From: a virus
DNA length: 64,000 bases
Direction: 5' to 3' (one strand)
IMG/VR virus record: IMGVR_UViG_3300009370_001603
Location: 1-64,000 of that record
The first letter of the stretch is position 1. The number at the start of each line of letters is the position of its first letter. Positions 1-64,000 of the stretch are shown piece by piece. The notes below the pieces were generated by a model. That model did not search any database, had not been told where the DNA came from, and saw only the letters and a program-made list of their open reading frames with translations. The translations under genes were made by a program, and so were the position numbers.

Positions 1-150
1 ATGGATGGCAATTATATTAATATGAATATGATAGGCTCCCACGCCCAACTGGACGAATTAAGAACGAGAGATGAGTTTAGGTCGTCACCAGAGGGCGATG
101 TGATCGAGGGGTCAGAACTCCCATTCGAGGTAGATGAAGATGAAATTTGA
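1..150 (+). CDS. Small acidic protein or C-terminal end of a longer gene (window edge)
   Basis: The frame is open from the first base to a TGA at 148-150 and gives 49 codons beginning with ATG. It is rich in Asp and Glu toward the end (motif FEVDEDEI). Because the window starts exactly here, it may be the tail of a longer gene. It overlaps the start of the GMP reductase gene by 17 bases, an overlap style common in this genome. No family is recognised. Confidence 0.45.
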   Translation: MDGNYINMNMIGSHAQLDELRTRDEFRSSPEGDVIEGSELPFEVDEDEI

Positions 151-1264
151 AGACGGGATTAAATTAGACTTTGATGATGTCTTAATTAAACCTAAAAGGT
201 CAACATTGGCTACTAGGTCTGGTGTTTGTATTGAAAAGGCTTATAGATATCTCCATTCTGATATACGAGAATTGGCAGTTCCCATAATAGCGGCGAACAT
301 GGACACAACGGGAACCTTTGCCATGTCAGAGGCTCTTGCTGGATTTGAAGGTGGGATCGGTATGCAGACCGCCCTGCATAAACACTACAGCCTTGCCGAA
401 CTGACTAAATATTATAAAGCTGACTGGCGTTTAAATACTTGGTTTACAATAGGCATCAAGGAGGATGATGTTCGCAGGCTGCGTCACATACAGAAGGAAA
501 CACGGTTCTATGATAATGGAATATCCTTGAGGTGTGAGATTGGTATAGAGAAAATCTGTATTGATGTGGCCAATGGATACCAAAAGGTTTTTGTTGACCA
601 CGTTAAAAGAATCAGAGACGAGTTTCCTTACGCTGTTATTATGGCTGGCAATGTTTGCACCCCAGAGATGGTAAGTGAATTACTCATCAGCGGCGGCGCA
701 GATATCGTAAAGATAGGAATTGGGCCGGGAAGCGTGTGTGCCACCAGAAGAATAACGGGTTGCGGATACCCACAGTTGTCAGCTATTATAGAGTGTGCTG
801 ACGCTGCCCACGGAATAGGTGGCCACATTTGTGCTGACGGTGGCTGCAAGCACGCGGGAGATGTTGTAAAAGCTTTTGCTGCTGGAGCAGACTTTGTAAT
901 GCTCGGAGGCATGTTGGCTGGCACGGATGAGTGCGAAGGTGAGTGGGAATACGAGACCTTGGGGGAACGCCATAAAGATGGATATGGATACTATGATGGA
1001 TATCATCATAAGAAAAAAGTAAAAAAATCGCTAAAGTTCTATGGGATGTCCAGTGAGGCGGCCATGAATAAACATAGCGGAGGAATGAAGTCATACAAAG
1101 CCTCAGAAGGTATAGTTAAAAGCGTCCCCTATAAAGGGCCTGCTAAAAACGTAATACAGGAAGTTGCCGGTGGCATTAGAAGTGCCTGTGCCTATGTAGG
1201 GGCGCCAACACTAAAAGATCTTCCCAAATGCTCAACGTTTATTCGGGTAAATAGAACACATTAA
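134..1264 (+). CDS. guaC: GMP reductase
   Basis: This is an IMPDH/GMP-reductase family TIM barrel that should convert GMP to IMP with NADPH and release ammonia. The catalytic loop GPGSVCATR places the active cysteine at about residue 202. The following GYPQLSAIIECADAAHG and DFVMLGGMLAG segments are those of GMP reductase rather than IMP dehydrogenase, and there is no CBS insert. The C-terminal YKGP and FIRV motifs also fit. At 376 residues it is slightly longer than the roughly 347 of the E. coli enzyme; the extra length includes a Tyr/Gly/Lys-rich loop around residues 280-300. The start could be 134 or the ATG at 140. It sits at the head of a primase, dNMP kinase and nuclease run, which suggests purine-pool remodelling during infection. 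Confidence 0.92.
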   Translation: MKMKFEDGIKLDFDDVLIKPKRSTLATRSGVCIEKAYRYLHSDIRELAVPIIAANMDTTGTFAMSEALAGFEGGIGMQTALHKHYSLAELTKYYKADWRLNTWFTIGIKEDDVRRLRHIQKETRFYDNGISLRCEIGIEKICIDVANGYQKVFVDHVKRIRDEFPYAVIMAGNVCTPEMVSELLISGGADIVKIGIGPGSVCATRRITGCGYPQLSAIIECADAAHGIGGHICADGGCKHAGDVVKAFAAGADFVMLGGMLAGTDECEGEWEYETLGERHKDGYGYYDGYHHKKKVKKSLKFYGMSSEAAMNKHSGGMKSYKASEGIVKSVPYKGPAKNVIQEVAGGIRSACAYVGAPTLKDLPKCSTFIRVNRTH

Positions 1265-1276
1265 GAAAGAAAAGCA

Positions 1277-1438
1277 ATGTTAGCAATATATGCAATATCA
1301 ATATCAACGTTATGCTATCTGGCTTGTGGAATAAATAATATTCGACAGAAAGATTTTCCCCACGCTTTAGTGTGGTTCGCATACGCAACAGCAAATGTAG
1401 GATTCCTGTGGTATGAACTCACAAAAAACAAACAATAA
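1277..1438 (+). CDS. Small two-segment membrane protein
   Basis: A 53-residue frame with ATG at 1277, preceded by the purine-rich AAGAAAGAAAAG. Two hydrophobic segments are visible, at about residues 2-20 and 29-46, separated by a short charged loop (RQKDF). The gene overlaps the primase start by 26 bases, as expected for a coupled operon gene. No family is recognised; a bitopic or hairpin inner-membrane protein is likely. Confidence 0.55.
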   Translation: MLAIYAISISTLCYLACGINNIRQKDFPHALVWFAYATANVGFLWYELTKNKQ

Positions 1439-2441
1439 AACTTTAGACCTAAACAAAGTAAAAAACATTGTATTCGAAGACATTGAATTGCTTTTAGATA
1501 GTTTTAACTTGGAATATGAACAGGTCGCGGATAATATATTTATGAGGTGTCCTGCTCATGAGGGCAGCGACAACCCACAGGGTGTATCCATTTCGTTGAC
1601 CAAGCAGGCTTGGAGATGCTGGACTCGTGGCTGTCACGAACATTACAGCACGGATATTTTTGGTTTTGTAAAAGGGGTACTAGATACCGAATCATTTTCA
1701 GATGCGCTTAGATATATCTGTCAGCTTTATAATGTTAATGACGCCAAGACCGACGCTAAGGAAAAGGGTAAGCCAAGAGAGAGCATATTTGGAGATTTAG
1801 TAAAAACTGTACGCAAGAAAGATGACTTAATAACAGTACGACCACAAATCGAGAGTGTAGAAACCGATCAAAGATCGCCATATTTTGAAAGCAGAGGATT
1901 TAGCCGTAGTACACTTAGTTACTTTGGTGTAAGAGATTGCAATAACAATAAGTCTCCAATGCGCCATCGTTCTATTATACCGATCAGCTTCAAGGGAACA
2001 CAGGTCGGCTATATAGCTAGATCCACAAAAGATTGGTTACAGCCAAAATACCTATTCTCCAGCGGAATAAAGAAAACTGATTATTTGTATAATTATGATG
2101 ATGCTATTGAGGGCGCAAAGAGAATCGGATGCATGTTTCTTGTTGAAGGGCAGGGCGATGTCTGGAAGCTTTGGGAGTGCGGAGTAAAAAATGTTGTAGG
2201 ATTATTTGGGAAGGACATATCTTGCCAGCAAAGAAGCCTACTCCTTAAAAGTGGGGTAACCACACTGGTTGTTCTCACAGACAATGATCAAGCTGGAAGG
2301 GAGTCAAAAATCAAAATAAAGAGGGATATAGGTAGGCTATTCAAGTTGACATTTCCCAGAATGCACACAAAGGATCTAGGCAACATGCCGGTTGAAACAA
2401 TAAAAAACAATCTGTTAGAAGATTTGAGAGGATGCTATTAA
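1413..2441 (+). CDS. DnaG-type DNA primase
   Basis: The protein should synthesise RNA primers for lagging-strand replication. An N-terminal zinc-finger-like region (about residues 45-77) has C46-P-A-H49 and a second pair of ligands in WRCWTRGCHEH, matching the CHC2 type. A Toprim core follows, with VEGQGD near residue 244 and the TDNDQAG metal-binding motif near 288-294. At 342 residues it is much shorter than bacterial DnaG (about 580) and has no obvious helicase-interaction domain, as in many phage primases. It overlaps the small membrane gene upstream and the dNMP kinase downstream. No replicative helicase is present in the window. Confidence 0.85.
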   Translation: MNSQKTNNKTLDLNKVKNIVFEDIELLLDSFNLEYEQVADNIFMRCPAHEGSDNPQGVSISLTKQAWRCWTRGCHEHYSTDIFGFVKGVLDTESFSDALRYICQLYNVNDAKTDAKEKGKPRESIFGDLVKTVRKKDDLITVRPQIESVETDQRSPYFESRGFSRSTLSYFGVRDCNNNKSPMRHRSIIPISFKGTQVGYIARSTKDWLQPKYLFSSGIKKTDYLYNYDDAIEGAKRIGCMFLVEGQGDVWKLWECGVKNVVGLFGKDISCQQRSLLLKSGVTTLVVLTDNDQAGRESKIKIKRDIGRLFKLTFPRMHTKDLGNMPVETIKNNLLEDLRGCY

Positions 2442-3178
2442 TGATTATAGGAATTTCAGGGCGTAAGCAGGCAGGCAAGAATACTGTTGCTAATATACTT
2501 CATGGCATATGCTTAAAAGAGCAGGGGCTTGTTAAAGATTGGAACCTTAATGGTGGCGGCGAATTAATGATTCTAACCGACAGCGTTGATGGTGAAGAGG
2601 GGTGGGGCGAATTTGACATATCGAGAAAAGACGATCAGTTTGTTGAGTACGCAAACCTGAACATGTGGCCACACGTTAAGCTCTATAGCTTTGCTGACCA
2701 TCTTAAATGGATATGCGTAAAACTCTTTGGTATACCCCATGAGTGCGTATTTGGAACTGACAAGCAGAAGAATCAGATTCAGGAGCATCTCCGTTGGGAA
2801 CTAATGCCCGGACACGTCACAACTCATCATGGCTATGGACCAATGACCGCCCGCGAGTTTATGCAGTTCTTCGGGACAGATATCATGCGTAAGATACATG
2901 AACCCATATGGGTAAATAGCTGTATCAGAATAATACAAGCGGAACAATCGGGATTAGCTATCATTGCAGATGTTCGCTTCCCCAATGAGGCGAAAATTAT
3001 TGAAGACAATGGCGGTCACGTTGTTCGCTTAAAAAGACAGCTATTCGATGATAGCCATTCTAGCGAAGTTGCGCTCGATGATTACCCCTTCGCTCATTAT
3101 ATTGACAATAGGGACGAAAGTATCGACTCCTTAATGGAGAAGGTTAAAAAACTATACCATCACCTAAAGGAGAAATAA
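2432..3178 (+). CDS. Deoxynucleoside monophosphate kinase (T4 gp1-like)
   Basis: A P-loop kinase expected to phosphorylate dNMPs to dNDPs for phage DNA synthesis. The Walker A motif GRKQAGKNT is at residues 10-18. The FADHLKW and MTAREFMQFFGTDIMR segments and the later IIADVRFPNEA strand are characteristic of phage dNMP kinases. The length of 248 is normal for the family. The start overlaps the primase end by 10 bases (ATG at 2432; an internal ATG at 2441 is possible). Its stop overlaps the next start as TAATG. With GMP reductase nearby, it forms a nucleotide-supply group. Confidence 0.85.
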   Translation: MLLMIIGISGRKQAGKNTVANILHGICLKEQGLVKDWNLNGGGELMILTDSVDGEEGWGEFDISRKDDQFVEYANLNMWPHVKLYSFADHLKWICVKLFGIPHECVFGTDKQKNQIQEHLRWELMPGHVTTHHGYGPMTAREFMQFFGTDIMRKIHEPIWVNSCIRIIQAEQSGLAIIADVRFPNEAKIIEDNGGHVVRLKRQLFDDSHSSEVALDDYPFAHYIDNRDESIDSLMEKVKKLYHHLKEK

Positions 3179-4215
3179 TGCTAGTTACTTATGTTAGAAG
3201 CTCAAGTTATAACAACTATGAGTTTTGCCAAATGCAATACTTTATAACTTATGTTCTTGGTCATCAATCCGATAGCGGTAAAAAGGCAGAACAGGGCACA
3301 ATGGCCCACAAGGTCATGGAAATCTTAGCGGGGCTTAAAAAGTTCCAACAAGATAACCCGAAAAGAAAATACCTTGTGGTAGACGATGATGCTGCCGGTA
3401 AAATCAAAGTCCACGAAAGTAAATTGCACACAGAAGACTTTGTAAATGAGTTATGTGATATCAGCATTGATTGTTATGCAAAAGACTCTAAACATAAGTT
3501 TGCCCCAGCAGACAGGCGGGCAGTAAATGAATGTGTTTCGACCTTCTTGACTCATGCAAATGGTCAGTTTGATCCTAGACTCAGGGATATTTACCACCCA
3601 GAGCCTCATTTTGATATCCCAATTGAAGAAGATTGGGCTAAATTTGAATACGAATTAAACGGCGAAAAGGTTGAGGGGCAATTAGCTATTAAGGGTACGA
3701 TTGACCTCGTGACCAAGATCTCCGATGATACAATTGAGGTTGTTGACTGGAAAAGCGGTCGCCGCATGGATTGGGCTACAGGCGAAGAGAAAGATTATGC
3801 AAAACTAGAGAATGACCCCCAACTTTTGCTATATTTCTATGCAATTTCTAAGCTATATCCGGATTTTCCCAACAGGATTATGAGCATATTTTTCTACAAA
3901 GATATGGAAGGAGAAGTAGATCCAAAGCCTTTTAGCCTATGTTTTGGCCCCAAAGATGAAACCAGATTCTTAGAGATGCTAAGGAACAGAGTAGAAGAAA
4001 TTAGACAAAATAACAGCCCCAACCTACTAGACCCCACGAGAAGTCATTGGAAATGCAAGTATCTGTGTCATTTTTGCAAAAACGATTGGCCGGGGACAGA
4101 TAAAAAAATGTGTATATATATAGAGGAGCACTTGAAAGAGAACGGTATGGAAAAAACCGTTGAAGAGTGCACTAGGGAAGGCTTTAATATAGGATTTTAT
4201 GAGGCACCGGGGTAA
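3178..4215 (+). CDS. PD-(D/E)XK nuclease, RecB/Cas4-like
   Basis: A PDDEXK-fold nuclease probably acting on DNA ends in replication or recombination. The core is visible as GTIDLVTK (about residues 177-184) followed by IEVVDWKSG (about residues 190-198), i.e. the D...(D/E)XK arrangement, and then a QLLLYFYA helix, the RecB-type motif IV-like Q...Y. An early cysteine (FCQMQY, about residue 17) and a late cluster (CKYLCHFCKNDW, about 285-296) recall the one-plus-three cysteine arrangement of Cas4/AddB iron-sulfur nucleases. The N-terminal HKVME helix also fits. It is coupled to dNMP kinase by a TAATG overlap. The iron-sulfur cluster is inference. Confidence 0.8.
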   Translation: MLVTYVRSSSYNNYEFCQMQYFITYVLGHQSDSGKKAEQGTMAHKVMEILAGLKKFQQDNPKRKYLVVDDDAAGKIKVHESKLHTEDFVNELCDISIDCYAKDSKHKFAPADRRAVNECVSTFLTHANGQFDPRLRDIYHPEPHFDIPIEEDWAKFEYELNGEKVEGQLAIKGTIDLVTKISDDTIEVVDWKSGRRMDWATGEEKDYAKLENDPQLLLYFYAISKLYPDFPNRIMSIFFYKDMEGEVDPKPFSLCFGPKDETRFLEMLRNRVEEIRQNNSPNLLDPTRSHWKCKYLCHFCKNDWPGTDKKMCIYIEEHLKENGMEKTVEECTREGFNIGFYEAPG

Positions 4216-4242
4216 TAATATAACGGAGACTAAATTGAAATC

Positions 4243-5508
4243 ATGATGAAAAGACGAGAATTTTTAACATATGGAACTAGTTTCCTTGGTGGGGCATTTT
4301 TAGCCGATAAAAACGTTTCAGTTGTATATGCTGACGACTACTCCCCCAAGGTAAATAGCAATGAAAATAGCGTAATTTTCCTATGGATGGGCGGTGGAGC
4401 TACTCATATTGAAACATTTAACCCAATTCCCGATTCACCCATCGAGCGAAGGTCTGCCACAGGGTTTATTGATACCACAGTCCCGTCAGTTAAAATAGGC
4501 GGACTTTTCCAAGAGGTTGCCAAAAGATTTGATAAGGTCAATATTGTTAGAAGTTTTGCCCATAAAGATTCTAGCCATCAAACCGCTACGCACTGGGTTG
4601 TTGGGGGAGAAAGAAACCAAGGCGGCACTGTACAAAAATACCCTAGCTATGGAGCTATGATTGCAAATTCCTATGGGCCAGTATCTCACCCCCATGGCTT
4701 ACCTACGTACATAAAGATGAATAAGATTGAGGGCGACGGGGCGGCTTGGCTAGGTCAAAAATATATGGGCTACGAAGCCAGCAAAGAGGGCGTAGGCGAT
4801 TTGCAGTTAAAGATGCCCAAAGAAAGATTCATGCAAAGAAAAGGCATTTTAGATTTAATAGAAGGGCACTCCCCACTAAACGGAAAGGGGTTGGCTTGGA
4901 GAGAATTCCAAAGTCAGGCTGTAACCGCAATCACCGGAAAAGCCGCAGAGTCTTTTCGGATAGAAGAAGACACTAATTATGATTTATTTAAAGGCAATCA
5001 GCTGGGTAAGGATATGCTCTCAGCTATAAGGGCTATTCAAAATGGTGCCAAATTTGTAAATATCCAATATGGTGGATGGGATATGCACAGCAATATTGTT
5101 AATGGCTTAAAATCCAGACAGGTGGTTCTAGATCAATATATAGCACTTCTAATGGATGAGCTACAGGCTAGAAGCCTCTTTGATAAAACATTACTGGTGG
5201 TTGCCACGGAATTCGGCAGAACACCAAAAATCAATAAAAATGCGGGTCGTGACCACTGGAGTGGAAGCGTACCCCTAATGTTTGCTGGCGGCGGTTATGA
5301 CGCTGGACGTGCTATTGGAACGTCCAACGCTAACGCCGAAGTGCCTCAAGACGGAGAGTGCGGCCCAGCAGATTTAAGATGGACCGTACTAAATCACATG
5401 GGCATACAGAGAAACAATACTTGGATGAGTATTGAAGGTCGCCCAATGCCAGTTACTGGTGGTGAAGAAAAGAACATCTTAACCGATATCGATGTGGGTA
5501 TCGGGTAG
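4243..5508 (+). CDS. DUF1501 family exported protein, copy 1
   Basis: A DUF1501 protein, a family of the alkaline phosphatase/sulfatase superfamily that is greatly expanded in Planctomycetota. The N terminus MMKRREFL followed by a glycine-rich hydrophobic stretch is a twin-arginine-like leader. Family hallmarks are the WMGGGATHIETFNP strand near residue 47, GGWDMHS near 280 and EFGRTPKI...GRDHWS near 325-343, then AGGGYDAGRAIG. The length of 421 fits the family. In planctomycete chromosomes DUF1501 genes are usually next to DUF1549/DUF1553 (PSD1) genes; none is visible here. A second copy lies at 6755-7969. The substrate is unknown; a periplasmic or surface hydrolase acting on sulfated or phosphorylated polymers is plausible but not shown. 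Confidence 0.85.
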   Translation: MMKRREFLTYGTSFLGGAFLADKNVSVVYADDYSPKVNSNENSVIFLWMGGGATHIETFNPIPDSPIERRSATGFIDTTVPSVKIGGLFQEVAKRFDKVNIVRSFAHKDSSHQTATHWVVGGERNQGGTVQKYPSYGAMIANSYGPVSHPHGLPTYIKMNKIEGDGAAWLGQKYMGYEASKEGVGDLQLKMPKERFMQRKGILDLIEGHSPLNGKGLAWREFQSQAVTAITGKAAESFRIEEDTNYDLFKGNQLGKDMLSAIRAIQNGAKFVNIQYGGWDMHSNIVNGLKSRQVVLDQYIALLMDELQARSLFDKTLLVVATEFGRTPKINKNAGRDHWSGSVPLMFAGGGYDAGRAIGTSNANAEVPQDGECGPADLRWTVLNHMGIQRNNTWMSIEGRPMPVTGGEEKNILTDIDVGIG

Positions 5509-5518
5509 TTTCGATAAC

Positions 5519-5535
5519 GTTAGCCAGATGCTAAC
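5519..5535. repeat. 17-bp palindromic word, copy 1
   Basis: GTTAGCCAGATGCTAAC has six-base inverted arms GTTAGC/GCTAAC around a five-base centre. It lies just after the first DUF1501 gene and upstream of a small membrane gene. The identical 17-mer occurs at 10284-10300 inside the polymerase gene. It could be a weak hairpin or an operator, or the match could be chance. Confidence 0.3.
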
Positions 5536-5556
5536 TAATCTTGTAGGAGATTTATT

Positions 5557-5697
5557 ATGCCATTATTTGATGGTCCTATTGCTTGTTTTATTAGAAAACA
5601 TAAATTGGTCAGACGCATTGCCTTCGTAGGCGGCGCGCTCGTAGGTTTGTACTTTTTAGGCGCATCTCAAGGATGGTGGTCTAGATTTTTATTCTAA
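5557..5697 (+). CDS. Small single-span membrane protein
   Basis: A 46-residue frame beginning with ATG at 5557, preceded by a good ribosome binding site TAGGAGA at 6-base spacing. A basic stretch RKHKLVRR is followed by one hydrophobic segment (about residues 21-37) and a WWSRFLF end. This composition predicts an inner-membrane protein with the N terminus inside. It sits between the first DUF1501 gene and the EF-hand gene in an apparent operon of exported proteins. No family is recognised. Confidence 0.6.
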   Translation: MPLFDGPIACFIRKHKLVRRIAFVGGALVGLYFLGASQGWWSRFLF

Positions 5698-5707
5698 AGG
5701 AGAAAAA

Positions 5708-6100
5708 ATGAAGAATATATTGCTAACGTCGGTGTGTTTCGTTTTGTTTTGTGGGGCCAGTTTTGCACAGCAGGCTAAACCTCAAGCTAAACCTCAAGCT
5801 AAACCTCAAGCTAAGAAACCTGCACCCCCAAGAACCTCCACCGATATGGCGGAACTTATCTTTAAACGGATGGATGCTAATCATGATGGCTCAATTTCCC
5901 TAAAGGAATTTAAAACTGCTTTTCCACGAATGCGTCAAGGCTATACCCGTGGAAGCAGCCCCTCACGAGGAAGTAGCCAAGGGCGAACCCGTAGTTTTGA
6001 CGGTAGAACCCCCAGCTTTCGTCCTCCAGAAGGTCGCTCTAGGGAAAATTCCCGCTCAAGGGGAAGGTCTCATCGGGGTAAGCCCAGTAGGGACAAATAA
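5708..6100 (+). CDS. Secreted EF-hand protein with Arg/Ser-rich tail
   Basis: A signal peptide (MKNILLTSVCFVLFCGASFA) is followed by a short QAKP repeat (four 12-base units at 5771-5818), then one canonical EF-hand calcium loop DANHDGSISLKEF at about residues 57-69. The rest, from about residue 80, is low-complexity Arg, Ser and Gly. Small secreted EF-hand proteins with such tails are common in Planctomycetota. Calcium binding is inferred from the intact loop ligands (D1, N3, D5, E12). The gene follows the small membrane gene by 10 bases with an AAAGGAGAAAAA ribosome site. A single loop without a visible partner hand is unusual for a sensor, so a structural or surface role is more likely. Confidence 0.75.
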   Translation: MKNILLTSVCFVLFCGASFAQQAKPQAKPQAKPQAKKPAPPRTSTDMAELIFKRMDANHDGSISLKEFKTAFPRMRQGYTRGSSPSRGSSQGRTRSFDGRTPSFRPPEGRSRENSRSRGRSHRGKPSRDK

Positions 6101-6102
6101 TC

Positions 6103-6486
6103 ATGCCAATACCATCTAAAAAGAAGGGTGAAGACCCTAAAACGTTTATGTCTCGCTGCATGGGAGATGACGTTATGAATAGTGAGTATCCAGATCAATC
6201 TCAAAGGTCTGCTGTTTGCATGAGTAAGGCTACAGAGTATCTTGGAGTCATCGAGGCGGCAGACTTTCAAATGAAGTATAAGCTGGAGTCGGACGACAAG
6301 GCTGGATATCCACCGAATTGTAACGAAGGGTACGTAGAAAAAGATGGTAAATGTGTGCCCTTAAAAAAGGAGGGGGCAGCCTTTAAATACGAACATCCTA
6401 AAACGGGAGAAACGTATACCTATGTGAGGAGAGGTATCTACAAAAAAGATGGTTTATTTTTAATTTACAGGGGGCAAACCAAATAA
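6103..6486 (+). CDS. Conserved phage protein with MPIPSKKKGE / FMSRCMGD motif
   Basis: A 127-residue protein whose N terminus (PSKKKGEDPKTFMSRCMGD, then YPDQSQRSAVC) resembles a short cysteine-containing segment seen in many phage proteins, often near head or portal genes. A middle segment GYPPNCNEGYVEKDGKCVP has two more cysteines and looks like a small knottin-like or GY-rich motif. The C-terminal half is beta-rich. No enzymatic motif is seen. It starts 2 bases after the EF-hand gene. Its function is unknown and my link to head proteins is from memory of the motif only. Confidence 0.55.
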   Translation: MPIPSKKKGEDPKTFMSRCMGDDVMNSEYPDQSQRSAVCMSKATEYLGVIEAADFQMKYKLESDDKAGYPPNCNEGYVEKDGKCVPLKKEGAAFKYEHPKTGETYTYVRRGIYKKDGLFLIYRGQTK

Positions 6487-6491
6487 AGAGA

Positions 6492-6755
6492 ATGAAGTAT
6501 CCACAATTAATTTATCACGGTCTGCTATGCTCTTGCTTGATTATCTCTCTGTATTTTAATTTTAGCCTGAACAAGGAAATAGACCATTTAAGGCTCGGAG
6601 TCTATTCGGCAAACTCAATATCAGTAGAGGCCCAAATGAAGGTTGAAACAGCATTGCAAATGCTATCAACTGATGGGGCAAGAGAGGTCGAGAGGATTGC
6701 CGAAGAAGTATATAAGAACATGAAAGAAAAAGAACTTGAGGGAGAAGAGAGTTAA
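6492..6755 (+). CDS. Membrane-anchored helical protein
   Basis: An 87-residue protein with one N-terminal hydrophobic segment (about residues 5-25) followed by a charged, mostly helical domain rich in Glu and Lys (REVERIAEEVYKNMKEKELEGEE). It may be a signal-anchored periplasmic coiled coil. The stop overlaps the next start (TTAATGG at 6752-6758), so it is translationally coupled to the second DUF1501 gene. No family is recognised. Confidence 0.55.
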   Translation: MKYPQLIYHGLLCSCLIISLYFNFSLNKEIDHLRLGVYSANSISVEAQMKVETALQMLSTDGAREVERIAEEVYKNMKEKELEGEES

Positions 6756-7969
6756 TGGAGAGACGAAAGTTTTTATCATCACTAGCTGGCGTGGTGGCAC
6801 TGACGCAAACACTAAAAGCTAATCAGCAGGAATTAAAAAAGAATGGTAAATCGGCCATCCTCCTATGGATGGGAGGTGGCCCCTCTACTATGGACATATG
6901 GGACTTAAAACCAGACGCGGCTACTGGAGGTCCATTTAAACCCATTTCCACCACTGGAGATGTTGAGATCTGTGAACACATGCCGCTAATGGCCAAGCAA
7001 ATGCACAACATGGCTATTATTAGAAGTATGAGCACTCGTGAGGCGGATCACATGCGAGGCCGTTACTATATGCACACTGGTTATGTTCCTAATCCAAATA
7101 TGGAACATCCGAGCTACGGCTCAGTTATATCTAAACAGTTGGAGAAGGAAGGTCTCTTAATCCCACAGTTCGTGTCTGTAAATGGCCCAAGTATGGGTGC
7201 CGGTTTCTTAGGTGCTCAATATGCACCGTTTACCGTGAATAGCGATGGTAGGATTAGAAATCTCGACATGAAAATAGACGAGAGATTCTACCAAAGGGCC
7301 GCTGTCCTCGACTTGATGGAAAAGAATTTCATTAATCAAAATAGAGGCTCCTTGGCCAAAGAGCACCAAAAGGTTCTCAAAAAGACATTTAATGTTTTAA
7401 CCAGTAAAGAAATGGATGCCACAAAGGTGGCCAATGAGCCAGAGGACGTAAGAGAAAGATACGGCGACAACAATTTCGGCAAAGGGTGCCTAATGGCTAG
7501 ACGTTTAGTAGAAGTTGGCGTCCCGTTCATAGAAGTCGGTTTAGGGGGCTGGGATAATCACCAAAATATATTCCCAACATTAAGAGACACAAAGTTACCC
7601 ATGCTCGATCAGGGCATGAGCGCTTTAGTAGAAGATTTAGAACAAAGAGGGTTATTGGAGGATACAGCTATTATATGGATGGGTGAATTTAGTAGAACCC
7701 CCCGTATCAACGGCAATGCTGGTCGTGACCATTGGGCGCGAAGCTGGAGCGTTGTCGTTGGCGGCGGCGGGATGAACGGCGGGATCGCTATCGGTAAAAC
7801 CAACGCAGATGGCACTCGTGTAGAAACAGAGCCATACACATCTCAGGATGTCATGGCCTCAATCTGCAAAGCACTCGGCATTTCGTTACAAACTACTTAC
7901 ACAAGCAATAGTGGTCGCCCCATGAAGATAGCTAATTCAGGAAAAATAATTACTGAACTATTTTCTTAG
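6755..7969 (+). CDS. DUF1501 family exported protein, copy 2
   Basis: A second DUF1501 protein of 404 residues, clearly diverged from the copy at 4243-5508. MERRKFLSSLAG is a twin-arginine-like start. Family motifs are LLWMGGGPSTMDIWD near residue 36, GGWDNHQN near 265 and GEFSRTPRI...GRDHWA near 305-325, then VVGGGGMNGG. The typical DUF1501 elements, including the GRDHW segment, are intact, so it is probably active rather than decayed. Two paralogs within 2.5 kb suggest either duplication in the phage or two captures. It is flanked by membrane-anchored small proteins on both sides, which fits an envelope function. The substrate is unknown. Confidence 0.85.
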   Translation: MERRKFLSSLAGVVALTQTLKANQQELKKNGKSAILLWMGGGPSTMDIWDLKPDAATGGPFKPISTTGDVEICEHMPLMAKQMHNMAIIRSMSTREADHMRGRYYMHTGYVPNPNMEHPSYGSVISKQLEKEGLLIPQFVSVNGPSMGAGFLGAQYAPFTVNSDGRIRNLDMKIDERFYQRAAVLDLMEKNFINQNRGSLAKEHQKVLKKTFNVLTSKEMDATKVANEPEDVRERYGDNNFGKGCLMARRLVEVGVPFIEVGLGGWDNHQNIFPTLRDTKLPMLDQGMSALVEDLEQRGLLEDTAIIWMGEFSRTPRINGNAGRDHWARSWSVVVGGGGMNGGIAIGKTNADGTRVETEPYTSQDVMASICKALGISLQTTYTSNSGRPMKIANSGKIITELFS

Positions 7970-7981
7970 AGGTATCCAAAA

Positions 7982-8287
7982 ATGAAATTCTTAAAATACG
8001 CGGTTTTCCTACTCTTTGCTATAACGACAGCTAACTTGGGCCTCACGGGTTACATGTATCACAAATCAAAAGAGCACGCAGAACATGAAATCGTTATTCC
8101 CCCCAATCCCATATTAGAGCAATCCTTGGGAAATGGTGTAGTAAGAGATACTCAAATCATGCAAGGGATCTTAATGACGCATCACAAACTGGGTGTGCAT
8201 CCCCCCGGAAAACAAGCCATGTGCCCATTGTGTGAACAGGAAGAGGGCGCGGATTCAAATATTATCACTGTTCAACGGGGGAGTTAA
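7982..8287 (+). CDS. Membrane-anchored small protein with CPLC motif
   Basis: A 101-residue protein with an N-terminal hydrophobic anchor (about residues 5-27), a His- and Pro-containing middle part and a CPLCEQEEG motif near residue 81. The single CxxC could bind a metal or form a disulfide in the periplasm. It follows the second DUF1501 gene by 12 bases with a ribosome site GAGGTATCC. No family is recognised; location next to DUF1501 hints at an envelope role. Confidence 0.5.
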   Translation: MKFLKYAVFLLFAITTANLGLTGYMYHKSKEHAEHEIVIPPNPILEQSLGNGVVRDTQIMQGILMTHHKLGVHPPGKQAMCPLCEQEEGADSNIITVQRGS

Positions 8288-8434
8288 GTGCGTTTTTACG
8301 AGTCAAGACAAACAAGAACATCACCGCTTAAATACACACTAGAGTTGTCACCAGAAGAGGCGGAGAAGGTAAAGAAGGAGTTGTTTGAAATAATAAACAA
8401 AATCAAAGGGGAAGAAAATGAAAAAGCTACTTAA
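8288..8434 (+). CDS. Small charged protein, GTG start
   Basis: A 48-residue frame beginning with GTG at 8288, directly after the previous stop. A strong GGGGGAG ribosome site lies 4 bases upstream, inside the preceding gene. The product is polar, with a helical Glu/Lys-rich second half (SPEEAEKVKKELFEI). It overlaps the next gene by 17 bases. Support is spacing and the ribosome site; no family is recognised. Confidence 0.45.
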   Translation: MRFYESRQTRTSPLKYTLELSPEEAEKVKKELFEIINKIKGEENEKAT

Positions 8435-9038
8435 ATACTTATGTACAGCACTCTTGGTGTGCCTTATGTTTACCCCTCCTCTGGACGCGCAGGAAGTCAA
8501 AACCGTAGTTCGACTCAAGATGCATAAGGCTACTCAGCTATATAGGCTTGGTGACGAAGATCAATCCAACCGCCTAGTCAACGAGACCATTGAGATCATG
8601 CTCAACGAAATACGTTCTGGCAACGTGGAGCCTTGGATGAAAGAAGGGCTGAATTTAGCAATGCGGGCGACTATGCGTCCCGCTGGAGAAATCGAGAAGG
8701 TTATGAAAGAAGTTGACTTGCAGCTATCGATCAAAAAGACGGTCGATGCTATGAAACTAATCAATAACCCCCCAAAGCCCCCAGAAAGAATTAGCGGTTC
8801 AGAACTTCATCAGCACCTTAGAAATCTAGATAACTCAAGGGCCACTAAAGAGTTTTTAAGGGCTAGGCACCGCGCCGTTGGATATCGACCAATTATTACA
8901 TGGTTCCCGCAGGGCACTTCTATGTCCGTTGGGCCAGTAATTGTCTCCCCAGACCGCCGCTACGTGAGGATAGGCGTTTCTATGACTCAAAGTGGTATAA
9001 CCGGAGTCAATACGTTCAACTTCTCTGGGGGGAGATAG
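8418..9038 (+). CDS. Secreted protein with planctomycete-type C-terminal segment
   Basis: A 206-residue protein with a clear signal peptide (hydrophobic residues 7-20, cleavage near LDAQ). A helical region of about residues 26-110 follows. The C-terminal segment GYRPIITWFPQGT...VSPDRRYVRIGVS...GVNTFNF resembles short domains I associate with planctomycete secreted or secretin-like proteins. The resemblance is by motif only. The ribosome site GGGGAAGAAA precedes the ATG at 8418. It is the last gene of the exported-protein block; a 126-base gap with a candidate promoter follows. Confidence 0.6.
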   Translation: MKKLLKYLCTALLVCLMFTPPLDAQEVKTVVRLKMHKATQLYRLGDEDQSNRLVNETIEIMLNEIRSGNVEPWMKEGLNLAMRATMRPAGEIEKVMKEVDLQLSIKKTVDAMKLINNPPKPPERISGSELHQHLRNLDNSRATKEFLRARHRAVGYRPIITWFPQGTSMSVGPVIVSPDRRYVRIGVSMTQSGITGVNTFNFSGGR

Positions 9039-9073
9039 TGGCGAAATAAATCCACATTTAGGAAATAAAAGGA

Positions 9074-9102
9074 TTGGAAAACACAAGGTAATTGACTATT
9101 AT
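9074..9102 (+). promoter_or_regulatory. Candidate sigma70-type promoter upstream of split dnaE
   Basis: In the 126-base gap before the polymerase gene, TTGGAA (9074-9079) and TATTAT (9097-9102) are separated by exactly 17 bases. Each matches the -35 and -10 consensus moderately (4/6 and 5/6). The gap is the largest on the plus strand, which supports a new transcription unit starting here. The rest of the gap shows only an AAGGAAAG ribosome site before 9165. Confidence 0.4.
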
Positions 9103-9164
9103 ATTGTGTATCTGGGGTCAGTTCAGGCCCAAGCTGTTGAATAATAAATATTGAAGGAAAGTAT

Positions 9165-10793
9165 ATGGATTGGTTTCCATTGTGTAACTATACACACTAC
9201 TCTTTGCAAAAGGCGTTCTCTAAGCCAAAGCAACTTGCGGAGAAATGCTCTAAAAATGGCTATCGAGCTTGCGGGATAGCAGATTATAAAAGCATATCAG
9301 GCGGAGTTGCATTCTACAGGGCCTGCTTAAAAAAGAATATCAAACCAATAATAGGTTGTTCTTTTGACGACTTTAGCCTGTTCGCTAAAAATAAAAACGG
9401 ATGGCTAGAACTTATACAGATTGTTTCTTCAATCTCCAGCGATGGAGAATTAGACAAGAAGCTTCTTATGGGGCTTGCTAATAATGGCAATCTTATCTCC
9501 GTCGCCTCTGACGAATCGTTATCACCAATAAAGGGTGATGATTTCTACGAAAAAAGCCCAAGTCTTCATGTAAGTTATTACACAGAGAAGGAACACGCTA
9601 AACTGCACAGAATTTTACTCTGCTCCGCGATGAAGACCACTGTCCCCAAGATAACCAAGTCCATTAACAACGGAGATTCCGTAGACAATCAAATCTTTTT
9701 TGAATCAAATGATTTCTTTGTTAGGGACAAGTTTGGCGCAGCGGAACTTTTGATAGAAGACCCAAGGCCAAATCTATTTAAAGAAATATACAGCAAGTGT
9801 GAGAATTACGATATTCTTAATCAGCCCATGCTGCCTACGTTTAAAACCCCCGATGGAGAATCTCAAAAGAAATACTTGCGGGCATTAGCCAGAGAGGGAT
9901 GGACAGATCTTCTTGGCGACACAGTTACCGACGAAGAACAAAAGAAGGCATATGGAGACAGATTTAGAAAAGAGTATGAAGTTATTGAGCAAGCAAATTT
10001 ATTTGGGTATTTTTTGATCGTCTGGGATATTATAAGGCATTGTCAAAGTCAAGGGTGGATGGTTGGTCCCGGAAGAGGATCTGCTGCGGGATGCCTTATT
10101 TCATATCTAATTGGAATCACACAAATAGATCCAATTGAGTTTGATTTATTATTTGAAAGATTTTATAACGCTGGCCGCAACACCGAAGATCATATCTCCC
10201 TTCCGGATATTGATATAGATGTTCCCGGAGGAAAGCGCGATGAAATTATATCATATCTAAAAGACAAGTACGGTAGCGACAATGTTAGCCAGATGCTAAC
10301 GTTTGGAAGGCTACAGGGGCGTAGCGCAATTAAAGAAGTATTACGTGTAAATAATGCCTGCGGATTCGGAGAAATGAACGAGATAACAAAATACATTCCC
10401 GACGAAGCTGCCATCTCTGATCAGCTTGCAGAAATGGACGAAGAAGATAGATCCATTATTCGCTGGGCACTAATTAACAATGCAGATGACCTGCGTGATT
10501 ATTGCTTTATAAATGACAAAGGCCAGCTACAGGGTGATTACTCAGAATATTTTCAGCAGGCCATTGATATTGAAGGAACTTTTAAAACACAGGGAAAACA
10601 TGCTGCTGGCGTTGTTATTTCAGCAGAGCCTCTTTACACAGTTTGCCCCATGGTAAACCAAAGAAGCGGAAAGGAAAAAATTGCTGGCTTAGAAATGGCA
10701 GACCTTGAAGCTTTAGGACATGTTAAATTTGACGTACTAGGCATCAACCTTTTAGATAAACTGATGCTGATTAAGGAGACTATCTATGAATAG
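9165..10793 (+). CDS. dnaE: DNA polymerase III alpha subunit, N-terminal piece (PHP and palm)
   Basis: This 542-residue gene encodes the front part of a C-family replicative polymerase. The first 70 residues align to a PHP domain, but metal ligands seem lost: the usual HxH start reads CNYTHYS, and the TDHGN element reads ADYKS. The palm is intact: GPGRGSAAG near residue 301, PDIDID at 347-352 with the two catalytic aspartates, the KHAAGVVIS motif near 477, and the KFDVLG strand carrying the third aspartate near 523. The frame stops about 20 residues later, just before the fingers, and overlaps the exonuclease gene by 8 bases. The rest of the protein is at 11477-13042. No intein or intron sequence is seen at the end. 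Confidence 0.9.
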   Translation: MDWFPLCNYTHYSLQKAFSKPKQLAEKCSKNGYRACGIADYKSISGGVAFYRACLKKNIKPIIGCSFDDFSLFAKNKNGWLELIQIVSSISSDGELDKKLLMGLANNGNLISVASDESLSPIKGDDFYEKSPSLHVSYYTEKEHAKLHRILLCSAMKTTVPKITKSINNGDSVDNQIFFESNDFFVRDKFGAAELLIEDPRPNLFKEIYSKCENYDILNQPMLPTFKTPDGESQKKYLRALAREGWTDLLGDTVTDEEQKKAYGDRFRKEYEVIEQANLFGYFLIVWDIIRHCQSQGWMVGPGRGSAAGCLISYLIGITQIDPIEFDLLFERFYNAGRNTEDHISLPDIDIDVPGGKRDEIISYLKDKYGSDNVSQMLTFGRLQGRSAIKEVLRVNNACGFGEMNEITKYIPDEAAISDQLAEMDEEDRSIIRWALINNADDLRDYCFINDKGQLQGDYSEYFQQAIDIEGTFKTQGKHAAGVVISAEPLYTVCPMVNQRSGKEKIAGLEMADLEALGHVKFDVLGINLLDKLMLIKETIYE

Positions 10794-11460
10794 AGATATC
10801 ATTATGTTTGACTTTGAAACGGGCGGTCGCAACCCAATGAAATGTCAACCGACTCAGATTGCTGCGATAGCATTGGACGGAAGGAATTTTAGACTCAAGG
10901 GTGAGTTTAACAGTATGATGCGTCCTATTATAGACGACGACGAGGCTATAGCTGCGGGTGTTGACCCAATTGAAGAAGGTGCCTTAAAGGTCACTGGACA
11001 AACAAGGGCAAAACTCGCAAGAGCGCCGCTGCCAAAAGGTGTCTGGAAAAAGTTCTGCACCTTTGTGAATAAGTACAATTGGAAGGGTACACCTTATTTT
11101 GCACCTATTCCGGCAGGATTTAACATCATCGGCTATGACATGCACATCGTCAATCGCTTGTGTAAGGAATATGGGCCTTGGGACGACAAGCGTCAGTCAC
11201 AGAAGCTTTTCCATCAAATCTACAAGATAGATGTTATGGATGACGTGTGGCTCTGGACAGAGGGAGACCCCGCAGTAAAGTCTATTAGCATGGATTCGCT
11301 AAGAGAAAGAATGGGGCTGTCTTCAGAAAATGCTCATGACGCCCTGCAAGACGTTAAAGATACCGCTAATATTTTTATAAAACTGCAAAAGTCAAGACGG
11401 GCAGTTTATCGTAACATGAAATTTGAAAAAGCATTTGCGGACGGCAAGCTTTTTGTTTAA
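10786..11460 (+). CDS. DEDDh 3'-5' exonuclease (proofreading type) inside the dnaE locus
   Basis: A 224-residue exonuclease related to DnaQ/epsilon. Motif I is D9-F-E11, motif II is GYDMHIVNRL with D118, and motif III is H184-DALQ-D189, giving the complete DEDDh set. Metal-dependent 3'-5' hydrolysis is therefore expected. It lies between the two halves of DnaE and overlaps the first by 8 bases, so it very likely works as the proofreading subunit. A second gene starts 16 bases after its stop. It has no GIY-YIG, LAGLIDADG or HNH motif, so it is not a homing nuclease. It is slightly shorter than E. coli epsilon (243) and has no obvious C-terminal polymerase-binding tail. Confidence 0.88.
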   Translation: MNRDIIMFDFETGGRNPMKCQPTQIAAIALDGRNFRLKGEFNSMMRPIIDDDEAIAAGVDPIEEGALKVTGQTRAKLARAPLPKGVWKKFCTFVNKYNWKGTPYFAPIPAGFNIIGYDMHIVNRLCKEYGPWDDKRQSQKLFHQIYKIDVMDDVWLWTEGDPAVKSISMDSLRERMGLSSENAHDALQDVKDTANIFIKLQKSRRAVYRNMKFEKAFADGKLFV

Positions 11461-11476
11461 TAGTATTGAGACTAAA

Positions 11477-13042
11477 ATGATCGACAGGAATGACAAAAAA
11501 TCTTGGGACTTGTACAAGGAAGGTCTCACAAAGGGTGTATTTCAACTTGAGAGCAACCTTGGCAGAGCGTGGTCGAAAAGGCTGGCTCCAGAAAACCTAG
11601 AGGAACTCGCCGCACTCATTGCTTTGATTCGCCCCGGATGCCTTAAGGCTATTATTGATGGCAAGTCAATGACCCAAAGATTTGTGGACAGAAAACACAA
11701 AAAAGAAGAAGTCTCCTATCTACATGAATCCCTAGAAGATATCTTGAGTCCTACCTATGGCGTACTTGTTTACCAAGAGCAGGCCATGCGTATCGCCGTT
11801 AAGTTGGCCGGATTTAATGAGCAAGAAGCCGACAACCTTAGAAAAGCTATTGGTAAAAAGAAGGCCGGTTTGATGGCAAAAATTCGGGAGGAGTTTGTTC
11901 TAGGATGTCGAGAAGAAGGCATTGTAGACGAGGATACAGCTAAAGAAATCTTTGGTTGGATTGAAAAATCGTCTCGCTATTCCTTCAATAAATCTCACGC
12001 TGTAGCCTATGCGTTAGACTCTTATTGGTCGGCTTACTATAAAGCAAACCACACAAAAGAGTTCTTCCTGTCCTATCTATTCCATGCAAATGAAAAGCAA
12101 GACCCTCACCAAGAAATCTACGAGCTGGTGAATGAAGCCAAACTCTTCGATATTGAAGTGAAGGTTCCGAAACTATCGAGTTTTTCTAAAAAGTTCTCTG
12201 TTCGAGACGACGGCGTTTACTTCGGCATAAAGGATGTTAAATCTCTCACGGGTGTTACCGGCGACAAAGTAATAACCGCAATCGCTGAAACAAAAGAGGA
12301 ATCTGAAAAACCTCCAGAAAATTTCAGCTGGATGGACATCCTGATAAAGCTGTCCCCCAAGATTAACTCGACGGCTTTCAAGGCCCTTGCCGCCATTGGG
12401 TTCTTCTCCACCAAGTCCACCGGAGTCACCAGAAATCAAGCGCTTTATGAGTATTTGATTTTTAGAGAGCTGACAAAGGTTGAATTGGCTTGGGTGCAAA
12501 ACAATTATCGAAATAAAAAGTGGGAGAAACTAGAAGACTGCTTCTCTGACTTAGCCCCAACTAAAAAGCTAGGCGGTGGAACCAGCAATGTCAATAGGAT
12601 GCAAATAATAAACAATGAAATTGAAATGCTTAAGTATCCCCCGTATGATCTAAATGATGACCCAGCTTGGATTATTGAGCAAGAGACTAAAATGCTCGGT
12701 TGCCCAATTTCCCTGTCAAGAATTGATGCTGTAGACACCTCCATAGCAAATACAACATGTAAGGATGTCATGAATGGCAAGAGGGGAAACGATATTTGCA
12801 TTGTGGCAAATGTTCAGCGGGTCGCAAACCATAAAATAAACAAGAAAAACAGCAAACAAAAGGGAAGAGTAATGTCATTTTTGACAATAGAAGATGCGAC
12901 CTGCTCACTAGATAGCGTGGTCGTATTTCCGGACACAAGAGATAAATATCAATTTATTTTGTATGAGGGTAACAACCTAATGCTGTGCGGAGACGTGGAA
13001 AAAGACAGCTCATTCATTGTTAATAAAATTCACGAAATTTAG
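11477..13042 (+). CDS. dnaE: DNA polymerase III alpha subunit, C-terminal piece (fingers to OB fold)
   Basis: A 521-residue protein that continues DnaE directly after the point where the first piece ends. Its start MIDRNDKKSW leads into LTKGVFQLES, the conserved fingers entry. Further motifs are YGVLVYQEQAMRIA, ADNLRKAIGKKK and SRYSFNKSHAVAYA, then a helix-hairpin-helix-like region and a C-terminal OB-fold-like part (RVMSFLTIEDATCSLDSVVVFP). I chose ATG 11477; an earlier in-frame ATG at 11423 lies inside the exonuclease gene and adds residues without homology. The two pieces must associate without covalent linkage to make a working polymerase. The C-terminal tau-binding domain of cellular DnaE is not obvious. 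Confidence 0.88.
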   Translation: MIDRNDKKSWDLYKEGLTKGVFQLESNLGRAWSKRLAPENLEELAALIALIRPGCLKAIIDGKSMTQRFVDRKHKKEEVSYLHESLEDILSPTYGVLVYQEQAMRIAVKLAGFNEQEADNLRKAIGKKKAGLMAKIREEFVLGCREEGIVDEDTAKEIFGWIEKSSRYSFNKSHAVAYALDSYWSAYYKANHTKEFFLSYLFHANEKQDPHQEIYELVNEAKLFDIEVKVPKLSSFSKKFSVRDDGVYFGIKDVKSLTGVTGDKVITAIAETKEESEKPPENFSWMDILIKLSPKINSTAFKALAAIGFFSTKSTGVTRNQALYEYLIFRELTKVELAWVQNNYRNKKWEKLEDCFSDLAPTKKLGGGTSNVNRMQIINNEIEMLKYPPYDLNDDPAWIIEQETKMLGCPISLSRIDAVDTSIANTTCKDVMNGKRGNDICIVANVQRVANHKINKKNSKQKGRVMSFLTIEDATCSLDSVVVFPDTRDKYQFILYEGNNLMLCGDVEKDSSFIVNKIHEI

Positions 13043-13053
13043 CACAATTGATT

Positions 13054-13075
13054 GGAATTACTTAGGAATTACTTA
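13054..13075 (+). repeat. Two tandem 11-bp repeats upstream of ssb
   Basis: GGAATTACTTA occurs twice back to back (13054-13064 and 13065-13075) in the 70-base gap between the polymerase C-terminal piece and ssb. It lies 8 bases upstream of a candidate extended -10 element. It could be a protein-binding site or simple slippage. Confidence 0.45.
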
Positions 13076-13082
13076 AATCTTT

Positions 13083-13091
13083 TGCTATTAT
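13083..13091 (+). promoter_or_regulatory. Candidate extended -10 promoter for ssb
   Basis: TGCTATTAT at 13083-13091 fits TGnTATAAT with one mismatch, 22 bases before the ssb ATG. No good -35 is seen 17 bases upstream (TAGGAA), as tolerated with an extended -10. The tandem 11-bp repeats cover the -35 position. Support is sequence pattern only. Confidence 0.33.
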
Positions 13092-13112
13092 GTAGTAAAG
13101 CGAGATATTTAT

Positions 13113-13427
13113 ATGAACATATGCACATTCACGGGGTACCTTCTGCAAACTCCGGAGCTTTACCCAACAAGTGGGACGGTAAAGGCAAGGTTTTGTACAT
13201 TTGACTTGGTAACATACGAGTATGTACGAAATAAAAGCGGAGAAAAGAGGCGGTATCCAACGACCTTAAAGTTTCAGGCATGGGACAGCGGGGCCGACGC
13301 CATCACCAAGTTGGGTGAGAAGGGGATGAAGATGACAGTACACGCCTCCGCTAGAAATTCAGATACGGATGGCGATATTATTTTCAGGGTTAATCAGTTC
13401 GACTTCGGATGCTTGGACAAGGAATAA
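13113..13427 (+). CDS. ssb: Single-stranded DNA-binding protein, OB fold
   Basis: A 104-residue protein with an SSB-like OB fold. It shows FTGYLLQTPEL at the start, FCTFDLVTYEY in strand 2, then LKFQAWDSGADAITKLGEKGMKMTV and a FRVNQFDFG ending, which follow the bacterial SSB pattern. It lacks the acidic DDDIPF-type tail used for partner recruitment in cellular SSBs, ending in LDKE. It follows the polymerase genes and probably coats single-stranded DNA during phage replication. The stop at 13425-13427 is one base before the first glycosyltransferase start. Confidence 0.82.
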   Translation: MNICTFTGYLLQTPELYPTSGTVKARFCTFDLVTYEYVRNKSGEKRRYPTTLKFQAWDSGADAITKLGEKGMKMTVHASARNSDTDGDIIFRVNQFDFGCLDKE

Positions 13428-13428
13428 A

Positions 13429-15111
13429 ATGAGAAAAAAAAGAATTCTTTTTTGCAGTGAGGCCACGTTCTTAAATACAGGATATGCTACTTACACCCGT
13501 GAGATTTTAAATTATCTTCACGGCACAGGTAAATATGAGCTAGCGGAAATGGCCTCATATGGCCAGAGAAATGATCCGAGAGCAGAAGGCATCCCTTGGC
13601 GATACTACGGCGTAGCACCGAACACTGAGTGTGAACCAAAAGCATCTAAAGAGGAAATAGATGCATACAACTCTTCTGGATCGAACCAGTTCGGAGAGTG
13701 GATTTTTGAGCATGTATGCCTAGATTTCATGCCAGATATCGTGTGTGATATTCGGGATTTTTGGATGCTTGAGTTTGCCGAAAGGTCGCCATTTAGAGAT
13801 TACTTCAAGTGGTGCATTATGCCAACTGTAGACGCTAGGCCACAGGCGAGACAGTGGGTTTCCTCATACGCGAGCGCAGATGCCTGCTTTACATATTCAG
13901 ACTGGGCTGGTACTATACTAGAAGATCAATCTGGAGGAAAAATAAACTATCTCGGAAGCGCCCCTCCATCTGCCCACCCAGCCTACAATCCGGTAGAAGA
14001 TAAAAGGATGCAGAAAAAGCAGTTCGGACTAGATCCCGACTGCAAGATTATCGGAACCGTAATGCGTAACCAAAGACGCAAACTATATCCAGACCTATTC
14101 GCTGCGTTTAAAATGTTCTTGGATAAAACGGGAAGAAAAGATGTATATCTTTATTGCCATACTTCATACCCTGATCTTGGGTGGGACTTGCCAGAGCTAA
14201 TTCAACAAAACGGTTTAGCTTCCCATGTAATGTTCACATATATATGCCCAGAAACAAAGAGGCCGTTCCCATCTCTGTTCAAGGGGGCGGTAATCCAATC
14301 TCCCTTTACCGGCAAATGGGGATCAACCCTGTCGAACGTTAAAAACGGAGTATCTTACGAGGATCTCTCCTCGATAATTAGTTTGTTTGACCTATACACA
14401 CAATATGCAAACTGTGAAGGATTTGGTCTACCATATGTAGAAGCTGCTGCCTGTGGCATCCCAGTGTGTGGAACTGACTATTCTGCTATGGAGAGTGAAA
14501 TTAGAAAGCTACAAGGCTATCCGATTAAACCCAAAGCTCTTTACAAAGAACTTGAAACAGGATGCTTGCGAGCCGTCCCTGACAATGAAATTGCGTGCGA
14601 TTATTTCGCATCATTCTTCGCAAGACCGGAAGAAGATAGGCAGGCAGAGGGAAAAAGAACCCGCGAGAATTTCCAAAAGCACTTCCAGTGGCACCTAAGC
14701 GGGAAAAAATGGGAAGATTATTTTGACAGTGTTGAATTGATGCCGGTCGAGCAAACTTGGTGCTCTGCACCCAAAATAGCTCCCCCTTCGCCAAAGCCAG
14801 AAAAAATACAACCCAACGCAAATCATAAAGATTTAGCCAGATGGTTGATCGTAGAAGCTCTTAGAGATCCCTCAAAGCTAAATTCTTTTTTTGAAGCAAG
14901 ATTGACTAGAGACTTAACTTACAGGAGTGCAACCTCGTCAACGGGGGGTATGTATTTCAATGAGTCTTCAGCCGCGTTCGACGGCTTAAATACAAGAACT
15001 CCATTTGATTTTGATATTGCCTACGAGAACATGTGCCACCAGCGAAATAGAATTAATCAATGGGAGCAAAAAAGAATAGAAACAATGCGGGAGCGAGGCT
15101 TGATGCAATAA
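13429..15111 (+). CDS. GT-B glycosyltransferase (family 4/1 type) with C-terminal extension
   Basis: A retaining-type GT-B glycosyltransferase. The N-terminal Rossmann domain begins RILFCSEATFLNTGYATY; the C-terminal nucleotide-sugar domain has CEGFGLPYVEAAACGIPV (an E-x7-E motif, about residues 325-342). A Pro-rich linker at about residue 455 leads to a roughly 100-residue extension with no recognised domain. The start at 13429 is preferred because the stop of ssb ends at 13427 and an upstream ATG in the same frame falls inside ssb. Total length is 560. It opens the glycan island. Donor and acceptor cannot be read from the sequence. Confidence 0.82.
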   Translation: MRKKRILFCSEATFLNTGYATYTREILNYLHGTGKYELAEMASYGQRNDPRAEGIPWRYYGVAPNTECEPKASKEEIDAYNSSGSNQFGEWIFEHVCLDFMPDIVCDIRDFWMLEFAERSPFRDYFKWCIMPTVDARPQARQWVSSYASADACFTYSDWAGTILEDQSGGKINYLGSAPPSAHPAYNPVEDKRMQKKQFGLDPDCKIIGTVMRNQRRKLYPDLFAAFKMFLDKTGRKDVYLYCHTSYPDLGWDLPELIQQNGLASHVMFTYICPETKRPFPSLFKGAVIQSPFTGKWGSTLSNVKNGVSYEDLSSIISLFDLYTQYANCEGFGLPYVEAAACGIPVCGTDYSAMESEIRKLQGYPIKPKALYKELETGCLRAVPDNEIACDYFASFFARPEEDRQAEGKRTRENFQKHFQWHLSGKKWEDYFDSVELMPVEQTWCSAPKIAPPSPKPEKIQPNANHKDLARWLIVEALRDPSKLNSFFEARLTRDLTYRSATSSTGGMYFNESSAAFDGLNTRTPFDFDIAYENMCHQRNRINQWEQKRIETMRERGLMQ

Positions 15112-15791
15112 TGCTATTTTTAGAAAAGATCAAGATGGTGCTTCCAGATATTAAAAACATATTTGAGGTAGGCGCTCATAGGGGTTATGACGTGTTAGAA
15201 CTTGCAGAGTATTGGCCCGAAGCTAATATATATGCTTTCGAGGCAGACCCCTTTAATTATGAAATATGCAAAAATAAGCTTGAAGATAATCCCAGTGTCC
15301 ATACCCTACACATGGCCGTGACAGACACTACCGGACCCGTTACTTTTAATAGGTTTTATGACCTAGAGACCATACCCGACGACCAAACGTTTGTGGGAGA
15401 TGCAATGCAGAATACGGGTCAGGGTTCTATACTTCCTTTAGGAAACGGGATGAAGCAAATTTTTGGCGTCAAAGACGTAACAGAAAAGATTGAGGTTGAC
15501 GGAACTTCCCTGCGGGATTTTTGTAAAGATCGAAATATCGAGGGAATAGACGCTCTCTTTATGGACGTTCAGGGGGCAGAAGCAAAAGTCCTTCAGGGGT
15601 GCCAAGAAATGATACAAACCGTTAAGGTCATTGCGCTAGAGTGGTCTCATAGACAGCTTATGTATGAAGGGGAGACGGACTTTATGGTTATTAAGCATGT
15701 CTTAGAGCAGCAAGGGTTTTTTGAAGCCGCCAGAGTTTGGCAATTAAAGGGTATAACAGGCGATTCACTATTTTTAAGGACAGGAGAATAA
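15111..15791 (+). CDS. FkbM-family methyltransferase, copy 1
   Basis: A class I SAM-dependent methyltransferase of the FkbM type, often found in glycan clusters and expected to O-methylate sugars. The SAM-binding motif FEVGAHRGYDVLELA is at about residues 20-34 and YAFEADPFNYE follows. FkbM-like IDALFMDVQGAEAKVLQG is near residue 150 and IALEWSHRQ near 180. I take the start at 15111, where TAATG couples it to the previous stop; this gives 226 residues. An FkbM paralog is at 21420-22043. Confidence 0.82.
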   Translation: MLFLEKIKMVLPDIKNIFEVGAHRGYDVLELAEYWPEANIYAFEADPFNYEICKNKLEDNPSVHTLHMAVTDTTGPVTFNRFYDLETIPDDQTFVGDAMQNTGQGSILPLGNGMKQIFGVKDVTEKIEVDGTSLRDFCKDRNIEGIDALFMDVQGAEAKVLQGCQEMIQTVKVIALEWSHRQLMYEGETDFMVIKHVLEQQGFFEAARVWQLKGITGDSLFLRTGE

Positions 15792-16924
15792 TGAAAGTAC
15801 TTTACATAGGACACTATAAAGAGTTTGGTGGCTGGGCCGAGGCTGCCAAGAATTATATCCTAGCGCTGGACTCGGTTGGAATAGATGTTGTTTGCAGAAA
15901 TGTTACGCTCACAGGAGATAAAGAAATATCAGGCAGACTCAAAGAGTTAGAAGACAAGAGCACTGACGGCTGCGACGTTTGCATACAACACGTTCTTCCT
16001 CATCACCTTTGTGGGTCAGGTAGGTTTAAGAAAAATATAGCTTTTCTAGCCTCAGAGTCCGTGAGCATCAAACACTTACCTTGGTTTGACTACCTTAAGC
16101 AGATGGATTCGATATGGGTTCCGAACGCCTGTTCCAAAAAGCTATTAGAAGAAGATAATATCGGTATACCAGTCTCTGTTGTTCCCCATACATTTGATAC
16201 ATCTAAATATAAAAAACAGTATGAAACTATAAATATACCAGATGTAGAAGGTAATTTTGTATTCTACTACATAGGGGACATGAACGATAGGAAAAACTTA
16301 GAGTGCGCAGTAACGTGTTTTCATTCTGAGTTTGATAGGGCGGAAGATGCCTCCTTGGTAATTAAAATAAATAAGTTTGGACACACTCCGGAAGAACTAC
16401 ACAATATGGCATCGGAGAAAGTGGCACAAATTAAATCTAGGCTTAGACTGTATGCCGACCTAGCTGGCTACAAAAAAGATATTATCATACCAAATCAAGT
16501 GCCCGAAGAGACCCTCTACAGCTTACACCAGCAGTTCCATTGCTTCCTTTGCCCCTCTCACGGAGAGGCTTGGTCGATCCCCTCGTTTGAAGCCATGGCG
16601 TTTGGCAGCACCCCAATATGCGGTGATTTTGGTGGCCCTCCGGAGTTTATATCTGACGATGATAAGACTGGGAAGTGTGTGGATGGAGTATTCTCCAGTT
16701 GTAAATGTAGCGACTCTGCATTTCCAGATTTATTTACGGGTAGAGAATACTGGTTTACACCGTGTGAAAGGCAGATTAGACAGCAAATGAGAAAATACTA
16801 TGAAGCATATAAGGAAAACCCAATCAAATACACTGTAGAGAATAAGTCTGCTGGCCTAAATCGGGCAGATCAGTTCTCTTTTGAAGTTGTAGGACAACTC
16901 ATGAAGGATATTCTCAATGACTAA
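15791..16924 (+). CDS. GT-B glycosyltransferase (family 4 type)
   Basis: A 377-residue glycosyltransferase beginning MKVLYIGHYKEFGGWAEAAKNY. The central VPHTFDT is the domain linker; FYYIGDMNDRKNLE opens the C-terminal Rossmann domain. PSHGEAWSIPSFEAMAFG (E-x7-E) is the donor-binding motif, near residue 260. The start is at 15791, overlapping the previous stop as TAATG. It is adjacent to an FkbM methyltransferase and another GT-B enzyme, consistent with stepwise assembly of a methylated glycan. Confidence 0.82.
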   Translation: MKVLYIGHYKEFGGWAEAAKNYILALDSVGIDVVCRNVTLTGDKEISGRLKELEDKSTDGCDVCIQHVLPHHLCGSGRFKKNIAFLASESVSIKHLPWFDYLKQMDSIWVPNACSKKLLEEDNIGIPVSVVPHTFDTSKYKKQYETINIPDVEGNFVFYYIGDMNDRKNLECAVTCFHSEFDRAEDASLVIKINKFGHTPEELHNMASEKVAQIKSRLRLYADLAGYKKDIIIPNQVPEETLYSLHQQFHCFLCPSHGEAWSIPSFEAMAFGSTPICGDFGGPPEFISDDDKTGKCVDGVFSSCKCSDSAFPDLFTGREYWFTPCERQIRQQMRKYYEAYKENPIKYTVENKSAGLNRADQFSFEVVGQLMKDILND

Positions 16925-17930
16925 CCAAACAATCCGCATTATAGATAGGGTAGAGAAAAGGGATAAGTATAATATCCTGACATTCGATACCCACGAAAGA
17001 TACCAAAGCCAGCTCGCCAAGACTGGGCATAACTTCTACTCATTTAGATATGACGATTGTAAAAAATGGGAGGAGTCATACGCCAAGCTTCCAGACAACT
17101 ATTATATCCTGCCAGAAAATTCAATCATCAGTGGCCTGAACATTGATTTTATATTAAGCCAAAGTAAGTTTGGACAGTTTCAGGTTGCCTCAAAAATCCA
17201 AGGGGTCTTGAACGTTCCGATACTTTCGCTTGAACATACGTTACCAATACCCAGTTGGCCGAACGAGCAGTTAGAATTATTCAGAAGTATGATTGGCGAT
17301 GCCAATGTTTTTATATCGGACTATTCGGTGCAAAAATGGGGCATGAACTGTCCGGCTAACGTCATTCATCATTCTGTGGATAGCGACACGTTTACGCCGA
17401 CCGACGCCGAACAATCAGTTGACATACTTAGTGTTGTCAATGAATTTCCCGAACGAGACTACTGCTGCAACTACAATGGTTGGCAGCGTATCGTGTCGAA
17501 GTTTCAATCGGAGTCGAAAACTGTTGACGTTATTGGTAAGGGCAACGAGTCAATTCCAAACATAAGAGGCGGCGTTGCGAACGGTATGGAAGATTTAGTT
17601 TCTAGGTACAATGGGTGTAAGGTTTTCCTAAATACATCTACAATAAGCCCCGTACCGACATCCTTGCTGGAGGCCATGTCTTGTGGATGCGCCGTTGTTA
17701 GTACCGCTACCTGCATGATACCAGAAATAATCGAAAACGGAGTCAATGGCTTCCTGTCTAACGACGAGGGGGAACTCAGGGATTATGTTGAAAAATTGCT
17801 TGCAAACCCCAAGTTGGCAGAAGACGTGGGCAACGCAGCAAGAGAAACAGTTCTTAACGATTTTTCAGAAGAACGATTTATCAATAACTGGAACAAAATA
17901 TTTGATGACTTATACGGAGCACAAAGATGA
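16917..17930 (+). CDS. GT-B glycosyltransferase (family 4 type)
   Basis: A 337-residue glycosyltransferase. VIHHSVDSDTF marks the interdomain linker near residue 152, and SPVPTSLLEAMSCGCAVVSTATCMIPEII near 245-273 is the donor-binding region. GVNGFL and a C-terminal FSEERFINNWNKIFDDL helix complete a family 4 pattern. It overlaps the preceding gene by 8 bases and the following one by 4 (ATGA). The N-terminal domain is shorter than usual. Confidence 0.8.
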   Translation: MTNQTIRIIDRVEKRDKYNILTFDTHERYQSQLAKTGHNFYSFRYDDCKKWEESYAKLPDNYYILPENSIISGLNIDFILSQSKFGQFQVASKIQGVLNVPILSLEHTLPIPSWPNEQLELFRSMIGDANVFISDYSVQKWGMNCPANVIHHSVDSDTFTPTDAEQSVDILSVVNEFPERDYCCNYNGWQRIVSKFQSESKTVDVIGKGNESIPNIRGGVANGMEDLVSRYNGCKVFLNTSTISPVPTSLLEAMSCGCAVVSTATCMIPEIIENGVNGFLSNDEGELRDYVEKLLANPKLAEDVGNAARETVLNDFSEERFINNWNKIFDDLYGAQR

Positions 17931-18343
17931 AAATACATATAGTTAAACCCGGACAACAGGCAATTGAAAACTTTAAAAAGGTAGAGTGTTTAGACAACAG
18001 TGTCGATCTGTCTGAAATTTCAGACAATGAGTGTGAACTAATTATGGCGAATGACATTATAGATTCGTTTGACATTCCAAATATAGAGGGGCTATTAAAA
18101 TCACTAATTAGCAAGCTAAGAATAAATGGCACGATAATTGTCGGTGGCACAGACGTGAGGCTACTATGCAAAAACGTTATAAACGATCAGATATCTGAAG
18201 TTGAAGCTTCTCGAATAATCTCAGGGCTAAAATCAGCTACTAACCTAGAATCCATGAGAGCAAGCTTGATGAATACGGGTCTGAACTTTGTGTCGTCTCA
18301 AATATCAGGCATTCACTACGAGCTGACAATGAAGAGGGGTTAA
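17927..18343 (+). CDS. Truncated methyltransferase-like protein
   Basis: A 138-residue protein with the second half of a class I methyltransferase fold: ELIMANDIIDSFD, then a GLLKSLISKLRINGTIIVGGTD helix-strand typical of the post-motif region. There is no glycine-rich SAM loop at the start (MKIHIVKPGQQ instead). It may bind SAM poorly or be a degenerate partner. It overlaps the upstream glycosyltransferase by 4 bases. A true catalytic role is uncertain. Confidence 0.55.
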   Translation: MKIHIVKPGQQAIENFKKVECLDNSVDLSEISDNECELIMANDIIDSFDIPNIEGLLKSLISKLRINGTIIVGGTDVRLLCKNVINDQISEVEASRIISGLKSATNLESMRASLMNTGLNFVSSQISGIHYELTMKRG

Positions 18344-18344
18344 A

Positions 18345-19094
18345 TTGGAAAACGCGCAACAAATAGCGACGATACAACGTCTGTGCAAGTCATGCATGTT
18401 CTATAACGAGTCGGTAAATATACAAGACGGGTGTATTGCCGACAGGTTAAATAGGGTGGAATCCGCAAAGCGGCCAGTAAACTTTTGCCCCCTTCATAGG
18501 CCAAAAGACTTGGATACTAAAGGTAAAACTAGAGAAGAATATCTAGAGTTATGCGAAGAGCAGCTGGAATGTACCTTTGGGATAATAGTCTATGACGACT
18601 CTAGAGATAAGCGGGATGTTAGAAGAACGATAGATTCCATAGGTAAGATAAACTACCCCAAAGAGAAGTTCTTTGTAATCCTGTCCACATACGAAAAAAC
18701 CATACTAGATAGAAATAGCTCTATACCACAATATGTAGACCACTACAACCAACTATCTTCTCACGACGTAAAATGCCAAATAACCTTCCATAAAGATTTT
18801 TGCAGCACGGAAGACAGGGAAACTGAAATTTTCCAAAAGATTGTTGACAAGACACATTTTGTTAGCATAGACGCTGGAAACCTAATAGATAAGGACTTTT
18901 TAAAGTATGTGAACGACACAATTCAGGCCATGGAAAAGATCGTTGTTTCTGAAGATACCGATCAAGAAGTGGTGTGCATACCAAAGTCCGTTGCCAACCA
19001 ATTTTACCTTAACTATGAAGACTATAAGGAAATGCTATCTGATATAATTAAGGGATCTAAAACAACGGACACATACTCAAAATATGAGAAATAA
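18345..19094 (+). CDS. GT-A-like protein with N-terminal cysteine cluster
   Basis: A 249-residue protein starting at TTG 18345, one base after the previous stop. The first 50 residues hold CKSC, then DGC and FCPLH, a possible four-ligand metal site. From about residue 76, TFGIIVYDDSRDKRDVRRTIDSI looks like the first strand and helix of a GT-A (family 2) fold, but the DxD motif is weak (FVSIDAGNLID). It may be an inactive or regulatory relative of glycosyltransferases. It overlaps the next gene by 11 bases. Confidence 0.5.
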   Translation: MENAQQIATIQRLCKSCMFYNESVNIQDGCIADRLNRVESAKRPVNFCPLHRPKDLDTKGKTREEYLELCEEQLECTFGIIVYDDSRDKRDVRRTIDSIGKINYPKEKFFVILSTYEKTILDRNSSIPQYVDHYNQLSSHDVKCQITFHKDFCSTEDRETEIFQKIVDKTHFVSIDAGNLIDKDFLKYVNDTIQAMEKIVVSEDTDQEVVCIPKSVANQFYLNYEDYKEMLSDIIKGSKTTDTYSKYEK

Positions 19095-19833
19095 CAACAG
19101 ATACATTACAACTCCGAGGTCTAAGGATAGGCCAACGGGAAAAGCAATAAATGATTTTATAACTGTAATTTTCTTTAGTGAAAATCATGGATATAGAATG
19201 AAATCATACGGCCCAGTAAGTATGATACGGCTAGGCAACAAAACGATGCTAGAAAAGCAAATAGAATCCATTAAGGCATGTTTCTATAACTTTGAGATAA
19301 TAGTCTGCTCGGGATTCGAAACCCCAAAGACTGTAAATTACATAAAGGAAAAATTCCCCAACATAAATATTAGGGTGGTAGAAAATCAGGTGCATTTTAA
19401 CTCAAACTGCTGTGAGAGCGCCAGACTGTGTTTGAATAACACAACTAACAATAAGGTATTGCTATGTAGTGGTTCTAATCTCCTAGAGCCTCACCACCTA
19501 AAAAACTTAGACCTAGAGTGCTCATGCGTGTTAACACAGGAGCAAGATGAAGACTCCGGATTCGAAATTAATGTCATATCGGAAGGTGGCGTGCTGGAAC
19601 AGTTCTCCATAGGATTAAAACGGAATTTCTGGACTGAAATTCTGTACTTGGCAGACGACAGGATAATAAAGGCGCTATACGGAATCCTGTCAGATCCGGA
19701 ATACAAAAATAAATTTATATTTGAAGCACTAAATGACATAGCCCCAAAACACGACATTAAAGATGTGACATTAGATTCACCGATAAAAAAGATAAACAAC
19801 ATCAAAACGTTTAAAAGGATTCAGAACAAATGA
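19084..19833 (+). CDS. Sugar nucleotidyltransferase-like protein
   Basis: A 249-residue protein with a nucleotidyltransferase (MobA/GlmU-like) pattern: HGYRMKSYGPVSMIRLGNKTMLEKQIESI near residues 35-63 corresponds to the GxGxRM...PK...L..G..L family start. EIIVCSGFE is the next strand. It lacks a clear second metal aspartate. It may activate a sugar as NDP-sugar for this cluster. The related synthesis enzymes (RmlB, FdtA, DegT types) are downstream, and no other sugar-activating gene is seen. Confidence 0.55.
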   Translation: MRNNNRYITTPRSKDRPTGKAINDFITVIFFSENHGYRMKSYGPVSMIRLGNKTMLEKQIESIKACFYNFEIIVCSGFETPKTVNYIKEKFPNINIRVVENQVHFNSNCCESARLCLNNTTNNKVLLCSGSNLLEPHHLKNLDLECSCVLTQEQDEDSGFEINVISEGGVLEQFSIGLKRNFWTEILYLADDRIIKALYGILSDPEYKNKFIFEALNDIAPKHDIKDVTLDSPIKKINNIKTFKRIQNK

Positions 19834-20711
19834 GAATACTGATTCAAAACTACACTTCGATGCTTTCTACAGAAGCAATGTATCTCGCTAAGTCTCTGGA
19901 GCTTGCGGAGCAGGATGTATACTTGTGGCAAGACCCAAATATTTCTGCTTTTGATATGTTTGATCAATTTAAGCCCGATGTAGTCCTAACGCATTATCAA
20001 TTTTTGTCAAATGACATGATTAAATACTTATCTCAAAAAAGACAGATACAGTGCGTGCTTAATGTTACCGGAATTAATAACGAACACATGGGTATGATTG
20101 ACGACTCTTTTGGTGAGAAAAAAATCAATTGCCCGTTTGTTTTTACCAATGCTCATAATATTTTGCCGACACCAAGCGCGAAAAAGACAAAGGTTAATTC
20201 AATACTCCCCGGTTTAGATGTATTCCTACCCGAAGAGGATTATCCAGAATACAAGTTGGATTTGGGGGTAATTGCCACAGAAGCCAATAAGCAGATAGAT
20301 GGATATGTGGAGAACAAAGATACTTATCATCTACTGAAGCTAACTACCGGTAGTGAGAAGGATAAGAATTTTGATATGCCCGTAAATATCCTAAGCCTAA
20401 GAAGTATGTACTCTCGCTATAAGGAAATAATGTTTGCCACCGGAATGAACATAATCTTTAGTCAACTTTTCTATGAAGCCATAGCCCACTCAGATAAGGT
20501 GACGTTCAAATTGGAAAAAGATGAAGAACCGGTTCTGGATAAATTTTTGGCCTCAACGTTTATTGAAGAAGAATCCGACGACCTCGGAGTCGTGCTAAAG
20601 AAGCAAGTAAGGTCTAAGCACAACTGCGTCGGTAGGGCGGCGAGATTTTGTAAGTTTATAAAAAATTCTGACGCTCAATCAAAACTAGAAAAACTAAAGG
20701 GAGAGCTATGA
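19830..20711 (+). CDS. Hypothetical protein, possible GT-B-like fold
   Basis: A 293-residue protein beginning MRILIQNYTSMLSTEAMYLAKSLE and containing FKPDVVLTHYQFLSNDM, a strand-helix pattern seen in N-terminal GT-B domains. The C-terminal half (FSQLFYEAIAHSDKVTF near residue 210) lacks the family 4 E-x7-E motif. It overlaps neighbours on both sides by 4 bases. Its place in the island suggests a role in glycan transfer but no function can be assigned. Confidence 0.45.
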   Translation: MRILIQNYTSMLSTEAMYLAKSLELAEQDVYLWQDPNISAFDMFDQFKPDVVLTHYQFLSNDMIKYLSQKRQIQCVLNVTGINNEHMGMIDDSFGEKKINCPFVFTNAHNILPTPSAKKTKVNSILPGLDVFLPEEDYPEYKLDLGVIATEANKQIDGYVENKDTYHLLKLTTGSEKDKNFDMPVNILSLRSMYSRYKEIMFATGMNIIFSQLFYEAIAHSDKVTFKLEKDEEPVLDKFLASTFIEEESDDLGVVLKKQVRSKHNCVGRAARFCKFIKNSDAQSKLEKLKGEL

Positions 20712-21418
20712 AGCTATTAGTACAGTTTCCCACGCTGGCTAGGCCTGACAAATTCTTGAAAGTGCTAGATCGTTACGTCTCCACTTGTGGCTCTTGGAAT
20801 GAGATCTTTTTTAACATAAATTGCGATGCTGACGATGACACAATGACAAGTCGGCAAACTCAAGAGACAATAAAATTCATTCTAGAGAAACGCAAAGAAA
20901 CGGATGGTGTTATAAATTACGATAACAACACCGAAAAAATCAGTGCAATAAACGCAAACATAGAAGGAAAGGATTTTGATGTAGTCATCTGCGCCTCAGA
21001 CGACATGGTTCCAAAAGTATACAGTTGGGATCAGAAAATTGCACATGCCATGAAAGAGCATTTTCCGAACCTAGATGGGTGTGTTCACTTCAACGATGGG
21101 AATACCAACGGCGATCTTATCACCTTCTCTATACTTGGCAGAAAACTATATGAGCACTTTGGCTACATTTACCATCCGGACTACAAAAGCCTCTACTGCG
21201 ATGACGAGTTCACTCAAGTAGTGAGGGCTTTAGGAAAAGAAAAATATATCGATCAAGTAATTATTAGTCATGAGCACTATAGCGTAGAGGGGACAGAGAA
21301 TCACGGAGACTTGGACTTTGCGGCACAAAAGACACTACACTACTCTGGTAGGGACCAGTTAGTCTTTAACGAGAGAAAAAAACTTGGTTTTCCAAAATAT
21401 AGAATCACGGAGGATTGA
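20708..21418 (+). CDS. GT-A glycosyltransferase-like protein
   Basis: A 236-residue protein with GT-A features: LLVQFPTLARPDKFLKVLDRY at the start, VVICASDDMVPKVYSWDQ near residue 96 (a DD motif in the DxD position) and a LYCDDEFTQVVRAL motif near 170. This pattern is common in phage-encoded family 2-like transferases. The final segment RDQLVFNERKKLGFP is typical for these. It overlaps the upstream gene by 4 bases. Donor and acceptor are unknown. Confidence 0.65.
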   Translation: MKLLVQFPTLARPDKFLKVLDRYVSTCGSWNEIFFNINCDADDDTMTSRQTQETIKFILEKRKETDGVINYDNNTEKISAINANIEGKDFDVVICASDDMVPKVYSWDQKIAHAMKEHFPNLDGCVHFNDGNTNGDLITFSILGRKLYEHFGYIYHPDYKSLYCDDEFTQVVRALGKEKYIDQVIISHEHYSVEGTENHGDLDFAAQKTLHYSGRDQLVFNERKKLGFPKYRITED

Positions 21419-21419
21419 T

Positions 21420-22043
21420 ATGGACCAGCATGATTATAAAAATATGTTGCTCTTGGATAGGATTCAATGCATGAACAGGGGCGACGTGCTGGTAGATGTG
21501 GGCGCATGTAGAGGTACGTACACGCGGTACTTCTCCAACAAGCTGCTACATACGGGTAAGCTGTATTGTATAGAACTAAGTCCAGTAAACTTTAAACGTC
21601 TACAAGGGGATTTCTCTAATTACGATAACATTGAGTTTGTTAACGCGGCAATTTCCGACTCAGATGGATCTTTGAATTACTACGAAGGTTATACATCCGA
21701 AACGCATAACATTCTAGGGCACGATGCGTCTTATCGTTCAAACAAAGAGGTGGGCACGATACAGAGTATTAAGCTCGATACGCTGCTGAAGGACGAGGGG
21801 GACATAAAGCTAATAAAAATTGATGTAGAGGGGGCAGAGAACAAGGTTCTCAGGGGAATGAAAGAGGTGGCCAAAAGAACCGAATATATATTGCTAGAAA
21901 ATCATTTTGATAAAGATTGGCCAGAAATTAGGGAGATTCTCCTTGAGGAATATGGCTTCACCTGCTATAATATAGAAACAGACGCGCTCATTAACATGAG
22001 CAGCAAAAGACCGTACCAGTGTTTGTGCACGAGGAAAAAATGA
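21420..22043 (+). CDS. FkbM-family methyltransferase, copy 2
   Basis: A 207-residue SAM-dependent methyltransferase. DVLVDVGACRGTYTRYFS is the SAM motif near residues 21-38, LYCIELSP the acidic ribose-binding strand, and IKLIKIDVEGAENKVLRG near 135 the FkbM signature. Start 21420 is preferred: GGAGG lies 6 bases upstream and the previous stop ends at 21418. It probably O-methylates a sugar made by the neighbouring transferases. Confidence 0.82.
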   Translation: MDQHDYKNMLLLDRIQCMNRGDVLVDVGACRGTYTRYFSNKLLHTGKLYCIELSPVNFKRLQGDFSNYDNIEFVNAAISDSDGSLNYYEGYTSETHNILGHDASYRSNKEVGTIQSIKLDTLLKDEGDIKLIKIDVEGAENKVLRGMKEVAKRTEYILLENHFDKDWPEIREILLEEYGFTCYNIETDALINMSSKRPYQCLCTRKK

Positions 22044-22909
22044 AACACTTATGCGCCCTCTCAGATTATAATTTCCTGCCGAAAGGCTTGACGTTATACG
22101 ATTCCCTGAAAGAAAAAAGTAGTGATTTTACTCTACACTATCTTTGCCTTGACAAGAAGTCGTTTGACAAACTGTCTACGTACAGTAGCGATACCCTGAA
22201 GGTATATCATGACGAGGAGTTTTTGTCCAACCAAACCCTTAAAAACTTGAAGTTAGAAGATAGGAAATACTATTCTTATACGTTAGCCTCCTTCTTCTCT
22301 AATCATCTCATTGGCAAGCTCAATGCTGACATAACCTACATAGATAGCGACATCTACTTTCATCAAGATATAGACTTAATATTTGAAGAGATCGGTGAAA
22401 AAGAAGTTGGGATATTTAGGCATAGGCAGTACGACACAAGGGTATCTAATGGGAATGGCTGGTTCAATGTGGGGGTGGTTCACTTCAAGAATACTGATAG
22501 TGGCCGACACATGTTGGATTGGTGGTCAGACGCTGTGTTAAATAGAAAATACCCAGAATTGGCTACATGCGGAGATCAAAGATATTTAGATGCTTTTCTA
22601 GCTCTAGACAGAACCAAGCTTTTTATAGATGGCAACATAGGGCACGGCGCCCCTTGGCAATGGATGCTTTATGACTTTAGCTCATATGCAGAAGATGGAT
22701 GTATCACTTGGTATGGTGAAAAACAAAAGCTGGTATTTAGCCACTTTTCACAGTTCGAATACTCTGTATCGGATGATACTTATAACCCGTCAACTATGCA
22801 TCACTGCTTTACTCCAGAGAGCATGTATTCTTCTAACGTCGGCTTGAAAAAGATATATGATGACTATTTTGAAGAAATAAAGAAAGCCCATGACAAGTAT
22901 TTATTTTAA
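22040..22909 (+). CDS. GT-A glycosyltransferase, family 8-like
   Basis: A 289-residue protein with TYIDSDIYFHQDIDLIFEE near residue 100, a DxD metal-binding motif, and NVGVVHFKN near 150 as in family 8 and related retaining GT-A enzymes. CGDQRYLDAFL near 180 is the conserved DQ element. The start overlaps the previous stop as ATGA at 22040. It overlaps the sulfotransferase gene by 20 bases. The nucleotide sugar used is unknown. Confidence 0.72.
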   Translation: MKHLCALSDYNFLPKGLTLYDSLKEKSSDFTLHYLCLDKKSFDKLSTYSSDTLKVYHDEEFLSNQTLKNLKLEDRKYYSYTLASFFSNHLIGKLNADITYIDSDIYFHQDIDLIFEEIGEKEVGIFRHRQYDTRVSNGNGWFNVGVVHFKNTDSGRHMLDWWSDAVLNRKYPELATCGDQRYLDAFLALDRTKLFIDGNIGHGAPWQWMLYDFSSYAEDGCITWYGEKQKLVFSHFSQFEYSVSDDTYNPSTMHHCFTPESMYSSNVGLKKIYDDYFEEIKKAHDKYLF

Positions 22910-23612
22910 CCACATGATGAAAACTGGCGGTAGAACCGCTTCTAAAGTAATCTTTGAGAGCCTTGGACTCCCCGGAGAACCTCGGTTCAAAAGCGGACAT
23001 AAAATGTGTAACTTCTCGGCTTGGGATATTACAGCGACCATCATAAGGGAGCCAACAAGTAGATTATTATCACACTACAGAATGTTAATGCAGCATGAGC
23101 TTTCTGGTTTTAGCATTCCTCCTCATAGAGAAGCAGAACTTGGTGCTGACGACCCCGTCTGGCTCGGTGATAATTTTGAAGATTTCCTAATTAACTTCCC
23201 TAATAAATGGAAATTACACCAACTATACTTTTACTCTAAAACGGGAGACGTAGGAGAAGCATTTAGTAATATAATACAAAATACACAAATTATACTTTTT
23301 GAACGACGCGAGGAAGGCTTTGGCAGACTGGCGAATAAACTTAGGCTTGATGATAAGATAGGCGCCAGATTGGAATTAAAGGGGGGTGGGCGAAAGGCTC
23401 CAAAATTTTTTCAAGATCAGAAACCACCGGAATGGCAAACTACAAAAAACATTTCATTGAAAGTGGATGATGATCAGGCATTAAAAATGAAAAAGGTTTT
23501 GGAAAAAGAGTATGAATTTTACAATAGGGTTATTGATTATTATAACTGGGAATCCGTCCACTATGAATTTTACAACAGGGTTATTGATTACTATAACGAG
23601 GAAAAAATATGA
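22890..23612 (+). CDS. Carbohydrate sulfotransferase-like protein
   Basis: A 240-residue protein related to sulfotransferase family 2 (heparan/galactose type). The 5'-phosphosulfate loop reads HMMKTGGRTASK at residues 8-19 (consensus HIPKTGGTS) and the 3'-phosphate loop reads IIREPTSRLLSHYRM at 51-65. PAPS-dependent transfer of sulfate to a sugar is expected. The C terminus contains a recent tandem duplication of 12 residues (YEFYNRVIDYYN twice, see 23511-23597). It precedes the sugar-nucleotide dehydratase. Sulfated glycans would also be candidate substrates of the sulfatase-superfamily DUF1501 proteins, but that link is speculation. Confidence 0.72.
   Translation: MTSIYFNHMMKTGGRTASKVIFESLGLPGEPRFKSGHKMCNFSAWDITATIIREPTSRLLSHYRMLMQHELSGFSIPPHREAELGADDPVWLGDNFEDFLINFPNKWKLHQLYFYSKTGDVGEAFSNIIQNTQIILFERREEGFGRLANKLRLDDKIGARLELKGGGRKAPKFFQDQKPPEWQTTKNISLKVDDDQALKMKKVLEKEYEFYNRVIDYYNWESVHYEFYNRVIDYYNEEKI
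23511..23597 (+). repeat. In-frame tandem duplication in the sulfotransferase 3' end
   Basis: Two 36-base copies (23511-23546 and 23562-23597), period 51 bases, match at 34 of 36 positions. Both differences are T/C changes that keep the amino acid (AAT/AAC, TAT/TAC). The 15 bases between them encode WESVH. Silent-only divergence suggests that the duplication has been kept under protein-level selection or is recent. Confidence 0.85.
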
Positions 23613-24523
23613 TTTTTGTAGTAACTGGCGGCAGGGGCTTTATAGGTAGCCATTTTGTCGAAATAGTTTTAGGTGAAGGCCATCAAGTGATCGACATAGA
23701 TAAAATGACTTACGCCTCCAGTAGTGAGTTACCTTGGGATGACGATCCGAATTATACCCACATTAAAGAAGACATATGTGACATTACACATATTCCAGTG
23801 TGTGATATTCTGGTAAACTTTGCCGCAGAATCTCATGTAGATAATTCAATAGAATCCCCCAAGGTGTTTTTAAAGTCCAACGTAGAGGGCGTATTTAACC
23901 TCCTAAACCTACTTAGAGCGAAGGTGTATCAGAAGCCCAAATTTATTCATATAAGCACAGATGAGGTGTACGGCGACGTGAACGTAGAAGAGGAAGACAA
24001 GACTGAAGAAAGCATATTGCACCCAAGTAATCCGTACTCAGCAACAAAGGCTGCGGCAGAAATGCTCATCTTTGCCTACGCGAGAACCTTTGGTGTAAAC
24101 TACCAAATCGTTAGAAGTACAAATAACTATGGCCCTAGACAATACCCAGAAAAACTGATCCCTAAGATACTTCATAGCTTGGATACTGAGCAAAAGATAC
24201 CGCTACACGGAGATGGAAGCTATGTTAGGGACTGGCTTTACGTCAAGGATAATGCAGAAGCAATATATAAGATATGCTTCTCTAAGGGGGAAGATCAGAT
24301 ATGGAATGTGTCGGCTTATAATTATATGAAGAATACAGAGATTGTTGAAGCAATATGTAAATGGAAGGGTATTGAAAACTGGATTGACCATGTTGAATTT
24401 ATAGAAAACAGGATGGGGCAAGATTATAGATACTCCATCTGTTCAGAGAAAACTAGAAAAGCATTTGACTGGCAACCAAAGAAAAAAGAACTCCATAATT
24501 TTATCCCCGAAACACCATTTTAA
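23609..24523 (+). CDS. NDP-glucose 4,6-dehydratase-like enzyme (RmlB family)
   Basis: A 304-residue extended short-chain dehydrogenase. The NAD-binding GGRGFIG is at residues 7-13; the RmlB-type TDEVYGD is at 117-123, the active YxxxK is Y143-SAT-K147, and ESHVDNSI near 74 is also an RmlB hallmark. It should convert dTDP-glucose (or another NDP-hexose) to the 4-keto-6-deoxy form. FdtA-like and DegT-like enzymes further on would use this product. It is slightly shorter than the roughly 350 of bacterial RmlB. Its start overlaps the sulfotransferase by 4 bases. Confidence 0.82.
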   Translation: MIFVVTGGRGFIGSHFVEIVLGEGHQVIDIDKMTYASSSELPWDDDPNYTHIKEDICDITHIPVCDILVNFAAESHVDNSIESPKVFLKSNVEGVFNLLNLLRAKVYQKPKFIHISTDEVYGDVNVEEEDKTEESILHPSNPYSATKAAAEMLIFAYARTFGVNYQIVRSTNNYGPRQYPEKLIPKILHSLDTEQKIPLHGDGSYVRDWLYVKDNAEAIYKICFSKGEDQIWNVSAYNYMKNTEIVEAICKWKGIENWIDHVEFIENRMGQDYRYSICSEKTRKAFDWQPKKKELHNFIPETPF

Positions 24524-25408
24524 ATGAAGAATAATATGAAAATAGCTTTTGGTATGATTGTTTTTGAAGGTGACTATGTTCTACAGGAATGTTTAGAGCA
24601 GGTATATCCCTATGCAGAACAAATCTTAATAGCAGAAGGGCCGGTCGAATACTGGCAACGTCAAGGGAGAACTACATCTACCGACAAGACAAACGAGATA
24701 CTAGACAATTTCCCTGATCCAGATAACAAGATCAGTATCGTGCACGGCCAATATTCCGAAAAGGACGAGCAGTGCAAGGCGTACATGGAGCATATAAGAG
24801 ATGATATAGATTATCTGTGGAATTTGGACTCGGACGAGCTGTATAAAAAGGAAGATTTGGAGAAAACTATAGATTTTCTTTCGGAGCATCAGCCCACCAG
24901 CGTCGGCGTAACAAGTTGCTCTTTCTATGGGGGTATAGACCATCATCTGACAGGGTTTGAGCTGGCAAGGGATAACTTTTTAAGGATATTCAAGTATGAG
25001 CCGGGGTCAACTTGGCTTACGCACAGGCCTCCAACAATAAAGTATCCATCTGAAATAGAACGCAAGCATATAAACAGCGACACTTTTTTCGCTATGACAG
25101 ATGTACTTATGTATCATTATTCATATGTGTTCCCAACGCAAGTAGCCAGAAAGGTTGGGTACTACAAGGATAGCGTTTCAAAAGAAAATTGTATAGATAA
25201 TTACTTTGAAAATGTCTATTTACCTTGGGTGAAAGGTGATAAGCGGACTAGAATAGATATAGAGAACCGGTTTAACGGGGTGCATGAGTTTAAGCCTCGT
25301 GTTCGGGGGGAATGTAAAACGGGCGTCTTCTTGGGGCGTCACCCAGAGTCCATAGACTCCAGAAAAATAAACGAAAGAATACAAAGGGAACTAGGAGAAT
25401 TTGAATGA
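24524..25408 (+). CDS. Family 2-like glycosyltransferase
   Basis: A 294-residue protein: IAFGMIVFEGDYVLQECLEQVYPYAEQILIAEGPV is the first strand-helix-strand of a GT-A family 2 fold. TSTDKTNEIL near residue 50 is the usual (S)xDxT element, and YLWNLDSDELYKKEDL near 105 holds the DxD. It begins directly after the previous stop at 24523; a later ATG at 24536 is an alternative. It resembles phage glycosyltransferases acting on DNA or protein, but the acceptor is unknown. Confidence 0.7.
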   Translation: MKNNMKIAFGMIVFEGDYVLQECLEQVYPYAEQILIAEGPVEYWQRQGRTTSTDKTNEILDNFPDPDNKISIVHGQYSEKDEQCKAYMEHIRDDIDYLWNLDSDELYKKEDLEKTIDFLSEHQPTSVGVTSCSFYGGIDHHLTGFELARDNFLRIFKYEPGSTWLTHRPPTIKYPSEIERKHINSDTFFAMTDVLMYHYSYVFPTQVARKVGYYKDSVSKENCIDNYFENVYLPWVKGDKRTRIDIENRFNGVHEFKPRVRGECKTGVFLGRHPESIDSRKINERIQRELGEFE

Positions 25409-26247
25409 GTATACCAGAACCCCTACCAGCAGTACAGGGCAACGATAAGATAAAAGAGAAGATACTTTCTGGGGAGCCATTTATAGCTTCTAAAATAGGC
25501 GCCGTAGAAAGAACTATCTTGTCAGACAAGATTCAATATAATGCCTACGCTCATCAGACTAAGTTTTTCGCCTCTAATAACGCTGGAGTTTCTCCATCAG
25601 ACGATCAGACACTAGACTTTTTCTTTGATTGTTATTCTAATGCTTTGGGGCATGTGGAATTTCTTGGGTCTATGGATTCATATGACGAAATCGTTGTCAT
25701 AGAAAAATTCGCCAGTCAGGCAGAATTCTTTGAACTTAGATTTTTAGAACCATTTTATTTTGAAAATCCTTGGAGCGAAGCGTTGGCTGGGAAAAAGGTT
25801 TTGGTGATTCATCCATTTGAAGAGGAGATAATCAGTCAGTATGCAAAAAGAGAATCACTGTTTGAGAACCAAAAGGTACTTCCGGAATTTGACCTAAAAA
25901 CAATAAAGTCAGTTCAAACAAACGGTGGAGGATTATCGGCATCTAGAGATGACATGAACTTCGCCGCTGGTGTCGAGCAAATGACCAACAAGATGGACGA
26001 GATAGATTACGATGTTGCTATCATAGGATGCGGAGCTTATGGGCTAATACTGGCAGACTATGCCTTATTTCAAGGAAAGCAAGCTATACATATTGGTGGC
26101 GGCCTTCAGATAATGTTTGGAATTAAAGGAAAGAGATGGGACAACCATCCGGACGTTGGCCCCATGTATAACGAGAACTGGTGTAGACCGAGCAACTCTA
26201 CAAAACCGGTCAACTTTGACGATATTGAGGGAGGTACTTATTGGTGA
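25405..26247 (+). CDS. Conserved polysaccharide-cluster protein (GT-D/DUF1792-like)
   Basis: A 280-residue protein with a strongly patterned C-terminal half: YDVAIIGCGAYGLILADYA near residue 206, IHIGGGLQIMFGIKGKRW near 232, and YNENWCRPS then IEGGTYW at the end. Proteins with this CGAYG...GGxxQxxFGIKGxRW pattern occur in surface-polysaccharide loci and are thought to resemble GT-D glycosyltransferases. The catalytic role is not known to me with certainty. The start overlaps the previous stop by 4 bases. Confidence 0.6.
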   Translation: MSIPEPLPAVQGNDKIKEKILSGEPFIASKIGAVERTILSDKIQYNAYAHQTKFFASNNAGVSPSDDQTLDFFFDCYSNALGHVEFLGSMDSYDEIVVIEKFASQAEFFELRFLEPFYFENPWSEALAGKKVLVIHPFEEEIISQYAKRESLFENQKVLPEFDLKTIKSVQTNGGGLSASRDDMNFAAGVEQMTNKMDEIDYDVAIIGCGAYGLILADYALFQGKQAIHIGGGLQIMFGIKGKRWDNHPDVGPMYNENWCRPSNSTKPVNFDDIEGGTYW

Positions 26248-27071
26248 TACCAGTTATTTTAATACATAGAGGATATCAAAGCTATTTAGACTTTAGTATA
26301 AGGCAGGCCGCAAGAAAGAACCCAGTATTTTTAATTGGGGACGTTAAACCTAACATAGAGGGGTGGTTCGGTAACTTTAGATTCCTCACCCCAGAAGGTC
26401 TGGGGGATGGTGTAGATGAGTTTGCCGAGATGTACGTACACCTCAACACAACCCCGCTAGACTATGAATTGTTTTGCTACACAAGATGGTTTATCCTAAG
26501 AAACTTTATGGAAAAACACGATCTTTCCACAGTCTTCTACATAGACTCGGATGTACTTTTCTTTGAAGACGCCGAAGAAGAATGGTCTAAATTCAATCAG
26601 TACGACATGACCCTGTTACATAGGACGGCGGGTATATCATCGTTTGTAACAATTGAAGGGGTTAGGAACTTCTGCAATATGCTGACAGAAATTTACTCCG
26701 ATAAAGAGGGGTATCACTTTAACAAGATAGCCTCACACTTCCAAGTGAGACAATCTTTCGGATTGCCGGGGGGCGTGTGCGACATGACCCTCTTGGAATA
26801 TTTTCACTATCATGCAGAATTTGGCGGTGGCCCCGGTAGGGTTGGAGAAATGATGACGATTAGAGACGGCGCAACCTACGACCACAACATCAATGTCCCC
26901 GATCAAGATTTTGAGTTTGAAAATGGTACTAAAAAAGTAAAAATTGTAGATGGTGAAGTGTTTGTTCATAGTCACAAACTTAATAAAGATATAAAATTTA
27001 ATTCCCTACACTTTCAGGGTGGGGCGAAGCATCTGATGAAGGATATCTATGAAGGACTCTTGGAAAAATAA
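26244..27071 (+). CDS. GT-A glycosyltransferase-like protein
   Basis: A 275-residue protein with FYIDSDVLFFEDAEEEW near residue 96, a DxD motif, and a preceding helix FCYTRWFILRNFM. I prefer GTG at 26244, since GAGGGAGG lies 8 bases upstream and this overlaps the previous stop by 4; TTG at 26241 is an alternative. The remainder has no named domain. The DxD suggests a metal-dependent sugar transferase. Confidence 0.6.
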   Translation: MIPVILIHRGYQSYLDFSIRQAARKNPVFLIGDVKPNIEGWFGNFRFLTPEGLGDGVDEFAEMYVHLNTTPLDYELFCYTRWFILRNFMEKHDLSTVFYIDSDVLFFEDAEEEWSKFNQYDMTLLHRTAGISSFVTIEGVRNFCNMLTEIYSDKEGYHFNKIASHFQVRQSFGLPGGVCDMTLLEYFHYHAEFGGGPGRVGEMMTIRDGATYDHNINVPDQDFEFENGTKKVKIVDGEVFVHSHKLNKDIKFNSLHFQGGAKHLMKDIYEGLLEK

Positions 27072-27666
27072 GGCTGTTTTTGAACAACAGCTAGACTTGA
27101 ACATAAAAGAACTCAACGGTCGTCATCCACCGCATTGGTATCGATTTATCAATTTTATTTATGCCAGTCAATATAACAAGATCTCTTTGACTAGCATACT
27201 AGATGTTGGATGTGGAGCTGGGGCATACTACCCACTAATAAAGAAATACTTCAACAGTGTAGAGTATAAAGGATGTGACTATTCGGAAGAAGCAATAGCC
27301 TTGGCGGGCGAAACTTGGGGAGCAGAGAACTTCTTTGTGCTAGACTTCTGGGACTTATCTGAAGAAATAGTTAATGAATATGATACAATTTTAATAAGTG
27401 CGGTCTTGGATGTACTTGAAGATGGAGACGAAGCGTTAGAGTTTTTACTCCAACTTAAACCAAAGAGCGTCTGTGTTCAAAGAATGGCCTTTACCGACAA
27501 AGAAAGCTTCTCTAATACATACGAAGCCTATGGAATTCCAGTGTACAAATTTTATCACAACAGAGAAAAATTTAATAATACGTTACAACAATATAATTAC
27601 AGCTGCCTTCAATTTGGCGACGACAAAGACTCAGAAAGCTATTACCTTACAGGGGAGATGACATGA
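27049..27666 (+). CDS. Class I SAM-dependent methyltransferase
   Basis: A 205-residue methyltransferase. SILDVGCGAGAYYPLIKKY near residues 48-66 is the glycine-rich SAM loop; YKGCDYSEEAIALA follows with the acidic residue for ribose. DTILISAVLDVLEDGDEALEFL near 110 is motif IV/post-IV. It overlaps the previous gene by 23 bases and the next by 4. Acceptor unknown; sugar methylation fits the context. Confidence 0.72.
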   Translation: MKDSWKNKAVFEQQLDLNIKELNGRHPPHWYRFINFIYASQYNKISLTSILDVGCGAGAYYPLIKKYFNSVEYKGCDYSEEAIALAGETWGAENFFVLDFWDLSEEIVNEYDTILISAVLDVLEDGDEALEFLLQLKPKSVCVQRMAFTDKESFSNTYEAYGIPVYKFYHNREKFNNTLQQYNYSCLQFGDDKDSESYYLTGEMT

Positions 27667-28418
27667 TAGATGCTCAAAAATGGAAAACTTCGGACATGCT
27701 TAATTACCTAGATGAGTTTAAAGAACTTTACAATATTAGGCCAATCCCCAATAATCACGGGGGTATGAAATCCGCCCACATGTTTCCGGCTTGGTATATT
27801 GTAAAAAAGCTAAAGCCCAAGTTTTTAATTGAGAGTGGAGTATGGAAAGGGCTAGGCACTTGGTTTTTCCAGATGGCAAGTCTAGACACAAAAATAATCG
27901 CCATAGATCCGGAGCCAAAATATAGGGTTCATGACAGCTATGTTGTGGATTACCAAACAGAAGATTTCTTAGATACGGACTGGAAGTCTAAAGTGAAGCC
28001 GTCAGAAACGCTAGTCTTTTTTGATGACCATCAAAACTGCCTCCCAAGATTAAAGAGGTGCAAGGAGCTTGGGTTTAAGAAAATTATCGTTGAAGACAAT
28101 TATCCTGTCACTCAGGGTGATTGTTACACCCCGAAAAAGATTTTAAGTCAAAGGGATTATGTAATCGACGCAGCTGGCAACAGAACAAACCATTCACATC
28201 AACCTGAAGACTATAAGTTCCTGATGGACAATTTAACGGTATATCAAGAAATGCCACCGCTATTCAAGGATGATGTGACCAGATGGGGAGATCCGTGGGA
28301 AGGCAAAAACTACGAGACACCAAAAGCCCTCCTGACAGAACACAATATTCTAGAGTATCAAACCTTTTTCAATGAGAAGCAAGACTACACTTGGATCTGC
28401 TATCTGGAGTTAAAGTAA
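27663..28418 (+). CDS. SAM-fold methyltransferase-like protein (cephalosporin hydroxylase-like type)
   Basis: A 251-residue protein with FLIESGVWKGLGTWFFQ near residue 55 and IIAIDPEPKY near 79, the SAM-site strands of a class I fold. LVFFDDHQN near 119 and KKIIVEDNY near 140 complete the core. This resembles family members annotated as methyltransferase or cephalosporin hydroxylase-like in glycan loci. The substrate is unknown. Confidence 0.55.
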   Translation: MIDAQKWKTSDMLNYLDEFKELYNIRPIPNNHGGMKSAHMFPAWYIVKKLKPKFLIESGVWKGLGTWFFQMASLDTKIIAIDPEPKYRVHDSYVVDYQTEDFLDTDWKSKVKPSETLVFFDDHQNCLPRLKRCKELGFKKIIVEDNYPVTQGDCYTPKKILSQRDYVIDAAGNRTNHSHQPEDYKFLMDNLTVYQEMPPLFKDDVTRWGDPWEGKNYETPKALLTEHNILEYQTFFNEKQDYTWICYLELK

Positions 28419-28957
28419 TGCTATCCAGACAATATGAACACGGATCAACCATAACTGAGAGGGCGGAGACCGATTTTGTCCATTCGGCCATAGATTCACA
28501 GAGCAAAGTTTTAGAGTATGGCTCAGGAAGATCTACAATTAATCTATCTCATATCGCCAAGTCGGTGGTTTCCGTGGAGCATCAAAAGGCTTGGTACGAT
28601 GAGCTTAAACCGACGTTACCAGAAAATGTGGAGCTACTACTGTCTGAGCCTGATTTGGATTATATTGAAGGGCCTCATGAAAATCAAAGAAGCGAAGGAA
28701 ACGATGGTACATATGAGGAATTTAAAACCTATATAAAGGCACCCCTAAGCAGCGCTCCGTATGATGTTGTAATTATAGACGGTAGGGCGAGGGTGGAGTG
28801 CGCGAAGCTGTGCACAAAACTATGTCACGATGAGTCTTATATTTTCGTACATGATTTTGAGAGAGATGAATATCAATCGATCATGAAGATACTAGAACAT
28901 GTAGGGTCAATAGGAAGAATGTTTAAATTCAAGGTTAAAAATGATCCAGCTGTTTAA
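28418..28957 (+). CDS. Class I methyltransferase-like protein
   Basis: A 179-residue protein with KVLEYGSGRSTINLS near residue 29 (SAM loop), SVVSVEHQKAWYDEL (ribose site) and YDVVIIDGRARVECAKL near 118 (motif IV). TAATG at 28416-28420 couples it to the previous gene, and I use that start rather than an in-frame upstream ATG at 28391. It overlaps the aminotransferase start by 17 bases. Together with neighbours it gives several SAM-fold proteins in this island. Confidence 0.65.
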   Translation: MLSRQYEHGSTITERAETDFVHSAIDSQSKVLEYGSGRSTINLSHIAKSVVSVEHQKAWYDELKPTLPENVELLLSEPDLDYIEGPHENQRSEGNDGTYEEFKTYIKAPLSSAPYDVVIIDGRARVECAKLCTKLCHDESYIFVHDFERDEYQSIMKILEHVGSIGRMFKFKVKNDPAV

Positions 28958-29870
28958 TATTCCAAGCCATAAAATAGACACATCAAAATTCTCCCACCTG
29001 CTCCACGGAAAAGTCGTTGAAGAATTTGAGTCTAGGTTTGCGGAGTACGTTGGAGCGAAGTATGCATGTACGGCAAATAGTGCCTCTAGCCTGCTATATC
29101 TAGCCCTGAAGAGATTTAACAATGAAATTATACAGGTGCCAAGTACGATACCTATTGTGGTTCCAAATGTAATAGCCAACAGCAGTAATAAGATAAGATT
29201 TTATAATGACGACAAGTGGGTTGGACACTGTTATCATATGCACGATGACATATTCGACTCTGCTCAAGAGGTCAGCCGAAAGCAGTATAGAGATTTGGAT
29301 AACGACGACGCCATTATGGTATTCAGTTTTTATCCCACAAAACCAGTCAGCGGCTGCGACGGAGGAATTGTCGTATCAAACAATAAGGAAAAAATTGAGT
29401 ACTTTAGGTTAATGACCATGAACGGAACGTCATTTAACGAGGATAGCTGGAATAGAGAGCATGTCGTCGCCGGATACAAGATGCACTGTACTTCCGTGCA
29501 AGCCTATATAGCCAACGAAAACCTAAAGAGATTAGATATAAAAAATGTCATTTTAGACAAAATTAATTCTGTATATAATGCGGTTTTGGGCTATAATAAT
29601 AACAGCAGGCACCTTTATACAATTAGGGTAAAGGACAATAAAAGCTTCATAGCCAACATGCTAAAAGAGGGTATAGCGTGTGGGGTTCACTACGAACATT
29701 GTCACGGTAAAAAACCATTTGAAGAATATGAGATTAAAGGTTCCGATTTGACTAAATCCGAAAAAACATCATTAACAACGGTTAGCCTGCCATTTCATGA
29801 GAAACTAGGAACATCAGAGGTAACAAAAATAGTCCACTATGCTCAAAAATTTAACAACATTCAAGGGTGA
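28941..29870 (+). CDS. DegT/DnrJ/EryC1-type sugar aminotransferase
   Basis: A 309-residue PLP-dependent aminotransferase expected to aminate a keto sugar. The N-terminal part has the ANSASSLLYLAL helix; FSFYPTKPVSGCDGGIV places the PLP lysine at about residue 134. It is shorter than the usual 370 residues, with losses mainly after the lysine region. It sits directly before an FdtA-like ketoisomerase and after an RmlB-like dehydratase, which fits 3-amino-3,6-dideoxyhexose synthesis (Fuc3N or Qui3N type). No acetyltransferase gene is seen. Confidence 0.8.
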   Translation: MIQLFNIPSHKIDTSKFSHLLHGKVVEEFESRFAEYVGAKYACTANSASSLLYLALKRFNNEIIQVPSTIPIVVPNVIANSSNKIRFYNDDKWVGHCYHMHDDIFDSAQEVSRKQYRDLDNDDAIMVFSFYPTKPVSGCDGGIVVSNNKEKIEYFRLMTMNGTSFNEDSWNREHVVAGYKMHCTSVQAYIANENLKRLDIKNVILDKINSVYNAVLGYNNNSRHLYTIRVKDNKSFIANMLKEGIACGVHYEHCHGKKPFEEYEIKGSDLTKSEKTSLTTVSLPFHEKLGTSEVTKIVHYAQKFNNIQG

Positions 29871-30228
29871 ACATGGGAATTTATTTGCGATAAACAAGGT
29901 CGCAGAATTTCAACCCAAGAGAATATTTTATGTTACGGGTGTGCCAAGAGGTCAAGTTAGAGGCGGGCACGCTCACCTAAGAGATAAACAAATACTGGTT
30001 TGCATAAAGGGGTCGTTAAGTGTTAAACTTGATGACGGAATTGGCAGTAGAACATTTCTGCTAAACGAGGGACAAAGTATTTTTATGGACACCATGACGT
30101 GGGGCACACAAGAATATCTGACCGGAGATGATATCTTACTGGTCTTATGCTCCGAAGAGCATGATGAAGAAGAGTATATTAAAAGCTACACTAAATTTTT
30201 AGAATTAACCAAGGAGAATAAAAAATGA
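29839..30228 (+). CDS. FdtA/QdtA-like sugar 3,4-ketoisomerase
   Basis: A 129-residue cupin of the WxcM/FdtA family. RGQVRGGHAHLRDKQILVCIKGS near residues 37-59 contains the RGGHAH motif with H44 and H46 as probable catalytic histidines, and VKLDDG then FMDTMTWGTQEYL follow the family pattern. It should convert dTDP-4-keto-6-deoxyglucose to the 3-keto isomer, the substrate of the aminotransferase encoded just upstream. The gene overlaps that aminotransferase by 32 bases. Confidence 0.82.
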   Translation: MLKNLTTFKGEHGNLFAINKVAEFQPKRIFYVTGVPRGQVRGGHAHLRDKQILVCIKGSLSVKLDDGIGSRTFLLNEGQSIFMDTMTWGTQEYLTGDDILLVLCSEEHDEEEYIKSYTKFLELTKENKK

Positions 30229-30626
30229 GCAAACTGAATGACTACCTGAGCCAGTCCAACTGTGTATTGGTAAAGTCGCCAACTGAGGTCAATCTTTATG
30301 TAGGAGATTTAGACGTGATCGCTTATGCGGGTGCCGACAAAGAACATTTTCACGAAGCTGTGGCCGCCTATAAGGCTCCCCCGTCAGCGAGTGCTAGGAG
30401 ATATAAAGAGTATGACTTCGGCGGAGAGATCGTAGTATATTCGTCGCTAAAAAATATAGTTGACTTGGTTGAGCTTGGGCCTACAACTATCCCCCCAGCG
30501 CCCGTCTTTGAAGAAAGTCATACGGTTGACTTCTCCAATCCAACTGAAACTGTTGTGTTGAATGAAGAGCCTAATGAAGACGAGTCAGACGATGAAGTCC
30601 CACCGTCAAATACTATGACGTGGTAA
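30225..30626 (+). CDS. Hypothetical protein with acidic, Pro-rich tail
   Basis: A 133-residue protein. The first 80 residues are mixed alpha/beta with no recognised motif; from about residue 88 it is disordered, Pro- and acid-rich, ending DESDDEVPPSNTMTW. The tail resembles an interaction tail in charge, but not any named one. It starts inside an ATGA overlap with the ketoisomerase gene, so it belongs to the same operon. Function not assigned. Confidence 0.5.
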   Translation: MSKLNDYLSQSNCVLVKSPTEVNLYVGDLDVIAYAGADKEHFHEAVAAYKAPPSASARRYKEYDFGGEIVVYSSLKNIVDLVELGPTTIPPAPVFEESHTVDFSNPTETVVLNEEPNEDESDDEVPPSNTMTW

Positions 30627-30642
30627 GAAAATAGGGGGTATC

Positions 30643-31575
30643 ATGAAAATACTACTAACTGGCGGAACGGGGTTTCTGGGAAAGAACATTAAGGCTCATC
30701 TTGGGTCTGTCGATGACGTAGTTAGCCATGGGAGTTGCCTATATGACCTAAGAGATAGCTATGCGTGTAAAAAAATGCTTTCCCACGAAGAGCCAGATGT
30801 TATCATTCATGCCGCTGGTAGCGTGGGGGGTATTGGGGCCAACCGTAGTAATCCCGGCAAATTCATGTATGAAAACCTTGCGATGGGGGCGAACATGATA
30901 GAACGCACTAGGCAATACTGCGAGAAGTATAGCCATAAGCCGGTTAAGTTTATTATGCTAGGTACGGTCTGCGCTTACCCGAAGTTTACGCCGGTTCCAT
31001 TTCAGGAATCAGAATTGTGGAATGGTTATCCAGAAGAAACCAATGCTCCATATGGTATCGCCAAAAAAGCATTGATGAAGCTTGGAGAAACATACCACGA
31101 GCAGTACGGCATGGATATAGTGAATTTAATCCCCGTCAACATGTATGGCCCACACGATCATTTTAATTTGACGAGTAGCCATGTCATACCAGCCCTTATT
31201 CTGAAGTTTTATAATGCAATGAAAGAAGGCAAAGATAAAATCACGGTATGGGGAACTGGAAATGCCTCTAGAGAATTCCTGTACGCACAGGATTGTGCAG
31301 AAGCAATTCGACTAGCGATTGATATCAACGTCGGGCCAGAACCAATCAACGTCGGTACTGGTAAAGAAATTACTATTAGTGAATTGGTACATGAGATTGG
31401 AGAACAAATGGGTTATGAGGGAGATGTAATTTGGGATGCATCAAAGCCAGACGGCCAACCTCGTCGCTGCCTAGACACGTCGTTGGCAAGGGCGCGACTA
31501 GGGTTTGATGCCAAAACAGACTTGCAAACCGGACTTAAACAAACCATAGAATGGTTTCTAGGAGAACAAAAATGA
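30643..31575 (+). CDS. GDP-L-fucose synthase-like epimerase/reductase
   Basis: A 310-residue short-chain dehydrogenase. GGTGFLG (residues 7-13) binds NADP, AAGSVGGIGANRSNP near 57-71 and YGIAKK (Y137, K141) match GDP-fucose synthase, and NMYGPHDHFN and DGQPRRCLDTS follow the same family. It should convert GDP-4-keto-6-deoxymannose to GDP-L-fucose. The matching GDP-mannose 4,6-dehydratase is not in the window, so the phage would depend on the host or on a gene outside the window. Start at 30643 is preceded by AGGGGGTATC. Confidence 0.8.
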   Translation: MKILLTGGTGFLGKNIKAHLGSVDDVVSHGSCLYDLRDSYACKKMLSHEEPDVIIHAAGSVGGIGANRSNPGKFMYENLAMGANMIERTRQYCEKYSHKPVKFIMLGTVCAYPKFTPVPFQESELWNGYPEETNAPYGIAKKALMKLGETYHEQYGMDIVNLIPVNMYGPHDHFNLTSSHVIPALILKFYNAMKEGKDKITVWGTGNASREFLYAQDCAEAIRLAIDINVGPEPINVGTGKEITISELVHEIGEQMGYEGDVIWDASKPDGQPRRCLDTSLARARLGFDAKTDLQTGLKQTIEWFLGEQK

Positions 31576-32003
31576 ATTTAGGTTTTTATGTAAAAACTAT
31601 GAGTCCGGAAGGAGTCAATGAGAAGATATATTCTGCATTAAATAATGCTGTAGATAACAATGAGGTTGATGATGCCTCAGTATTTTATGATAACATAGAC
31701 TATAATCCAACAGAGACACGATTTGGCATGTTCAACTCTACTGATATCTGGTACTTCACAGGAAATTTAATTACGACCTCTCTAGAAACAACACATCATG
31801 CACTCCAAGCCGTAAATAAGTTTGAACTATCCTATCTGTACAATATGGATGAAGCTGATGTTATGCCTCTAATCGGAGTGTCAAAAGATGTAAACGTCAT
31901 TACAGACAGTAGTGACGCTCAGAAGTACTTCTACAGAGTTACCGGCGTAAAGCCAAAACTATTAAAAGATTTTACAGTAAAAAGTTTTTGTGAGGTTGTG
32001 TAA
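31572..32003 (+). CDS. Conserved hypothetical protein of the glycan island
   Basis: A 143-residue protein beginning MNLGFYVKTMSPEGVNEKIYSAL. FNSTDIWYFTGNLITTSLETTHHAL and SYLYNMDEADVM are patterned and probably conserved, but I recognise no family. The start at 31572 forms an ATGA overlap with the previous gene. It is the last gene of the glycan island before the homing-endonuclease-like gene. Confidence 0.5.
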   Translation: MNLGFYVKTMSPEGVNEKIYSALNNAVDNNEVDDASVFYDNIDYNPTETRFGMFNSTDIWYFTGNLITTSLETTHHALQAVNKFELSYLYNMDEADVMPLIGVSKDVNVITDSSDAQKYFYRVTGVKPKLLKDFTVKSFCEVV

Positions 32004-32004
32004 T

Positions 32005-32769
32005 ATGAATAAATTTGACAAACAAGTAATAGGGATGTATAACAAAGAGAATAAAAGCACGTATGAGATAGCGGAGATTCTAAATACATATCCCAATAAA
32101 ATAAGAAGAACCCTGAAGAAACACGGGTATGATTTAAAATCAAAAAGTTCAGCCCAGTCAAACGCACTTAAGAGCGGTAGAAGGCCACACCCCACTGAAG
32201 GGAAGAGCAGATCCCTGTCGGAGAAAATAAAAATTAGCTCTGGCTTATCTTCTTACTGGGACGAGATGAGCGAAACTGAGCGAGAAAGACGGTCAGGCCA
32301 AGCTAGGGAAAGATGGAATGGGATGACGGCAAAGCAAAAAGAAAGCATGAGGCAAAAAAGAGTACAAGCGATACAAAGATCCGCAAAAGAAGGATCAAAA
32401 TTAGAAAAATTCTTAGAGGAAAAGCTGCAACAGGCTGGTTTCTCCGTAAGAATGCATCAAACAATAATACCAGCAGAAAAATTGGAAATTGATTTGTATA
32501 TTCCAGACCTCAAGACTATAATAGAGGTAGATGGGCCTAGCCATTTCTTACCGATTTGGGGTGCAGACAAACTCCAAAAGCAAATTAATGCTGACCTAAG
32601 AAAGAGCGGAACCCTATTGAGTAAAGGATATGCAGTGATTCGTGTAAAATCGCTGGGACAGGAATCTTTGAGTAAGCGTGAGCAGATTGCAAATCAAGTT
32701 ACAGATTGTTTAAACAAGATTAGCAACAAGTTCCCGCCTAAATCAAAACGTTTTATAGAGGTTGAATAA
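32005..32769 (+). CDS. Homing-endonuclease-like protein (NUMOD-like region plus Vsr-type nuclease)
   Basis: A 254-residue protein. An N-terminal helix-turn-helix-like segment (YEIAEILNTYPNKIRRTLKKHGY) is followed by NUMOD3-like repeats (GKSRSLSEKIKISSGLSSYW, then SGQARERWNGM). The C-terminal domain, about residues 150-225, has LEIDLYIPDLKTIIEVDGPSHF and later GYAVIRVKS, which fits a Vsr/DUF559-type PD-(D/E)XK nuclease. The combination is typical of free-standing homing genes in phages. The start at 32005 is one base after the previous stop. It may be a mobile gene that landed between operon genes. Confidence 0.7.
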   Translation: MNKFDKQVIGMYNKENKSTYEIAEILNTYPNKIRRTLKKHGYDLKSKSSAQSNALKSGRRPHPTEGKSRSLSEKIKISSGLSSYWDEMSETERERRSGQARERWNGMTAKQKESMRQKRVQAIQRSAKEGSKLEKFLEEKLQQAGFSVRMHQTIIPAEKLEIDLYIPDLKTIIEVDGPSHFLPIWGADKLQKQINADLRKSGTLLSKGYAVIRVKSLGQESLSKREQIANQVTDCLNKISNKFPPKSKRFIEVE

Positions 32770-33548
32770 TGGTGGATTTGAATAACGATAACGATAATTT
32801 GTTTGAGGGAATTGCTCTCGAAACCCCAGAGAATGTTGATACTAGCGTAAAAGACAAGATTGCTACGCCATCAGGGCCAGACCCCACTTCTCCAGAGTGG
32901 AACGATTACGTTCTGGAGCTATTTGACGAAAGAGAACTGTACGAGGGTAGACCCCTGTGTGCTGGCCTAAGAAGGGTATCAGAACTCCTACTAGGGCGTA
33001 TCGTCAGTAGCAGACCAACGCAAATATTTCCCCCGGATAATGGCGGCGACGAAATTGGAAGAGCCACCGTTGTGTGGGAAGTAGTATTTGAAGATGGCTC
33101 TTTATTCAGTGATGTCGCAGACTGCTGGGAGGGCAACACAGACGACGCATTTTGCGTGTTTAACACCGCGACGGCAGCGACTAGGGCTGAGGGGCGGGCT
33201 TTGAGAAAGGCTCTTAGACTCAAAACTGTGTCCGCTGAAGAGATGACCAAAAAGAATACTGCCAGCATTGTCAGGAGTATCAGCCAAACTAAACAAGTAG
33301 CAACTGAGGGTGAGTACGATGACTCACAAAGAATGACTGACCCGCAAGCCAATTTTATTGATGTTAAGTGCAAGCAGTTAAATCTAAATGTTGCAGAATT
33401 CTTCAAGGAGGCATTCGATGTAAACATAAAGCGTAAAGTAGACAAGGGGCAGGCTAGCACTGCCATAAAGAAATTAAATGATTATCAACAAGATAAAAGT
33501 CTGATCCCAGACTCTATAACTGCTTACTTAAGTGATTGGAGAAATTAA
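32769..33548 (+). CDS. Possible single-strand annealing or recombination protein
   Basis: A 259-residue protein. Near residues 130-165 it reads CVFNTATAATRAEGRALRKALRLKTVSAEEM, and the TRAEGRALRKAL element is one I associate with phage annealing proteins of the Rad52/Erf-like group. The rest is divergent. A C-terminal region around residue 190 (QANFIDVKCKQLNLNVAEFFKEAF) resembles a small helical domain found after such cores. The start overlaps the previous stop as TAATG. I regard the functional label as weak. Confidence 0.4.
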   Translation: MVDLNNDNDNLFEGIALETPENVDTSVKDKIATPSGPDPTSPEWNDYVLELFDERELYEGRPLCAGLRRVSELLLGRIVSSRPTQIFPPDNGGDEIGRATVVWEVVFEDGSLFSDVADCWEGNTDDAFCVFNTATAATRAEGRALRKALRLKTVSAEEMTKKNTASIVRSISQTKQVATEGEYDDSQRMTDPQANFIDVKCKQLNLNVAEFFKEAFDVNIKRKVDKGQASTAIKKLNDYQQDKSLIPDSITAYLSDWRN

Positions 33549-33880
33549 TGAAAGTTAACTATAGAACAAGAAATGGCCGCTTGAGCGTACAGCTAGAAGG
33601 CGACTCGCAGAGAGACATCTTTGCGGAGGTTTCTAAATTTCAAGAAGTTTTTGAAGAGGATAAGTGCGGAAAATGTAGCTCCGAAAATGTCCGCTTCGTG
33701 GTGCGAAACGTCGATGACAATTTGTATCATGAGCTTCGCTGCGGAGATTGCGGGGCAAGGTTGTCCTTTGGTTCTCATAAGAAAGGGGGTGGCTTATTTC
33801 CAAAGAGGAAAGATGGAGAAAACTGGCTACCCGACCGTGGTTGGGTAAAGTGGAATCCCAAGACTGAAAAGAACGAATAG
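33548..33880 (+). CDS. Zinc-ribbon protein
   Basis: A 110-residue protein with two CxxC pairs, KCGKCSSEN and RCGDCGAR, spaced by about 23 residues, a zinc-ribbon pattern. The C-terminal part is basic and Gly/Trp-rich (KKGGGLFPKRKDGENW). It may bind DNA or partner proteins. The start at 33548 overlaps the previous stop as TAATG. It is the last plus-strand gene and is followed by a rho-independent terminator. Confidence 0.6.
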   Translation: MKVNYRTRNGRLSVQLEGDSQRDIFAEVSKFQEVFEEDKCGKCSSENVRFVVRNVDDNLYHELRCGDCGARLSFGSHKKGGGLFPKRKDGENWLPDRGWVKWNPKTEKNE

Positions 33881-33898
33881 GAAAGCTTAAGAAAGAAG

Positions 33899-33930
33899 AG
33901 GGGGGCGGATAAAACCGCTCCCCTTTTTTT
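33899..33930 (+). terminator. Rho-independent terminator after the plus-strand operon
   Basis: A ten-base stem (AGGGGGGCGG with CCGCTCCCCT, one G-T wobble) around the loop ATAAAA is followed by a run of T (33924-33930). It lies 18 bases after the last plus-strand stop, so it should end the long plus-strand run. On the minus strand the run of T is interrupted (CTTCTTTCTT), so only weak bidirectional action is possible for the protease gene ending at 33969. Confidence 0.9.
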
Positions 33931-33968
33931 ATGTAGTAACCACGCAGAGAGACTGCTGTACTAAACAG

Positions 33969-34664
33969 TTATGATACTAAAGATGGTATCTCTTCGATTA
34001 AATCTAACTTCTCTTCCACCCTATCTATATTGGTTCCATAAATAGGACCAACAATTACTCGGCTTGTTTCTTTGAACCTTTTAATTCCCGACCCAAAACA
34101 AATGACACCTATCACCTTGCCCTTATAGATAATAGGCCCCCCAGAATCCCCCTGAATAGCCCAAGAAAAAACAATGTGTCCGCCTGAGCCTAAGTTTTTC
34201 CCCCCGTACTTTGCTATCCAGTGGCGAAAATCTTCTGCCCCATATCCACACATTTCGACCGTAGCTCCAATTGGAACATCGTCTACGCTTATCTTCATGG
34301 GTTCTATGGAGTCTGGTATTAAGGCGCGTATGATTCCATAATCTTCAAAGGGATCAATAGATCCAGACTTCAAAACAACTCGACCTTGATCCACAGATTC
34401 TCCAGTGTTAAATATGACTGTGAACTCCGTTGCCATCTCCTTAATACAATGTGATGCTGTAAGAATCCAGCCCACATAATAACCCTCAACCCTGCTATCC
34501 TTCACACGCTTAATAACGGTTCCACTTCCACTGAATCCATCGCCCGCAATCTTAACTATACTTGAATGATAATCTGCTTCTTCTGATGCTGGCCAATCTT
34601 GGGCGACCATAGCCTGAACTGAAAAAAAACAGAAAACAACTGACAAAAACATTTTCTTAAACAT
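33969..34664 (-). CDS. Secreted trypsin-like serine protease
   Basis: A 231-residue chymotrypsin-fold protease with signal peptide (MFKKMFLSVVFCFFSVQAMVAQ). The triad is complete: H72 in TASHC, D108 in FEDYGII, S174 in QGDSGGP. The start at 34664 is chosen because AAGGGG lies 7 bases upstream and the -10 element at 34708-34713 would fall inside a longer frame. Exported proteases of this type are unusual in phage genomes. Possible roles are host envelope or surface-protein cleavage, virion maturation or lysis; none is shown. It lies last on the minus strand, apart from the membrane gene by 100 bases. Confidence 0.85.
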   Translation of the reverse strand: MFKKMFLSVVFCFFSVQAMVAQDWPASEEADYHSSIVKIAGDGFSGSGTVIKRVKDSRVEGYYVGWILTASHCIKEMATEFTVIFNTGESVDQGRVVLKSGSIDPFEDYGIIRALIPDSIEPMKISVDDVPIGATVEMCGYGAEDFRHWIAKYGGKNLGSGGHIVFSWAIQGDSGGPIIYKGKVIGVICFGSGIKRFKETSRVIVGPIYGTNIDRVEEKLDLIEEIPSLVS

Positions 34665-34707
34665 AGTGTAACCCCTTACTGCAATCAATCTATATATTAC
34701 TAGCAAG

Positions 34708-34713
34708 ATTATA
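34708..34713 (-). promoter_or_regulatory. Candidate -10 element for the protease gene
   Basis: On the minus strand TATAAT lies 44 bases before the protease ATG, within GTGTATAAT, the same nine bases seen at the promoter of the 37104-37889 gene. A good -35 is not seen at 17 bases. It lies in the 100-base gap between the small membrane gene and the protease gene. The shared GTGTATAAT suggests the same promoter class. Confidence 0.45.
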
Positions 34714-34764
34714 CACTTAAATTTTAAAAATTGCCGGAACCCCTATTTTTAGGCTGTTATGTGC

Positions 34765-34995
34765 TTATAATTTTTTTGAATATATCTGCCAAAATACGTG
34801 GCCGCATAAGAAACCAAAGATAAATGGTATAACAGGCCACCGTCTCGCCGCTTCATATAGAACAACACTAAACGTTGCTTCCTGAGCTTCAGGCATGTCG
34901 TTAAAATGTATGTTCCAGAGTAGAAAAAGATCCCATCCGGCGACAATAAAGATGATAAGCAGAATTATTATTCGTGTTATGAGTGCGTAAGTCAT
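34765..34995 (-). CDS. Small two-span membrane protein
   Basis: A 76-residue protein with two hydrophobic segments: about residues 5-28 (ITRIIILLIIFIVAGWDLFLLW) and 53-71 (PVIPFIFGFLCGHVFWQI). Between them lies YEAARRWPVIPF, a pattern I have seen in small phage membrane proteins. A holin-like size and topology is possible, but no lysis enzyme is visible beside it other than the protease downstream. GGAG lies 8 bases before the ATG. Confidence 0.6.
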   Translation of the reverse strand: MTYALITRIIILLIIFIVAGWDLFLLWNIHFNDMPEAQEATFSVVLYEAARRWPVIPFIFGFLCGHVFWQIYSKKL

Positions 34996-35023
34996 ATTAA
35001 TTGCTCCAAGAATGTAAGTTGTG

Positions 35024-35518
35024 CTACTGATTATTTGTAGATTCCATTAGGTTCTTGACAGAATTTTGACAGAACCCTTTGTCCCCCCGCTCAATTAGCT
35101 CGATAATAACACCCCCTAATACGTCTTGTGGCTTACTGAATATCTGTCGTAGATCATCATCCGGACAGTCAATTATATCGTCAGATAAGAACTCTATACC
35201 CTTTTCTCTCAATTGCTTCACTGTCTTGTCTATATTTTCCACTGAGTATGCTATGTGGTGTATGCCTCCAGTTCCTCCTCGTTCTTTTACCCATTCGTCT
35301 ACAATAGATCCGGGAGTCCCTTCGCTCACAAAGACTTCTGGTGAAGAGCCACAAATATCTACCAGAGCCTTGCAGTCTGCTTTCGATCCGTCGTCAAAAT
35401 CAATCTTAAACTCTGCCCCAACCTTGTAGCCCAAAAGAGAACAAAAAAAATCCGCTGTTTCGTCTCTGTCGGCCACCCTATACGCTATGTGATCTAAAGT
35501 TATTAATTCTATACTCAT
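35024..35518 (-). CDS. VOC-superfamily (glyoxalase-fold) protein
   Basis: A 164-residue protein with two betaalphabetabetabeta modules. LDHIAYRVADRDETADFFCSLLGY near the start, GGTGGIHHIAYSVENIDKTV near residue 83 and GGVIIELIER near 135 provide the usual His/His/Glu metal ligands. The family includes glyoxalase I, methylmalonyl-CoA epimerase and ring-cleaving dioxygenases; the paired H...H...E looks epimerase-like. Its place in a membrane-protein operon is unexpected. Function in the phage is unknown. Confidence 0.78.
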   Translation of the reverse strand: MSIELITLDHIAYRVADRDETADFFCSLLGYKVGAEFKIDFDDGSKADCKALVDICGSSPEVFVSEGTPGSIVDEWVKERGGTGGIHHIAYSVENIDKTVKQLREKGIEFLSDDIIDCPDDDLRQIFSKPQDVLGGVIIELIERGDKGFCQNSVKNLMESTNNQ

Positions 35519-35527
35519 TTACTCTTT

Positions 35528-36028
35528 CTATTTTGGTGGTAGTTTTAGTGGCGGTAGCGGCATGATGTCCCATGTCTCCGACCTGTTAGACAGGGAACCC
35601 TTGTCCTTGCCTTTGCCTTCCCCCTCGCCCTTTTGACCTTCCCCGTCGCCATCGGCACCACCCTCTGATTTTTTAAGCCTGAACGGTTTGCCTTTTCCTT
35701 GCTTCACGCCACCTTTTAGGGCCTCTTTTAGTTCCTTTGAATACTTTGCATCTATCAGCGTAGGGGGCCAACCATCACCGGTCTTTTTATACATGACATA
35801 TATCCTCTTTTCCTCAAGGTTGATTGCGTGGCCATACACAATGATATCATTTGGTATTGACTTTACGATGGGCTTACCTGCATAAAGAGATATAACTCCA
35901 AAACTGATAAGAGAGGCGCAGACAACTGAAATTACCAATCCGGTCCTCAGTACAATATCTTTAAATCTAAATATTATAGCAGCACAAGAGATGATAGATA
36001 TGATCAAATTTAATATAAATGGAAACAT
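35528..36028 (-). CDS. Membrane protein with low-complexity Gly/Lys/Glu tail
   Basis: A 166-residue protein with two hydrophobic segments (about residues 3-20 and 28-50) and then a soluble region with IIVYGHAINLEEKRIYVMYKK near residues 62-82. From about residue 110 it is very rich in Gly, Lys and Glu (GEGKGKDKG), ending in a Pro-rich MPLPPLKLPPK. It is coupled to the ExbD-like gene upstream by a TAATG overlap, so it probably belongs to the same complex. Not recognised. The Lys/Gly/Glu tail could bind nucleic acid or envelope polymers, but that is speculation. Confidence 0.55.
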   Translation of the reverse strand: MFPFILNLIISIISCAAIIFRFKDIVLRTGLVISVVCASLISFGVISLYAGKPIVKSIPNDIIVYGHAINLEEKRIYVMYKKTGDGWPPTLIDAKYSKELKEALKGGVKQGKGKPFRLKKSEGGADGDGEGQKGEGEGKGKDKGSLSNRSETWDIMPLPPLKLPPK

Positions 36029-36588
36029 TATTGCAAAAACCCCTCTAGTAATTCTCTTTGTAGTTGAACATTTTTAACATTCCCATCTTTATCTATATAA
36101 AATGAAACTATGGGGACTTCTTCGTTATGGGCTACTTGCACGGTTGTTCTGAATATGTGTTTAAACGGGCGTGATTTTTGAAACTCAATAGTGACGGTTA
36201 TGTGGGTCTTATTTTTAGGAACCCTATATCCGTGCAAAGAAAACATGTACTCACCCTTTTTGGCCGTTTCTATTGTCAGGGTTTCCCTAGCCTCCAACAG
36301 TTTTACACCGTCCACGGCTCCATATTCTCTAGATGTGTTATCGTTATGAAGGATGAATACATCGTTTTCCCTTCGTTTATACCCCGTTATAGAGTCTGCA
36401 TTATCAACCCTCATGGCCCAAGTATCTATATCTGCATTGTCTTCAATGGGCCAGCTTATGTTCAATATGAACTCAGCCGTTGGTGGAGGGGCGGGGGTCT
36501 CGTCCTTCTTTTTTACTGGGTTGTACAGGAGAATCATGCACACCAATAATATTAAAACCATATCTAGAAAGCATATTGGAATCTTCAT
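36028..36588 (-). CDS. ExbD/TolR-like membrane protein with atypical C-terminal domain
   Basis: A 186-residue protein. The N terminus IPICFLDMVLILLVCMILL has the ExbD/TolR hallmark: a proline and then a lone aspartate (D9) inside the only transmembrane helix, the proton-carrying residue of the family. A Pro-rich linker (PAPPP) follows. The periplasmic part is not the usual ExbD domain: it is beta-rich with NADIDTWAMRVDN near residue 52 and HGYRVP near 119, and IVSFYIDKDGNVKN near 160 resembles the end of ExbD-type domains. It overlaps the ExbB-like gene by 4 bases. The pairing of both genes is the main evidence for the function. Confidence 0.65.
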   Translation of the reverse strand: MKIPICFLDMVLILLVCMILLYNPVKKKDETPAPPPTAEFILNISWPIEDNADIDTWAMRVDNADSITGYKRRENDVFILHNDNTSREYGAVDGVKLLEARETLTIETAKKGEYMFSLHGYRVPKNKTHITVTIEFQKSRPFKHIFRTTVQVAHNEEVPIVSFYIDKDGNVKNVQLQRELLEGFLQ

Positions 36589-37010
36589 TCGTCTTCCCTC
36601 AAAAATATAACGTATGTATAAATAAACAGACTACATACTATCCCAACAATGGTGGTGTTTAATACTGTGGACATACCGTTTGTTATTAATTTATGTTTAA
36701 GCTCCTCGTCATCTACCGCCCCCAGAGATGCAAATAAAAAGCTCATGCCAATAACGGTACCCAAGAGACCAAGCATTTGTGCTATGTTAGACATGTCATT
36801 CATTTTCTTCATGTGGTATGACTTTTTCATCACCTGACGAAAACAAAATAGTATGGAAGAAAAGCCCAGCAATAATATTGCATAGCAAATAAATGTTATG
36901 TCAGCAGACGCCATAGAGCTAAAAGCGGAGAATTGAAATTCTGAAGCGATCAATGACACTAGCCCCACGCTTGTTATCGACAGCCATTTTAAAAAGTTTT
37001 TTGATTTCAT
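36585..37010 (-). CDS. ExbB/TolQ/MotA-like proton-channel protein
   Basis: A 141-residue membrane protein with about four hydrophobic segments. The third and fourth carry the family signature: MLGLLGTVIGMSF (residues about 79-91) and MSTVLNTTIVGIV (about 113-125), with threonines in the TM2/TM3 positions known for ion conduction in ExbB and TolQ. It lacks the large cytoplasmic domain of ExbB (244 residues) and so is a minimal form. A downstream ExbD-like gene overlaps it by 4 bases. The gene lies just after the structural terminator at 37049-37076; AAGGGTTACA precedes the ATG. Confidence 0.72.
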   Translation of the reverse strand: MKSKNFLKWLSITSVGLVSLIASEFQFSAFSSMASADITFICYAILLLGFSSILFCFRQVMKKSYHMKKMNDMSNIAQMLGLLGTVIGMSFLFASLGAVDDEELKHKLITNGMSTVLNTTIVGIVCSLFIYTYVIFLREDE

Positions 37011-37048
37011 TGTAACCCTTTATTATTGTAAAGATTTTCCCCATATAT

Positions 37049-37076
37049 AAAAAAAGGGGTGGTTTGACCCACCCCT
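37049..37076 (-). terminator. Rho-independent terminator after the short structural gene
   Basis: Read on the minus strand, GGGGTGG and CCACCCC form a seven-base stem (eight with a closing A-T) around GTCAAA, followed by seven T. It lies 28 bases after the stop of the gene at 37104-37889. It separates the structural genes from the ExbB/ExbD-like operon. Confidence 0.9.
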
Positions 37077-37103
37077 CTTTAATCATAAATTTAATGGGTT
37101 GAT

Positions 37104-37889
37104 TTACAGGTACTCTAGTGTGAAATATAGCCCGTAATCAGTTTTGCTTCCAATCGACTGTGGAGAGGCACTAAGAGCAAGATACCAGTCGTGTCGAGTA
37201 GCCCTGTGAGCTGGACCCTCTTTAGTCTTCCAGTTGAGATAACCGTCCGCGCCGGGGCCAACCAAGTTGGCAGAAGGTAATGGATCACCATCAACGGTAT
37301 TTAATCCGCTCATTCCGGGGGAGGGGGTAAAGGTCATATCCGGCGGAGTGCCGCCATCGCCGGGGTCAAATTCAAACCAGCCAAAGTTATCAATACCTCT
37401 ATGGGCTAAAGACCCACTTCCAGCCAAGTTTGTGGCTCCAATAGCATGTCCCTCTGTGGCGTGCGGGTGCCTAACTTCTAGCACCTGAGTGGTAACGCCG
37501 CTGGCGTGCTTTGCGATACTAGCCCTATCAAAGATTCTAAGCTTACAGTTCTGAGTAGCAACCGCGTCAGTATGCTCAAATCTAATATTTAATGGTGCAT
37601 ACCAGTTTGGAATTCCTGAAGTTTCCGCTGCTACAGCGGTCCCATTCGCTTTTATTCCACTTACAGACTGATATTGAGTATTCTGTAACTTTACACCGCT
37701 AGTAGTGCCGTCGCCATTGGTTACATAGCTGGCCTCTTGATATTGGGCAACTGGGACTGATAGGCCAAAACCTGCGCCATAAAAGCCAATTCCAGACCCT
37801 TTTGTGTGTTCTATGAGTGATGGATCAGTATTCCACGCGGTACTATACCCCGTAGTATTACCATTCGCATGAAATGTAATAGTAGCCAT
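37104..37889 (-). CDS. Putative abundant structural protein (own promoter and terminator)
   Basis: A 261-residue protein beginning MATITFHANGNTTG, rich in Gly, Thr, Ser and Ala, with a beta-strand-like pattern and no signal peptide. It has a textbook ribosome site AAAGGAGAA 7 bases before the ATG, an excellent promoter at 37915-37943 and a strong terminator at 37049-37076. Such an isolated, well-expressed single gene next to tail genes fits a virion protein made in many copies (tail, fibre tip or decoration). No family is recognised. The C-terminal ending YGLYFTLEYL is typical of a terminal beta strand. Confidence 0.6.
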   Translation of the reverse strand: MATITFHANGNTTGYSTAWNTDPSLIEHTKGSGIGFYGAGFGLSVPVAQYQEASYVTNGDGTTSGVKLQNTQYQSVSGIKANGTAVAAETSGIPNWYAPLNIRFEHTDAVATQNCKLRIFDRASIAKHASGVTTQVLEVRHPHATEGHAIGATNLAGSGSLAHRGIDNFGWFEFDPGDGGTPPDMTFTPSPGMSGLNTVDGDPLPSANLVGPGADGYLNWKTKEGPAHRATRHDWYLALSASPQSIGSKTDYGLYFTLEYL

Positions 37890-37914
37890 TGAAAATTCTC
37901 CTTTTGGTTATTGT

Positions 37915-37943
37915 ATTATACACAATTTTTTGTTTTTTGTTAA
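37915..37943 (-). promoter_or_regulatory. Near-consensus sigma70-type promoter
   Basis: On the minus strand TTAACA (37938-37943, 5/6 to consensus) and TATAAT (37915-37920, 6/6) are separated by exactly 17 bases, and the -10 lies 26 bases before the ATG at 37889. It sits in the 66-base gap after the 1532-residue gene. This is the best promoter in the window and predicts strong transcription of the short gene downstream. Confidence 0.88.
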
Positions 37944-37955
37944 TTAAATTGGTTT

Positions 37956-40900
37956 CTAAACAGGGTTAATTTCCAGCTCAATATACTGGTCTACGCTATG
38001 TGTAGGCCCCATATTATTGTCATTCCATATTGTATGGGAAGTATCGTTATGAAAGTGGAAAAAACAGTCATAAAGCCCGCTTGGGGAGGGATTATCAATA
38101 TCTTCCTGAACTATCCTTTCGCCCTCTGTTAGGGCAATAAAATTATTAGCACCTTGGATAAAGCCGAATAGGAAGCTTTGACCAGCGCTTCCTCCCGGAC
38201 TAGAGTCTGCGGGCATGGAAAGTTGGGCAAAATCCTGCAAAGTGGCAATTTTTGGCTTATGATCTGTTATTATCATCTTCTTCATGGTTGCTTTAGTAAC
38301 AAAAGCACTAAAACCCTTTCCATTTACAGTAAACTTGTTATAGGGCTTAAATTTTGCGGCCCCCATGGTATTTGAAGTGATTTCATCAACACTATCCACA
38401 GTCATGTCGCAGTCGTCGGGGTCAACAAAGTTTATACCAAGATTTATAAGCTTATCAGGATTACAGTCTACGCCTAATTTTTCAAGATCTGAAAGTTTCT
38501 TAGGCGTGTCACCGAATGTCGTGTTGTTGGTGCATGGTACATTAAAATATAAGCCATTAATGCACCCTTGATTCCCAGTACTCATCACCGTAACTTCGCT
38601 TTTTTCAAATCCATCTACTTTAAATTTATCTCCAATTTTATAGTCTTTTCCTAAGTTTACAAGTACAACGTCAACTTTCTCAGGGTTTTGCGGGTTGGGT
38701 GTAAGTTTCACCTTTCCGTCCTCTTCTGACACCGTCTCTAACGCAAGAACTTTGTCAATCGGACCTATTAGTTGATCGTAGTTATCCATAGCTTCAGATC
38801 TTGCCCATACGTTATTGGTGGTAAGGAACGACACCCGAAATCCGGGCATGTTCTCCCCAAACCTAAAGTATGGGATCTGAGGCACATCTCGATTTGCATT
38901 ATAGGGTAGAAGTTTTCCCCTTCTGGTTGGATCTACGTTCCAATATTCCTTGGATATTAATCTTCGATAAACCCCAAACTGTGGTTCCACGGCGTTGCTG
39001 TAAATATCATCCCCGCCATTATCCTTCCACGTAGATGGGCCAAGGAGTGCTAACTGTGATTTCGCTGAGAAGGGAACGCGACGGGGGACTCCGTCTCCCA
39101 CCTCTATAGACTCTTTTATGTTACAGTCTTCTTGGAAGTCGACATAAGACGGCGTCCGGTGATCGACCGTAGTCCTTGCAACATCCACCCAGCAGTCGGC
39201 ATGGTTATCTTTATCTGTATCTACAAATATGTTATCGAAATCGTTCGAGCCGTGGAACAATGGGATCCGTCGGTTGGCTTGGTGATGGATGCTATCCGCA
39301 AGGCCTAGGCCGGGATTAAAATGATGTACGGCAAAGAATCTTGAATCATAGATTAAGTTTTCTCTCTCGTGAGCTTGATAGATACGTACAGATAAGTCTG
39401 TTGTTCCGAATTGGTCATATTTATTAGCGTGCGTCCCTCCCCAAGTGGGAAGCCATGTGGCGCTTGCCTGACCCGCCATACCCGTAAAGCGCGACTGCGA
39501 TCCGATTTTGTTTCTCGTTGTAAAGGCGACGTATTGCACCGCTCCAACCGTACAAACACTCCCAATAACACCAACGGTCAAGAATCCACTCTCATCCCCC
39601 TGTACCCGCTCCATATTCAGCCGCCATCCGGCGAATCCCGCTGTCCAATCCCCAAATCTATTGCACTTGTGGTACTTGATCGCACCTACGTATGGATAAT
39701 CCCTACCATACATAATCCCGTGATTGTTAAAGTCAAAATCGGTCCTACGAGTCCCGTCGGCCTTGAAGGCAGTCGTATCAACTCCGGCGGAGAAATTCTC
39801 TGCATAAATCTTGTTAGATGGACGCCAGTCACCTGCATCGACCATGCTATTTTCTCGATCCCGACTAATCTTACTAAAACCGCATTCAGGCTGCGCCGCG
39901 CCGCCAACCTGTGTCATTTTGCCTGTAACATAGTTATACTTGCGAGACCGGCCCTCAACGGTGCTTCCGCCAGTCCCCTGTCCGTCCATTAAAGGAATGA
40001 CTCTTCCGTGATCATTGACGGATAGCTCATGACACAAAGGTCTAAATTGTATTTTGTTGGCCCTTACGGGACGCCAATCTAGTGCACTTTGGGTATAATC
40101 CCACAGAGGGTTATCGTCTTCATCTTTTGGGAAACCATCTTTAGGCTCTCGATACAACCAGTTCCACAGGAAGCCGGGGAATTCTCTTTCATTAAGCGGG
40201 TGGGCTGTTCCAATATCTGCTTCATCCATACCTCTCCCGTGGGCTATCGCGGCTGTACAGTGGTTCTTGAACATTTCCTTCCACTTGTTATATTGCTCGG
40301 TGCCCAAAGTGGCAAGATCAACTTCGTTATCAAAATATGACCATGCACGCATGTTCATTAGCGGTCTCCCATAATTACCGCTTGGTGAAGCATTCAGCGC
40401 ATAATCCGCTGGCATATGAGTAAGATCTGTAATGCCGTCCACGGCAAATTTATTAAATAGTGCTATGACCGGCCCAGTGTTGATGCCAAACTCCTCATCG
40501 CCTTCAATAAACTGCTTTCCCCCTTCGTAGTGTGCATTTCTTGCGTCGTCTTCGCCGGTATTCTTGGGTAGAAGAAAGCCCCCACCCAATACCTCGTCGT
40601 AGGTGCCTTCGTTGGGCCAATATGTCTTTGCGATACCGTATGCCTTACCCACCCATCCCCTATTTTCTTGAGCCAATGTCTGTGGGCCACTCTCGTTGTG
40701 ATCGTCCATGTCGGTCGCCGTCCAGCCATCTGGAAAAAGCGCCCCAAAATACAGGGTGTTGTCGGGGCTTGCTCCACCATCTTCAATCAGATCGCCATTT
40801 GCCCATTCTCCAAATTTCGTTCTGAGTATTGACCGCTTTGCACCCCTTGTGCCACCAAGCTGGCCCTCCAAGTAGTCAAATGCAGTAACCTGCCTAAAAT

Positions 40901-42554
40901 AGGAATGGCTACCTTCCTCTTTATGCTCCAGAGCCATATTGTTGGGGAAGCCCACGCCGTCCGGACCCGCATATTTCAAGATATCCTTATCCGAACCATT
41001 ATTGTAGTCGTCGTTGAAGTAAAATTTTCTGTGAAATAATTTTTCCGCATTTATTGGACTAACCTGCGCCCCCTTATTTCCAACTCCATATGGGTAAAAG
41101 GGATTTGGTTTTCCGTTGCTTAACTTGATATCTTGCAGAATCGGGAAACCAAAGAAGTTCCCAGCATTTGTAATAAATTGTTGTATTTCCCATCTTCCCT
41201 TAAATATGGCTTCGTGGGTGACCTCGTCTGGTACCCCTGAGCCAAACTCAACGGGCATCCATACACCGTCCACCTCATGCAACAAAACGGTTTTGCCAAC
41301 CTCAAAGGACTTATCTGGATCTGGGTTGTACACCATTACGTGGGCCTTGGATATATCGGCTCCGCGACAGTGGGCTGGTTGAGCATAATTGGGTGTCCAT
41401 TGATATGGGTTGCCATTCTGCATCGTAATTGGCATCGCCTCTCCAGTTCCCATTTGGAGATAGTTTTCATCCATGCCCGCAAGCGAGTCGGCAGTAACTG
41501 AAGCGGCAAGAGCATCTATGTCTTCCGCCCCATTAGCGGTGCCAATCTTTTTTGTTACCTTCGCTATTATAGTCTTGCTACCACTCTGCCAACTATGCGT
41601 ATACTCATTGTAGTGCATAGCAACTTCTGCGGCCACCTTTTGGCCCTCATTGGTCTCATCTGGAGACGAGAGGTCACCATCTTTTTTAGAGCCATAAGGT
41701 CGCCCAGTGCTATCACTACGAATTCCAACCTTCTTTAATTCTGGTAAAGCGAAAAATGCTTTTTTCTCTGAGTCATTTAGAGTGTCTCTAAGATATAGAT
41801 TTATTGTGGTGTTCTCTACTTTGTGACAAGGCTCGCCAGAATGTGGTGTTAAATCAGCGTGTAGGGCTACCGGAATACTTAAGCATCCACTTCTGGATGT
41901 TTTAATATCATCAATAAACTCACGTCTGGCCAAGTCTACATCCGGCCAATCCTGTATTTTTGGTTTAGATATTTCCTTCAATCTTACCCAGTCATTCATC
42001 GCCACGACGTTCAGTATAAATTTCACCGTATGTGCTTGCGGAATAGTGTCGGGGCCAAACTCGTCGTGCAAGACAAGCTGTGGGTCTTCTCCCTCTTCCG
42101 CTGCGGCCTCAACTCTAAATCCGTCGAAGTCAGATATTTTCAGATCGTTATATTCAAAAGGCCCCCAAGGAATTTCCTCTCTGAGATCTGACCACTCCCA
42201 CCTATGCGCGCCATCTATTACTACAAAAGAACCCTTATTCTGATCTTCAAACCTCCAAGCTTCCATTTGTACGGTGTTGGACCCGAAGAAATCAGTTGTG
42301 CTTTCAGTTGCGTCTCTGAACGCAAAAATAGGGTGCGGGTCTATATTTGGACCAAAATTTCCTCGGTCTCTCCGCGTCCCGAACGGGGTAAGAAACAAGT
42401 CTCGAAGAGGATAATCCCCCTTCGGCCCCTTGGTGTGCCAAAAGTCATAAAGCGTGCCCGTTGTAAAATTGGTTAGATTTAGCTGCTTTAAGAAATCACT
42501 GCTGCTTGTAAACAGGTGAAAGTCTACGCCTAGCCCTTCTTTTCTATCGGTCAT
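37956..42554 (-). CDS. Large tail or fibre-associated protein
   Basis: A 1532-residue protein starting MTDRKEGLGVDFHLFTSSSDF, with AGGAG 7 bases upstream (gap of 13 bases from the previous gene). It has many aromatic-rich, Gly/Asp-rich segments and no transmembrane helix. No catalytic motif is seen. Around residues 1275-1345 a compact domain (VVLVNLGKDYKIGDKFKVDGF) resembles a repeated beta module, and a similar FKPYNKFTVNGKGFSAFVTKA segment lies near 1395-1415. Position in the tail cassette and size suggest a baseplate or fibre protein. Specific family not recognised. Confidence 0.55.
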   Translation of the reverse strand: MTDRKEGLGVDFHLFTSSSDFLKQLNLTNFTTGTLYDFWHTKGPKGDYPLRDLFLTPFGTRRDRGNFGPNIDPHPIFAFRDATESTTDFFGSNTVQMEAWRFEDQNKGSFVVIDGAHRWEWSDLREEIPWGPFEYNDLKISDFDGFRVEAAAEEGEDPQLVLHDEFGPDTIPQAHTVKFILNVVAMNDWVRLKEISKPKIQDWPDVDLARREFIDDIKTSRSGCLSIPVALHADLTPHSGEPCHKVENTTINLYLRDTLNDSEKKAFFALPELKKVGIRSDSTGRPYGSKKDGDLSSPDETNEGQKVAAEVAMHYNEYTHSWQSGSKTIIAKVTKKIGTANGAEDIDALAASVTADSLAGMDENYLQMGTGEAMPITMQNGNPYQWTPNYAQPAHCRGADISKAHVMVYNPDPDKSFEVGKTVLLHEVDGVWMPVEFGSGVPDEVTHEAIFKGRWEIQQFITNAGNFFGFPILQDIKLSNGKPNPFYPYGVGNKGAQVSPINAEKLFHRKFYFNDDYNNGSDKDILKYAGPDGVGFPNNMALEHKEEGSHSYFRQVTAFDYLEGQLGGTRGAKRSILRTKFGEWANGDLIEDGGASPDNTLYFGALFPDGWTATDMDDHNESGPQTLAQENRGWVGKAYGIAKTYWPNEGTYDEVLGGGFLLPKNTGEDDARNAHYEGGKQFIEGDEEFGINTGPVIALFNKFAVDGITDLTHMPADYALNASPSGNYGRPLMNMRAWSYFDNEVDLATLGTEQYNKWKEMFKNHCTAAIAHGRGMDEADIGTAHPLNEREFPGFLWNWLYREPKDGFPKDEDDNPLWDYTQSALDWRPVRANKIQFRPLCHELSVNDHGRVIPLMDGQGTGGSTVEGRSRKYNYVTGKMTQVGGAAQPECGFSKISRDRENSMVDAGDWRPSNKIYAENFSAGVDTTAFKADGTRRTDFDFNNHGIMYGRDYPYVGAIKYHKCNRFGDWTAGFAGWRLNMERVQGDESGFLTVGVIGSVCTVGAVQYVAFTTRNKIGSQSRFTGMAGQASATWLPTWGGTHANKYDQFGTTDLSVRIYQAHERENLIYDSRFFAVHHFNPGLGLADSIHHQANRRIPLFHGSNDFDNIFVDTDKDNHADCWVDVARTTVDHRTPSYVDFQEDCNIKESIEVGDGVPRRVPFSAKSQLALLGPSTWKDNGGDDIYSNAVEPQFGVYRRLISKEYWNVDPTRRGKLLPYNANRDVPQIPYFRFGENMPGFRVSFLTTNNVWARSEAMDNYDQLIGPIDKVLALETVSEEDGKVKLTPNPQNPEKVDVVLVNLGKDYKIGDKFKVDGFEKSEVTVMSTGNQGCINGLYFNVPCTNNTTFGDTPKKLSDLEKLGVDCNPDKLINLGINFVDPDDCDMTVDSVDEITSNTMGAAKFKPYNKFTVNGKGFSAFVTKATMKKMIITDHKPKIATLQDFAQLSMPADSSPGGSAGQSFLFGFIQGANNFIALTEGERIVQEDIDNPSPSGLYDCFFHFHNDTSHTIWNDNNMGPTHSVDQYIELEINPV

Positions 42555-42567
42555 ATTATTCTCCTAA

Positions 42568-45500
42568 TCATTCCGGTGGTCCTCTTCTATCTTCAGGTTT
42601 TTTCACGGGTGGCTCTGGAACCGCTGGGACATTTTGGTTTCCATCTCCTCGCCCTGTCACGAGAGTGATAAAATCGCCAATGTGGCCGGTTGCTACCTCT
42701 CCTGCATCTATAGCGAAATCCACTACATCCTCAGCCAAAGCCTGCATTTCAGCATACTGCTGGGCGTTAGTTTGTATCGTGCTATAACCCCTTTTAATTA
42801 AATCGTAGGCGCCCGTCGCGGCGTCTTCCCCTATGTTTATTAGCTCGCCAGTCAGGTCGTGCGGCTTTCCATTGTTCCAAGATGTACTAGCCTGTACGAA
42901 TAGATTGCTTTGCTCCATTTTTCCCTTTTCAAAATCTGAGAAGTGTTGGCCAGCTTGCTTTGCCCTATCAAGGAACTCTTGGCCGCCACCCTGTAGTACC
43001 GCCTCGTATAGATTTTTATTTGACAGTGCTTTTCCTAAACCCCGTCTAATCGCGTTGTTTCTCTGATCAGTTAATTTCTGCCTTTCCCTAACAACTTGAG
43101 CTATAGCGCCCTCTTTTTGTTTTTGCAGTTTACCAAAGCTTGAAGTATATAAATCCATCCTTACAGTAGTGCTAACCTCGCTAGCTGATATAGTCACGTC
43201 AATTGATGTTACTAATGGTCCACCAAGCTTTAACGCTTTAGCCAGACCAATTCCAGTCGGAGCTTGAGGTATAGCAAAGCCGCCACGCTCAGAAAATAGT
43301 AATAAACTATTAGAAAACTGAGCCTGTAAATAACCAGCGTCATTCATCAACTGATAACCACCAAAATTCCAAGGCACTAAGTTTTCATCTTTTACAAATT
43401 CAATTTTGCCACCTATATTTGTTACTCCGGGAGAAAGGGTTCCGGGGTCAATAGAGGCGTTAGACAACCACGGACCATAACATCTCTCCATTGACATTAA
43501 AGGTATGGCTACCATGTCGGGATAAACAGGAGATGGCGACGTAAATGACAATCTACTGTCCATTGACGCAACGCCAGCGTTCTGCATTGCCTTCTTCTGG
43601 GCCGCCCTAGCTTCATTGATTTCTCCAATGGTAAACCTTTGCAACTCCTCGCAGCTCGGTTCCATATCCCCATTAGTAATCTCAGCAGGTTCTTCAAAAC
43701 CTATGACACCCTTAACCACGTCTCGGGTCTGTATGCTATACATTGATGCTGTTTGGTAAGCAGAAAGCGGGCCGTCGCAATATCTTAAATCAACGGTGGG
43801 GGTAACCATCCCCGGTAAAGTAACCAGAGCATACACATGGTTTGAAGCTTGAAGAACTTTTCTTCCATCTACCAATTGTATAATATCCTTATCCATACCT
43901 ACTATGTCGCCCTCAAAACTTCCGTCATCAGACTTCTTATAAACTGGTACGCCATCAACAGCATTCGATTTCATGAAATCAGTTGTGTTTACACGTTTGT
44001 TCTTCTTTCCGTCGGCGGGGCTGAAAACTGGTAATACTTTTCTTATGACGCCGCTAGGAACCACGCAGCCAGCCTCGTTCTCTGGAGTGTCGGGATCATC
44101 TTCTAACGTTCTATTAATGATCTCCATCCTTGGAATGGGAACCACGGTTTTAAACCCACGGGCAAATACTTTTGTTGGAACATCTATAACCTGTGGGGGC
44201 ATATAAAACTCTTCATCCACGCTGCACCTTACGAAAGCTATAGACGGGTCTTGCCTATCTAAGAGTTTGTCATCTGCCAGCTTGGTCTGAATCTGAGCCA
44301 TCGTGAGGCTCTTGTCTGGATTTACGTTATCTAAATCCTCCAAGGCGTCTGGAATAATAAACCCATATTTATTTATGCTCTGTTGACTCAAGCTCTCTGC
44401 TGATATTTTTGAAAAATCATAAAGATGACTATTGTCAAACCTGACATAGCAAGACATGCGGTTTGCTGCCGTCATCATATTTGTGGGGTCTATGGGGGAT
44501 AGAGCATCCCTGATATCACGAGGAAAGCTCTTCTTACTTCTAGCCTTCTGACCAGCCCTCCAGCCAGCAGACTGGAAGCCTCTCAGGTTGTGGTCAACGA
44601 ACCCGCCCTGTGGTTCTGGTTTATAGTTATACTCCCACTTGTCTGCAAACGGGTTAAAGTTAACCTTTAAGGCTCCGTTGCCATAGCCGTACTTAAAATT
44701 CGCATCGCCAAATCTTTTCTCGTAATCTAAATAATGCTCAAAGGAGTCTCTAAAGGTCACACTGGACGATAGCGATCTAATAGTGGCAGACCATTCGGTG
44801 CCAGTAGCGTAGAATGCATTGGTTGCAGTTATTGGAAGTGGCTTGAATCCAAAGGGACCAGCTTTTATGCTATCATAATTACCGCGATAGTATTCTACCT
44901 CGTTTTGAAATTTTAAGTTTGTCTTATTGGGAATTTTAACCAAGAATTTTTTGCCCAAGTTTTCTGACGCCACCTTCTTAACGAAATCATAAACCTTTCT
45001 GGCGTTTGCCTGCCCCTCTTTCGCTAATCTCGAAACATTTTTTATCAGCTTTTTGTTGTTACCTATGGTATCTTTAATCTCGGCAATTAAAAGCTTATCA
45101 GCCGCATCTGCATCCTTTAACTGTTCTTCAATATCCTTTACATATCTTTTGGCTTCAGAAAGAGCTAAATATAGATTTGCGTGCGTGGCCGCGAAAGTAG
45201 CTTTTGCAAGTATGTCATTCGAGTAAGCCCTCTTAAATTGAATCCACTTTTTATTTATACTCTTTTCTATCTTTTTTATTTCTATAAGAGCATCTTCTTT
45301 TATCATGTCAAAGTATGGGCCGTTTGTATCTAATTTATCCTTCAGTCTTTCTAGATTGCTAGTTAAAGCTGTTTGCGCCCCAACGACCCCTGCCATACCA
45401 GCTCTCGCAACACCAATTTTTTCCGCCCTCTTATAATATAATGGGTACCCAAATGGCGGAGCGCAAGGGCTAGCTGGATATCCATCCTTACCCAAATAGT

Positions 45501-47562
45501 TTTTATCGGATCTCCAGACACACCTTGGAACTGAAACGCCATACTTGCCATCATAAACAACTTTAAGCATTTCTGTTAACTCTGTGCCAAGGCCCAGATC
45601 TTCAATTTCTGTTAAAACGTCGGCTGGAATATGAGAATCAAAAAGTTTTTGTGGGCCATCAAGCCTCTTCATCCACTGTTCATCATATTGCAGGAGAAAG
45701 TTTTCCCACTGCTCATAAGAGACTAAAGCTGCCCTTAATTCAATTTCAGTTGCGACATAATAGTTGCCCACACCATAGGCGTTGAGACCAGTAGAATCTA
45801 GTAGAATTTGTTGATAGGAGCCAAACCCTTTGGGTATAGTGACCGCCTTCTCAGACCCTAGAAATCCATAAAAAGGTAGAACCTGTTGTTTTAACATGGT
45901 TTCTAGAGACCATTTATCTCTTTCAAGCTTATTAAGTCTATTTCTATGTCCGTTTTTTTGCTTTCTAAGTTCAACATCATTTCTATCTTTATTAGCCGTA
46001 AAATAATACATGTTGGTTTCTTGACCGCCAACAACAAACTTATCAGTAGTTACATTTGAAAGTTCATATCCAAGATCTTGGTTCTTTACTTCGACATTGC
46101 TTTGTGCAAGAAAGTCTAAGTAGGATTTAATAGCCCCATATGTTGGAGGTCTCCTTTTATCAATAGCATCTACCCTAATAATACCCGCTATCATTTGTGA
46201 TCTCTTCTCCGGATAGGTATTGATTATCTGACTGTTATAATCATAGAGAGTTTTACATGCGGGATGGTTAATCACCGGCAGCAGGGTAACAAAGAGATCA
46301 TGGCTTATAATATCACATAATTCTTGAGCCAATGCAAGTAGATCTATTTGGTCAAACTCCAAGAAATAAGCTGGGGGTATGAGGTCGGTCGGTATGCCAC
46401 CAAAATCAACTACATATTTATATCCCCTAAAATCTATTGGGCCGCCATATCCGGCTTGCTCGTACTCAGTCGGAAGGAATCCATTATAGTTCATCAAAGC
46501 CGCCAAGCCGTCTTTTACCCTATACCAAGGCATACCCCTTTCGCTTCTACGGGCAAAGCCTTGTCCTGTAATTGGGAACTTGTTACCAAGGGTATCTTTT
46601 AGCGCTGAACTCGAATCCGCGCTGAAGAATGTCCCCGCGTAATTAGCAGGTGGAAAGTGGTAGTTATCATCTCCAACAAAGCCAAATTTCCCAGTAGCCG
46701 GATCTACAATCTTACCCACGGGATTCTTGCTCAGGGAAGCTTGGTTGAGAGCAGTAACCAAAGGCTCGCTGGGATCATGCTCTAAAAAGCCAAAAACATT
46801 AAGTAAGTTTTTATTATTAAACGTTGTTCCGGCATAATTATTCAATAGCACCGTGGCATTTGATAGTATCTCTCTAGGGTCTTTAACCTGTAGTGAGTAT
46901 AAGGGGGCGCCGCCCGGACCCCTATTCTGCGTATAGCTTTGCAAGATGCCACCAAAAGATAGATGGTCTTTACCTCTCCATACCGTATCGTTATTCCAAA
47001 GCGCGCTTTTGTTCACCCATGTGTTTTTTTGGTTGCTCTCGCCCTTATTGGTAATCTCTCTCAGGTAGTGGTATTCTCCGGGAACTCTTTCTATTTCTCC
47101 ATTTGTGGTCACTTCTGGGAAATCTGAGGGCGCCCCTAATGTACTATGCCCGTAAGTATCATCAAAGGTTTTCCTCCAAGCCTGTTCAATTGTGGCTGGA
47201 TTTCCACCAAATTTAAAGTAAACAGGTGTTCCAACAATTGGCGGTCTGAAATGGTCTGCATCGCCATTATGATATGGATCATCACCGCTTCCCAGCAGGG
47301 TGCGATCAGAAAAATTGAACTCATCATTAACTAGATCAACTGACAGTGTAGACACACTATCTCCGAACCCAGCCGATAGACTAAAGTTTCTAATGGAGGC
47401 CCCAAGAAAAGTTTGCTGAGGAAATCCCTCTGCGCCTTCCTTCCAGCCCGCATCAGACAGGGAGCCGTTTATGCCCTGAGTCAAGACGGGTTGCGACGGC
47501 CAGTCGGTGCCAAAATGACCGCTGGGTGCAAACATGCCTAATAATTCTGAAGATTCAGCCAT
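42568..47562 (-). CDS. Large baseplate or tail-hub-like protein
   Basis: A 1664-residue protein. The N-terminal part (IRNFSLSAGFGDSVSTLSVDLVND at about residues 57-80, then GTPVYFKFG near 110) is a pattern I associate with large baseplate proteins of uncultured phages. YSLQVKDPREILSNATVLLNNYAG near 223-246 follows. A long coiled coil lies at about residues 730-880 (KLDTNGPY...KNVSRLAKEG). The C-terminal tail is Pro-rich (VPAVPEPPVKKPEDRRGPPE). AAGGAAGG is the ribosome site. No enzymatic motif. The hub or baseplate label is inference from location and pattern. Confidence 0.55.
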   Translation of the reverse strand: MAESSELLGMFAPSGHFGTDWPSQPVLTQGINGSLSDAGWKEGAEGFPQQTFLGASIRNFSLSAGFGDSVSTLSVDLVNDEFNFSDRTLLGSGDDPYHNGDADHFRPPIVGTPVYFKFGGNPATIEQAWRKTFDDTYGHSTLGAPSDFPEVTTNGEIERVPGEYHYLREITNKGESNQKNTWVNKSALWNNDTVWRGKDHLSFGGILQSYTQNRGPGGAPLYSLQVKDPREILSNATVLLNNYAGTTFNNKNLLNVFGFLEHDPSEPLVTALNQASLSKNPVGKIVDPATGKFGFVGDDNYHFPPANYAGTFFSADSSSALKDTLGNKFPITGQGFARRSERGMPWYRVKDGLAALMNYNGFLPTEYEQAGYGGPIDFRGYKYVVDFGGIPTDLIPPAYFLEFDQIDLLALAQELCDIISHDLFVTLLPVINHPACKTLYDYNSQIINTYPEKRSQMIAGIIRVDAIDKRRPPTYGAIKSYLDFLAQSNVEVKNQDLGYELSNVTTDKFVVGGQETNMYYFTANKDRNDVELRKQKNGHRNRLNKLERDKWSLETMLKQQVLPFYGFLGSEKAVTIPKGFGSYQQILLDSTGLNAYGVGNYYVATEIELRAALVSYEQWENFLLQYDEQWMKRLDGPQKLFDSHIPADVLTEIEDLGLGTELTEMLKVVYDGKYGVSVPRCVWRSDKNYLGKDGYPASPCAPPFGYPLYYKRAEKIGVARAGMAGVVGAQTALTSNLERLKDKLDTNGPYFDMIKEDALIEIKKIEKSINKKWIQFKRAYSNDILAKATFAATHANLYLALSEAKRYVKDIEEQLKDADAADKLLIAEIKDTIGNNKKLIKNVSRLAKEGQANARKVYDFVKKVASENLGKKFLVKIPNKTNLKFQNEVEYYRGNYDSIKAGPFGFKPLPITATNAFYATGTEWSATIRSLSSSVTFRDSFEHYLDYEKRFGDANFKYGYGNGALKVNFNPFADKWEYNYKPEPQGGFVDHNLRGFQSAGWRAGQKARSKKSFPRDIRDALSPIDPTNMMTAANRMSCYVRFDNSHLYDFSKISAESLSQQSINKYGFIIPDALEDLDNVNPDKSLTMAQIQTKLADDKLLDRQDPSIAFVRCSVDEEFYMPPQVIDVPTKVFARGFKTVVPIPRMEIINRTLEDDPDTPENEAGCVVPSGVIRKVLPVFSPADGKKNKRVNTTDFMKSNAVDGVPVYKKSDDGSFEGDIVGMDKDIIQLVDGRKVLQASNHVYALVTLPGMVTPTVDLRYCDGPLSAYQTASMYSIQTRDVVKGVIGFEEPAEITNGDMEPSCEELQRFTIGEINEARAAQKKAMQNAGVASMDSRLSFTSPSPVYPDMVAIPLMSMERCYGPWLSNASIDPGTLSPGVTNIGGKIEFVKDENLVPWNFGGYQLMNDAGYLQAQFSNSLLLFSERGGFAIPQAPTGIGLAKALKLGGPLVTSIDVTISASEVSTTVRMDLYTSSFGKLQKQKEGAIAQVVRERQKLTDQRNNAIRRGLGKALSNKNLYEAVLQGGGQEFLDRAKQAGQHFSDFEKGKMEQSNLFVQASTSWNNGKPHDLTGELINIGEDAATGAYDLIKRGYSTIQTNAQQYAEMQALAEDVVDFAIDAGEVATGHIGDFITLVTGRGDGNQNVPAVPEPPVKKPEDRRGPPE

Positions 47563-47572
47563 GATTCCTTCC

Positions 47573-48112
47573 TTAGTATGGATACGGATAATACGGTGTG
47601 GCTATAACATAGTCCGAAACATAAGGTACTACAAAATATACTGGGGGTTGTGAATCGTGTCCGTGGTGAATAAACGGTTGAAACAGATTAAAATCTATTG
47701 CAACGTACTTGGTTCCCCTGTTGCTAAACTGTCCTACAGAGCCATCAAAATGAAAAATACCAGTTTGCTCTGCGTTGAGTGTTGTGTCAACATCTGCGCC
47801 AAACGTTTTGTACAGACCGGAAACAGCCCACCACTCTGGGCTATACGGCGAATCTGCAACCGCTGAAACAGAGCTGGGCGATGGGAAGGGGAAATTTATA
47901 CCACTCGGCCCATTCGCGCCCAATATATTCTCGTGGTGTTGTGAATAATCAAAAAAGTGAGCTTCTGAGGACGGCATTACAACTCCGCTCACGAAGTTTG
48001 CCTTTAAAAACTCCTCACTCAAGGGTGTTGCGGGGTCACAGTAACGATACTCTGGAAACCCCTGCTCGTCCTCTCGGATTTTTTCACAGTCTTCATTGGG
48101 ATCTACAGGCAT
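47573..48112 (-). CDS. Hypothetical structural protein
   Basis: A 179-residue protein starting MPVDPNEDCEKIREDEQG, mostly polar then rich in Tyr, Pro and His at the C terminus (IHHGHDSQPPVYF, TPYYPYPY). It lies between two large tail proteins with gaps of 10 and 2 bases. No ribosome site is obvious, so translation may be coupled to the upstream gene. No family recognised. Confidence 0.5.
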   Translation of the reverse strand: MPVDPNEDCEKIREDEQGFPEYRYCDPATPLSEEFLKANFVSGVVMPSSEAHFFDYSQHHENILGANGPSGINFPFPSPSSVSAVADSPYSPEWWAVSGLYKTFGADVDTTLNAEQTGIFHFDGSVGQFSNRGTKYVAIDFNLFQPFIHHGHDSQPPVYFVVPYVSDYVIATPYYPYPY

Positions 48113-48114
48113 AT

Positions 48115-49956
48115 TTATCTGTCCAGTTCATACGTAAATGATACATTAAAACTATAGGTTCCGGCCTTTGGGTTCCAGCTTTCTGACGGGGGAGAAATGA
48201 AACACTTTCTAATTCCGGGTTCCTGTTGGGGGCTTACTTCTTTTAGTAATTTTGCCAACTGGGTGGCTGTAGGCTCTACAACGCTAGGTTTTTTAAGCAT
48301 GATTGGATCTCTACCCGACCCATATGGGATTTTAGTATAGTCCATAACTAAATTTATTGAAACATCCCTTTTATGCTCAGTTCTACCTCCAATGTACTGT
48401 AATACCGGCCCTGTTTTTCTTCCCAGTACGGGAATGACAGCAAACACGTCTCCGGGATAAGTATCGTTTACTTGAATACTTTCCGTTATAGCCCCTGATA
48501 TTATATTAGTCGGCCTATTATCAAACGCCAAGCTATAAGTCAGGTTACCGGTAAATTTATTTGCCCCTATACTCACGCTGGCAGGCTGTGAATTAAGGCC
48601 AACGGCAACCATGTTGTTCGCACGCTTATAAACATGGCTACCAACGCCAAAGAATCCAGAATTTGTTATTTCATTATATTTACTTAGTGCATTATCATAA
48701 GCGTTAACTCCAGACTGAAGGGGATTAATAATTGAGCTGCCGTCCAATCCTCCATGAAAAGTACCGCTTGGGCTAAACGTTGAAAGACCTTTTATGGTGC
48801 CGTCTACCGACACCTGTACAAAAGGACTGTTGTTTGATGAGCTAACCTTTAAATTGAAATTCTCGTAGGCAACACCGCTGGATAGAAACCAGTTCTCAGT
48901 AACAGAAAATGTTCCAGCGGATTCGCTTACGTTTTCCGTTCTTACTAGGTTAAATCCACCATATTTATCGACGAGATTTAGAGTTCCGCTACCGATTTTT
49001 CCAAATACATTTGGGTATCCTTTTGCGCCATCGCTAAAGAGTCGATTGGTTACGAACTTCTTCGCAGACTCCCAAGCCGGAATTTTTGTCGGCGCTGTCC
49101 CCTCGGGATCTTTATGCATGTAATGCGTCTTACCGGCGGCATTAATAGTGTGAGATATCCTGTAACCTCTGGGGGCGACAGTGCCATCCCCCAAATTTAC
49201 CTCTGCTGACGATCCTCCGTCGTCCACTTGGACGGCCCAGCTTTCAGAAAAACTTTTAATAAAGGCGCCACTTAGTGCGACAACTAGGTCTTCATTAGAA
49301 ACTAGTTGAACTTCTCTGGGGTGTTTCCTATCCGAATCCCCGCTACCAATCGGAATCAATGTTCCATCTAAGTCTGGTCTAATTCCGGCAGCCTCTTGGT
49401 GTAGCAGAACATCCGCTTCCAGATTAATAGTAAAATCAGATTTATTTGTATAAGTACCCTCACTGAAGTTAATGCTAACCACCCTTGGGTAGCATATAAC
49501 TGCGGGTATGTCTTCTCTAACGTCCGTAATTTCAAGTCTTTGACCGTCTTGTGCGAACAAGGCCTTCAACGATCTCTGTTTAGATAGAATGGCTGAAGCT
49601 AGGTTCTCTTGAGGAACCTGCTGTCTAGGGGGTTTATTTATGCCGGTGTGAGACCTGTTGCTATCAAACGCTCCATAGGGGCCGATATGTGCTGGCACGG
49701 GGCTAGTTCCAGCCCAAAACGGATAAGGGCCATCTTTAACAGAAGTCCTTCCCGCCTGCCCGTCTGCAACGTGGTCAAGCGCATACGGAGATCCCTCATC
49801 CGGTAATAATGTACCAGTTAAAGTTATTGTATAAGTGACACCAAACGCTTCCCCAGCTCCATTTTTTAGTATATTTGTATTAATACTAACTAGCGGAGTT
49901 GGACGTATAGTACACTCTTGAGATGAGTCATTCTGATATCTGATTCTGATAGGCAT
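48115..49956 (-). CDS. Tail or baseplate protein
   Basis: A 613-residue protein whose N terminus (MPIRIRYQNDSSQE...VTYTITLTGTLLPDEG) and later segment (PAVICYPRVVSINFSEGTYTNKSDFTINLEADVLLH, about residues 150-185) follow a beta-rich pattern seen in phage tail proteins. SLKALFAQDGQRLEI near 129 belongs to the same pattern. The start overlaps the stop of the giant protein gene as TAATG, so the two are coupled. Function as a tail-tube-end or baseplate component is inferred from context. Confidence 0.55.
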   Translation of the reverse strand: MPIRIRYQNDSSQECTIRPTPLVSINTNILKNGAGEAFGVTYTITLTGTLLPDEGSPYALDHVADGQAGRTSVKDGPYPFWAGTSPVPAHIGPYGAFDSNRSHTGINKPPRQQVPQENLASAILSKQRSLKALFAQDGQRLEITDVREDIPAVICYPRVVSINFSEGTYTNKSDFTINLEADVLLHQEAAGIRPDLDGTLIPIGSGDSDRKHPREVQLVSNEDLVVALSGAFIKSFSESWAVQVDDGGSSAEVNLGDGTVAPRGYRISHTINAAGKTHYMHKDPEGTAPTKIPAWESAKKFVTNRLFSDGAKGYPNVFGKIGSGTLNLVDKYGGFNLVRTENVSESAGTFSVTENWFLSSGVAYENFNLKVSSSNNSPFVQVSVDGTIKGLSTFSPSGTFHGGLDGSSIINPLQSGVNAYDNALSKYNEITNSGFFGVGSHVYKRANNMVAVGLNSQPASVSIGANKFTGNLTYSLAFDNRPTNIISGAITESIQVNDTYPGDVFAVIPVLGRKTGPVLQYIGGRTEHKRDVSINLVMDYTKIPYGSGRDPIMLKKPSVVEPTATQLAKLLKEVSPQQEPGIRKCFISPPSESWNPKAGTYSFNVSFTYELDR

Positions 49957-52900
49957 TATTTACCCCTAAGTCTTAAATTTAGGTTGTCCGTAGTTTGGGT
50001 ACTAGTAACATTTAGGTTCAACGATTGATTGGAAGAACCGCTAGCTACAGTCACAATTAGCGGCAAGCCGCTGTCAGAAACGACGCCACTAGCCCCAAAA
50101 GTCCTTAAGTTCATACTATTATACACATATGCGGACGGAGCACCCGATAACATTAGGCTCATATGTCCGCTCACATCCACTGGTTTTCCGGATGTAATGA
50201 GGTTTAATGAGCCGTTTGCAGACTCACCACCAACGAAGTCCCCTATAACACACTCAACGAATGGTCTATGGGTCACAAAACCCTTTATTGATGGATCGAA
50301 ACCAGACGCTTCAATATACAAATCTCCGTAGGCGTTGGAGAATACGATTCCAGATGTCTCATGTGTTATTGGATCTCCGGTCTCATTTTGGTACACGCGA
50401 TCTAGTAACATATTTTGGCCGTCGTCTGTTTTAGCTCCAAATATCTTTACATCGATCCAGCTTCCAGAATTAGGTATGGATGGGATCTGCCCCCTCAGCA
50501 TGGCGTCATAAGTAAAGGCGGCCCCAGCGTCCGTCACGCCACTCGAATGGTGGTTTCCGCTCGTGGCATGATCATGGAATGGAGAGCCAACGGCTAGGGT
50601 GTAATCACTGTCTCCTCTTTCTGACCTGAATATAGAAACAGACCTACCAAAACTATCATTCTCGCATCCGCTAGAAGTTAAATTGTCTCCAATGTAAATA
50701 CTGCCCGATCTGGCGTGATACCCGTGGGAGAAGAGTTTTTCTGCATAAACCCATTCTTTTGTCCTTGCTTGCCAGTCTGTAATACTATGTCTGTAATTAA
50801 ACACCGCCCCATGATTAAGAACCATAGTTCCGCTGTCTGTATCAAAGTAGTCAACCCTAATCCCAGAACTGCCTAAATCATAGAATTTGTGTGATGGTAT
50901 GTCGAACTCAGCCCCGAAACTCTTTCTTTGGAACGCTGTGTTTAAATCATTTGTTACCACCGCGCCGCTATAAATATGCTCATGAAGCGTCTCGTAATCG
51001 TGATGTGGGGCACCGATTGCAATCATATCTGCGTCAATTGCTACAGAGTATCCAAACTTATCAGTTCTACCACCATTATTAAGAGCAAAATCATTGTTTA
51101 AGTGATGATCGCCTTTAATCGTTTGTAGGGTAGAAATAGTAGCACCATCAAGCCCGATGTTAATACTACTCGGTTTAATTTTTTGTCTGAATTCCCAAGG
51201 TAGTCTTTCGTTAACAACATTCTTTCCACTGCCAGTTTTCTCAAAGTAGAACGCAGCTCCAGCTCCACCGTTTTGACTAACCACGACCCCAGACCTGAAT
51301 GGGTCATTTTCTATTTCGTGCCACTGAACTATGCCGCTAATTCCGCTTGCAACATTTTCCGTAACGAGACCATTGAAGGGTGTGCCAACAATAAGTTTGT
51401 TATTTGTTAGGTCAACCGAGAAGCCAAATAGGTCTCCGGGACATCCCGAGTTATAAGAATCAAAGTCTAAGAAGTCTCTACCTTCTGCTACTTTCATTAA
51501 GTCATTAACGCCGCCTTCTGAACCCGCATCAACTAGGAAATCTTTCTCTACACCATCCACAACGTAGTTTGTGGGAAGTTGATTCAGGAAGTCACCACTA
51601 AATCTGGGATACCCACCATAGTCGGGATAGACGCTGCCTCCAAAATATTTAATTTCGATGTCTATTTGCTTAGGGGTTGATGGGTCTGCCGGTCTGCCCA
51701 CGTCGTTCGCTGGATGATAAGTATCTTCATTGTCTACAAATTCATCTACGGTTCCGTCACCATTCGCGCCATAGAGTGGGAATAAAGTATTGGCTACGCC
51801 CTTCGCGGCATAATACTTAGGGGCGCTGCCTCTCTCTGGTGCGCGTAGTTTTTGGGTAAACTGGAATACCTTATCGCTAGTCGTCACGTCGAAACCGCGA
51901 CCACCAAATTCCTTTCTCTCGTGTGGGCTTACGGGGTACAGGCTTCTGATAAAGAATTGATTTTCACCAACAGAATCATTTCTATAGTGCTTGCATTGCC
52001 CTTGAATCATAGTGGAGTCTGTAAGTACTACAATTTTGGATCTTTCAAAACCATTCGCGCCATTTGTGAAATGCTCATATTCTTCTGCCGCAACAATTGG
52101 GCCATCTTCGATTTCTTCATCGCCGCGTGGAGCACAGCACGTCTCATCCTTGGGCGGTGGGCACGGGGGATTAGCTGGATTACAATACTCTTCACTTCGA
52201 TGCATGATCGGCCTAAAGACTCCCGGTATCACGCCTTCTTCAGCGGGAATGGTCTCACACTCTTCTCTGCAATCCCAGCCAATTATCCTTTTCCCTTCTT
52301 TTGGTTTGTTTAGAATTTCTTCCTCAAGCGGAAGTGGACATCCCGATATAGACAATATTCTGGCGGTTTGAGGATAACCATTTGCTGGGTCGTGGCCCTT
52401 GCCACCGGCCTCATCGCACTGTTCTACCCAAATTTGCTCTTTATATATATCCGTATCAAATATGATTCTTAATTTACCAGTCTGGTCTGCTTTCACATCT
52501 ACGTAAGACTGTTGTACATTGCCAACCGTGGTTGCCCCCAAACGACAATTTCCACATTCTTCGTTTGGATCACAAGTGCCACAATCGTGGAAATCCTCAT
52601 TATACCAGCAACCATTTCTAAGGTTTCGCTGGGGCGCAACGTTTTCGTCGGTCATTTCAATGATACCATGACAGTCGCAGGGAGGCTGCGGGAAGGTACC
52701 ATCCCATGCGCACGGGGCGTTCGCCTCAAAGACATTCTCAGCGACACCAAACGTCCCATATATTTCATTCTTGGTCTCAGACACCCAATTCACAAATACC
52801 CTATAGCCGGAGCCGGGATTAACAGGGAATTGACCGCTAGCCTTACAGTCTAGATACCAGAGATTTTCTTTGTTGACTTCTGGACATATATCATATACCC

Positions 52901-55900
52901 CTTGCCACTGGCTGTGTAATTCGGGTGTATCATACCAAATTAAATTTTTGTAATCTCCGCCGCCAGAAATCGGAATAAAATCAAACAAATCACCCTCGTC
53001 CCAGCCACAATCTTCTCCATTGAAAATATCTTTTTCATCGCACTCGTGGTCAGGGCTGTGTCTCAGTGATACCTTTTGGACAGATGTTCTCTCTTGAGAG
53101 TTATAGTTTTTATCCCACGCATAACCATGTAAACAGCCTGCAAAAACATCGGAATCAAGTTCTAGTTTTTGCAATATTGTATCAGTGTCCTCCGGGGCGT
53201 ATGGGCAACAATCTTGCCTATTGCCCTCATCCACTATCTTGTTGGTTTGAACAAAATAATCGCCCTTGCACGGTCTGAGCCAAGGCCTACTCTTTAGCCC
53301 AAGTTTCTCAAGTAGAACTGAAACATTTTCCGCTAGGCCCTGCCTGTTCTCTCTGTGCCATCCAGCATAAGTGATGAATAGCTTCTTGTTTCCATTCTTC
53401 AACCAATTTTTTAACACGGAAATGTCATCGTCTGTTGGCATTCCATCCGGATTAGCAATCCAAACAGTGTCAACAGCCTCAGTGCCATCAATATCAACTC
53501 CGGGTCCGTACACTTCATTCTCGGTAACATTAATACCAAAGGCGGTTAGCTTTTCTTTTATAACTGAAAATTCATAAGCATCTTTAAAGGAGGTTCTCTT
53601 TGTCCACCCACCAAGCTGCACTAAGCGACCGGCTTCCTCACAGCTTTTCCTTACTGTATTTACATAAAATACTATGTTTTGATCGGAATTGCCCCCTATA
53701 TCGTCACCACCAAGAGAGTCGGTAAAGCTACGCTCATTTTCTCCATTAACAGAGGCTAAAATAAACACCCTATTATTCCCGTCTACAGTTTCCCCCTCGT
53801 CATTCTTGTATAGGTATGGTTCTTCAACCATTAATGTAGACTTTTTATCGAGCAATACTCTTTTATCTACAACCGTGACTTTTTCTTTCACGTCTCCTAT
53901 TCCCTGTAGAATTGCATCTCTGCCATTCTTGGGGTCTGGATTTATAAAGCCACCCTTGTTATCGGATAATCTCCAATATTCTATATTCTCACCTATAGAC
54001 TGCCCCGTGAAGTCTCCGGAAACAGAGAAGGCCAAGGTGTCTAATTGATGGGTTGCAAATTTGCATTCCTTATAAAATTGAGGGATGGTAAAGAATTCCC
54101 AAATTGGATCGCATACCGTCTCACAAATAGTTTCCTCTGGGCGAAACCAATGTTGGTCCGGTGTCCACTCTGCCGCCGTCAGGATTGGAACAACATCTTC
54201 CCACGGCCTATTAATCAAGGGTTTTGGTGATGAGGGATAGTTTCTACATGGCGATCCTATAGGCCCACTCTTATCTGAATTCGTGAAGTGGAATGGCCAG
54301 TTCATCTTATACTTATGGGGCATCCCATTATCTTTTGCGCACGTTACATTCCATTGCGCCCTAAGATCTCCAAGATGCTTGATCGGAAGGTTACAAACGG
54401 TCTGATTGTCCTCGTCACATGGTGAAGACACAAACAAATCTTCAAGACCTAAATCAGACACGTCGTATACGATCTTTCCAACGCCCTTGGCAAACATGTT
54501 GGGAGCAGCATGTTTTGATTCATAGGTATCAGTGTAAGCATTTTCTGGAACAAATGACTTGGTAACATTCCATCTATTCCCAAATACATCAGTTTCACTA
54601 ATACATTCCGGAAGAGACTCATATTCAGTGTCGGCAGCCTCAATTTTCATTCGAGAGCCGAGTCTTTTCAGGATCTTATTAACTATATCGTTGGATTCCC
54701 TGTAGAGACCATCTTCCTCATAAAGCGGATCATTACCAACCAAAACCAAGGTTCTGTCGCCTAGGGCTAACCAGTTTTTAATGTTATCAATAATTTCATC
54801 GCTGGCAGCATCTAGTTCTGGTGTAATTATAAATGCAAGCCCAGCGTTTCGTGGTATTTCTATGGTAGAAAATGGCAATCTTGTAAATGGTATATTGTCG
54901 GGCTGGAAGTAATTACCCATGCGATCATAGAAACCAGCTTCACGAAGCTCATGATGAACTGATCTGTCAAGATTTCCAAACCTCGTGAATTCTACGGCTC
55001 CGCTATGGGAAACGTACTGTTTAGCTTCAAACATTCTCACGGCACCGGCGTTTGTATACGAAGCAAATGTAGCCTCTTTGGCGCCCCTGTTGTACCACAC
55101 ATTGCTATCCTCAAACATCGTGGTGGAATCTGTGGGCGCTCCAAACGCAACGGTTATTCCGTCATCATCTACGGAGGTGCTATATCCCAGCCTAGAGCTT
55201 CCTAAGAACTCACCTTGAATAAATTGCCAAGTTCCAGTGGTTGTAATATCGCCATACTTGTAGTTAAATATGGGCTTATATAGTTCAATGGGAAGTCCGT
55301 GACCGTTTGTTCCCTTACCAATACCATCCCAGAAATTTTTATCTGTCCTTAGCCAAAGCTTATTAGTCTGAGAAAGCTCATGATAAGTTTGTTTCTTGGC
55401 ATAATCAGCCCCATGTTCTAGAACTAAGGCATCATATCTAGCCAAGGGAATCTCAAGGTTCCTATAAACAAGCCAGTCCCGAATCTTATTATACATTCTT
55501 TGGTTTTCTGCGTCTTGTCGCTCGAAAATTTCGCAAGGAACATACGTCCACGGAGAACCTACCGAAATAACATCCGAATTTTTACTGATTGCAACAGAGT
55601 GGCCAAACCTGTCGTTGTATTGCTTGCCAAAACCCAAGAAGTCATCTGGAGCATCCTGTTCATTCTCTTCATTAACCTGTCTTTCGCTATATGGTATAAT
55701 TTCTTGCACACAGTTAAATGTGCCGCTCTCTTTTTCAAATACAAAAACCCTACCACCAGAAGAGGGGGGAATTTGGAATTCCGCAGCATTGGACTTTGCC
55801 CACTTTTGACCAACGCCACTCGTGATGAAGCTAAGGATTGGATATGGCGTATTTTCAATGTTGTTATCTATCAGATAGCCAGAGTTCAACGTGTTGTTAA

Positions 55901-58900
55901 TCAGAGACGCTGTGGTTAGCTCCATTTTCTCAGACGCACCAAGTTCTATTCTGGTATGGCCAGACATGGGAACGGGAATCTCTGGATTGACTACTCCGCT
56001 CGCATGACTGTACTCTTTATAGAAATCAACAAAATCGTCCACAACATCTTCATCGCCTAACTGGAAGGCTTTACCAAAGAGTGTACTGTGGCTATTCTCT
56101 TTAAATATACCTACAATTGGCGGTATTCCACTGTGAGGCTCAAAGGCTGTCCAGTCAGTTTTCGGAGGGAACATCTCTCTGAATGCGCCAATAATACCAC
56201 TAAGCATAGAGTTATAGGTATTCCTAGCTCCAAAATTATCTACAAGCTTTTGGTCATCCATTCTTGGGATATAGGTATGTGAGAAGAAATCTTTAAACTC
56301 GTCTGGATGTTTTTTCTTGTCCTTATCGTGATCTGTAAGTTGAAGTATGAGACATTTTACGTTTAAGTTTGGCTGAAATTCATTTGCAGTTTGGGCATTC
56401 CACGGGGCTGAGAAATATTTGTACAGGTGCTCCCATTTCTTACCAACATTTTTTATATATTTTATATTGTCAACATTGTAGGTAAACTTGTCAACAAAGA
56501 CCACCATGCACATTGGGATGCCGGAGGTAGTAATATCTGGGAATCGTCTAGACCAACCGGCGAAAGGTGCTCCAGCAACAATGGTCTCCCTGTCTCCGCT
56601 CTTGGCGATGTCTACCGAGCTTCCAAGCAATCTACCCTCTTGACCTATATTCCATTTTCGTCCAGATATGGTGAATTGATCAAATGTTATTAAGTTTTCA
56701 ACAACTTTGTCTACATAATCTCGCCTAAATCCAGACGGGAGCATTAGCTTATCTTCCATCGTCCAGATAGACTTTTCACCAGCAACATCTTGCCCTCTTC
56801 GATACAAGAACAGCGATCCGGCATCTGGTATGGCATGGCCAGAAGCATCTGGGATTTCTATCTTGGGTGAACCAACAACCATCAGATCGCTGGTAACAGC
56901 AACGGCCTCCCCGTAATTATCAGTTGGGTTTCGTCCGGATATGGGTGTGATGGAAAGATTACCACTTAGATATGGATAGTCGCCAATTAATTTAACACCA
57001 GAGTATACAATGTCAGAATCACAATCTCCATCGCCTTGATCCCCGCCCCTCCAGTTCGGGCCACATATTCCGTATTCCCACTCTTCAAAGTCTCTAGGCA
57101 CTTGAATGGAGTCTGTAGACCCAGTAGTTATTTTAAGGGTAGAGTAATAAGGGGCGTTTGGAATCAAACCAGTATATTTTCTGAAGCCGTAATAGTTCCC
57201 GCTATAGCCAGTCTCTCCGGCAAAGTTTATAGCTCCGGAGTTTGTGTATGTATTGACAGCTCTGAATATACCTCCGTCATTACACGTTTCTGGTCTCCAT
57301 ATTGTTTCGTCGGTCACGAGGGGTGGATCAATGGCTTTTCTTGGACTATCACTATCACATGCTCCATAGCCAATTAAATCAACACCCCTGATTTCGTTTG
57401 AAACCGGTATGGCCGCAATTGAGTTATCTCTTAGTTGGATGCCGGTACCATAATTTTGGTTATACCATCTTAGGTATGTGGAACCTACCCCTCCATAGTT
57501 TGGAACATATAGGTTCATTCCAAGTTGTGAGGCTCCGCCGTCCGACGCTTCGCTTCCGGAGGAGGAATTTGCTTGACTAGTTACTTCGTCGTCTCCGTAT
57601 ACCGTGAGCTTTAGGGTTCCGGAGGTAACAAACTGGTTATTAACTACAACCAGAGGCATTTCAACTTCTGGGGATCTATCTATTAGTTCGGCACCACCCA
57701 ATATATAGACTGGTATCGTGCCCGAATGAGGATGAGGATCACCCGCTAGATTATTCTCTATACGAAGCTGCATCTGCTGGAAAAAGCCCGTGCTATTGCC
57801 AGATGGGGCGTAGGTATACAGAGGTAATTCGCCGCCACTAGGTGTAATTACTAATCCGTCATTAGCAATAGACAGGGGCATCTGCAACGTAGAGATGCCT
57901 TTACCTTTCGTTACCAGATTAAATGTGCCAGAAGCCCCGCTAACAACATTACAACAACCAGCGGTGTGTAGTGGGAATTCCGGGTCAGACGCGATAGCTA
58001 CAGCTACGGTACGTAGTGGTAAAGCCCCATCTTGTCTAAGGGAGCCGCTAACATTCAGCTCAAAACCAGATTCAGGCAATAAGACTGGGCCAAATGTGTT
58101 AAGATTAAGTATGCCACTATCTTTTGGAGCCACCGAAAGCGTATGTAAATCAAGGCTTCCCTTCAAGACATCTGTGCAACCACTAGCATATAGGTTAAAT
58201 ATGCCTGAGTCGGGCGTACACTTCACAAAGGCTTCATCCATTCTGACATGAGCGCTATGAATATCAATATTAGAGTCGAATGCTCCGCCAGACGGATAGA
58301 CCAAATCATATTGCAAGAACATGTCGTCAACATCTTGCGAATAATATTTTTCGGTAAACTCAGTCAGTCTTGGTTCTGCCGGGAATAATGCCCACTGTTC
58401 TGAATCATCAATAAGATTTTGATAATCAAACTTACTATCCAGCCTTACCATATAACTAGAAGGTTGAATGTAATGAATGGACCTGTTAATTAAGCCCCAG
58501 TTGCTTTCATTAGGAGTCCAATAAGGTTCTTTTTTCTTCGTATATAAGCTTACGACTAACCTTGGGCCTTTATAGTGATCTTGGTAAGCGTGTTTATGTT
58601 CATTGCAAAGATGGAAGGTGGTCGGTTTGCACTCTGGCCATTGAATGTCATTATCGGCTCTGTGTTCAAGGACAGTTTCGACAACCAAGGCCTTGTCTTT
58701 AAAGTTGTACCCAATAGGCAGACTCTTAGTTATTCTCTTAGCTACAGAGTGGAAGTTGTCCGACGTGTCGCTTAGGTGGAACCGCAAGAAGTCATTTTCG
58801 ATTTGGGTGTGATAGGAAACGCCGCTACTAATCGTCGAGGGCCAAGAGTTCAACGATAGAGAGCTTTGATTCTCATATGGAATGCCGCTATGTTTCAGGT

Positions 58901-61900
58901 GGAAACTAATTAAATCTTTTCCAGCCCTTTTTGTCCAATGGCTAAAGGCAGAGCTAAATGCATGAGTCTTGAAGTCACCTAACGCCCAGTCTGCTTGAGT
59001 ATCTTCGTTTACGTAGTCCCAGAGCTTGTACGTATCGTTACTGCTAGGCTCTCCCGGCTCAAAGAACTTAACCCTATGATTTTCCAAGAACTTCTGAGCT
59101 GTGACCTGTTTGTATGTCGCGTCAGCATTGGTTTCTACAATGTTGGTTCCTGAGCCATATACGCCACTATTCCAAGTAGAGATTCCAAATTCGGTCAGTA
59201 GCATATTCATTCCAACGCCAGAACCGTCAGAGTGACCAACGATTAAATTTGCACTATTAGTATGCTTTGTAAACTTACTAGAAGATGCTCTAAGTGTAGT
59301 CCAAACGCCGGAGTGGAATTCATTATCAGTATATAGTTTTAGCTTCTCGCTCTCATGATCATTATATGTGAGTATAACAGACAGTGGGTATTGATATCCG
59401 CTATACTTTACAGTGTCTTGAACAGAGACCAATGTTCCGTCTGTGGCTTTAGCGTAACCGCATAAGTAGCCGTCTTTATAACCAAGGGCGAAATCCATGT
59501 CTGATGGCGTAGTCCATTTAGAGAAAAGTACGCCAGAGCTAAATAAATCATAAGTTGTTCCCGACACATCTATATCTGGTGTGAATCTCGTGAAGATAGA
59601 GAATCCTCCAGAGGCGTCAATATTACCAAAATTAACGTTCTGATTATGGCCAGATATTCTTACAACGTTATCAAGAGCATCGGCAATCATACCATATAAT
59701 TCATGGTCTTCAAAATTGTGTGCCGGGGAGGTGGAAGACAATGCCGTCCAGTCTGTTGTTTTGTAGCTACTGGTGTGATTAGGTGCTTTTGTACTAAATA
59801 TATTCTGAGTCTTAAATCTCCACCCGACATTCTTGTAAATCTCAGGCGTGGAATTAAATAGTCCACTTACTCCACCAAAGCCTGCTCCCAGCGATCTAGA
59901 TTGAACATATTTTCCATCCATGTAGTCAAAGTTATAGAAACCGGACAGAAGGGGGAATTCAAGTAAAGGATTATAAAATCCAAAGCCAAACGCATCAGTA
60001 TCGTATGGACCCTGAACGGTCCCCTCTAACCCCCTCCACCTTCTAGAGTAATTAGATTTAATGCTAGAGGGGGTGCTATAGGCATGTGGAATATTAGTTA
60101 TAGTTGAAAGCGGGCCATATCCAGAACCGGCATTTATTATGCTGTCATTACCCTGCTTTGTGGACGGGAAGATTTTACCTTCAGATCTTCCGTCTTGTAT
60201 TTTATCAAAACACTCTCCACCCTGAATCTCAAGTTGTAGCGCGGCCTGTGGGGCATATCTAACCAGTAGATGGGCGCTGGCAATAGCGGCTCCGCTGGGG
60301 AGTGGGTATATGTCTAAATACAAATGTTCAAGCATAGAGCTGACATTGTAATTTCTGGAAAGCCCGATCTCTACATCATCTTTGTATACCTTTAGTGGTA
60401 CTTCATAGTCAGCAAAATCTGTTGTATTAACTATTGGATATCTTGTCAGGGAATAATGGTCTCCCCCTAAGTTGCCGCTTGTCTCTAAATATTTTTCCCT
60501 CTCAGATATACTTCTGGTAGATAACGCTAAATCGTCATCGTTGTCATAGTATCCAGATATAACAGGGTGAGTGCCCTCGCTGGTTATGATCTCCCCATTA
60601 ATCTGGACTGATGACGGGTTCTGTAAAAATCCGCTTGGAGCTTTTGTGATATTGAGGAGTTTGTCGTCGCTCCACCCAACAATGTCTAGCACATAGTCTC
60701 GGGAATCTGCTGCCTTCTTTGCCTTTACCTTTAGTGTAATAGACTCTATGGCCAAGAAGTTATTATCAAATCCAGCTTCAACTTTTCTTTCTGTTTGAAA
60801 TGCTCCGCTCGGGTGGAACCAAATTGGGCAAGTGTTTTGATCAAACTCGCACCCAAATGCTCCCCGCCTGATCTCATTAACAGGCCCGTGGCCATAGCCA
60901 AACTTTACAATCATCTTGCCAGAATCAAAATGAGGCCCAGTACTGTGCAGCTCGGCATAATCTAAGGTAGAATCAGTCTGCAATGCCTTGACAATCTGTT
61001 CAGAACCACATGTGTCCAAGTTATTACCAAGAATGCTAGAACTACCATCGTACATTGGCTTGTTCTTATGCTGCCACACACTACTTACTGCTGGGAAAAT
61101 TCCACTATTACTTGCGTCAGCTAAGGCAAAGAACGACGGTAAGATTTTCTTTTCCAGTCTTCTCCCGTTTCGCGGAGTGTCTAGAAAGAGATTAAAATAG
61201 TCCTCTCGTCTTGGTCCAGTGTATGAACTCAGCCAGTCCCCACCGCTGTTACAAATTTCTATAGCAGAGATTCTTATGCTTTTAGTTGGATTAATTAAAG
61301 ACTGGCCTTGCGTTGATAGCGGAGCACCGTCCAATGCTAGGTAATCATCATCATCCGCAACGGTCGTGTGCATTACATAGTCTTCTTCAAACCCTTCGTC
61401 AAATCCGGGGTCAAACGCATCGTCTCTCGGTGTAACCTTTACCTCGAAAGAGAGTTGATAACCAGTGATTTGATGTGTGTGCGGTTGGTCACGACGCTCC
61501 CAGTCATACTGGTCTGCAAACTTATTTGTAATTGGTTTTAAAGAATATGTAGCATAGTTAACAAGAGTTTTATCGTTACTATAGTCTACATCGCCAAGAA
61601 TGTTTATATCTTCATACTGAACCATCGCGTTCCCGGATGGGTCGGAAAAGGTAACGTTCTTAATCGTATAAAGCGGGGCTATTTTGGATTCATAGTTAGC
61701 CATCGGGGCAGATGCTCTAATCCGCAGTCTTGTCTGATCCGGCCTAATGTGGAAATCAGTTAACTCACTCTTGTACTGGAAATTGCCCTCAGTATGGTAG
61801 CCACTGGGGTGAATAAAAGAATTGGCGTCGTCGGCCAAAAGGACGCTTTGGCTAAAGGGGGTGTGATAATCCCCGGTAAAAACACCCTCATCTATAAATG

Positions 61901-62738
61901 TATAAAGATTTTGTTTTTCATTGGACGGACCAACGAACTGTTGCATCCCGGAATCAAGATCTAGATCTCCGCTAGGATAAAGCTTTTCTACGCATTTATA
62001 ATCACCAAAGCTCCCGGCGAACTTGTCGAGATACGTTGGCATCAACGAGGAGGAAGTTTCAGCCTTCTGTTTGATGCTATAACTAGCGGTCATAACGCCG
62101 CTTGCGATCTCCCCGATAGCTGTGAGACCCGCGAGCATCCCGACTCTTCCGGATATCTTACCGTTAATCCCTGCTATACCATCTAATTCGGACTTTACCC
62201 CACGCGCCACTATCATGATGGGGTTAGACTGTGTTGTGTATTTTAGAGTTGCTATACAGGTATACCCAACCAATGAGTCGCAAATGTTTATTGGCGAAGG
62301 GTCGTTTACATCTTGATCTAATGAGTATTCTATGTCAAGAATATTTACCTTAACACCATTGGATAGGGTCTTCAATCCAATATATTCGTATACAATGTAC
62401 TCGTAGGCCCCACTATCATTTGTTAGTACAACGGTGTCGCCAATTAATGGGGGTGCCGCTTCAAATGTTTCGGACAGAATTACATAAATTCTATATATTG
62501 GCCCCTTTGAGTCAACTTCAAGGTTGGAACCGGGAGGGGGTGTTACGCGATAGCGGAACTCTTTGTCAACTACGCTTTTTGGAGAAGATAGCTTTCCATA
62601 GCCATAGGATCTAGAAGTTCTTAGGTTAGATGTGCCACTCATCTTAGCTTTAAAAACGCCACCTTGCGCGTCCACATTCTTAGCCGTGGCGTCTTTTACG
62701 CATAAGCACTCTAAGTTCTTGACATTTATATGCGACAT
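49956..62738 (-). CDS. Giant multidomain adhesin-like tail protein (4260 residues)
   Basis: A 12.8-kb gene for a beta-rich surface protein without signal peptide. About residues 1030-1185 form a LamG/concanavalin-like lectin domain (GGFSIFTRF near 1042). About 1500-1715 and again 4170-4260 contain repeats with alternating Leu and Thr/Ser (GSLDLHTLS, GILNLNTFG, GTFNLVTKG). Seven FG-GAP-like motifs occur near 1945, 2045, 2385, 2525, 3780, 3905 and 4045 (for example FGYSVAIDADMIAIGAPH). Between the fourth and fifth is an insert of about 1200 residues with two GATase-like segments near 2620-2690 and 3085-3155 and a Cys-rich stretch near 3380-3530. A receptor-binding or tail-tip role fits. AGGAA is a modest ribosome site before the ATG. 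Confidence 0.75.
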   Translation of the reverse strand: MSHINVKNLECLCVKDATAKNVDAQGGVFKAKMSGTSNLRTSRSYGYGKLSSPKSVVDKEFRYRVTPPPGSNLEVDSKGPIYRIYVILSETFEAAPPLIGDTVVLTNDSGAYEYIVYEYIGLKTLSNGVKVNILDIEYSLDQDVNDPSPINICDSLVGYTCIATLKYTTQSNPIMIVARGVKSELDGIAGINGKISGRVGMLAGLTAIGEIASGVMTASYSIKQKAETSSSLMPTYLDKFAGSFGDYKCVEKLYPSGDLDLDSGMQQFVGPSNEKQNLYTFIDEGVFTGDYHTPFSQSVLLADDANSFIHPSGYHTEGNFQYKSELTDFHIRPDQTRLRIRASAPMANYESKIAPLYTIKNVTFSDPSGNAMVQYEDINILGDVDYSNDKTLVNYATYSLKPITNKFADQYDWERRDQPHTHQITGYQLSFEVKVTPRDDAFDPGFDEGFEEDYVMHTTVADDDDYLALDGAPLSTQGQSLINPTKSIRISAIEICNSGGDWLSSYTGPRREDYFNLFLDTPRNGRRLEKKILPSFFALADASNSGIFPAVSSVWQHKNKPMYDGSSSILGNNLDTCGSEQIVKALQTDSTLDYAELHSTGPHFDSGKMIVKFGYGHGPVNEIRRGAFGCEFDQNTCPIWFHPSGAFQTERKVEAGFDNNFLAIESITLKVKAKKAADSRDYVLDIVGWSDDKLLNITKAPSGFLQNPSSVQINGEIITSEGTHPVISGYYDNDDDLALSTRSISEREKYLETSGNLGGDHYSLTRYPIVNTTDFADYEVPLKVYKDDVEIGLSRNYNVSSMLEHLYLDIYPLPSGAAIASAHLLVRYAPQAALQLEIQGGECFDKIQDGRSEGKIFPSTKQGNDSIINAGSGYGPLSTITNIPHAYSTPSSIKSNYSRRWRGLEGTVQGPYDTDAFGFGFYNPLLEFPLLSGFYNFDYMDGKYVQSRSLGAGFGGVSGLFNSTPEIYKNVGWRFKTQNIFSTKAPNHTSSYKTTDWTALSSTSPAHNFEDHELYGMIADALDNVVRISGHNQNVNFGNIDASGGFSIFTRFTPDIDVSGTTYDLFSSGVLFSKWTTPSDMDFALGYKDGYLCGYAKATDGTLVSVQDTVKYSGYQYPLSVILTYNDHESEKLKLYTDNEFHSGVWTTLRASSSKFTKHTNSANLIVGHSDGSGVGMNMLLTEFGISTWNSGVYGSGTNIVETNADATYKQVTAQKFLENHRVKFFEPGEPSSNDTYKLWDYVNEDTQADWALGDFKTHAFSSAFSHWTKRAGKDLISFHLKHSGIPYENQSSLSLNSWPSTISSGVSYHTQIENDFLRFHLSDTSDNFHSVAKRITKSLPIGYNFKDKALVVETVLEHRADNDIQWPECKPTTFHLCNEHKHAYQDHYKGPRLVVSLYTKKKEPYWTPNESNWGLINRSIHYIQPSSYMVRLDSKFDYQNLIDDSEQWALFPAEPRLTEFTEKYYSQDVDDMFLQYDLVYPSGGAFDSNIDIHSAHVRMDEAFVKCTPDSGIFNLYASGCTDVLKGSLDLHTLSVAPKDSGILNLNTFGPVLLPESGFELNVSGSLRQDGALPLRTVAVAIASDPEFPLHTAGCCNVVSGASGTFNLVTKGKGISTLQMPLSIANDGLVITPSGGELPLYTYAPSGNSTGFFQQMQLRIENNLAGDPHPHSGTIPVYILGGAELIDRSPEVEMPLVVVNNQFVTSGTLKLTVYGDDEVTSQANSSSGSEASDGGASQLGMNLYVPNYGGVGSTYLRWYNQNYGTGIQLRDNSIAAIPVSNEIRGVDLIGYGACDSDSPRKAIDPPLVTDETIWRPETCNDGGIFRAVNTYTNSGAINFAGETGYSGNYYGFRKYTGLIPNAPYYSTLKITTGSTDSIQVPRDFEEWEYGICGPNWRGGDQGDGDCDSDIVYSGVKLIGDYPYLSGNLSITPISGRNPTDNYGEAVAVTSDLMVVGSPKIEIPDASGHAIPDAGSLFLYRRGQDVAGEKSIWTMEDKLMLPSGFRRDYVDKVVENLITFDQFTISGRKWNIGQEGRLLGSSVDIAKSGDRETIVAGAPFAGWSRRFPDITTSGIPMCMVVFVDKFTYNVDNIKYIKNVGKKWEHLYKYFSAPWNAQTANEFQPNLNVKCLILQLTDHDKDKKKHPDEFKDFFSHTYIPRMDDQKLVDNFGARNTYNSMLSGIIGAFREMFPPKTDWTAFEPHSGIPPIVGIFKENSHSTLFGKAFQLGDEDVVDDFVDFYKEYSHASGVVNPEIPVPMSGHTRIELGASEKMELTTASLINNTLNSGYLIDNNIENTPYPILSFITSGVGQKWAKSNAAEFQIPPSSGGRVFVFEKESGTFNCVQEIIPYSERQVNEENEQDAPDDFLGFGKQYNDRFGHSVAISKNSDVISVGSPWTYVPCEIFERQDAENQRMYNKIRDWLVYRNLEIPLARYDALVLEHGADYAKKQTYHELSQTNKLWLRTDKNFWDGIGKGTNGHGLPIELYKPIFNYKYGDITTTGTWQFIQGEFLGSSRLGYSTSVDDDGITVAFGAPTDSTTMFEDSNVWYNRGAKEATFASYTNAGAVRMFEAKQYVSHSGAVEFTRFGNLDRSVHHELREAGFYDRMGNYFQPDNIPFTRLPFSTIEIPRNAGLAFIITPELDAASDEIIDNIKNWLALGDRTLVLVGNDPLYEEDGLYRESNDIVNKILKRLGSRMKIEAADTEYESLPECISETDVFGNRWNVTKSFVPENAYTDTYESKHAAPNMFAKGVGKIVYDVSDLGLEDLFVSSPCDEDNQTVCNLPIKHLGDLRAQWNVTCAKDNGMPHKYKMNWPFHFTNSDKSGPIGSPCRNYPSSPKPLINRPWEDVVPILTAAEWTPDQHWFRPEETICETVCDPIWEFFTIPQFYKECKFATHQLDTLAFSVSGDFTGQSIGENIEYWRLSDNKGGFINPDPKNGRDAILQGIGDVKEKVTVVDKRVLLDKKSTLMVEEPYLYKNDEGETVDGNNRVFILASVNGENERSFTDSLGGDDIGGNSDQNIVFYVNTVRKSCEEAGRLVQLGGWTKRTSFKDAYEFSVIKEKLTAFGINVTENEVYGPGVDIDGTEAVDTVWIANPDGMPTDDDISVLKNWLKNGNKKLFITYAGWHRENRQGLAENVSVLLEKLGLKSRPWLRPCKGDYFVQTNKIVDEGNRQDCCPYAPEDTDTILQKLELDSDVFAGCLHGYAWDKNYNSQERTSVQKVSLRHSPDHECDEKDIFNGEDCGWDEGDLFDFIPISGGGDYKNLIWYDTPELHSQWQGVYDICPEVNKENLWYLDCKASGQFPVNPGSGYRVFVNWVSETKNEIYGTFGVAENVFEANAPCAWDGTFPQPPCDCHGIIEMTDENVAPQRNLRNGCWYNEDFHDCGTCDPNEECGNCRLGATTVGNVQQSYVDVKADQTGKLRIIFDTDIYKEQIWVEQCDEAGGKGHDPANGYPQTARILSISGCPLPLEEEILNKPKEGKRIIGWDCREECETIPAEEGVIPGVFRPIMHRSEEYCNPANPPCPPPKDETCCAPRGDEEIEDGPIVAAEEYEHFTNGANGFERSKIVVLTDSTMIQGQCKHYRNDSVGENQFFIRSLYPVSPHERKEFGGRGFDVTTSDKVFQFTQKLRAPERGSAPKYYAAKGVANTLFPLYGANGDGTVDEFVDNEDTYHPANDVGRPADPSTPKQIDIEIKYFGGSVYPDYGGYPRFSGDFLNQLPTNYVVDGVEKDFLVDAGSEGGVNDLMKVAEGRDFLDFDSYNSGCPGDLFGFSVDLTNNKLIVGTPFNGLVTENVASGISGIVQWHEIENDPFRSGVVVSQNGGAGAAFYFEKTGSGKNVVNERLPWEFRQKIKPSSINIGLDGATISTLQTIKGDHHLNNDFALNNGGRTDKFGYSVAIDADMIAIGAPHHDYETLHEHIYSGAVVTNDLNTAFQRKSFGAEFDIPSHKFYDLGSSGIRVDYFDTDSGTMVLNHGAVFNYRHSITDWQARTKEWVYAEKLFSHGYHARSGSIYIGDNLTSSGCENDSFGRSVSIFRSERGDSDYTLAVGSPFHDHATSGNHHSSGVTDAGAAFTYDAMLRGQIPSIPNSGSWIDVKIFGAKTDDGQNMLLDRVYQNETGDPITHETSGIVFSNAYGDLYIEASGFDPSIKGFVTHRPFVECVIGDFVGGESANGSLNLITSGKPVDVSGHMSLMLSGAPSAYVYNSMNLRTFGASGVVSDSGLPLIVTVASGSSNQSLNLNVTSTQTTDNLNLRLRGK

Positions 62739-62756
62739 TATTGTTCCTAAAATCCT

Positions 62757-64000
62757 CTACGAAGGCAACGTTGATTCAGAACGCGCGCTACCACCGCCCT
62801 CGGTGTTTTTCCATTTTGGAATTTCCTGAGCGACAGCATCTAGGGTAGCACTCATTATTTTTTCATCTATAACCTTTAATATGTTATCATTAAGAAGTCT
62901 TACGTTTACATCTACTGGCTTATTGACCGTTACACCAATTTCCATCTTACCCAGTGATGTTACAGCGTCTGAGAATCCGTCAAATATGGATCTAAGGTCG
63001 CCAACGGTTTCAACAAATCCGCCCATCTGCTTGACCATATCTCCAAACTGATAGTATCCCACGGTGCCTCCTGAAGACATGGCGGCAGCGCCAGCTGGCC
63101 CAGCGTTCACAGTAGACCCATTACCATTCATGGCCCTCAAGAGTTGTAGGTTATTACCACGCTGCACCGCTGCTCTGTTAACGACAAACTCTCCGGGAGT
63201 CAACATGGCGGGTACAGTATCTGTGCCTCTTGGTACGAATATACCTCTACTTGCGTATACCATTCCCCCTTTAGATAGTGGTAAACCCGCATCGGCGCGT
63301 TCTTGCTTTTTACCGGCCCGTTCCATCTCTTCTTTAAATTTAATCTCGGCTCGTTCAATCGTAAGCTCTGCGTTGGCAATTTCCATCATGGCACTATCTG
63401 CCATCATCTGGCTGACCTGACCACCGGCGGCGGCGAGCGCTTGCCCTTTATTTCTTAACGCATTTAGTTCCTCTGTAGTTCCTGTTAGTACTTGTCCAGC
63501 TCTTTCATCTAAGCCAACGGACGAAGCAGCAATTTCACCTGCACGCTGTAGCGTTGCCGTATCTGCACCCTCTGCTTTCAACAGCTTAATCCCCTCCGCC
63601 ATAGCCTGCGGACTAAACATTCCAGCCATTTCAGCATCGCCAGTTCTTAGGGCGGATGCTGCTCCGGCTGCGGCCTGTTGATCTAAAAAGCCACCTATGT
63701 CTCCACTGAGTAATTTATCAATAGAAGATTGTTCTAATGAATTTCTCTTCTCGATAATCGCTATTTGATCTTTAGTCGCCTGAATTTGTGCCTGAATAAA
63801 TCCAACCAAGTCTTTCATTGACTGATTGGTTTCTTTAATCCTGTCAGCGTCTATACCTTGAGTATCCTGAAATCCACCAGTGGCCCTATCAATTTGCTGC
63901 TGGTTCATACGGCTTTGAATATTAGATGCTACGCTTTGTATATCAGCCACGCTACCAGTTCTTAGTTGCTGAACTCCAGCGTCTTTAGCCCCAAGATTAA
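62757..64000 (-). CDS. Tail tape-measure protein, C-terminal part (truncated by window edge)
   Basis: The frame runs without a stop to the right edge (GTG at 63948-63950 is an internal codon candidate, and upstream codons stay open), so only the C-terminal 414 or so codons are seen. The hallmark is KGGMVYASRGIFVPRGTDTVPAMLTPGEFVVNRAAVQRG at about residues 229-267 counted from that GTG; the DTVPAMLTPGEFVVNR motif is characteristic of tape-measure C termini. The upstream part is helical and Ala/Gln-rich. A tape measure implies a phage with a long tail. The giant protein follows 18 bases downstream, as expected for a tail-module gene order. Confidence 0.82.
   Translation of the reverse strand, partial: NLGAKDAGVQQLRTGSVADIQSVASNIQSRMNQQQIDRATGGFQDTQGIDADRIKETNQSMKDLVGFIQAQIQATKDQIAIIEKRNSLEQSSIDKLLSGDIGGFLDQQAAAGAASALRTGDAEMAGMFSPQAMAEGIKLLKAEGADTATLQRAGEIAASSVGLDERAGQVLTGTTEELNALRNKGQALAAAGGQVSQMMADSAMMEIANAELTIERAEIKFKEEMERAGKKQERADAGLPLSKGGMVYASRGIFVPRGTDTVPAMLTPGEFVVNRAAVQRGNNLQLLRAMNGNGSTVNAGPAGAAAMSSGGTVGYYQFGDMVKQMGGFVETVGDLRSIFDGFSDAVTSLGKMEIGVTVNKPVDVNVRLLNDNILKVIDEKIMSATLDAVAQEIPKWKNTEGGGSARSESTLPS

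Follow-up and report, generated by a model that had tools for sequence, protein, structure and literature searches.

A DnaE polymerase encoded by two genes, with an exonuclease gene lodged between them, raises the question of whether the two pieces still make one working polymerase and, if so, how they are held together. The window analysed here, 64,000 nucleotides in length, comprises bases 1-64000 of the 122,518-base virus record IMGVR_UViG_3300009370_001603 (IMG/VR). The unit consists of three genes in the same direction, encoding the N-terminal piece of DnaE (N), the exonuclease and the C-terminal piece (C), and is followed by an SSB-like gene (Table 1). The last 8 nt of N overlap the exonuclease start, C starts 16 nt past the exonuclease, and N and C lie in different reading frames. 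The SSB match is slightly below the curated Pfam cut-off of 26 bits; an SSB-like gene is found 3' of C in most of the relatives listed. Elsewhere in the window, a DUF1501 gene with no PHROG match sits in this phage genome (6755-7969, Pfam E 9.1e-105), and a long run of genes (13369-33900) resembles, by the look of their sequences, glycosyltransferases, FkbM-type methyltransferases and sugar-nucleotide enzymes.

Table 1. Features of the split polymerase unit in window coordinates
Feature	Position	Strand	Length and evidence
DnaE N-terminal piece (PHP + palm/thumb)	9165..10793	+	542 aa; Pfam, E. coli alignment, AlphaFold, Foldseek
N stop codon TAG	10791-10793	+	
AAGGAG, Shine-Dalgarno-like, within last codons of N	10773..10778	+	read in sequence
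DEDDh 3'-5' exonuclease, DnaQ/epsilon-like	10786..11460	+	224 aa; Pfam, PHROG
DnaE C-terminal piece (fingers, HhH, OB fold)	11477..13042	+	521 aa; Pfam, E. coli alignment, AlphaFold, Foldseek
SSB-like protein, downstream of C	13113..13427	+	Pfam SSB E 3.6e-05, 24.2 bits

N matches PHP (Pfam E 3.6e-14) and DNA_pol3_alpha PF07733 (E 1.5e-69, profile 1-260 of 260). Its residues D348, D350 and D523 align with D401, D403 and D555 of E. coli alpha, which we take to be the catalytic three, and are invariant in 60/60 aligned N sequences, bearing out the sequence-only reading, which had assigned all three palm aspartates to N. That reading had likewise placed the fingers in C, which indeed matches DNA_pol3_finger PF17657 (Pfam E 6.2e-47, profile 19-166 of 166). 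The AlphaFold models of the two pieces have a mean pLDDT of 92.5 for N and 89.9 for C, and their top Foldseek matches are C-family polymerases (for N, e.g. 2hnh, TMq 0.78); as these models are of single, separate chains, it is we who infer the N–C and exonuclease interfaces.

Three points of the first description required correction. The open reading frame of C as listed starts at TTG 11423 (539 aa), yet homology in relatives begins at ATG 11477, which is therefore the likelier start; the PHP domain of N is shortened; and C stops after the OB fold, with no tau-binding C-terminal domain recognised in it.

The alignment of N with E. coli alpha ends at residue 563, leaving 11 further residues of N, while that of C starts at residue 588, so that only about 14 residues of loop are missing and, as had been claimed, the halves cover DnaE without a large gap. 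The break thus falls in the loop after the palm, at about E. coli residues 574-588, some 170 residues N-terminal of the FNKSH region, where we take the cyanobacterial DnaE split to be rejoined by a split intein; the distinction drawn earlier between the two sites holds. A split intein could nevertheless join the phage halves after translation, the mechanism of cyanobacterial DnaE and of certain fractured phage genes, and relatives do have split inteins elsewhere in this same polymerase, between FN[KR] and SH in seven distinct loci and between GRG and S in locus L170. At the break itself, however, the predicted N model terminates in a helix (residues 528-541), C starts at once, and the exonuclease takes up the less than 700 nt between them. 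Pfam gave neither a Hint nor an intein match in N or C of the window, in agreement with the earlier impression that neither end looks like an intein, and no junction reading frame listed reads as an intein half. Rejoining by a split intein is hence extremely improbable, and the association of N and C is most likely non-covalent.

Relatives were collected by IMG/VR searches with N, C, the exonuclease and profiles, together with one bacterial-genome scan. The resulting family comprises 277 loci, the window included, of which 18 lack N or C and one has a truncated C, leaving 258 with both junction ends readable; removal of copies with identical N ends reduced these to 149 distinct loci. The order N–exonuclease–C at the same split site, which the sequence-only reading had proposed to look for in related phages, is present in 147/149, placing palm and fingers on separate chains, unlike the usual single-polypeptide DnaE; the other two (L034 and L246) are fused. 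Clustering at 95% gave 125 N–exonuclease–C units and two fused among 127. One scan of public viral contigs confirmed 433 stretches as relatives; since the best 80 of 433 and the best 80 of 485 were taken from two relative scans, the counts lean to near relatives.

N, exonuclease and C are all under purifying selection. Silent sites had reached saturation in most pairs of loci, one pair was identical, and L163/L161 and L178/L181 are near saturation, so that pN/pS was taken from two pairs alone: L022/L018 (N 0.085/0.609, exonuclease 0.013/0.462, C 0.033/0.466) and L218/L222 (N 0.016/0.402, exonuclease 0.031/0.561, C 0.006/0.227). The distances of the three proteins co-vary across 72 loci (Mantel r of 0.91 for N and C, 0.86 for N and exonuclease, 0.87 for C and exonuclease; permuted maxima below 0.19). 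In seven virus records, which may be incomplete, the DnaE palm domain occurs once per record (7/7), neither PolA nor PolB was found in any, and a DnaB-type helicase is present in six, G000 being the record where it was not found; a DnaN-type clamp was not found in these seven records. The phage probably relies on the split DnaE as its sole replicative polymerase.

These data bear on whether a normal dnaE only seems split, through a sequencing or assembly error as suspected in the sequence-only reading, or has decayed and carries an insertion. The two fused relatives would fit either. Against this stand the recurrence of the same split in 147 distinct loci from many metagenomes, the selection acting on all three genes, and the failure to find a second DnaE or another polymerase in the seven virus records. 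An artefact or a dead gene is thus vanishingly improbable. That reading had also looked to homologs uninterrupted at this site as evidence against a split polymerase: such single genes exist in L034 and L246, but they do not undo the split in the 147 other loci, and the best trees put the pair inside the split clade.

In this large uncultivated phage clade, the three-gene unit very probably encodes the replicative C-family polymerase, most likely as a translationally coupled operon whose products would form a non-covalent three-chain polymerase–proofreader core. The alpha chain would be broken in the loop between palm and fingers, its two parts being made separately and associating through the normal palm–fingers interface, while the DEDDh exonuclease would serve as a dedicated proofreader, docking on N as E. 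coli epsilon does on the PHP domain.

The gene between the halves had been called a complete DEDDh exonuclease, and both the catalytic residues and the RNase_T domain are present. The protein matches RNase_T (Pfam E 1.4e-10) and phrog_192, 'DNA polymerase exonuclease subunit' (E 2.8e-25), and D9, E11, D118, H184 and D189 are invariant in 12/12 aligned sequences. According to an excerpt of PMC12926913, the signature of an active PHP domain consists of nine residues, HHDHEH[C/H]DH. With the signature columns assigned by hand from the alignment, the PHP domain of the window keeps 0/9 of these ligands, all nine being replaced; its nuclease site is lost and the domain looks inactive. As all PHP ligands are gone from the window, the exonuclease is likely the proofreader, acting in trans, and probably the sole one in the lineage of the window. 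The signature is intact (9/9) in the split loci L258 and L259 and in the fused loci L034 and L246, so the split itself is not tied to the loss of PHP proofreading, gene splitting and PHP loss being separate events.

A Shine-Dalgarno-like AAGGAG is located within the final codons of N, 7 nt ahead of the exonuclease ATG, and an SD-like motif, likewise in the terminal part of N, is found no more than 20 nt upstream of the exonuclease in all 38 of the distinct close-junction loci examined. Such a ribosome-binding site suggests that translation of N and of the exonuclease is coupled, and N, exonuclease and perhaps C could then be translated in coupled order. The N-to-exonuclease gap among the 147 loci is at most 60 nt in 73, 61-300 nt in 47 and above 300 nt in 27, so that coupling would not be universal, the gap exceeding 60 nt in 74/147. 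Between exonuclease and C, the corresponding numbers are 96, 4 and 47. The same layout bears on another way of restoring one chain, in which the exonuclease would sit within an intron and the halves would be reunited by RNA splicing or by ribosome bypass. Both group I and group II introns and a bypass are known from phages, which lends this idea some credit, but N has its own stop, the short overlap and spacer around the exonuclease leave little room for intron cores, the two halves are in different frames, and Rfam gave no match around the unit (window 7000-15000, E up to 1) nor, at gathering level, in four whole loci. Rejoining at the RNA level or by the ribosome is very improbable.

The fused relatives bear on the direction of change. 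In L034 and L246, one reading frame runs across the junction site and the exonuclease is upstream; the matched ends of N and C are separated by 15 residues in L034. A first tree was built with 82 rows from 84 representatives, L277 and L285 being excluded for their DnaE in broken frames, and a more careful one with 42 of the representatives. On both best trees, the fused pair nests inside the split clade (support 97/99 on the careful tree), which points to re-fusion and suggests that L034 and L246 arose in this way. Forcing all split rows together costs only 6.4 log-likelihood units, and the placement of the fused pair outside the clade, as expected from one fission event, is not rejected (AU p 0.193). 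A stronger version of the re-fusion scenario can be offered tentatively, as rather unlikely in its full form: the split form would be ancestral and selected, the gene order would reflect the order (N, exonuclease, C) in which an obligate heterotrimeric Pol III core assembles during translation, and L034 and L246 would have re-fused later.

The same polymerase is interrupted at other sites in relatives. Intein calls have Pfam support in L024 and L034 and otherwise come from reading the sequence. A split-intein-like break of the C piece between FN[KR] and SH, presumably close to the cyanobacterial DnaE intein site, is found in L034, L044, L069, L191, L205, L217 and L239 and houses a free-standing NUMOD3/DUF559 endonuclease-like gene between the intein halves, L044 ending inside the break before the endonuclease. 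Locus L024 has an HNH intein between RPG and C, L191 carries what reads as one, and L170 (L170:2569-5336) has a palm split intein at its GRG–S site whose halves flank an endonuclease-like reading frame. The N–C break stands out as the one without an intein amid a DnaE gene prone to fracture. As a separate observation, N of L033 (L033:4271-6261) is itself divided over two overlapping frames; the break immediately precedes SLPDIDID, and no intein was seen there.

Insertions also occur at the two junctions of the unit. A cluster of endonuclease VII-like inserts occupies the exonuclease–C junction in 17 loci, and HNH_3, NaeI-like and methyltransferase-like genes are found as further junction inserts. 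Between N and exonuclease, a conserved protein of about 76 aa is encoded in 36 loci (including L184:7580-7801; the one member scanned had no Pfam match), and another cluster of 10 loci, which we take to be HNH-type, gave in the two members scanned only Pfam helix-turn-helix and weak NUMOD1 matches. The split may have originated from invasion by endonuclease or intein elements. It could be old and functional yet neutral: dnaE would have been fractured by a homing endonuclease or an intein into pieces that could assemble, and the exonuclease would have replaced or displaced the endonuclease, its order and spacing having no functional meaning. The nuclease-like genes taken by both junctions, the further inteins in the same gene and the tolerance of N-to-exonuclease gaps above 60 nt all favour this reading, while the exonuclease keeps its place between N and C in every one of the 147 split loci, even on deep branches, which suggests some constraint. 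We consider a neutral split a serious possibility, somewhat short of an even chance; it shares non-covalent assembly and competes only with a selected gene order, so that its probability overlaps with that of the three-chain core preferred here.

Compared with known systems, the three-chain core resembles the E. coli-type DnaE1–DnaQ pair (Pol III alpha–epsilon) in its C-family palm and fingers, its DEDDh proofreader on a separate chain and, in the lineage of the window, its inactive PHP domain. It differs in that alpha is made from two genes flanking the exonuclease, in the shortened PHP and unrecognised tau-binding domain, and in that no DnaN clamp was found in the seven phage records searched. 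Cyanobacterial DnaE is likewise encoded in two genes, whereas the phage break is more N-terminal and without an intein. The fractured phage genes of Dassa et al. 2009 (cited in PMC6892783), which reportedly carry split inteins and a free-standing endonuclease, are similar in that two parts of a replication gene flank another gene; the window break lacks an intein, and its halves are separated by a proofreading exonuclease rather than an endonuclease. Cellulophaga phages phi13:1 and phiST also have DnaE in two adjacent genes, but the split, read from phi13:1 only, falls within the palm immediately ahead of the PDIDID region, in the same loop as that of L033 N, with abutting genes, and the annotated DEDDh exonuclease of phi13:1 is several genes upstream. 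Polymerases of T4-like Aeromonas phages are split as gp43A/43B, which are also two-chain phage replicative polymerases, but of the B family and at another site. Fragmented phage polymerases and intein-split DnaE are already known, and the N–exonuclease–C arrangement is a variant of them.

Among cultured phages, tblastn with the exonuclease returned seven records, all below 30% identity. Bacteroides phage DAC19 did not show the same order, its DnaE match being contained in a single 3.8-kb gene some 14 kb away from the match to the exonuclease; for Chryseobacterium phage MA9V-3, the comparison covered the exonuclease neighbourhood. No published report of the arrangement was found in the open-licence literature, searched by title or the start of the abstract. 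If the pieces assemble as proposed, a replicative DnaE would work as two non-covalent chains, and palm–fingers motion and proofreader docking would be open to separate expression and mixing. The split, fused and intein-broken relatives form a natural series on the fracture and repair of essential genes. The clade is common in public viral contigs, and the split arrangement, although unusual, is widely shared within it. In locus L288 (VFHP01000007.1), the contig with the unit was binned into a bacterial MAG of SAR202; SAR202 may be the host, or a virus contig may have entered the bin.

Follow-up and report, generated by a model that had tools for sequence, protein, structure and literature searches.

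The window analysed here, a stretch of 64,000 nucleotides covering positions 1 to 64,000 of the IMG/VR virus record IMGVR_UViG_3300009370_001603, is part of a 122.5-kb record whose matches to a phage primase, exonuclease and DNA polymerase and, at 107 kb, to a terminase identify it as a tailed-phage genome. On its minus strand, from 37010 to 35528, lie three consecutive genes, which we call B, D and T, with stop/start overlaps of 4 nt (B/D) and 1 nt (D/T). B (36585..37010) encodes an ExbB/TolQ/MotA-like protein of 141 aa with four transmembrane (TM) helices. D (36028..36588) encodes an ExbD-like protein of 186 aa, in which an N-terminal TM helix with a lone Asp (D9) precedes a predicted periplasmic beta-sandwich. 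T (35528..36028) encodes a third protein of 166 aa with two N-terminal TM helices, a predicted periplasmic alpha/beta domain, a low-complexity linker and the C-terminal sequence IMPLPPLKLPPK. After a gap of 9 bases, T is followed on the same strand by an ORF of the glyoxalase/dioxygenase superfamily (35024..35518; Pfam Glyoxalase_4, E=5.6e-14), which is probably co-transcribed with the trio and is no recurrent neighbour of it at other loci. Also on the minus strand are a 76-aa ORF with two hydrophobic segments and no Pfam match (34765..34995) and a secreted trypsin-like serine protease (33969..34706) with a signal peptide, intact TASH...GDSGGP motifs and matches to Pfam Trypsin (E=1.4e-8) and a PHROG protease family (E=3e-8). 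Just upstream of B, a terminator-like hairpin of 12 pairs on the minus strand (37080-37051) separates the trio from an upstream 261-aa gene. The first-pass annotation had placed the set between a terminator and a protease; the hairpin agrees with the first boundary, but the protease is not adjacent, with the glyoxalase-family and small membrane ORFs intervening.

The identity of B is the best defined of the three. The two segments on which an ExbB/TolQ-like assignment had been proposed, LGLLGTVIG and NTTIVGIV, are both present, and B matches Pfam MotA_ExbB (PF01618) at E=2.7e-11, with 43.7 bits against a gathering cut-off of 22.9. The same model is matched by 8 of 10 B relatives at E<=0.1, and the B-family profile in turn matches the solved structures of MotA, TolQ, ZorA, PomA and ExbB, the best PDB match being a MotA (1.7e-6). 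On these sequence matches, B belongs to the MotA/TolQ/ExbB proton channel superfamily. The threonines of ‘GLLGT’ and ‘NTT’ (T85 and T120) align with T145 and T178 of TolQ, which line the ion path in the Tol system. Conservation across the B family is high, with G81, G84, T120 and G123 at 99-100% (T120 at 99%), while T85 is present in 90% of members and replaced by Asn in 9%. The spacing between TM2 and TM3 is about 17 residues in the window B, as against roughly 80-110 in chromosomal family members, and median lengths are 168 aa for phage and 246 aa for chromosomal copies. No equivalog model passed its cut-off for B, so belonging to the family gives no guide to ion type or function. The ZorA model NF033917 matches 21 of 30 B members, the best at 2.5e-8, all below the ZorA cut-offs.

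D was described in the first-pass annotation as an overlapping second protein with an ExbD/TolR-like TM helix bearing a lone Asp, and its single TM helix, FLDMVLILLVCMILL, does carry one Asp, D9. This membrane Asp is retained in 108 of 108 phage and prophage copies. The sole D copy that has lost it, with Val/Ala in its place, is in a Rhizobiales MAG (L044, 4178-4864). The AlphaFold2 model of D (mean pLDDT 82, core about 90) places the TM helix at residues 5-21, followed by 10 strands forming an all-beta sandwich instead of an alpha/beta periplasmic fold of the TolR type. None of 10 D proteins matched Pfam ExbD at E<=1, the best 50 Foldseek matches of the D model include neither ExbD nor TolR, and no ZorB-type domain was detected; a TonB_C match stayed below threshold (E=0.068). 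Foldseek against the PDB returned nothing significant for D or T, and the three significant matches of D in BFVD are all large phage proteins without known function. The expectation that the pair would match both the MotA_ExbB and the ExbD profiles thus held for the first only. D resembles ExbD in its helix and Asp, yet by the sequence searches and modelling performed it falls outside the ExbD/TolR family, so that the pairing of B with D rests on the helix, the Asp and gene order.

The third protein is, as had been proposed, a coupled two-TM protein. A positively charged loop lies between its TM helices; by the positive-inside rule, the 115 residues that follow the helices would be periplasmic. 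In its model (pLDDT 74), a small alpha/beta domain is joined through a disordered linker to the C-terminal tail. Tails of the LPPxxLPxK type occur in 44 of 109 phage copies and in 18 of 39 cellular ones, whereas shuffling the tails yields about one. T matches nothing in Pfam and is unlike TonB or TolA by any profile; the SHLS motif, Pro-rich linker and TonB_C domain of a Ton-type third protein are replaced here by two TM helices and another domain. The sequence searches therefore leave D and T outside the ExbD, TonB and TolA families. T nevertheless appears inseparable from D, which it follows in 113 of 113 complete loci.

Searches of isolated-phage sequences gave no match for the window B or T and four weak Rhizobium phage matches for D; the only other relatives reached directly with the window proteins were two close contigs (L001 and L002). 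The wider family was reached by a chain leading from the window D to a Rhizobium D and then to profiles; none of the three proteins had a useful PHROGs family. The trio is present in 27 isolated-phage records, which represent 19 distinct genomes. These are phages of Rhizobium and Sinorhizobium, among them Innesvirus P10VF and 16-3, a classic temperate phage of Sinorhizobium meliloti (p038, p040 and p042), and the phage records examined annotate the three genes solely as hypothetical proteins. Profile scans of IMG/VR identified at least 347 stretches with a D relative, of which the best 80 were taken on. The order B-D-T is found in 113 of the 114 loci examined, the remaining one ending at a contig edge, and the first-pass suggestion that related phages would share these neighbours is borne out. 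Carriers range from 60-kb temperate rhizobial phages to contigs of 300-500 kb, the largest being 527 kb, and include temperate and virulent phages as well as integrated prophages (L046).

The genes surrounding the trio are far less constant. Among the window, L001 and L002, whose D proteins are 70-75% identical, the flanking genes are wholly different (PhoH and FmdB-like genes in L001, others in L002), and such variation even between close relatives indicates a self-contained module. Across loci, the neighbours are genes of DNA metabolism, terminase/portal genes and auxiliary genes, with a terminase-like gene about 4.5 kb downstream in 14 loci. Since the trio occurs in many different contexts, the place next to tail genes that the first-pass annotation gave it is not supported as a clue to function. 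In the window itself, the upstream ORF (37104-37889, 261 aa) and proteins of 1532 aa and 1664 aa match no PHROG or Pfam family, which leaves the upstream genes putative tail genes at most. We also considered a lysis cassette and rejected it, as no holin/endolysin family recurs beside the trio across the loci examined.

The only repeated theme among the neighbours is the envelope, represented by proteases, SbmA/BacA-type transporters (near the trio in 8 loci) and lipoproteins, small ones being found in one marine phage group. A trypsin-like protease lies within about 8 kb in 32 of 108 phage loci, on the same strand in 28. In isolated phages, a related protease is encoded in 23 of the 27 trio records (15 of 19 genomes) versus 14 of 50,670 other records. 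In P10VF, the protease is about 75 kb away from the trio. Shared ancestry of the rhizobial phages explains part of this link, but not the shift from an adjacent to a distant position with both kept. The protease is likely a functional partner of the trio.

By profile matching, the trio has relatives in alpha- and gammaproteobacteria, in a cellular system that has received little study. A genome scan returned 12 loci, of which the Shinella locus is a prophage, five other Rhizobiaceae loci group with 16-3-type phages, and two, in Chromatiales MAGs, are flanked by housekeeping genes (cmoA/cmoB, rpsA side) and free of phage genes. Of the genomes sampled, 41 of 369 from gammaproteobacteria, and 62 of 385 from alphaproteobacteria, gave a D-profile match; these counts are upper estimates of the chromosomal share because they include a few weak matches, some prophages and possible phage contigs in MAGs. 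The full trio is present in 34 of 36 chromosomal regions examined, and one gammaproteobacterial isolate that carries it is Plasticicumulans acidivorans. Several of these operons extend into a gene for a lipoprotein of about 230 aa (DUF3108-like, below cut-off) and others into one for a VWA-FHA protein. Chromosomal B-D-T (L040, L041, L042, L170 and others) is apparently a previously undescribed system, carried by perhaps around one in ten alpha- and gammaproteobacterial genomes. The downstream lipoprotein was rejected as a member of the phage module for most loci, being present in 6 of 108. Two further loci (L175 and L176, in G036 and G046) hold a diverged chromosomal B-D pair in which no T is detectable and which may be a two-gene relative of the trio system.

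In a tree of B and D, the phage copies fall mainly into one deep clade, separate from the main cellular clade, while in a second clade 16-3-type phages are mixed with alphaproteobacterial copies. Only five changes between phage and cell are required, although this is a quick tree with long branches and its details are unsure. The deep phage clade and the small number of changes point to an old phage lineage and not to recent capture from a host.

Reviews of this superfamily list motility, the Ton and Tol systems, type I secretion (SiiAB) and defence (ZorAB) as uses of such motors (PMC12204202; PMC9389320), and in the open-access literature we found no report of a phage-encoded ExbB/TolQ/MotA-like motor. 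The trio shares with ExbB-ExbD and TolQ-TolR the MotA_ExbB core and two pore threonines of B, the single, lone-Asp helix of D, and adjacent genes with a third inner-membrane protein, comparable to TonB or TolA. It differs from them in the beta-sandwich of D, which no ExbD/TolR profile recognises, in a B with four TM helices and almost no cytoplasmic loop, and in the lack of resemblance of T to TonB or TolA; no Pal/TolB or TonB-dependent receptor gene lies nearby. A four-TM A subunit and an Asp-bearing B subunit are also the arrangement of MotA-MotB and PomA-PomB, but the trio does not have the torque-generating cytoplasmic loop of these stators (17 residues remain), and no OmpA-like peptidoglycan-binding domain was detected. 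With ZorA-ZorB, B shares the MotA/ExbB core and a weak profile similarity. The closest published parallel is provided by vWA proteins in which an Asp-bearing helix is combined with a TolQ-like partner (PMC12204202). These force transducers, like D, place a periplasmic domain other than ExbD on the helix; D differs in having a beta-sandwich in place of vWA and in belonging to a fixed, phage-borne unit of three genes. In some chromosomal trio loci, a VWA-FHA gene is adjoining.

We propose, with moderate confidence, that the trio is a phage-adapted miniature motor of the MotAB/ExbBD/TolQR superfamily, driven by protons or another ion, and that it serves as a module of the host envelope and not as part of the virion or of lysis. 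The sequences show that B has both pore threonines along with the helices that form the pore, that D has the TM helix with the ion-binding Asp, and that T is the obligate third gene of the set. By analogy with the MotAB, ExbBD and TolQR families, five copies of B may encircle two D helices (5:2), and ions passing Asp9 of D and the threonines of B would turn or tilt D relative to B. The topology suggests that the beta-sandwich of D and the periplasmic domain and tail of T could transmit this work to a periplasmic or outer-membrane target, and the trio may often act alongside the secreted trypsin-like protease. Its spread over temperate and virulent phages, together with its relatives on chromosomes, makes a general function at the envelope more plausible than a tail-specific role in the window phage. 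As to what that function is, we conjecture that the motor supplies energy to maintain or remodel the envelope in the course of infection or lysogeny, with superinfection exclusion as the likeliest benefit specific to phages. A bolder and more tentative version, possible in our estimation, is that phages evolved their own machine, spanning the envelope and driven by protons, in which D is a new axle domain and T a new third subunit. It would perform mechanical work on the host envelope during infection, for example excluding other phages or holding the outer membrane together until lysis, and would be an undescribed class of phage-encoded rotary motor.

Several other explanations can be set against this proposal. 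The trio could be a host-derived auxiliary system with which the phage lets an ordinary envelope or nutrient function of the cell continue during the shutdown of host synthesis. The chromosomal trio counted above, often followed by a fourth gene for a lipoprotein, speaks for such an origin, as does the placement of the trio beside SbmA/BacA-type transporters and lipoproteins in marine phages. However, the phage and cell copies have long been separated, the cytoplasmic loop has been lost from phage B and most phage copies come without the lipoprotein, which makes this source somewhat doubtful. We consider it unlikely, if not strongly so, that the trio is an anti-phage motor, using the MotAB scaffold as Zorya does and sensing or blocking a second phage at the envelope. 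B matches ZorA models no worse than those of TolQ or ExbB, and temperate phages (16-3) and integrated prophages carry the trio; against this, every score is below the ZorA cut-offs, the long cytoplasmic tail of ZorA is missing from B, no ZorB-type domain was detected in D, and genes like zorC and zorD are absent among the recurrent neighbours.

An accessory role in lysis, in which proton leakage through the motor, or its disruption of Tol-Pal, makes the outer membrane give way in a spanin-like manner, would fit the envelope location, the link to the proton-motive force and the secreted protease close by, and lysozyme genes do lie a few kb from the trio in phages TM3_3_14B and X2_25. The varied neighbours of most loci, with no recurrent holin or endolysin, make it improbable, and a pure proton leak is less likely because prophages and chromosomes retain the trio, and in both a lethal leak would come at a cost. 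A role in powering genome entry, or a place in the virion, is suggested by the large, probably structural genes that precede the trio in the window and by the downstream terminase-like genes. We regard this as very improbable, for that context is not conserved, a membrane motor made after entry comes too late to serve the initial one, and tailed virions do not usually contain multi-TM proteins. Least probable of all is a decoy role, in which mixed assembly would poison a motor of the host (Tol, Ton, MotAB or Zorya). B is indeed a stripped-down motor subunit, but a poison subunit would tend to lose the Asp and threonines, whereas the phage always brings its own Asp-bearing D and keeps both pore threonines. 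The presence of the Asp in every phage copy, together with the 99% and 90% retention of T120 and T85, argues for selection on ion conduction and not for a decoy shell.

Ion-driven motors of the 5:2 type have known uses in motility, the uptake of nutrients, maintenance of the outer membrane, secretion and defence against phages. Here the three genes form a complete unit, strictly conserved and with its catalytic residues intact, across hundreds of unrelated phage sequences. If the proposed envelope motor is correct, phages would power work on the host envelope straight from the proton gradient. Because 16-3, a classic laboratory phage of Sinorhizobium meliloti, carries the trio, its role can be tested now.

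Some additional features of these phages were recorded. In marine phage contigs (L027, L030, L032-L035 and L110), a full SbmA/BacA-family peptide transporter is encoded about 1.6-1.9 kb downstream of D (Pfam E=1.3e-132 in L033), and phage contigs L030, L033, L034, L036 and L121 encode proteins that by sequence resemble BMP-like periplasmic solute-binding proteins. A GlpX-type fructose-1,6-bisphosphatase lies beside the trio in phage contigs L076, L077, L073, L100 and others (Pfam E=3e-101 in L076). Within the window, positions 49956-62738 encode a phage protein of 4260 aa in which an FG-GAP repeat match close to the C-terminus is the sole recognised domain. Two phage glycosyltransferase matches (13369-15111 and 16917-17930) fall inside a long plus-strand run of ORFs of 200-580 aa at 13-29 kb, which is possibly a surface or DNA glycosylation island.

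Follow-up and report, generated by a model that had tools for sequence, protein, structure and literature searches.

A probable integrin-type propeller interrupted within blade 4 by apparently nested domains in a phage tail-module protein

Animals use integrin-type propellers as adhesion platforms, and bacteria have such propellers too. The integrin alpha propeller, as in alphaM, alphaX and alphaIIb, is built from seven FG-GAP/Cage repeats forming four-strand blades in an arc, and some integrins carry an inserted domain (alphaI). Repeat proteins of Pfam family FG-GAP_2 (PF14312) share this blade family; the Pfam model covers the repeats, not the phage architecture described here. Calcium loops lie in integrin blades 5–7, and in some integrins also in blade 4 (PMC3192720). 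In the Mycoplasma genitalium adhesin P110, a seven-bladed propeller scaffold bears long connections that form a ‘crown’ binding sialyl-oligosaccharides; the inter-sheet connections reach 168 residues, and the closest fold named for it is virginiamycin B lyase (PMC6203739).

We describe a 4,260-aa phage protein that shares with the integrin alpha propeller its repeat number, its four-strand blades, its arc geometry and, with some integrins, the presence of an inserted domain. Unlike integrins, it lacks DxDxDG calcium loops, its blade 4 is interrupted after strand 3 by an insert of ∼1,000 aa that precedes strand 4, and it is the product of a tail gene; no I-domain match was seen for its insert. 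P110 may serve as a working parallel, by analogy, for a propeller with a sialic-acid-binding crown. The likeness would lie in a propeller scaffold with long glycan-binding connections, and the difference in the closest fold named for P110, which is not an FG-GAP one. Viral FG-GAP proteins are already in databases. When our model of blades 1–4 (below) was compared with BFVD viral proteins, 28 structural matches were obtained at E ≤ 0.001, among them FG-GAP proteins of giant viruses and A0A6J5S3H5, annotated ‘FG-GAP repeat [uncultured Caudovirales phage]’; the 28 are 265–1,285 aa long, versus 4,260 aa here. A search of the open-access literature found no paper on this propeller-with-nested-insert architecture.

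The window, meaning the whole 64,000-nucleotide stretch of DNA that was analysed, belongs to a virus record of 122,518 bases. The first-pass annotation had taken the protein for a phage one. Two genes on the same record bear this out, one for the terminase large subunit (phrog_2, E 4.4e-23) and one for the tape measure (phrog_4211, E 1.2e-24). Only 18 bases separate the end of the tape-measure frame from the start of the 4,260-aa gene on the same strand, and the frames downstream encode, in order, 613, 179, 1,664 and 1,532 aa. The 14 loci of relatives that we looked at all have the 613-aa and 1,664-aa genes downstream, and 11 have the tape measure upstream; the remaining three (L106, L046, L031) have <0.8 kb of upstream sequence. 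The order tape measure – 4,260-aa-type gene – 613 aa – 1,664 aa is conserved among the relatives, and such a place behind the tape-measure gene, within the tail module, is one expected of phage receptor-binding or tail-tip proteins. A PHROG search with the 4,260-aa protein gave no match, so no annotation links it to adsorption. No relative of it was found in 50,697 named phage records, and the 613-aa neighbor likewise had no match among named phage records.

A two-gene form, with a break near residue 1740, was present at seven of the 14 loci, which makes the motif-bearing half a natural unit. These loci were hand-picked to include short frames, so that 7/14 is not a frequency; judged by length, eight of 67 non-redundant frames appear to be split. 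Six loci have frames extended at the N-terminus, to 4,847–5,569 aa (L035, L031, L030 and L045, and from length only L033 and L046). The ‘LNLxTSG’-type repeats flank the propeller on both sides, with a second set at residues ∼1514–1714 (∼57590–58200, minus strand). A LamG-like domain suspected by eye at residues ∼1000–1240 was dropped when Pfam searches of 21 relatives gave nothing convincing. Elsewhere in the window, DNA polymerase III alpha is found in two frames of 542 and 539 aa (9165–13042, plus strand), corresponding to positions 246–616 and 624–1055 of phrog_405 and separated by a frame for an RNase_T exonuclease of 224 aa. The window also has two DUF1501 proteins (4243–5508 and 6755–7969, plus strand; E 3.9e-64 and 9.1e-105) and a trypsin-like protease gene (33969–34706, minus strand; E 1.4e-8).

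Table 1. Features of the 4,260-aa gene, in order along the protein with the whole gene first; positions are those of the window.
Feature	Position	Strand	Remarks
Whole gene	49956..62738	-	4,260 aa, single open frame, directly downstream of tape-measure gene
N-half	57519..62738	-	residues 1–1740; encoded by a gene of its own in some relatives
Proposed closing (Velcro) strand of blade 7	56964..57020	-	residues 1907–1925; consensus ySG.KLigd; inferred from covariation
Blade 1 (A)	56733..56963	-	FG at residue 1942; motif HMM, blades 1–4 model
Blade 2 (B), strands 1–2	56553..56648	-	FG at residue 2038; motif HMM, blades 1–4 model
Blade 2 insert	55761..56543	-	residues 2066–2326; alpha/beta in secondary-structure prediction; no Pfam family
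Blade 2 (B), strands 3–4	55689..55760	-	GGRVFVFE...FNCVQEI
Blade 3 (C)	55209..55616	-	FG at residue 2378; motif HMM, blades 1–4 model
Blade 4 (D), strands 1–3	55014..55205	-	FG at residue 2517; motif HMM and both models
Insert: GIFT-like domain 1, first half	54624..55007	-	weak DUF4350/GldG profile match
Insert: jelly roll (carbohydrate-module fold), first part	53739..54068	-	approximate limits
Insert: second GIFT-like domain	53244..53738	-	sequence-related to domain 1
Insert: jelly roll, second part	52299..53243	-	approximate limits; least conserved stretch of the C-half
Insert: GIFT-like domain 1, second half	51921..52115	-	
Blade 4 (D), strand 4, past the insert	51837..51890	-	L137 model, covariation, 64-row conservation
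Blade 5 (E)	51165..51437	-	FG at residue 3771; motif HMM, L137 model
Blade 6 (F)	50715..51065	-	FG at residue 3895; motif HMM, model of its start alone
Blade 7 (G)	50430..50660	-	FG at residue 4030; motif HMM
‘LNLxTSG’-type short repeats, C-terminal	49959..50228	-	residues ∼4171–4260

Relatives were collected from IMG/VR in four viral scans (17, 3, 44 and 77 loci, largely overlapping), giving 139 open frames, or 67 non-redundant ones after near-identical loci were collapsed. Of 68 rows, counting the window, 66 have 985–1,229 aa from the end of the first part of blade 4 to the FG of blade 5; the remaining two rows begin inside the insert. A stretch of ∼1,200 residues between motif groups of four and three had been proposed, and this matches both the window, at about 1,200, and the range across the spanning rows. 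No compact relative with a short insert was found among the 67. Four of the 68 rows (L131, L113, L109, L134) start inside the region and were left out of the identity, covariation and conservation analyses, leaving 64. A single scan of genome contigs found three relatives; two of the contigs belong to one SAR202 MAG and the third to a Verrucomicrobiales MAG, and all may be viral sequence that was binned together with a host.

The FG-GAP pattern matches the protein at seven residues (Table 1), exactly the number of FG-GAP/Cage repeats in an integrin-type propeller. Shuffling the same residues 2,000 times gave 0.0095 matches on average and never more than 1. An HMM built on 457 motif sequences of the relatives, with the window excluded, recovered the same seven sites and no eighth. 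The four-then-three arrangement first proposed is confirmed. Pfam places the protein in FG-GAP_2 (E 3.7e-17; 62.7 bits versus a cut-off of 23), and 38 of the 39 members of the blade 5–7 alignment match that family at E ≤ 0.01. The G of FG is conserved in 62–64 of 64 full-span rows in every blade, and the P of GAP in 62–64 of 64 for six blades and just 41/64 for blade 7. Metal-binding loops of DxDxDG type, suggested at first pass as a check, are absent: DxDxDGxxD occurs nowhere in the protein and in none of the 457 relatives' motifs. This points to an integrin-type fold of the FG-GAP_2 kind and not to the calcium-binding integrin family as characterized in PMC3192720. Searching solved structures by sequence with two propeller profiles gave nothing credible.

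Two stretches were modeled. The blades 1–4 model (window residues 1740–2830, 64 rows; pLDDT 80.6, pTM 0.60) had integrin alphaX as its sole Foldseek match in the PDB at E ≤ 0.001 (E 1.2e-5). With VIA-align, integrin alpha chains made up all 50 of the 50 matches listed, the best being alphaM 7usm_A (Z 15.8, rmsd 2.7, 196 residues, 21% identity; model 198..835 on chain 332..543). For the region across the insert we used L137, the most compact complete relative found, whose unbroken 1,198 aa span blade 4, the insert, blade 5 and the start of blade 6 (68 rows; pLDDT 87.1, pTM 0.54). Foldseek returned no match at E ≤ 0.001 for this blade 4–5 model, and TM-scores were low. VIA-align aligned it with integrin alphaIIb 3fcu_A (Z 11.4, rmsd 3.3, 143 residues, 20% identity; model 1..1192 on chain 226..405), a chain range that we take to be blades 4 to 6. 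Because the aligned range begins at model residue 1, it includes the ∼90 residues before the insert; moreover the propeller residues after the insert number about 120 by our own count of strands and turns, fewer than the 143 aligned, so the pre-insert side is involved unless the helical linker was aligned too. Consecutive blades thus have integrin geometry in blades 1–4 and, in the relative, in blades 4–5 with the start of 6. At pTM values of 0.54 and 0.60 relative domain placement is uncertain, and matches to solved structures are quoted from search listings.

These matches bear on the suggestion that the seven motifs are independent FG-GAP units, each in a small domain unrelated to the others, with no propeller. 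The motif alone is short and its spacings vary, as such units would allow; nonetheless two models of different stretches match integrin propellers, and we reject this explanation as hardly credible. The outcome that the first-pass annotation had named as refuting its proposal, small domains lacking a closed propeller, was thus not seen. Together with covariation (below), the two models uphold the proposal of one integrin-type propeller parted by a large insert.

The insertion site itself had to be revised. The first-pass annotation put the insert between blades 4 and 5; a large insert does part the blades, but it enters within blade 4, after strand 3 and before strand 4. The GIFT-like match starts at L137 model residue ∼92, equivalent to window residue ∼2578, straight after blade 4 strand 3 (AGAVRMFE). 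The last strand of most other blades follows the pattern W/F....K(L/I), with a looser version in blades 2 and 3. In blade 4 the strand-4 pattern (consensus ..qKi.aPERG) is found solely after the insert, at ∼3623; in L137 it reads NVYNKIVSPERG, with a predicted strand at 953–960. It is this pattern, with a separate alpha/beta domain beginning at ∼2578, that places the insert within the blade. We consider it very probable that there is one integrin-type propeller interrupted in blade 4. A second insert, of ∼260 aa, lies between strands 2 and 3 of blade 2; Pfam searches of it in 31 relatives gave two families with one weak match each.

Within the main insert, L137 model residues 92..944 have the fold of GIFT-type domains by VIA-align. 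The best match to the relative's model was IFT52 5fmr_C (Z 16.0, 201 residues, rmsd 3.2), followed by site-one protease (Z 13.7), OST subunits (11.7–12.7) and ThuA-like proteins (12.2). The phage domain is thus like GIFT / DUF4350 / GldG domains (IFT52, OST48, site-one protease) in fold, at Z 11.7–16.0, with a weak sequence profile. At E ≤ 0.1, 22 of 31 relatives contained a DUF4350 match, the best of them at E 1.8e-4; the copy in the window scored 16.4 bits, below the cut-off of 30.4. GIFT-like domain 1 gave only weak matches when solved structures were searched by sequence. Residues ∼395..821 of the model have a jelly-roll fold, matching mostly carbohydrate modules; the best was the porphyran module 8xmz_A (Z 10.2, 117 residues, rmsd 2.5), and several further carbohydrate-module families matched at Z 8.3–9.7. 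Other jelly-roll matches were C-terminal domains of Cry proteins (9.7–9.9) and Eph receptor domains (8.3–8.8). No Pfam carbohydrate-module family matched in 35 relatives. The domain between the two jelly-roll parts resembles the first GIFT half in sequence (hhalign 96.1%, E 3.5e-9). The insert therefore looks nested in the models, an IFT52/OST48-like domain around a jelly roll around a second such domain, as judged from the first and last residues of alignment ranges and from predicted strands. Unlike known GIFT domains, the phage copy is apparently split around a jelly roll that itself holds a second GIFT-like domain, all within a propeller blade. By eye, the second GIFT-like domain seems to have an ‘N..FY.NLV’-like part ahead of its core instead of behind it, as in a circular permutation.

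The fold of GIFT-like domain 1 is that of class I amidotransferase/ThuA-like proteins, which could suggest that the insert or the propeller is an enzyme cleaving or modifying glycans for passage through the host surface. The nucleophile Cys of class I amidotransferases sits at the strand-4 turn of the fold. In all 64 rows no Cys was present at or near this turn (residues 2661–2675), and no credible Pfam enzyme family was matched, making an enzyme very unlikely.

Ring closure was approached through covariation in the 64 rows (about 41 effective). A closing strand is a feature of integrin propellers, and residues 1907–1925 couple in a way that fits such a strand, with 14 couplings to blade 7 (1.3 expected), 5 to blade 1 (1.1 expected) and 0–2 to the others. 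When 1,831 windows of 19 residues were scanned, only seven, starting at 1902–1908, had 14 couplings to a blade at least 100 residues away. Strand 4 past the insert had 5 couplings to blade 4 (1.9 expected) and 3 to blade 5 (1.5 expected). Several neighboring blade pairs were below expectation (0.73 for 1–2, 0.77 for 2–3, 0.69 for 5–6) and some distant pairs were enriched (1.28 for 4–6, 1.20 for 4–7); blade 1 strand 4 couples mainly to the GIFT domain and the inserts. On these covariation data, thin and mixed as they are, closure of the seven-blade ring is likely. The ring could instead be shared by two subunits, four blades coming from one copy and three from its neighbor, with the insert acting as a subunit linker. 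Covariation is blind to within- versus between-chain contacts, and a very long linker joins the two arcs; against such a swap, blades 4 and 5 align jointly to one integrin ring in a single-chain model, and the insert is inside blade 4, with strands 1–3 and strand 4 on opposite sides of it. We regard the swap as quite unlikely and retain the single-chain ring.

Sequence variation differs among the parts. Mean pair identity over the 2,016 pairs of the 64 rows was 0.17 and 0.22 in the jelly-roll parts, 0.28 in each of GIFT-like domain 2 and the blade 2 insert, and 0.30–0.58 in the blades. The first and second halves of GIFT-like domain 1 had 0.51 and 0.45; linkers were low as well (0.20, 0.23 and 0.26). 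A fast-changing module hanging from a steady platform would suit host recognition; drift in a loose module would give an identical pattern. The propeller could also be real and the insert a structural, assembly or trigger device, for example an oligomerization domain, with no host glycan binding. Its well-conserved GIFT-like domain 1 fits this idea, as do matches of the insert to the GATase-like domains of GH42 and GH164 enzymes (Z 11.4–11.8), which serve in oligomerization. However, the inner jelly roll is the least conserved stretch and most of the fold matches listed for it are carbohydrate modules, and we find an insert that does not bind host glycans, with such a role instead, unlikely.

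We favor, at a probability of roughly 0.7, a closed integrin alpha / FG-GAP-type propeller acting as a tail-tip platform, with a nested, variable tower touching host glycans. Computation supports the motifs, four consecutive integrin-type blades, blades 4–5 in one arc across the insert, the nested folds, the gene order and the variability pattern; full ring closure, a place in the virion, glycan binding and use in host recognition are inferred. The N-half would anchor the protein at the tail end beside the tape measure, and the propeller would give the tail tip a rigid platform. The tower would hang from the hairpin that joins strands 3 and 4 of blade 4, running from GIFT-like domain through jelly roll to second GIFT-like domain, and this variable tower, perhaps with the blade 2 insert, would contact host surface glycans. 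Host range could then, we propose, be changed in the tower with the propeller unchanged. Receptor binding by the insert, taken by itself, has slightly better than even odds in our estimate.

An integrin-type propeller is apparently a fixed part of the tail module in a large phage family, accompanied by nested carbohydrate-type modules. The finding supplies a candidate function for a family of ∼4,000-residue proteins that has no PHROG and is unmatched in 50,697 named phage records, and it makes the insert the first stretch of interest for host recognition in these uncultured phages. More tentatively, and at a little under even odds, a widespread phage lineage may use a closed integrin-type propeller as the host-reading head of its tail tip, with insertions stacked within insertions (propeller, GIFT, jelly roll, second GIFT), the outermost binding part evolving fast and the outer shells fixed, all without calcium loops. 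If true, this would be an integrin-like adhesion head lacking calcium loops in a virus of bacteria.
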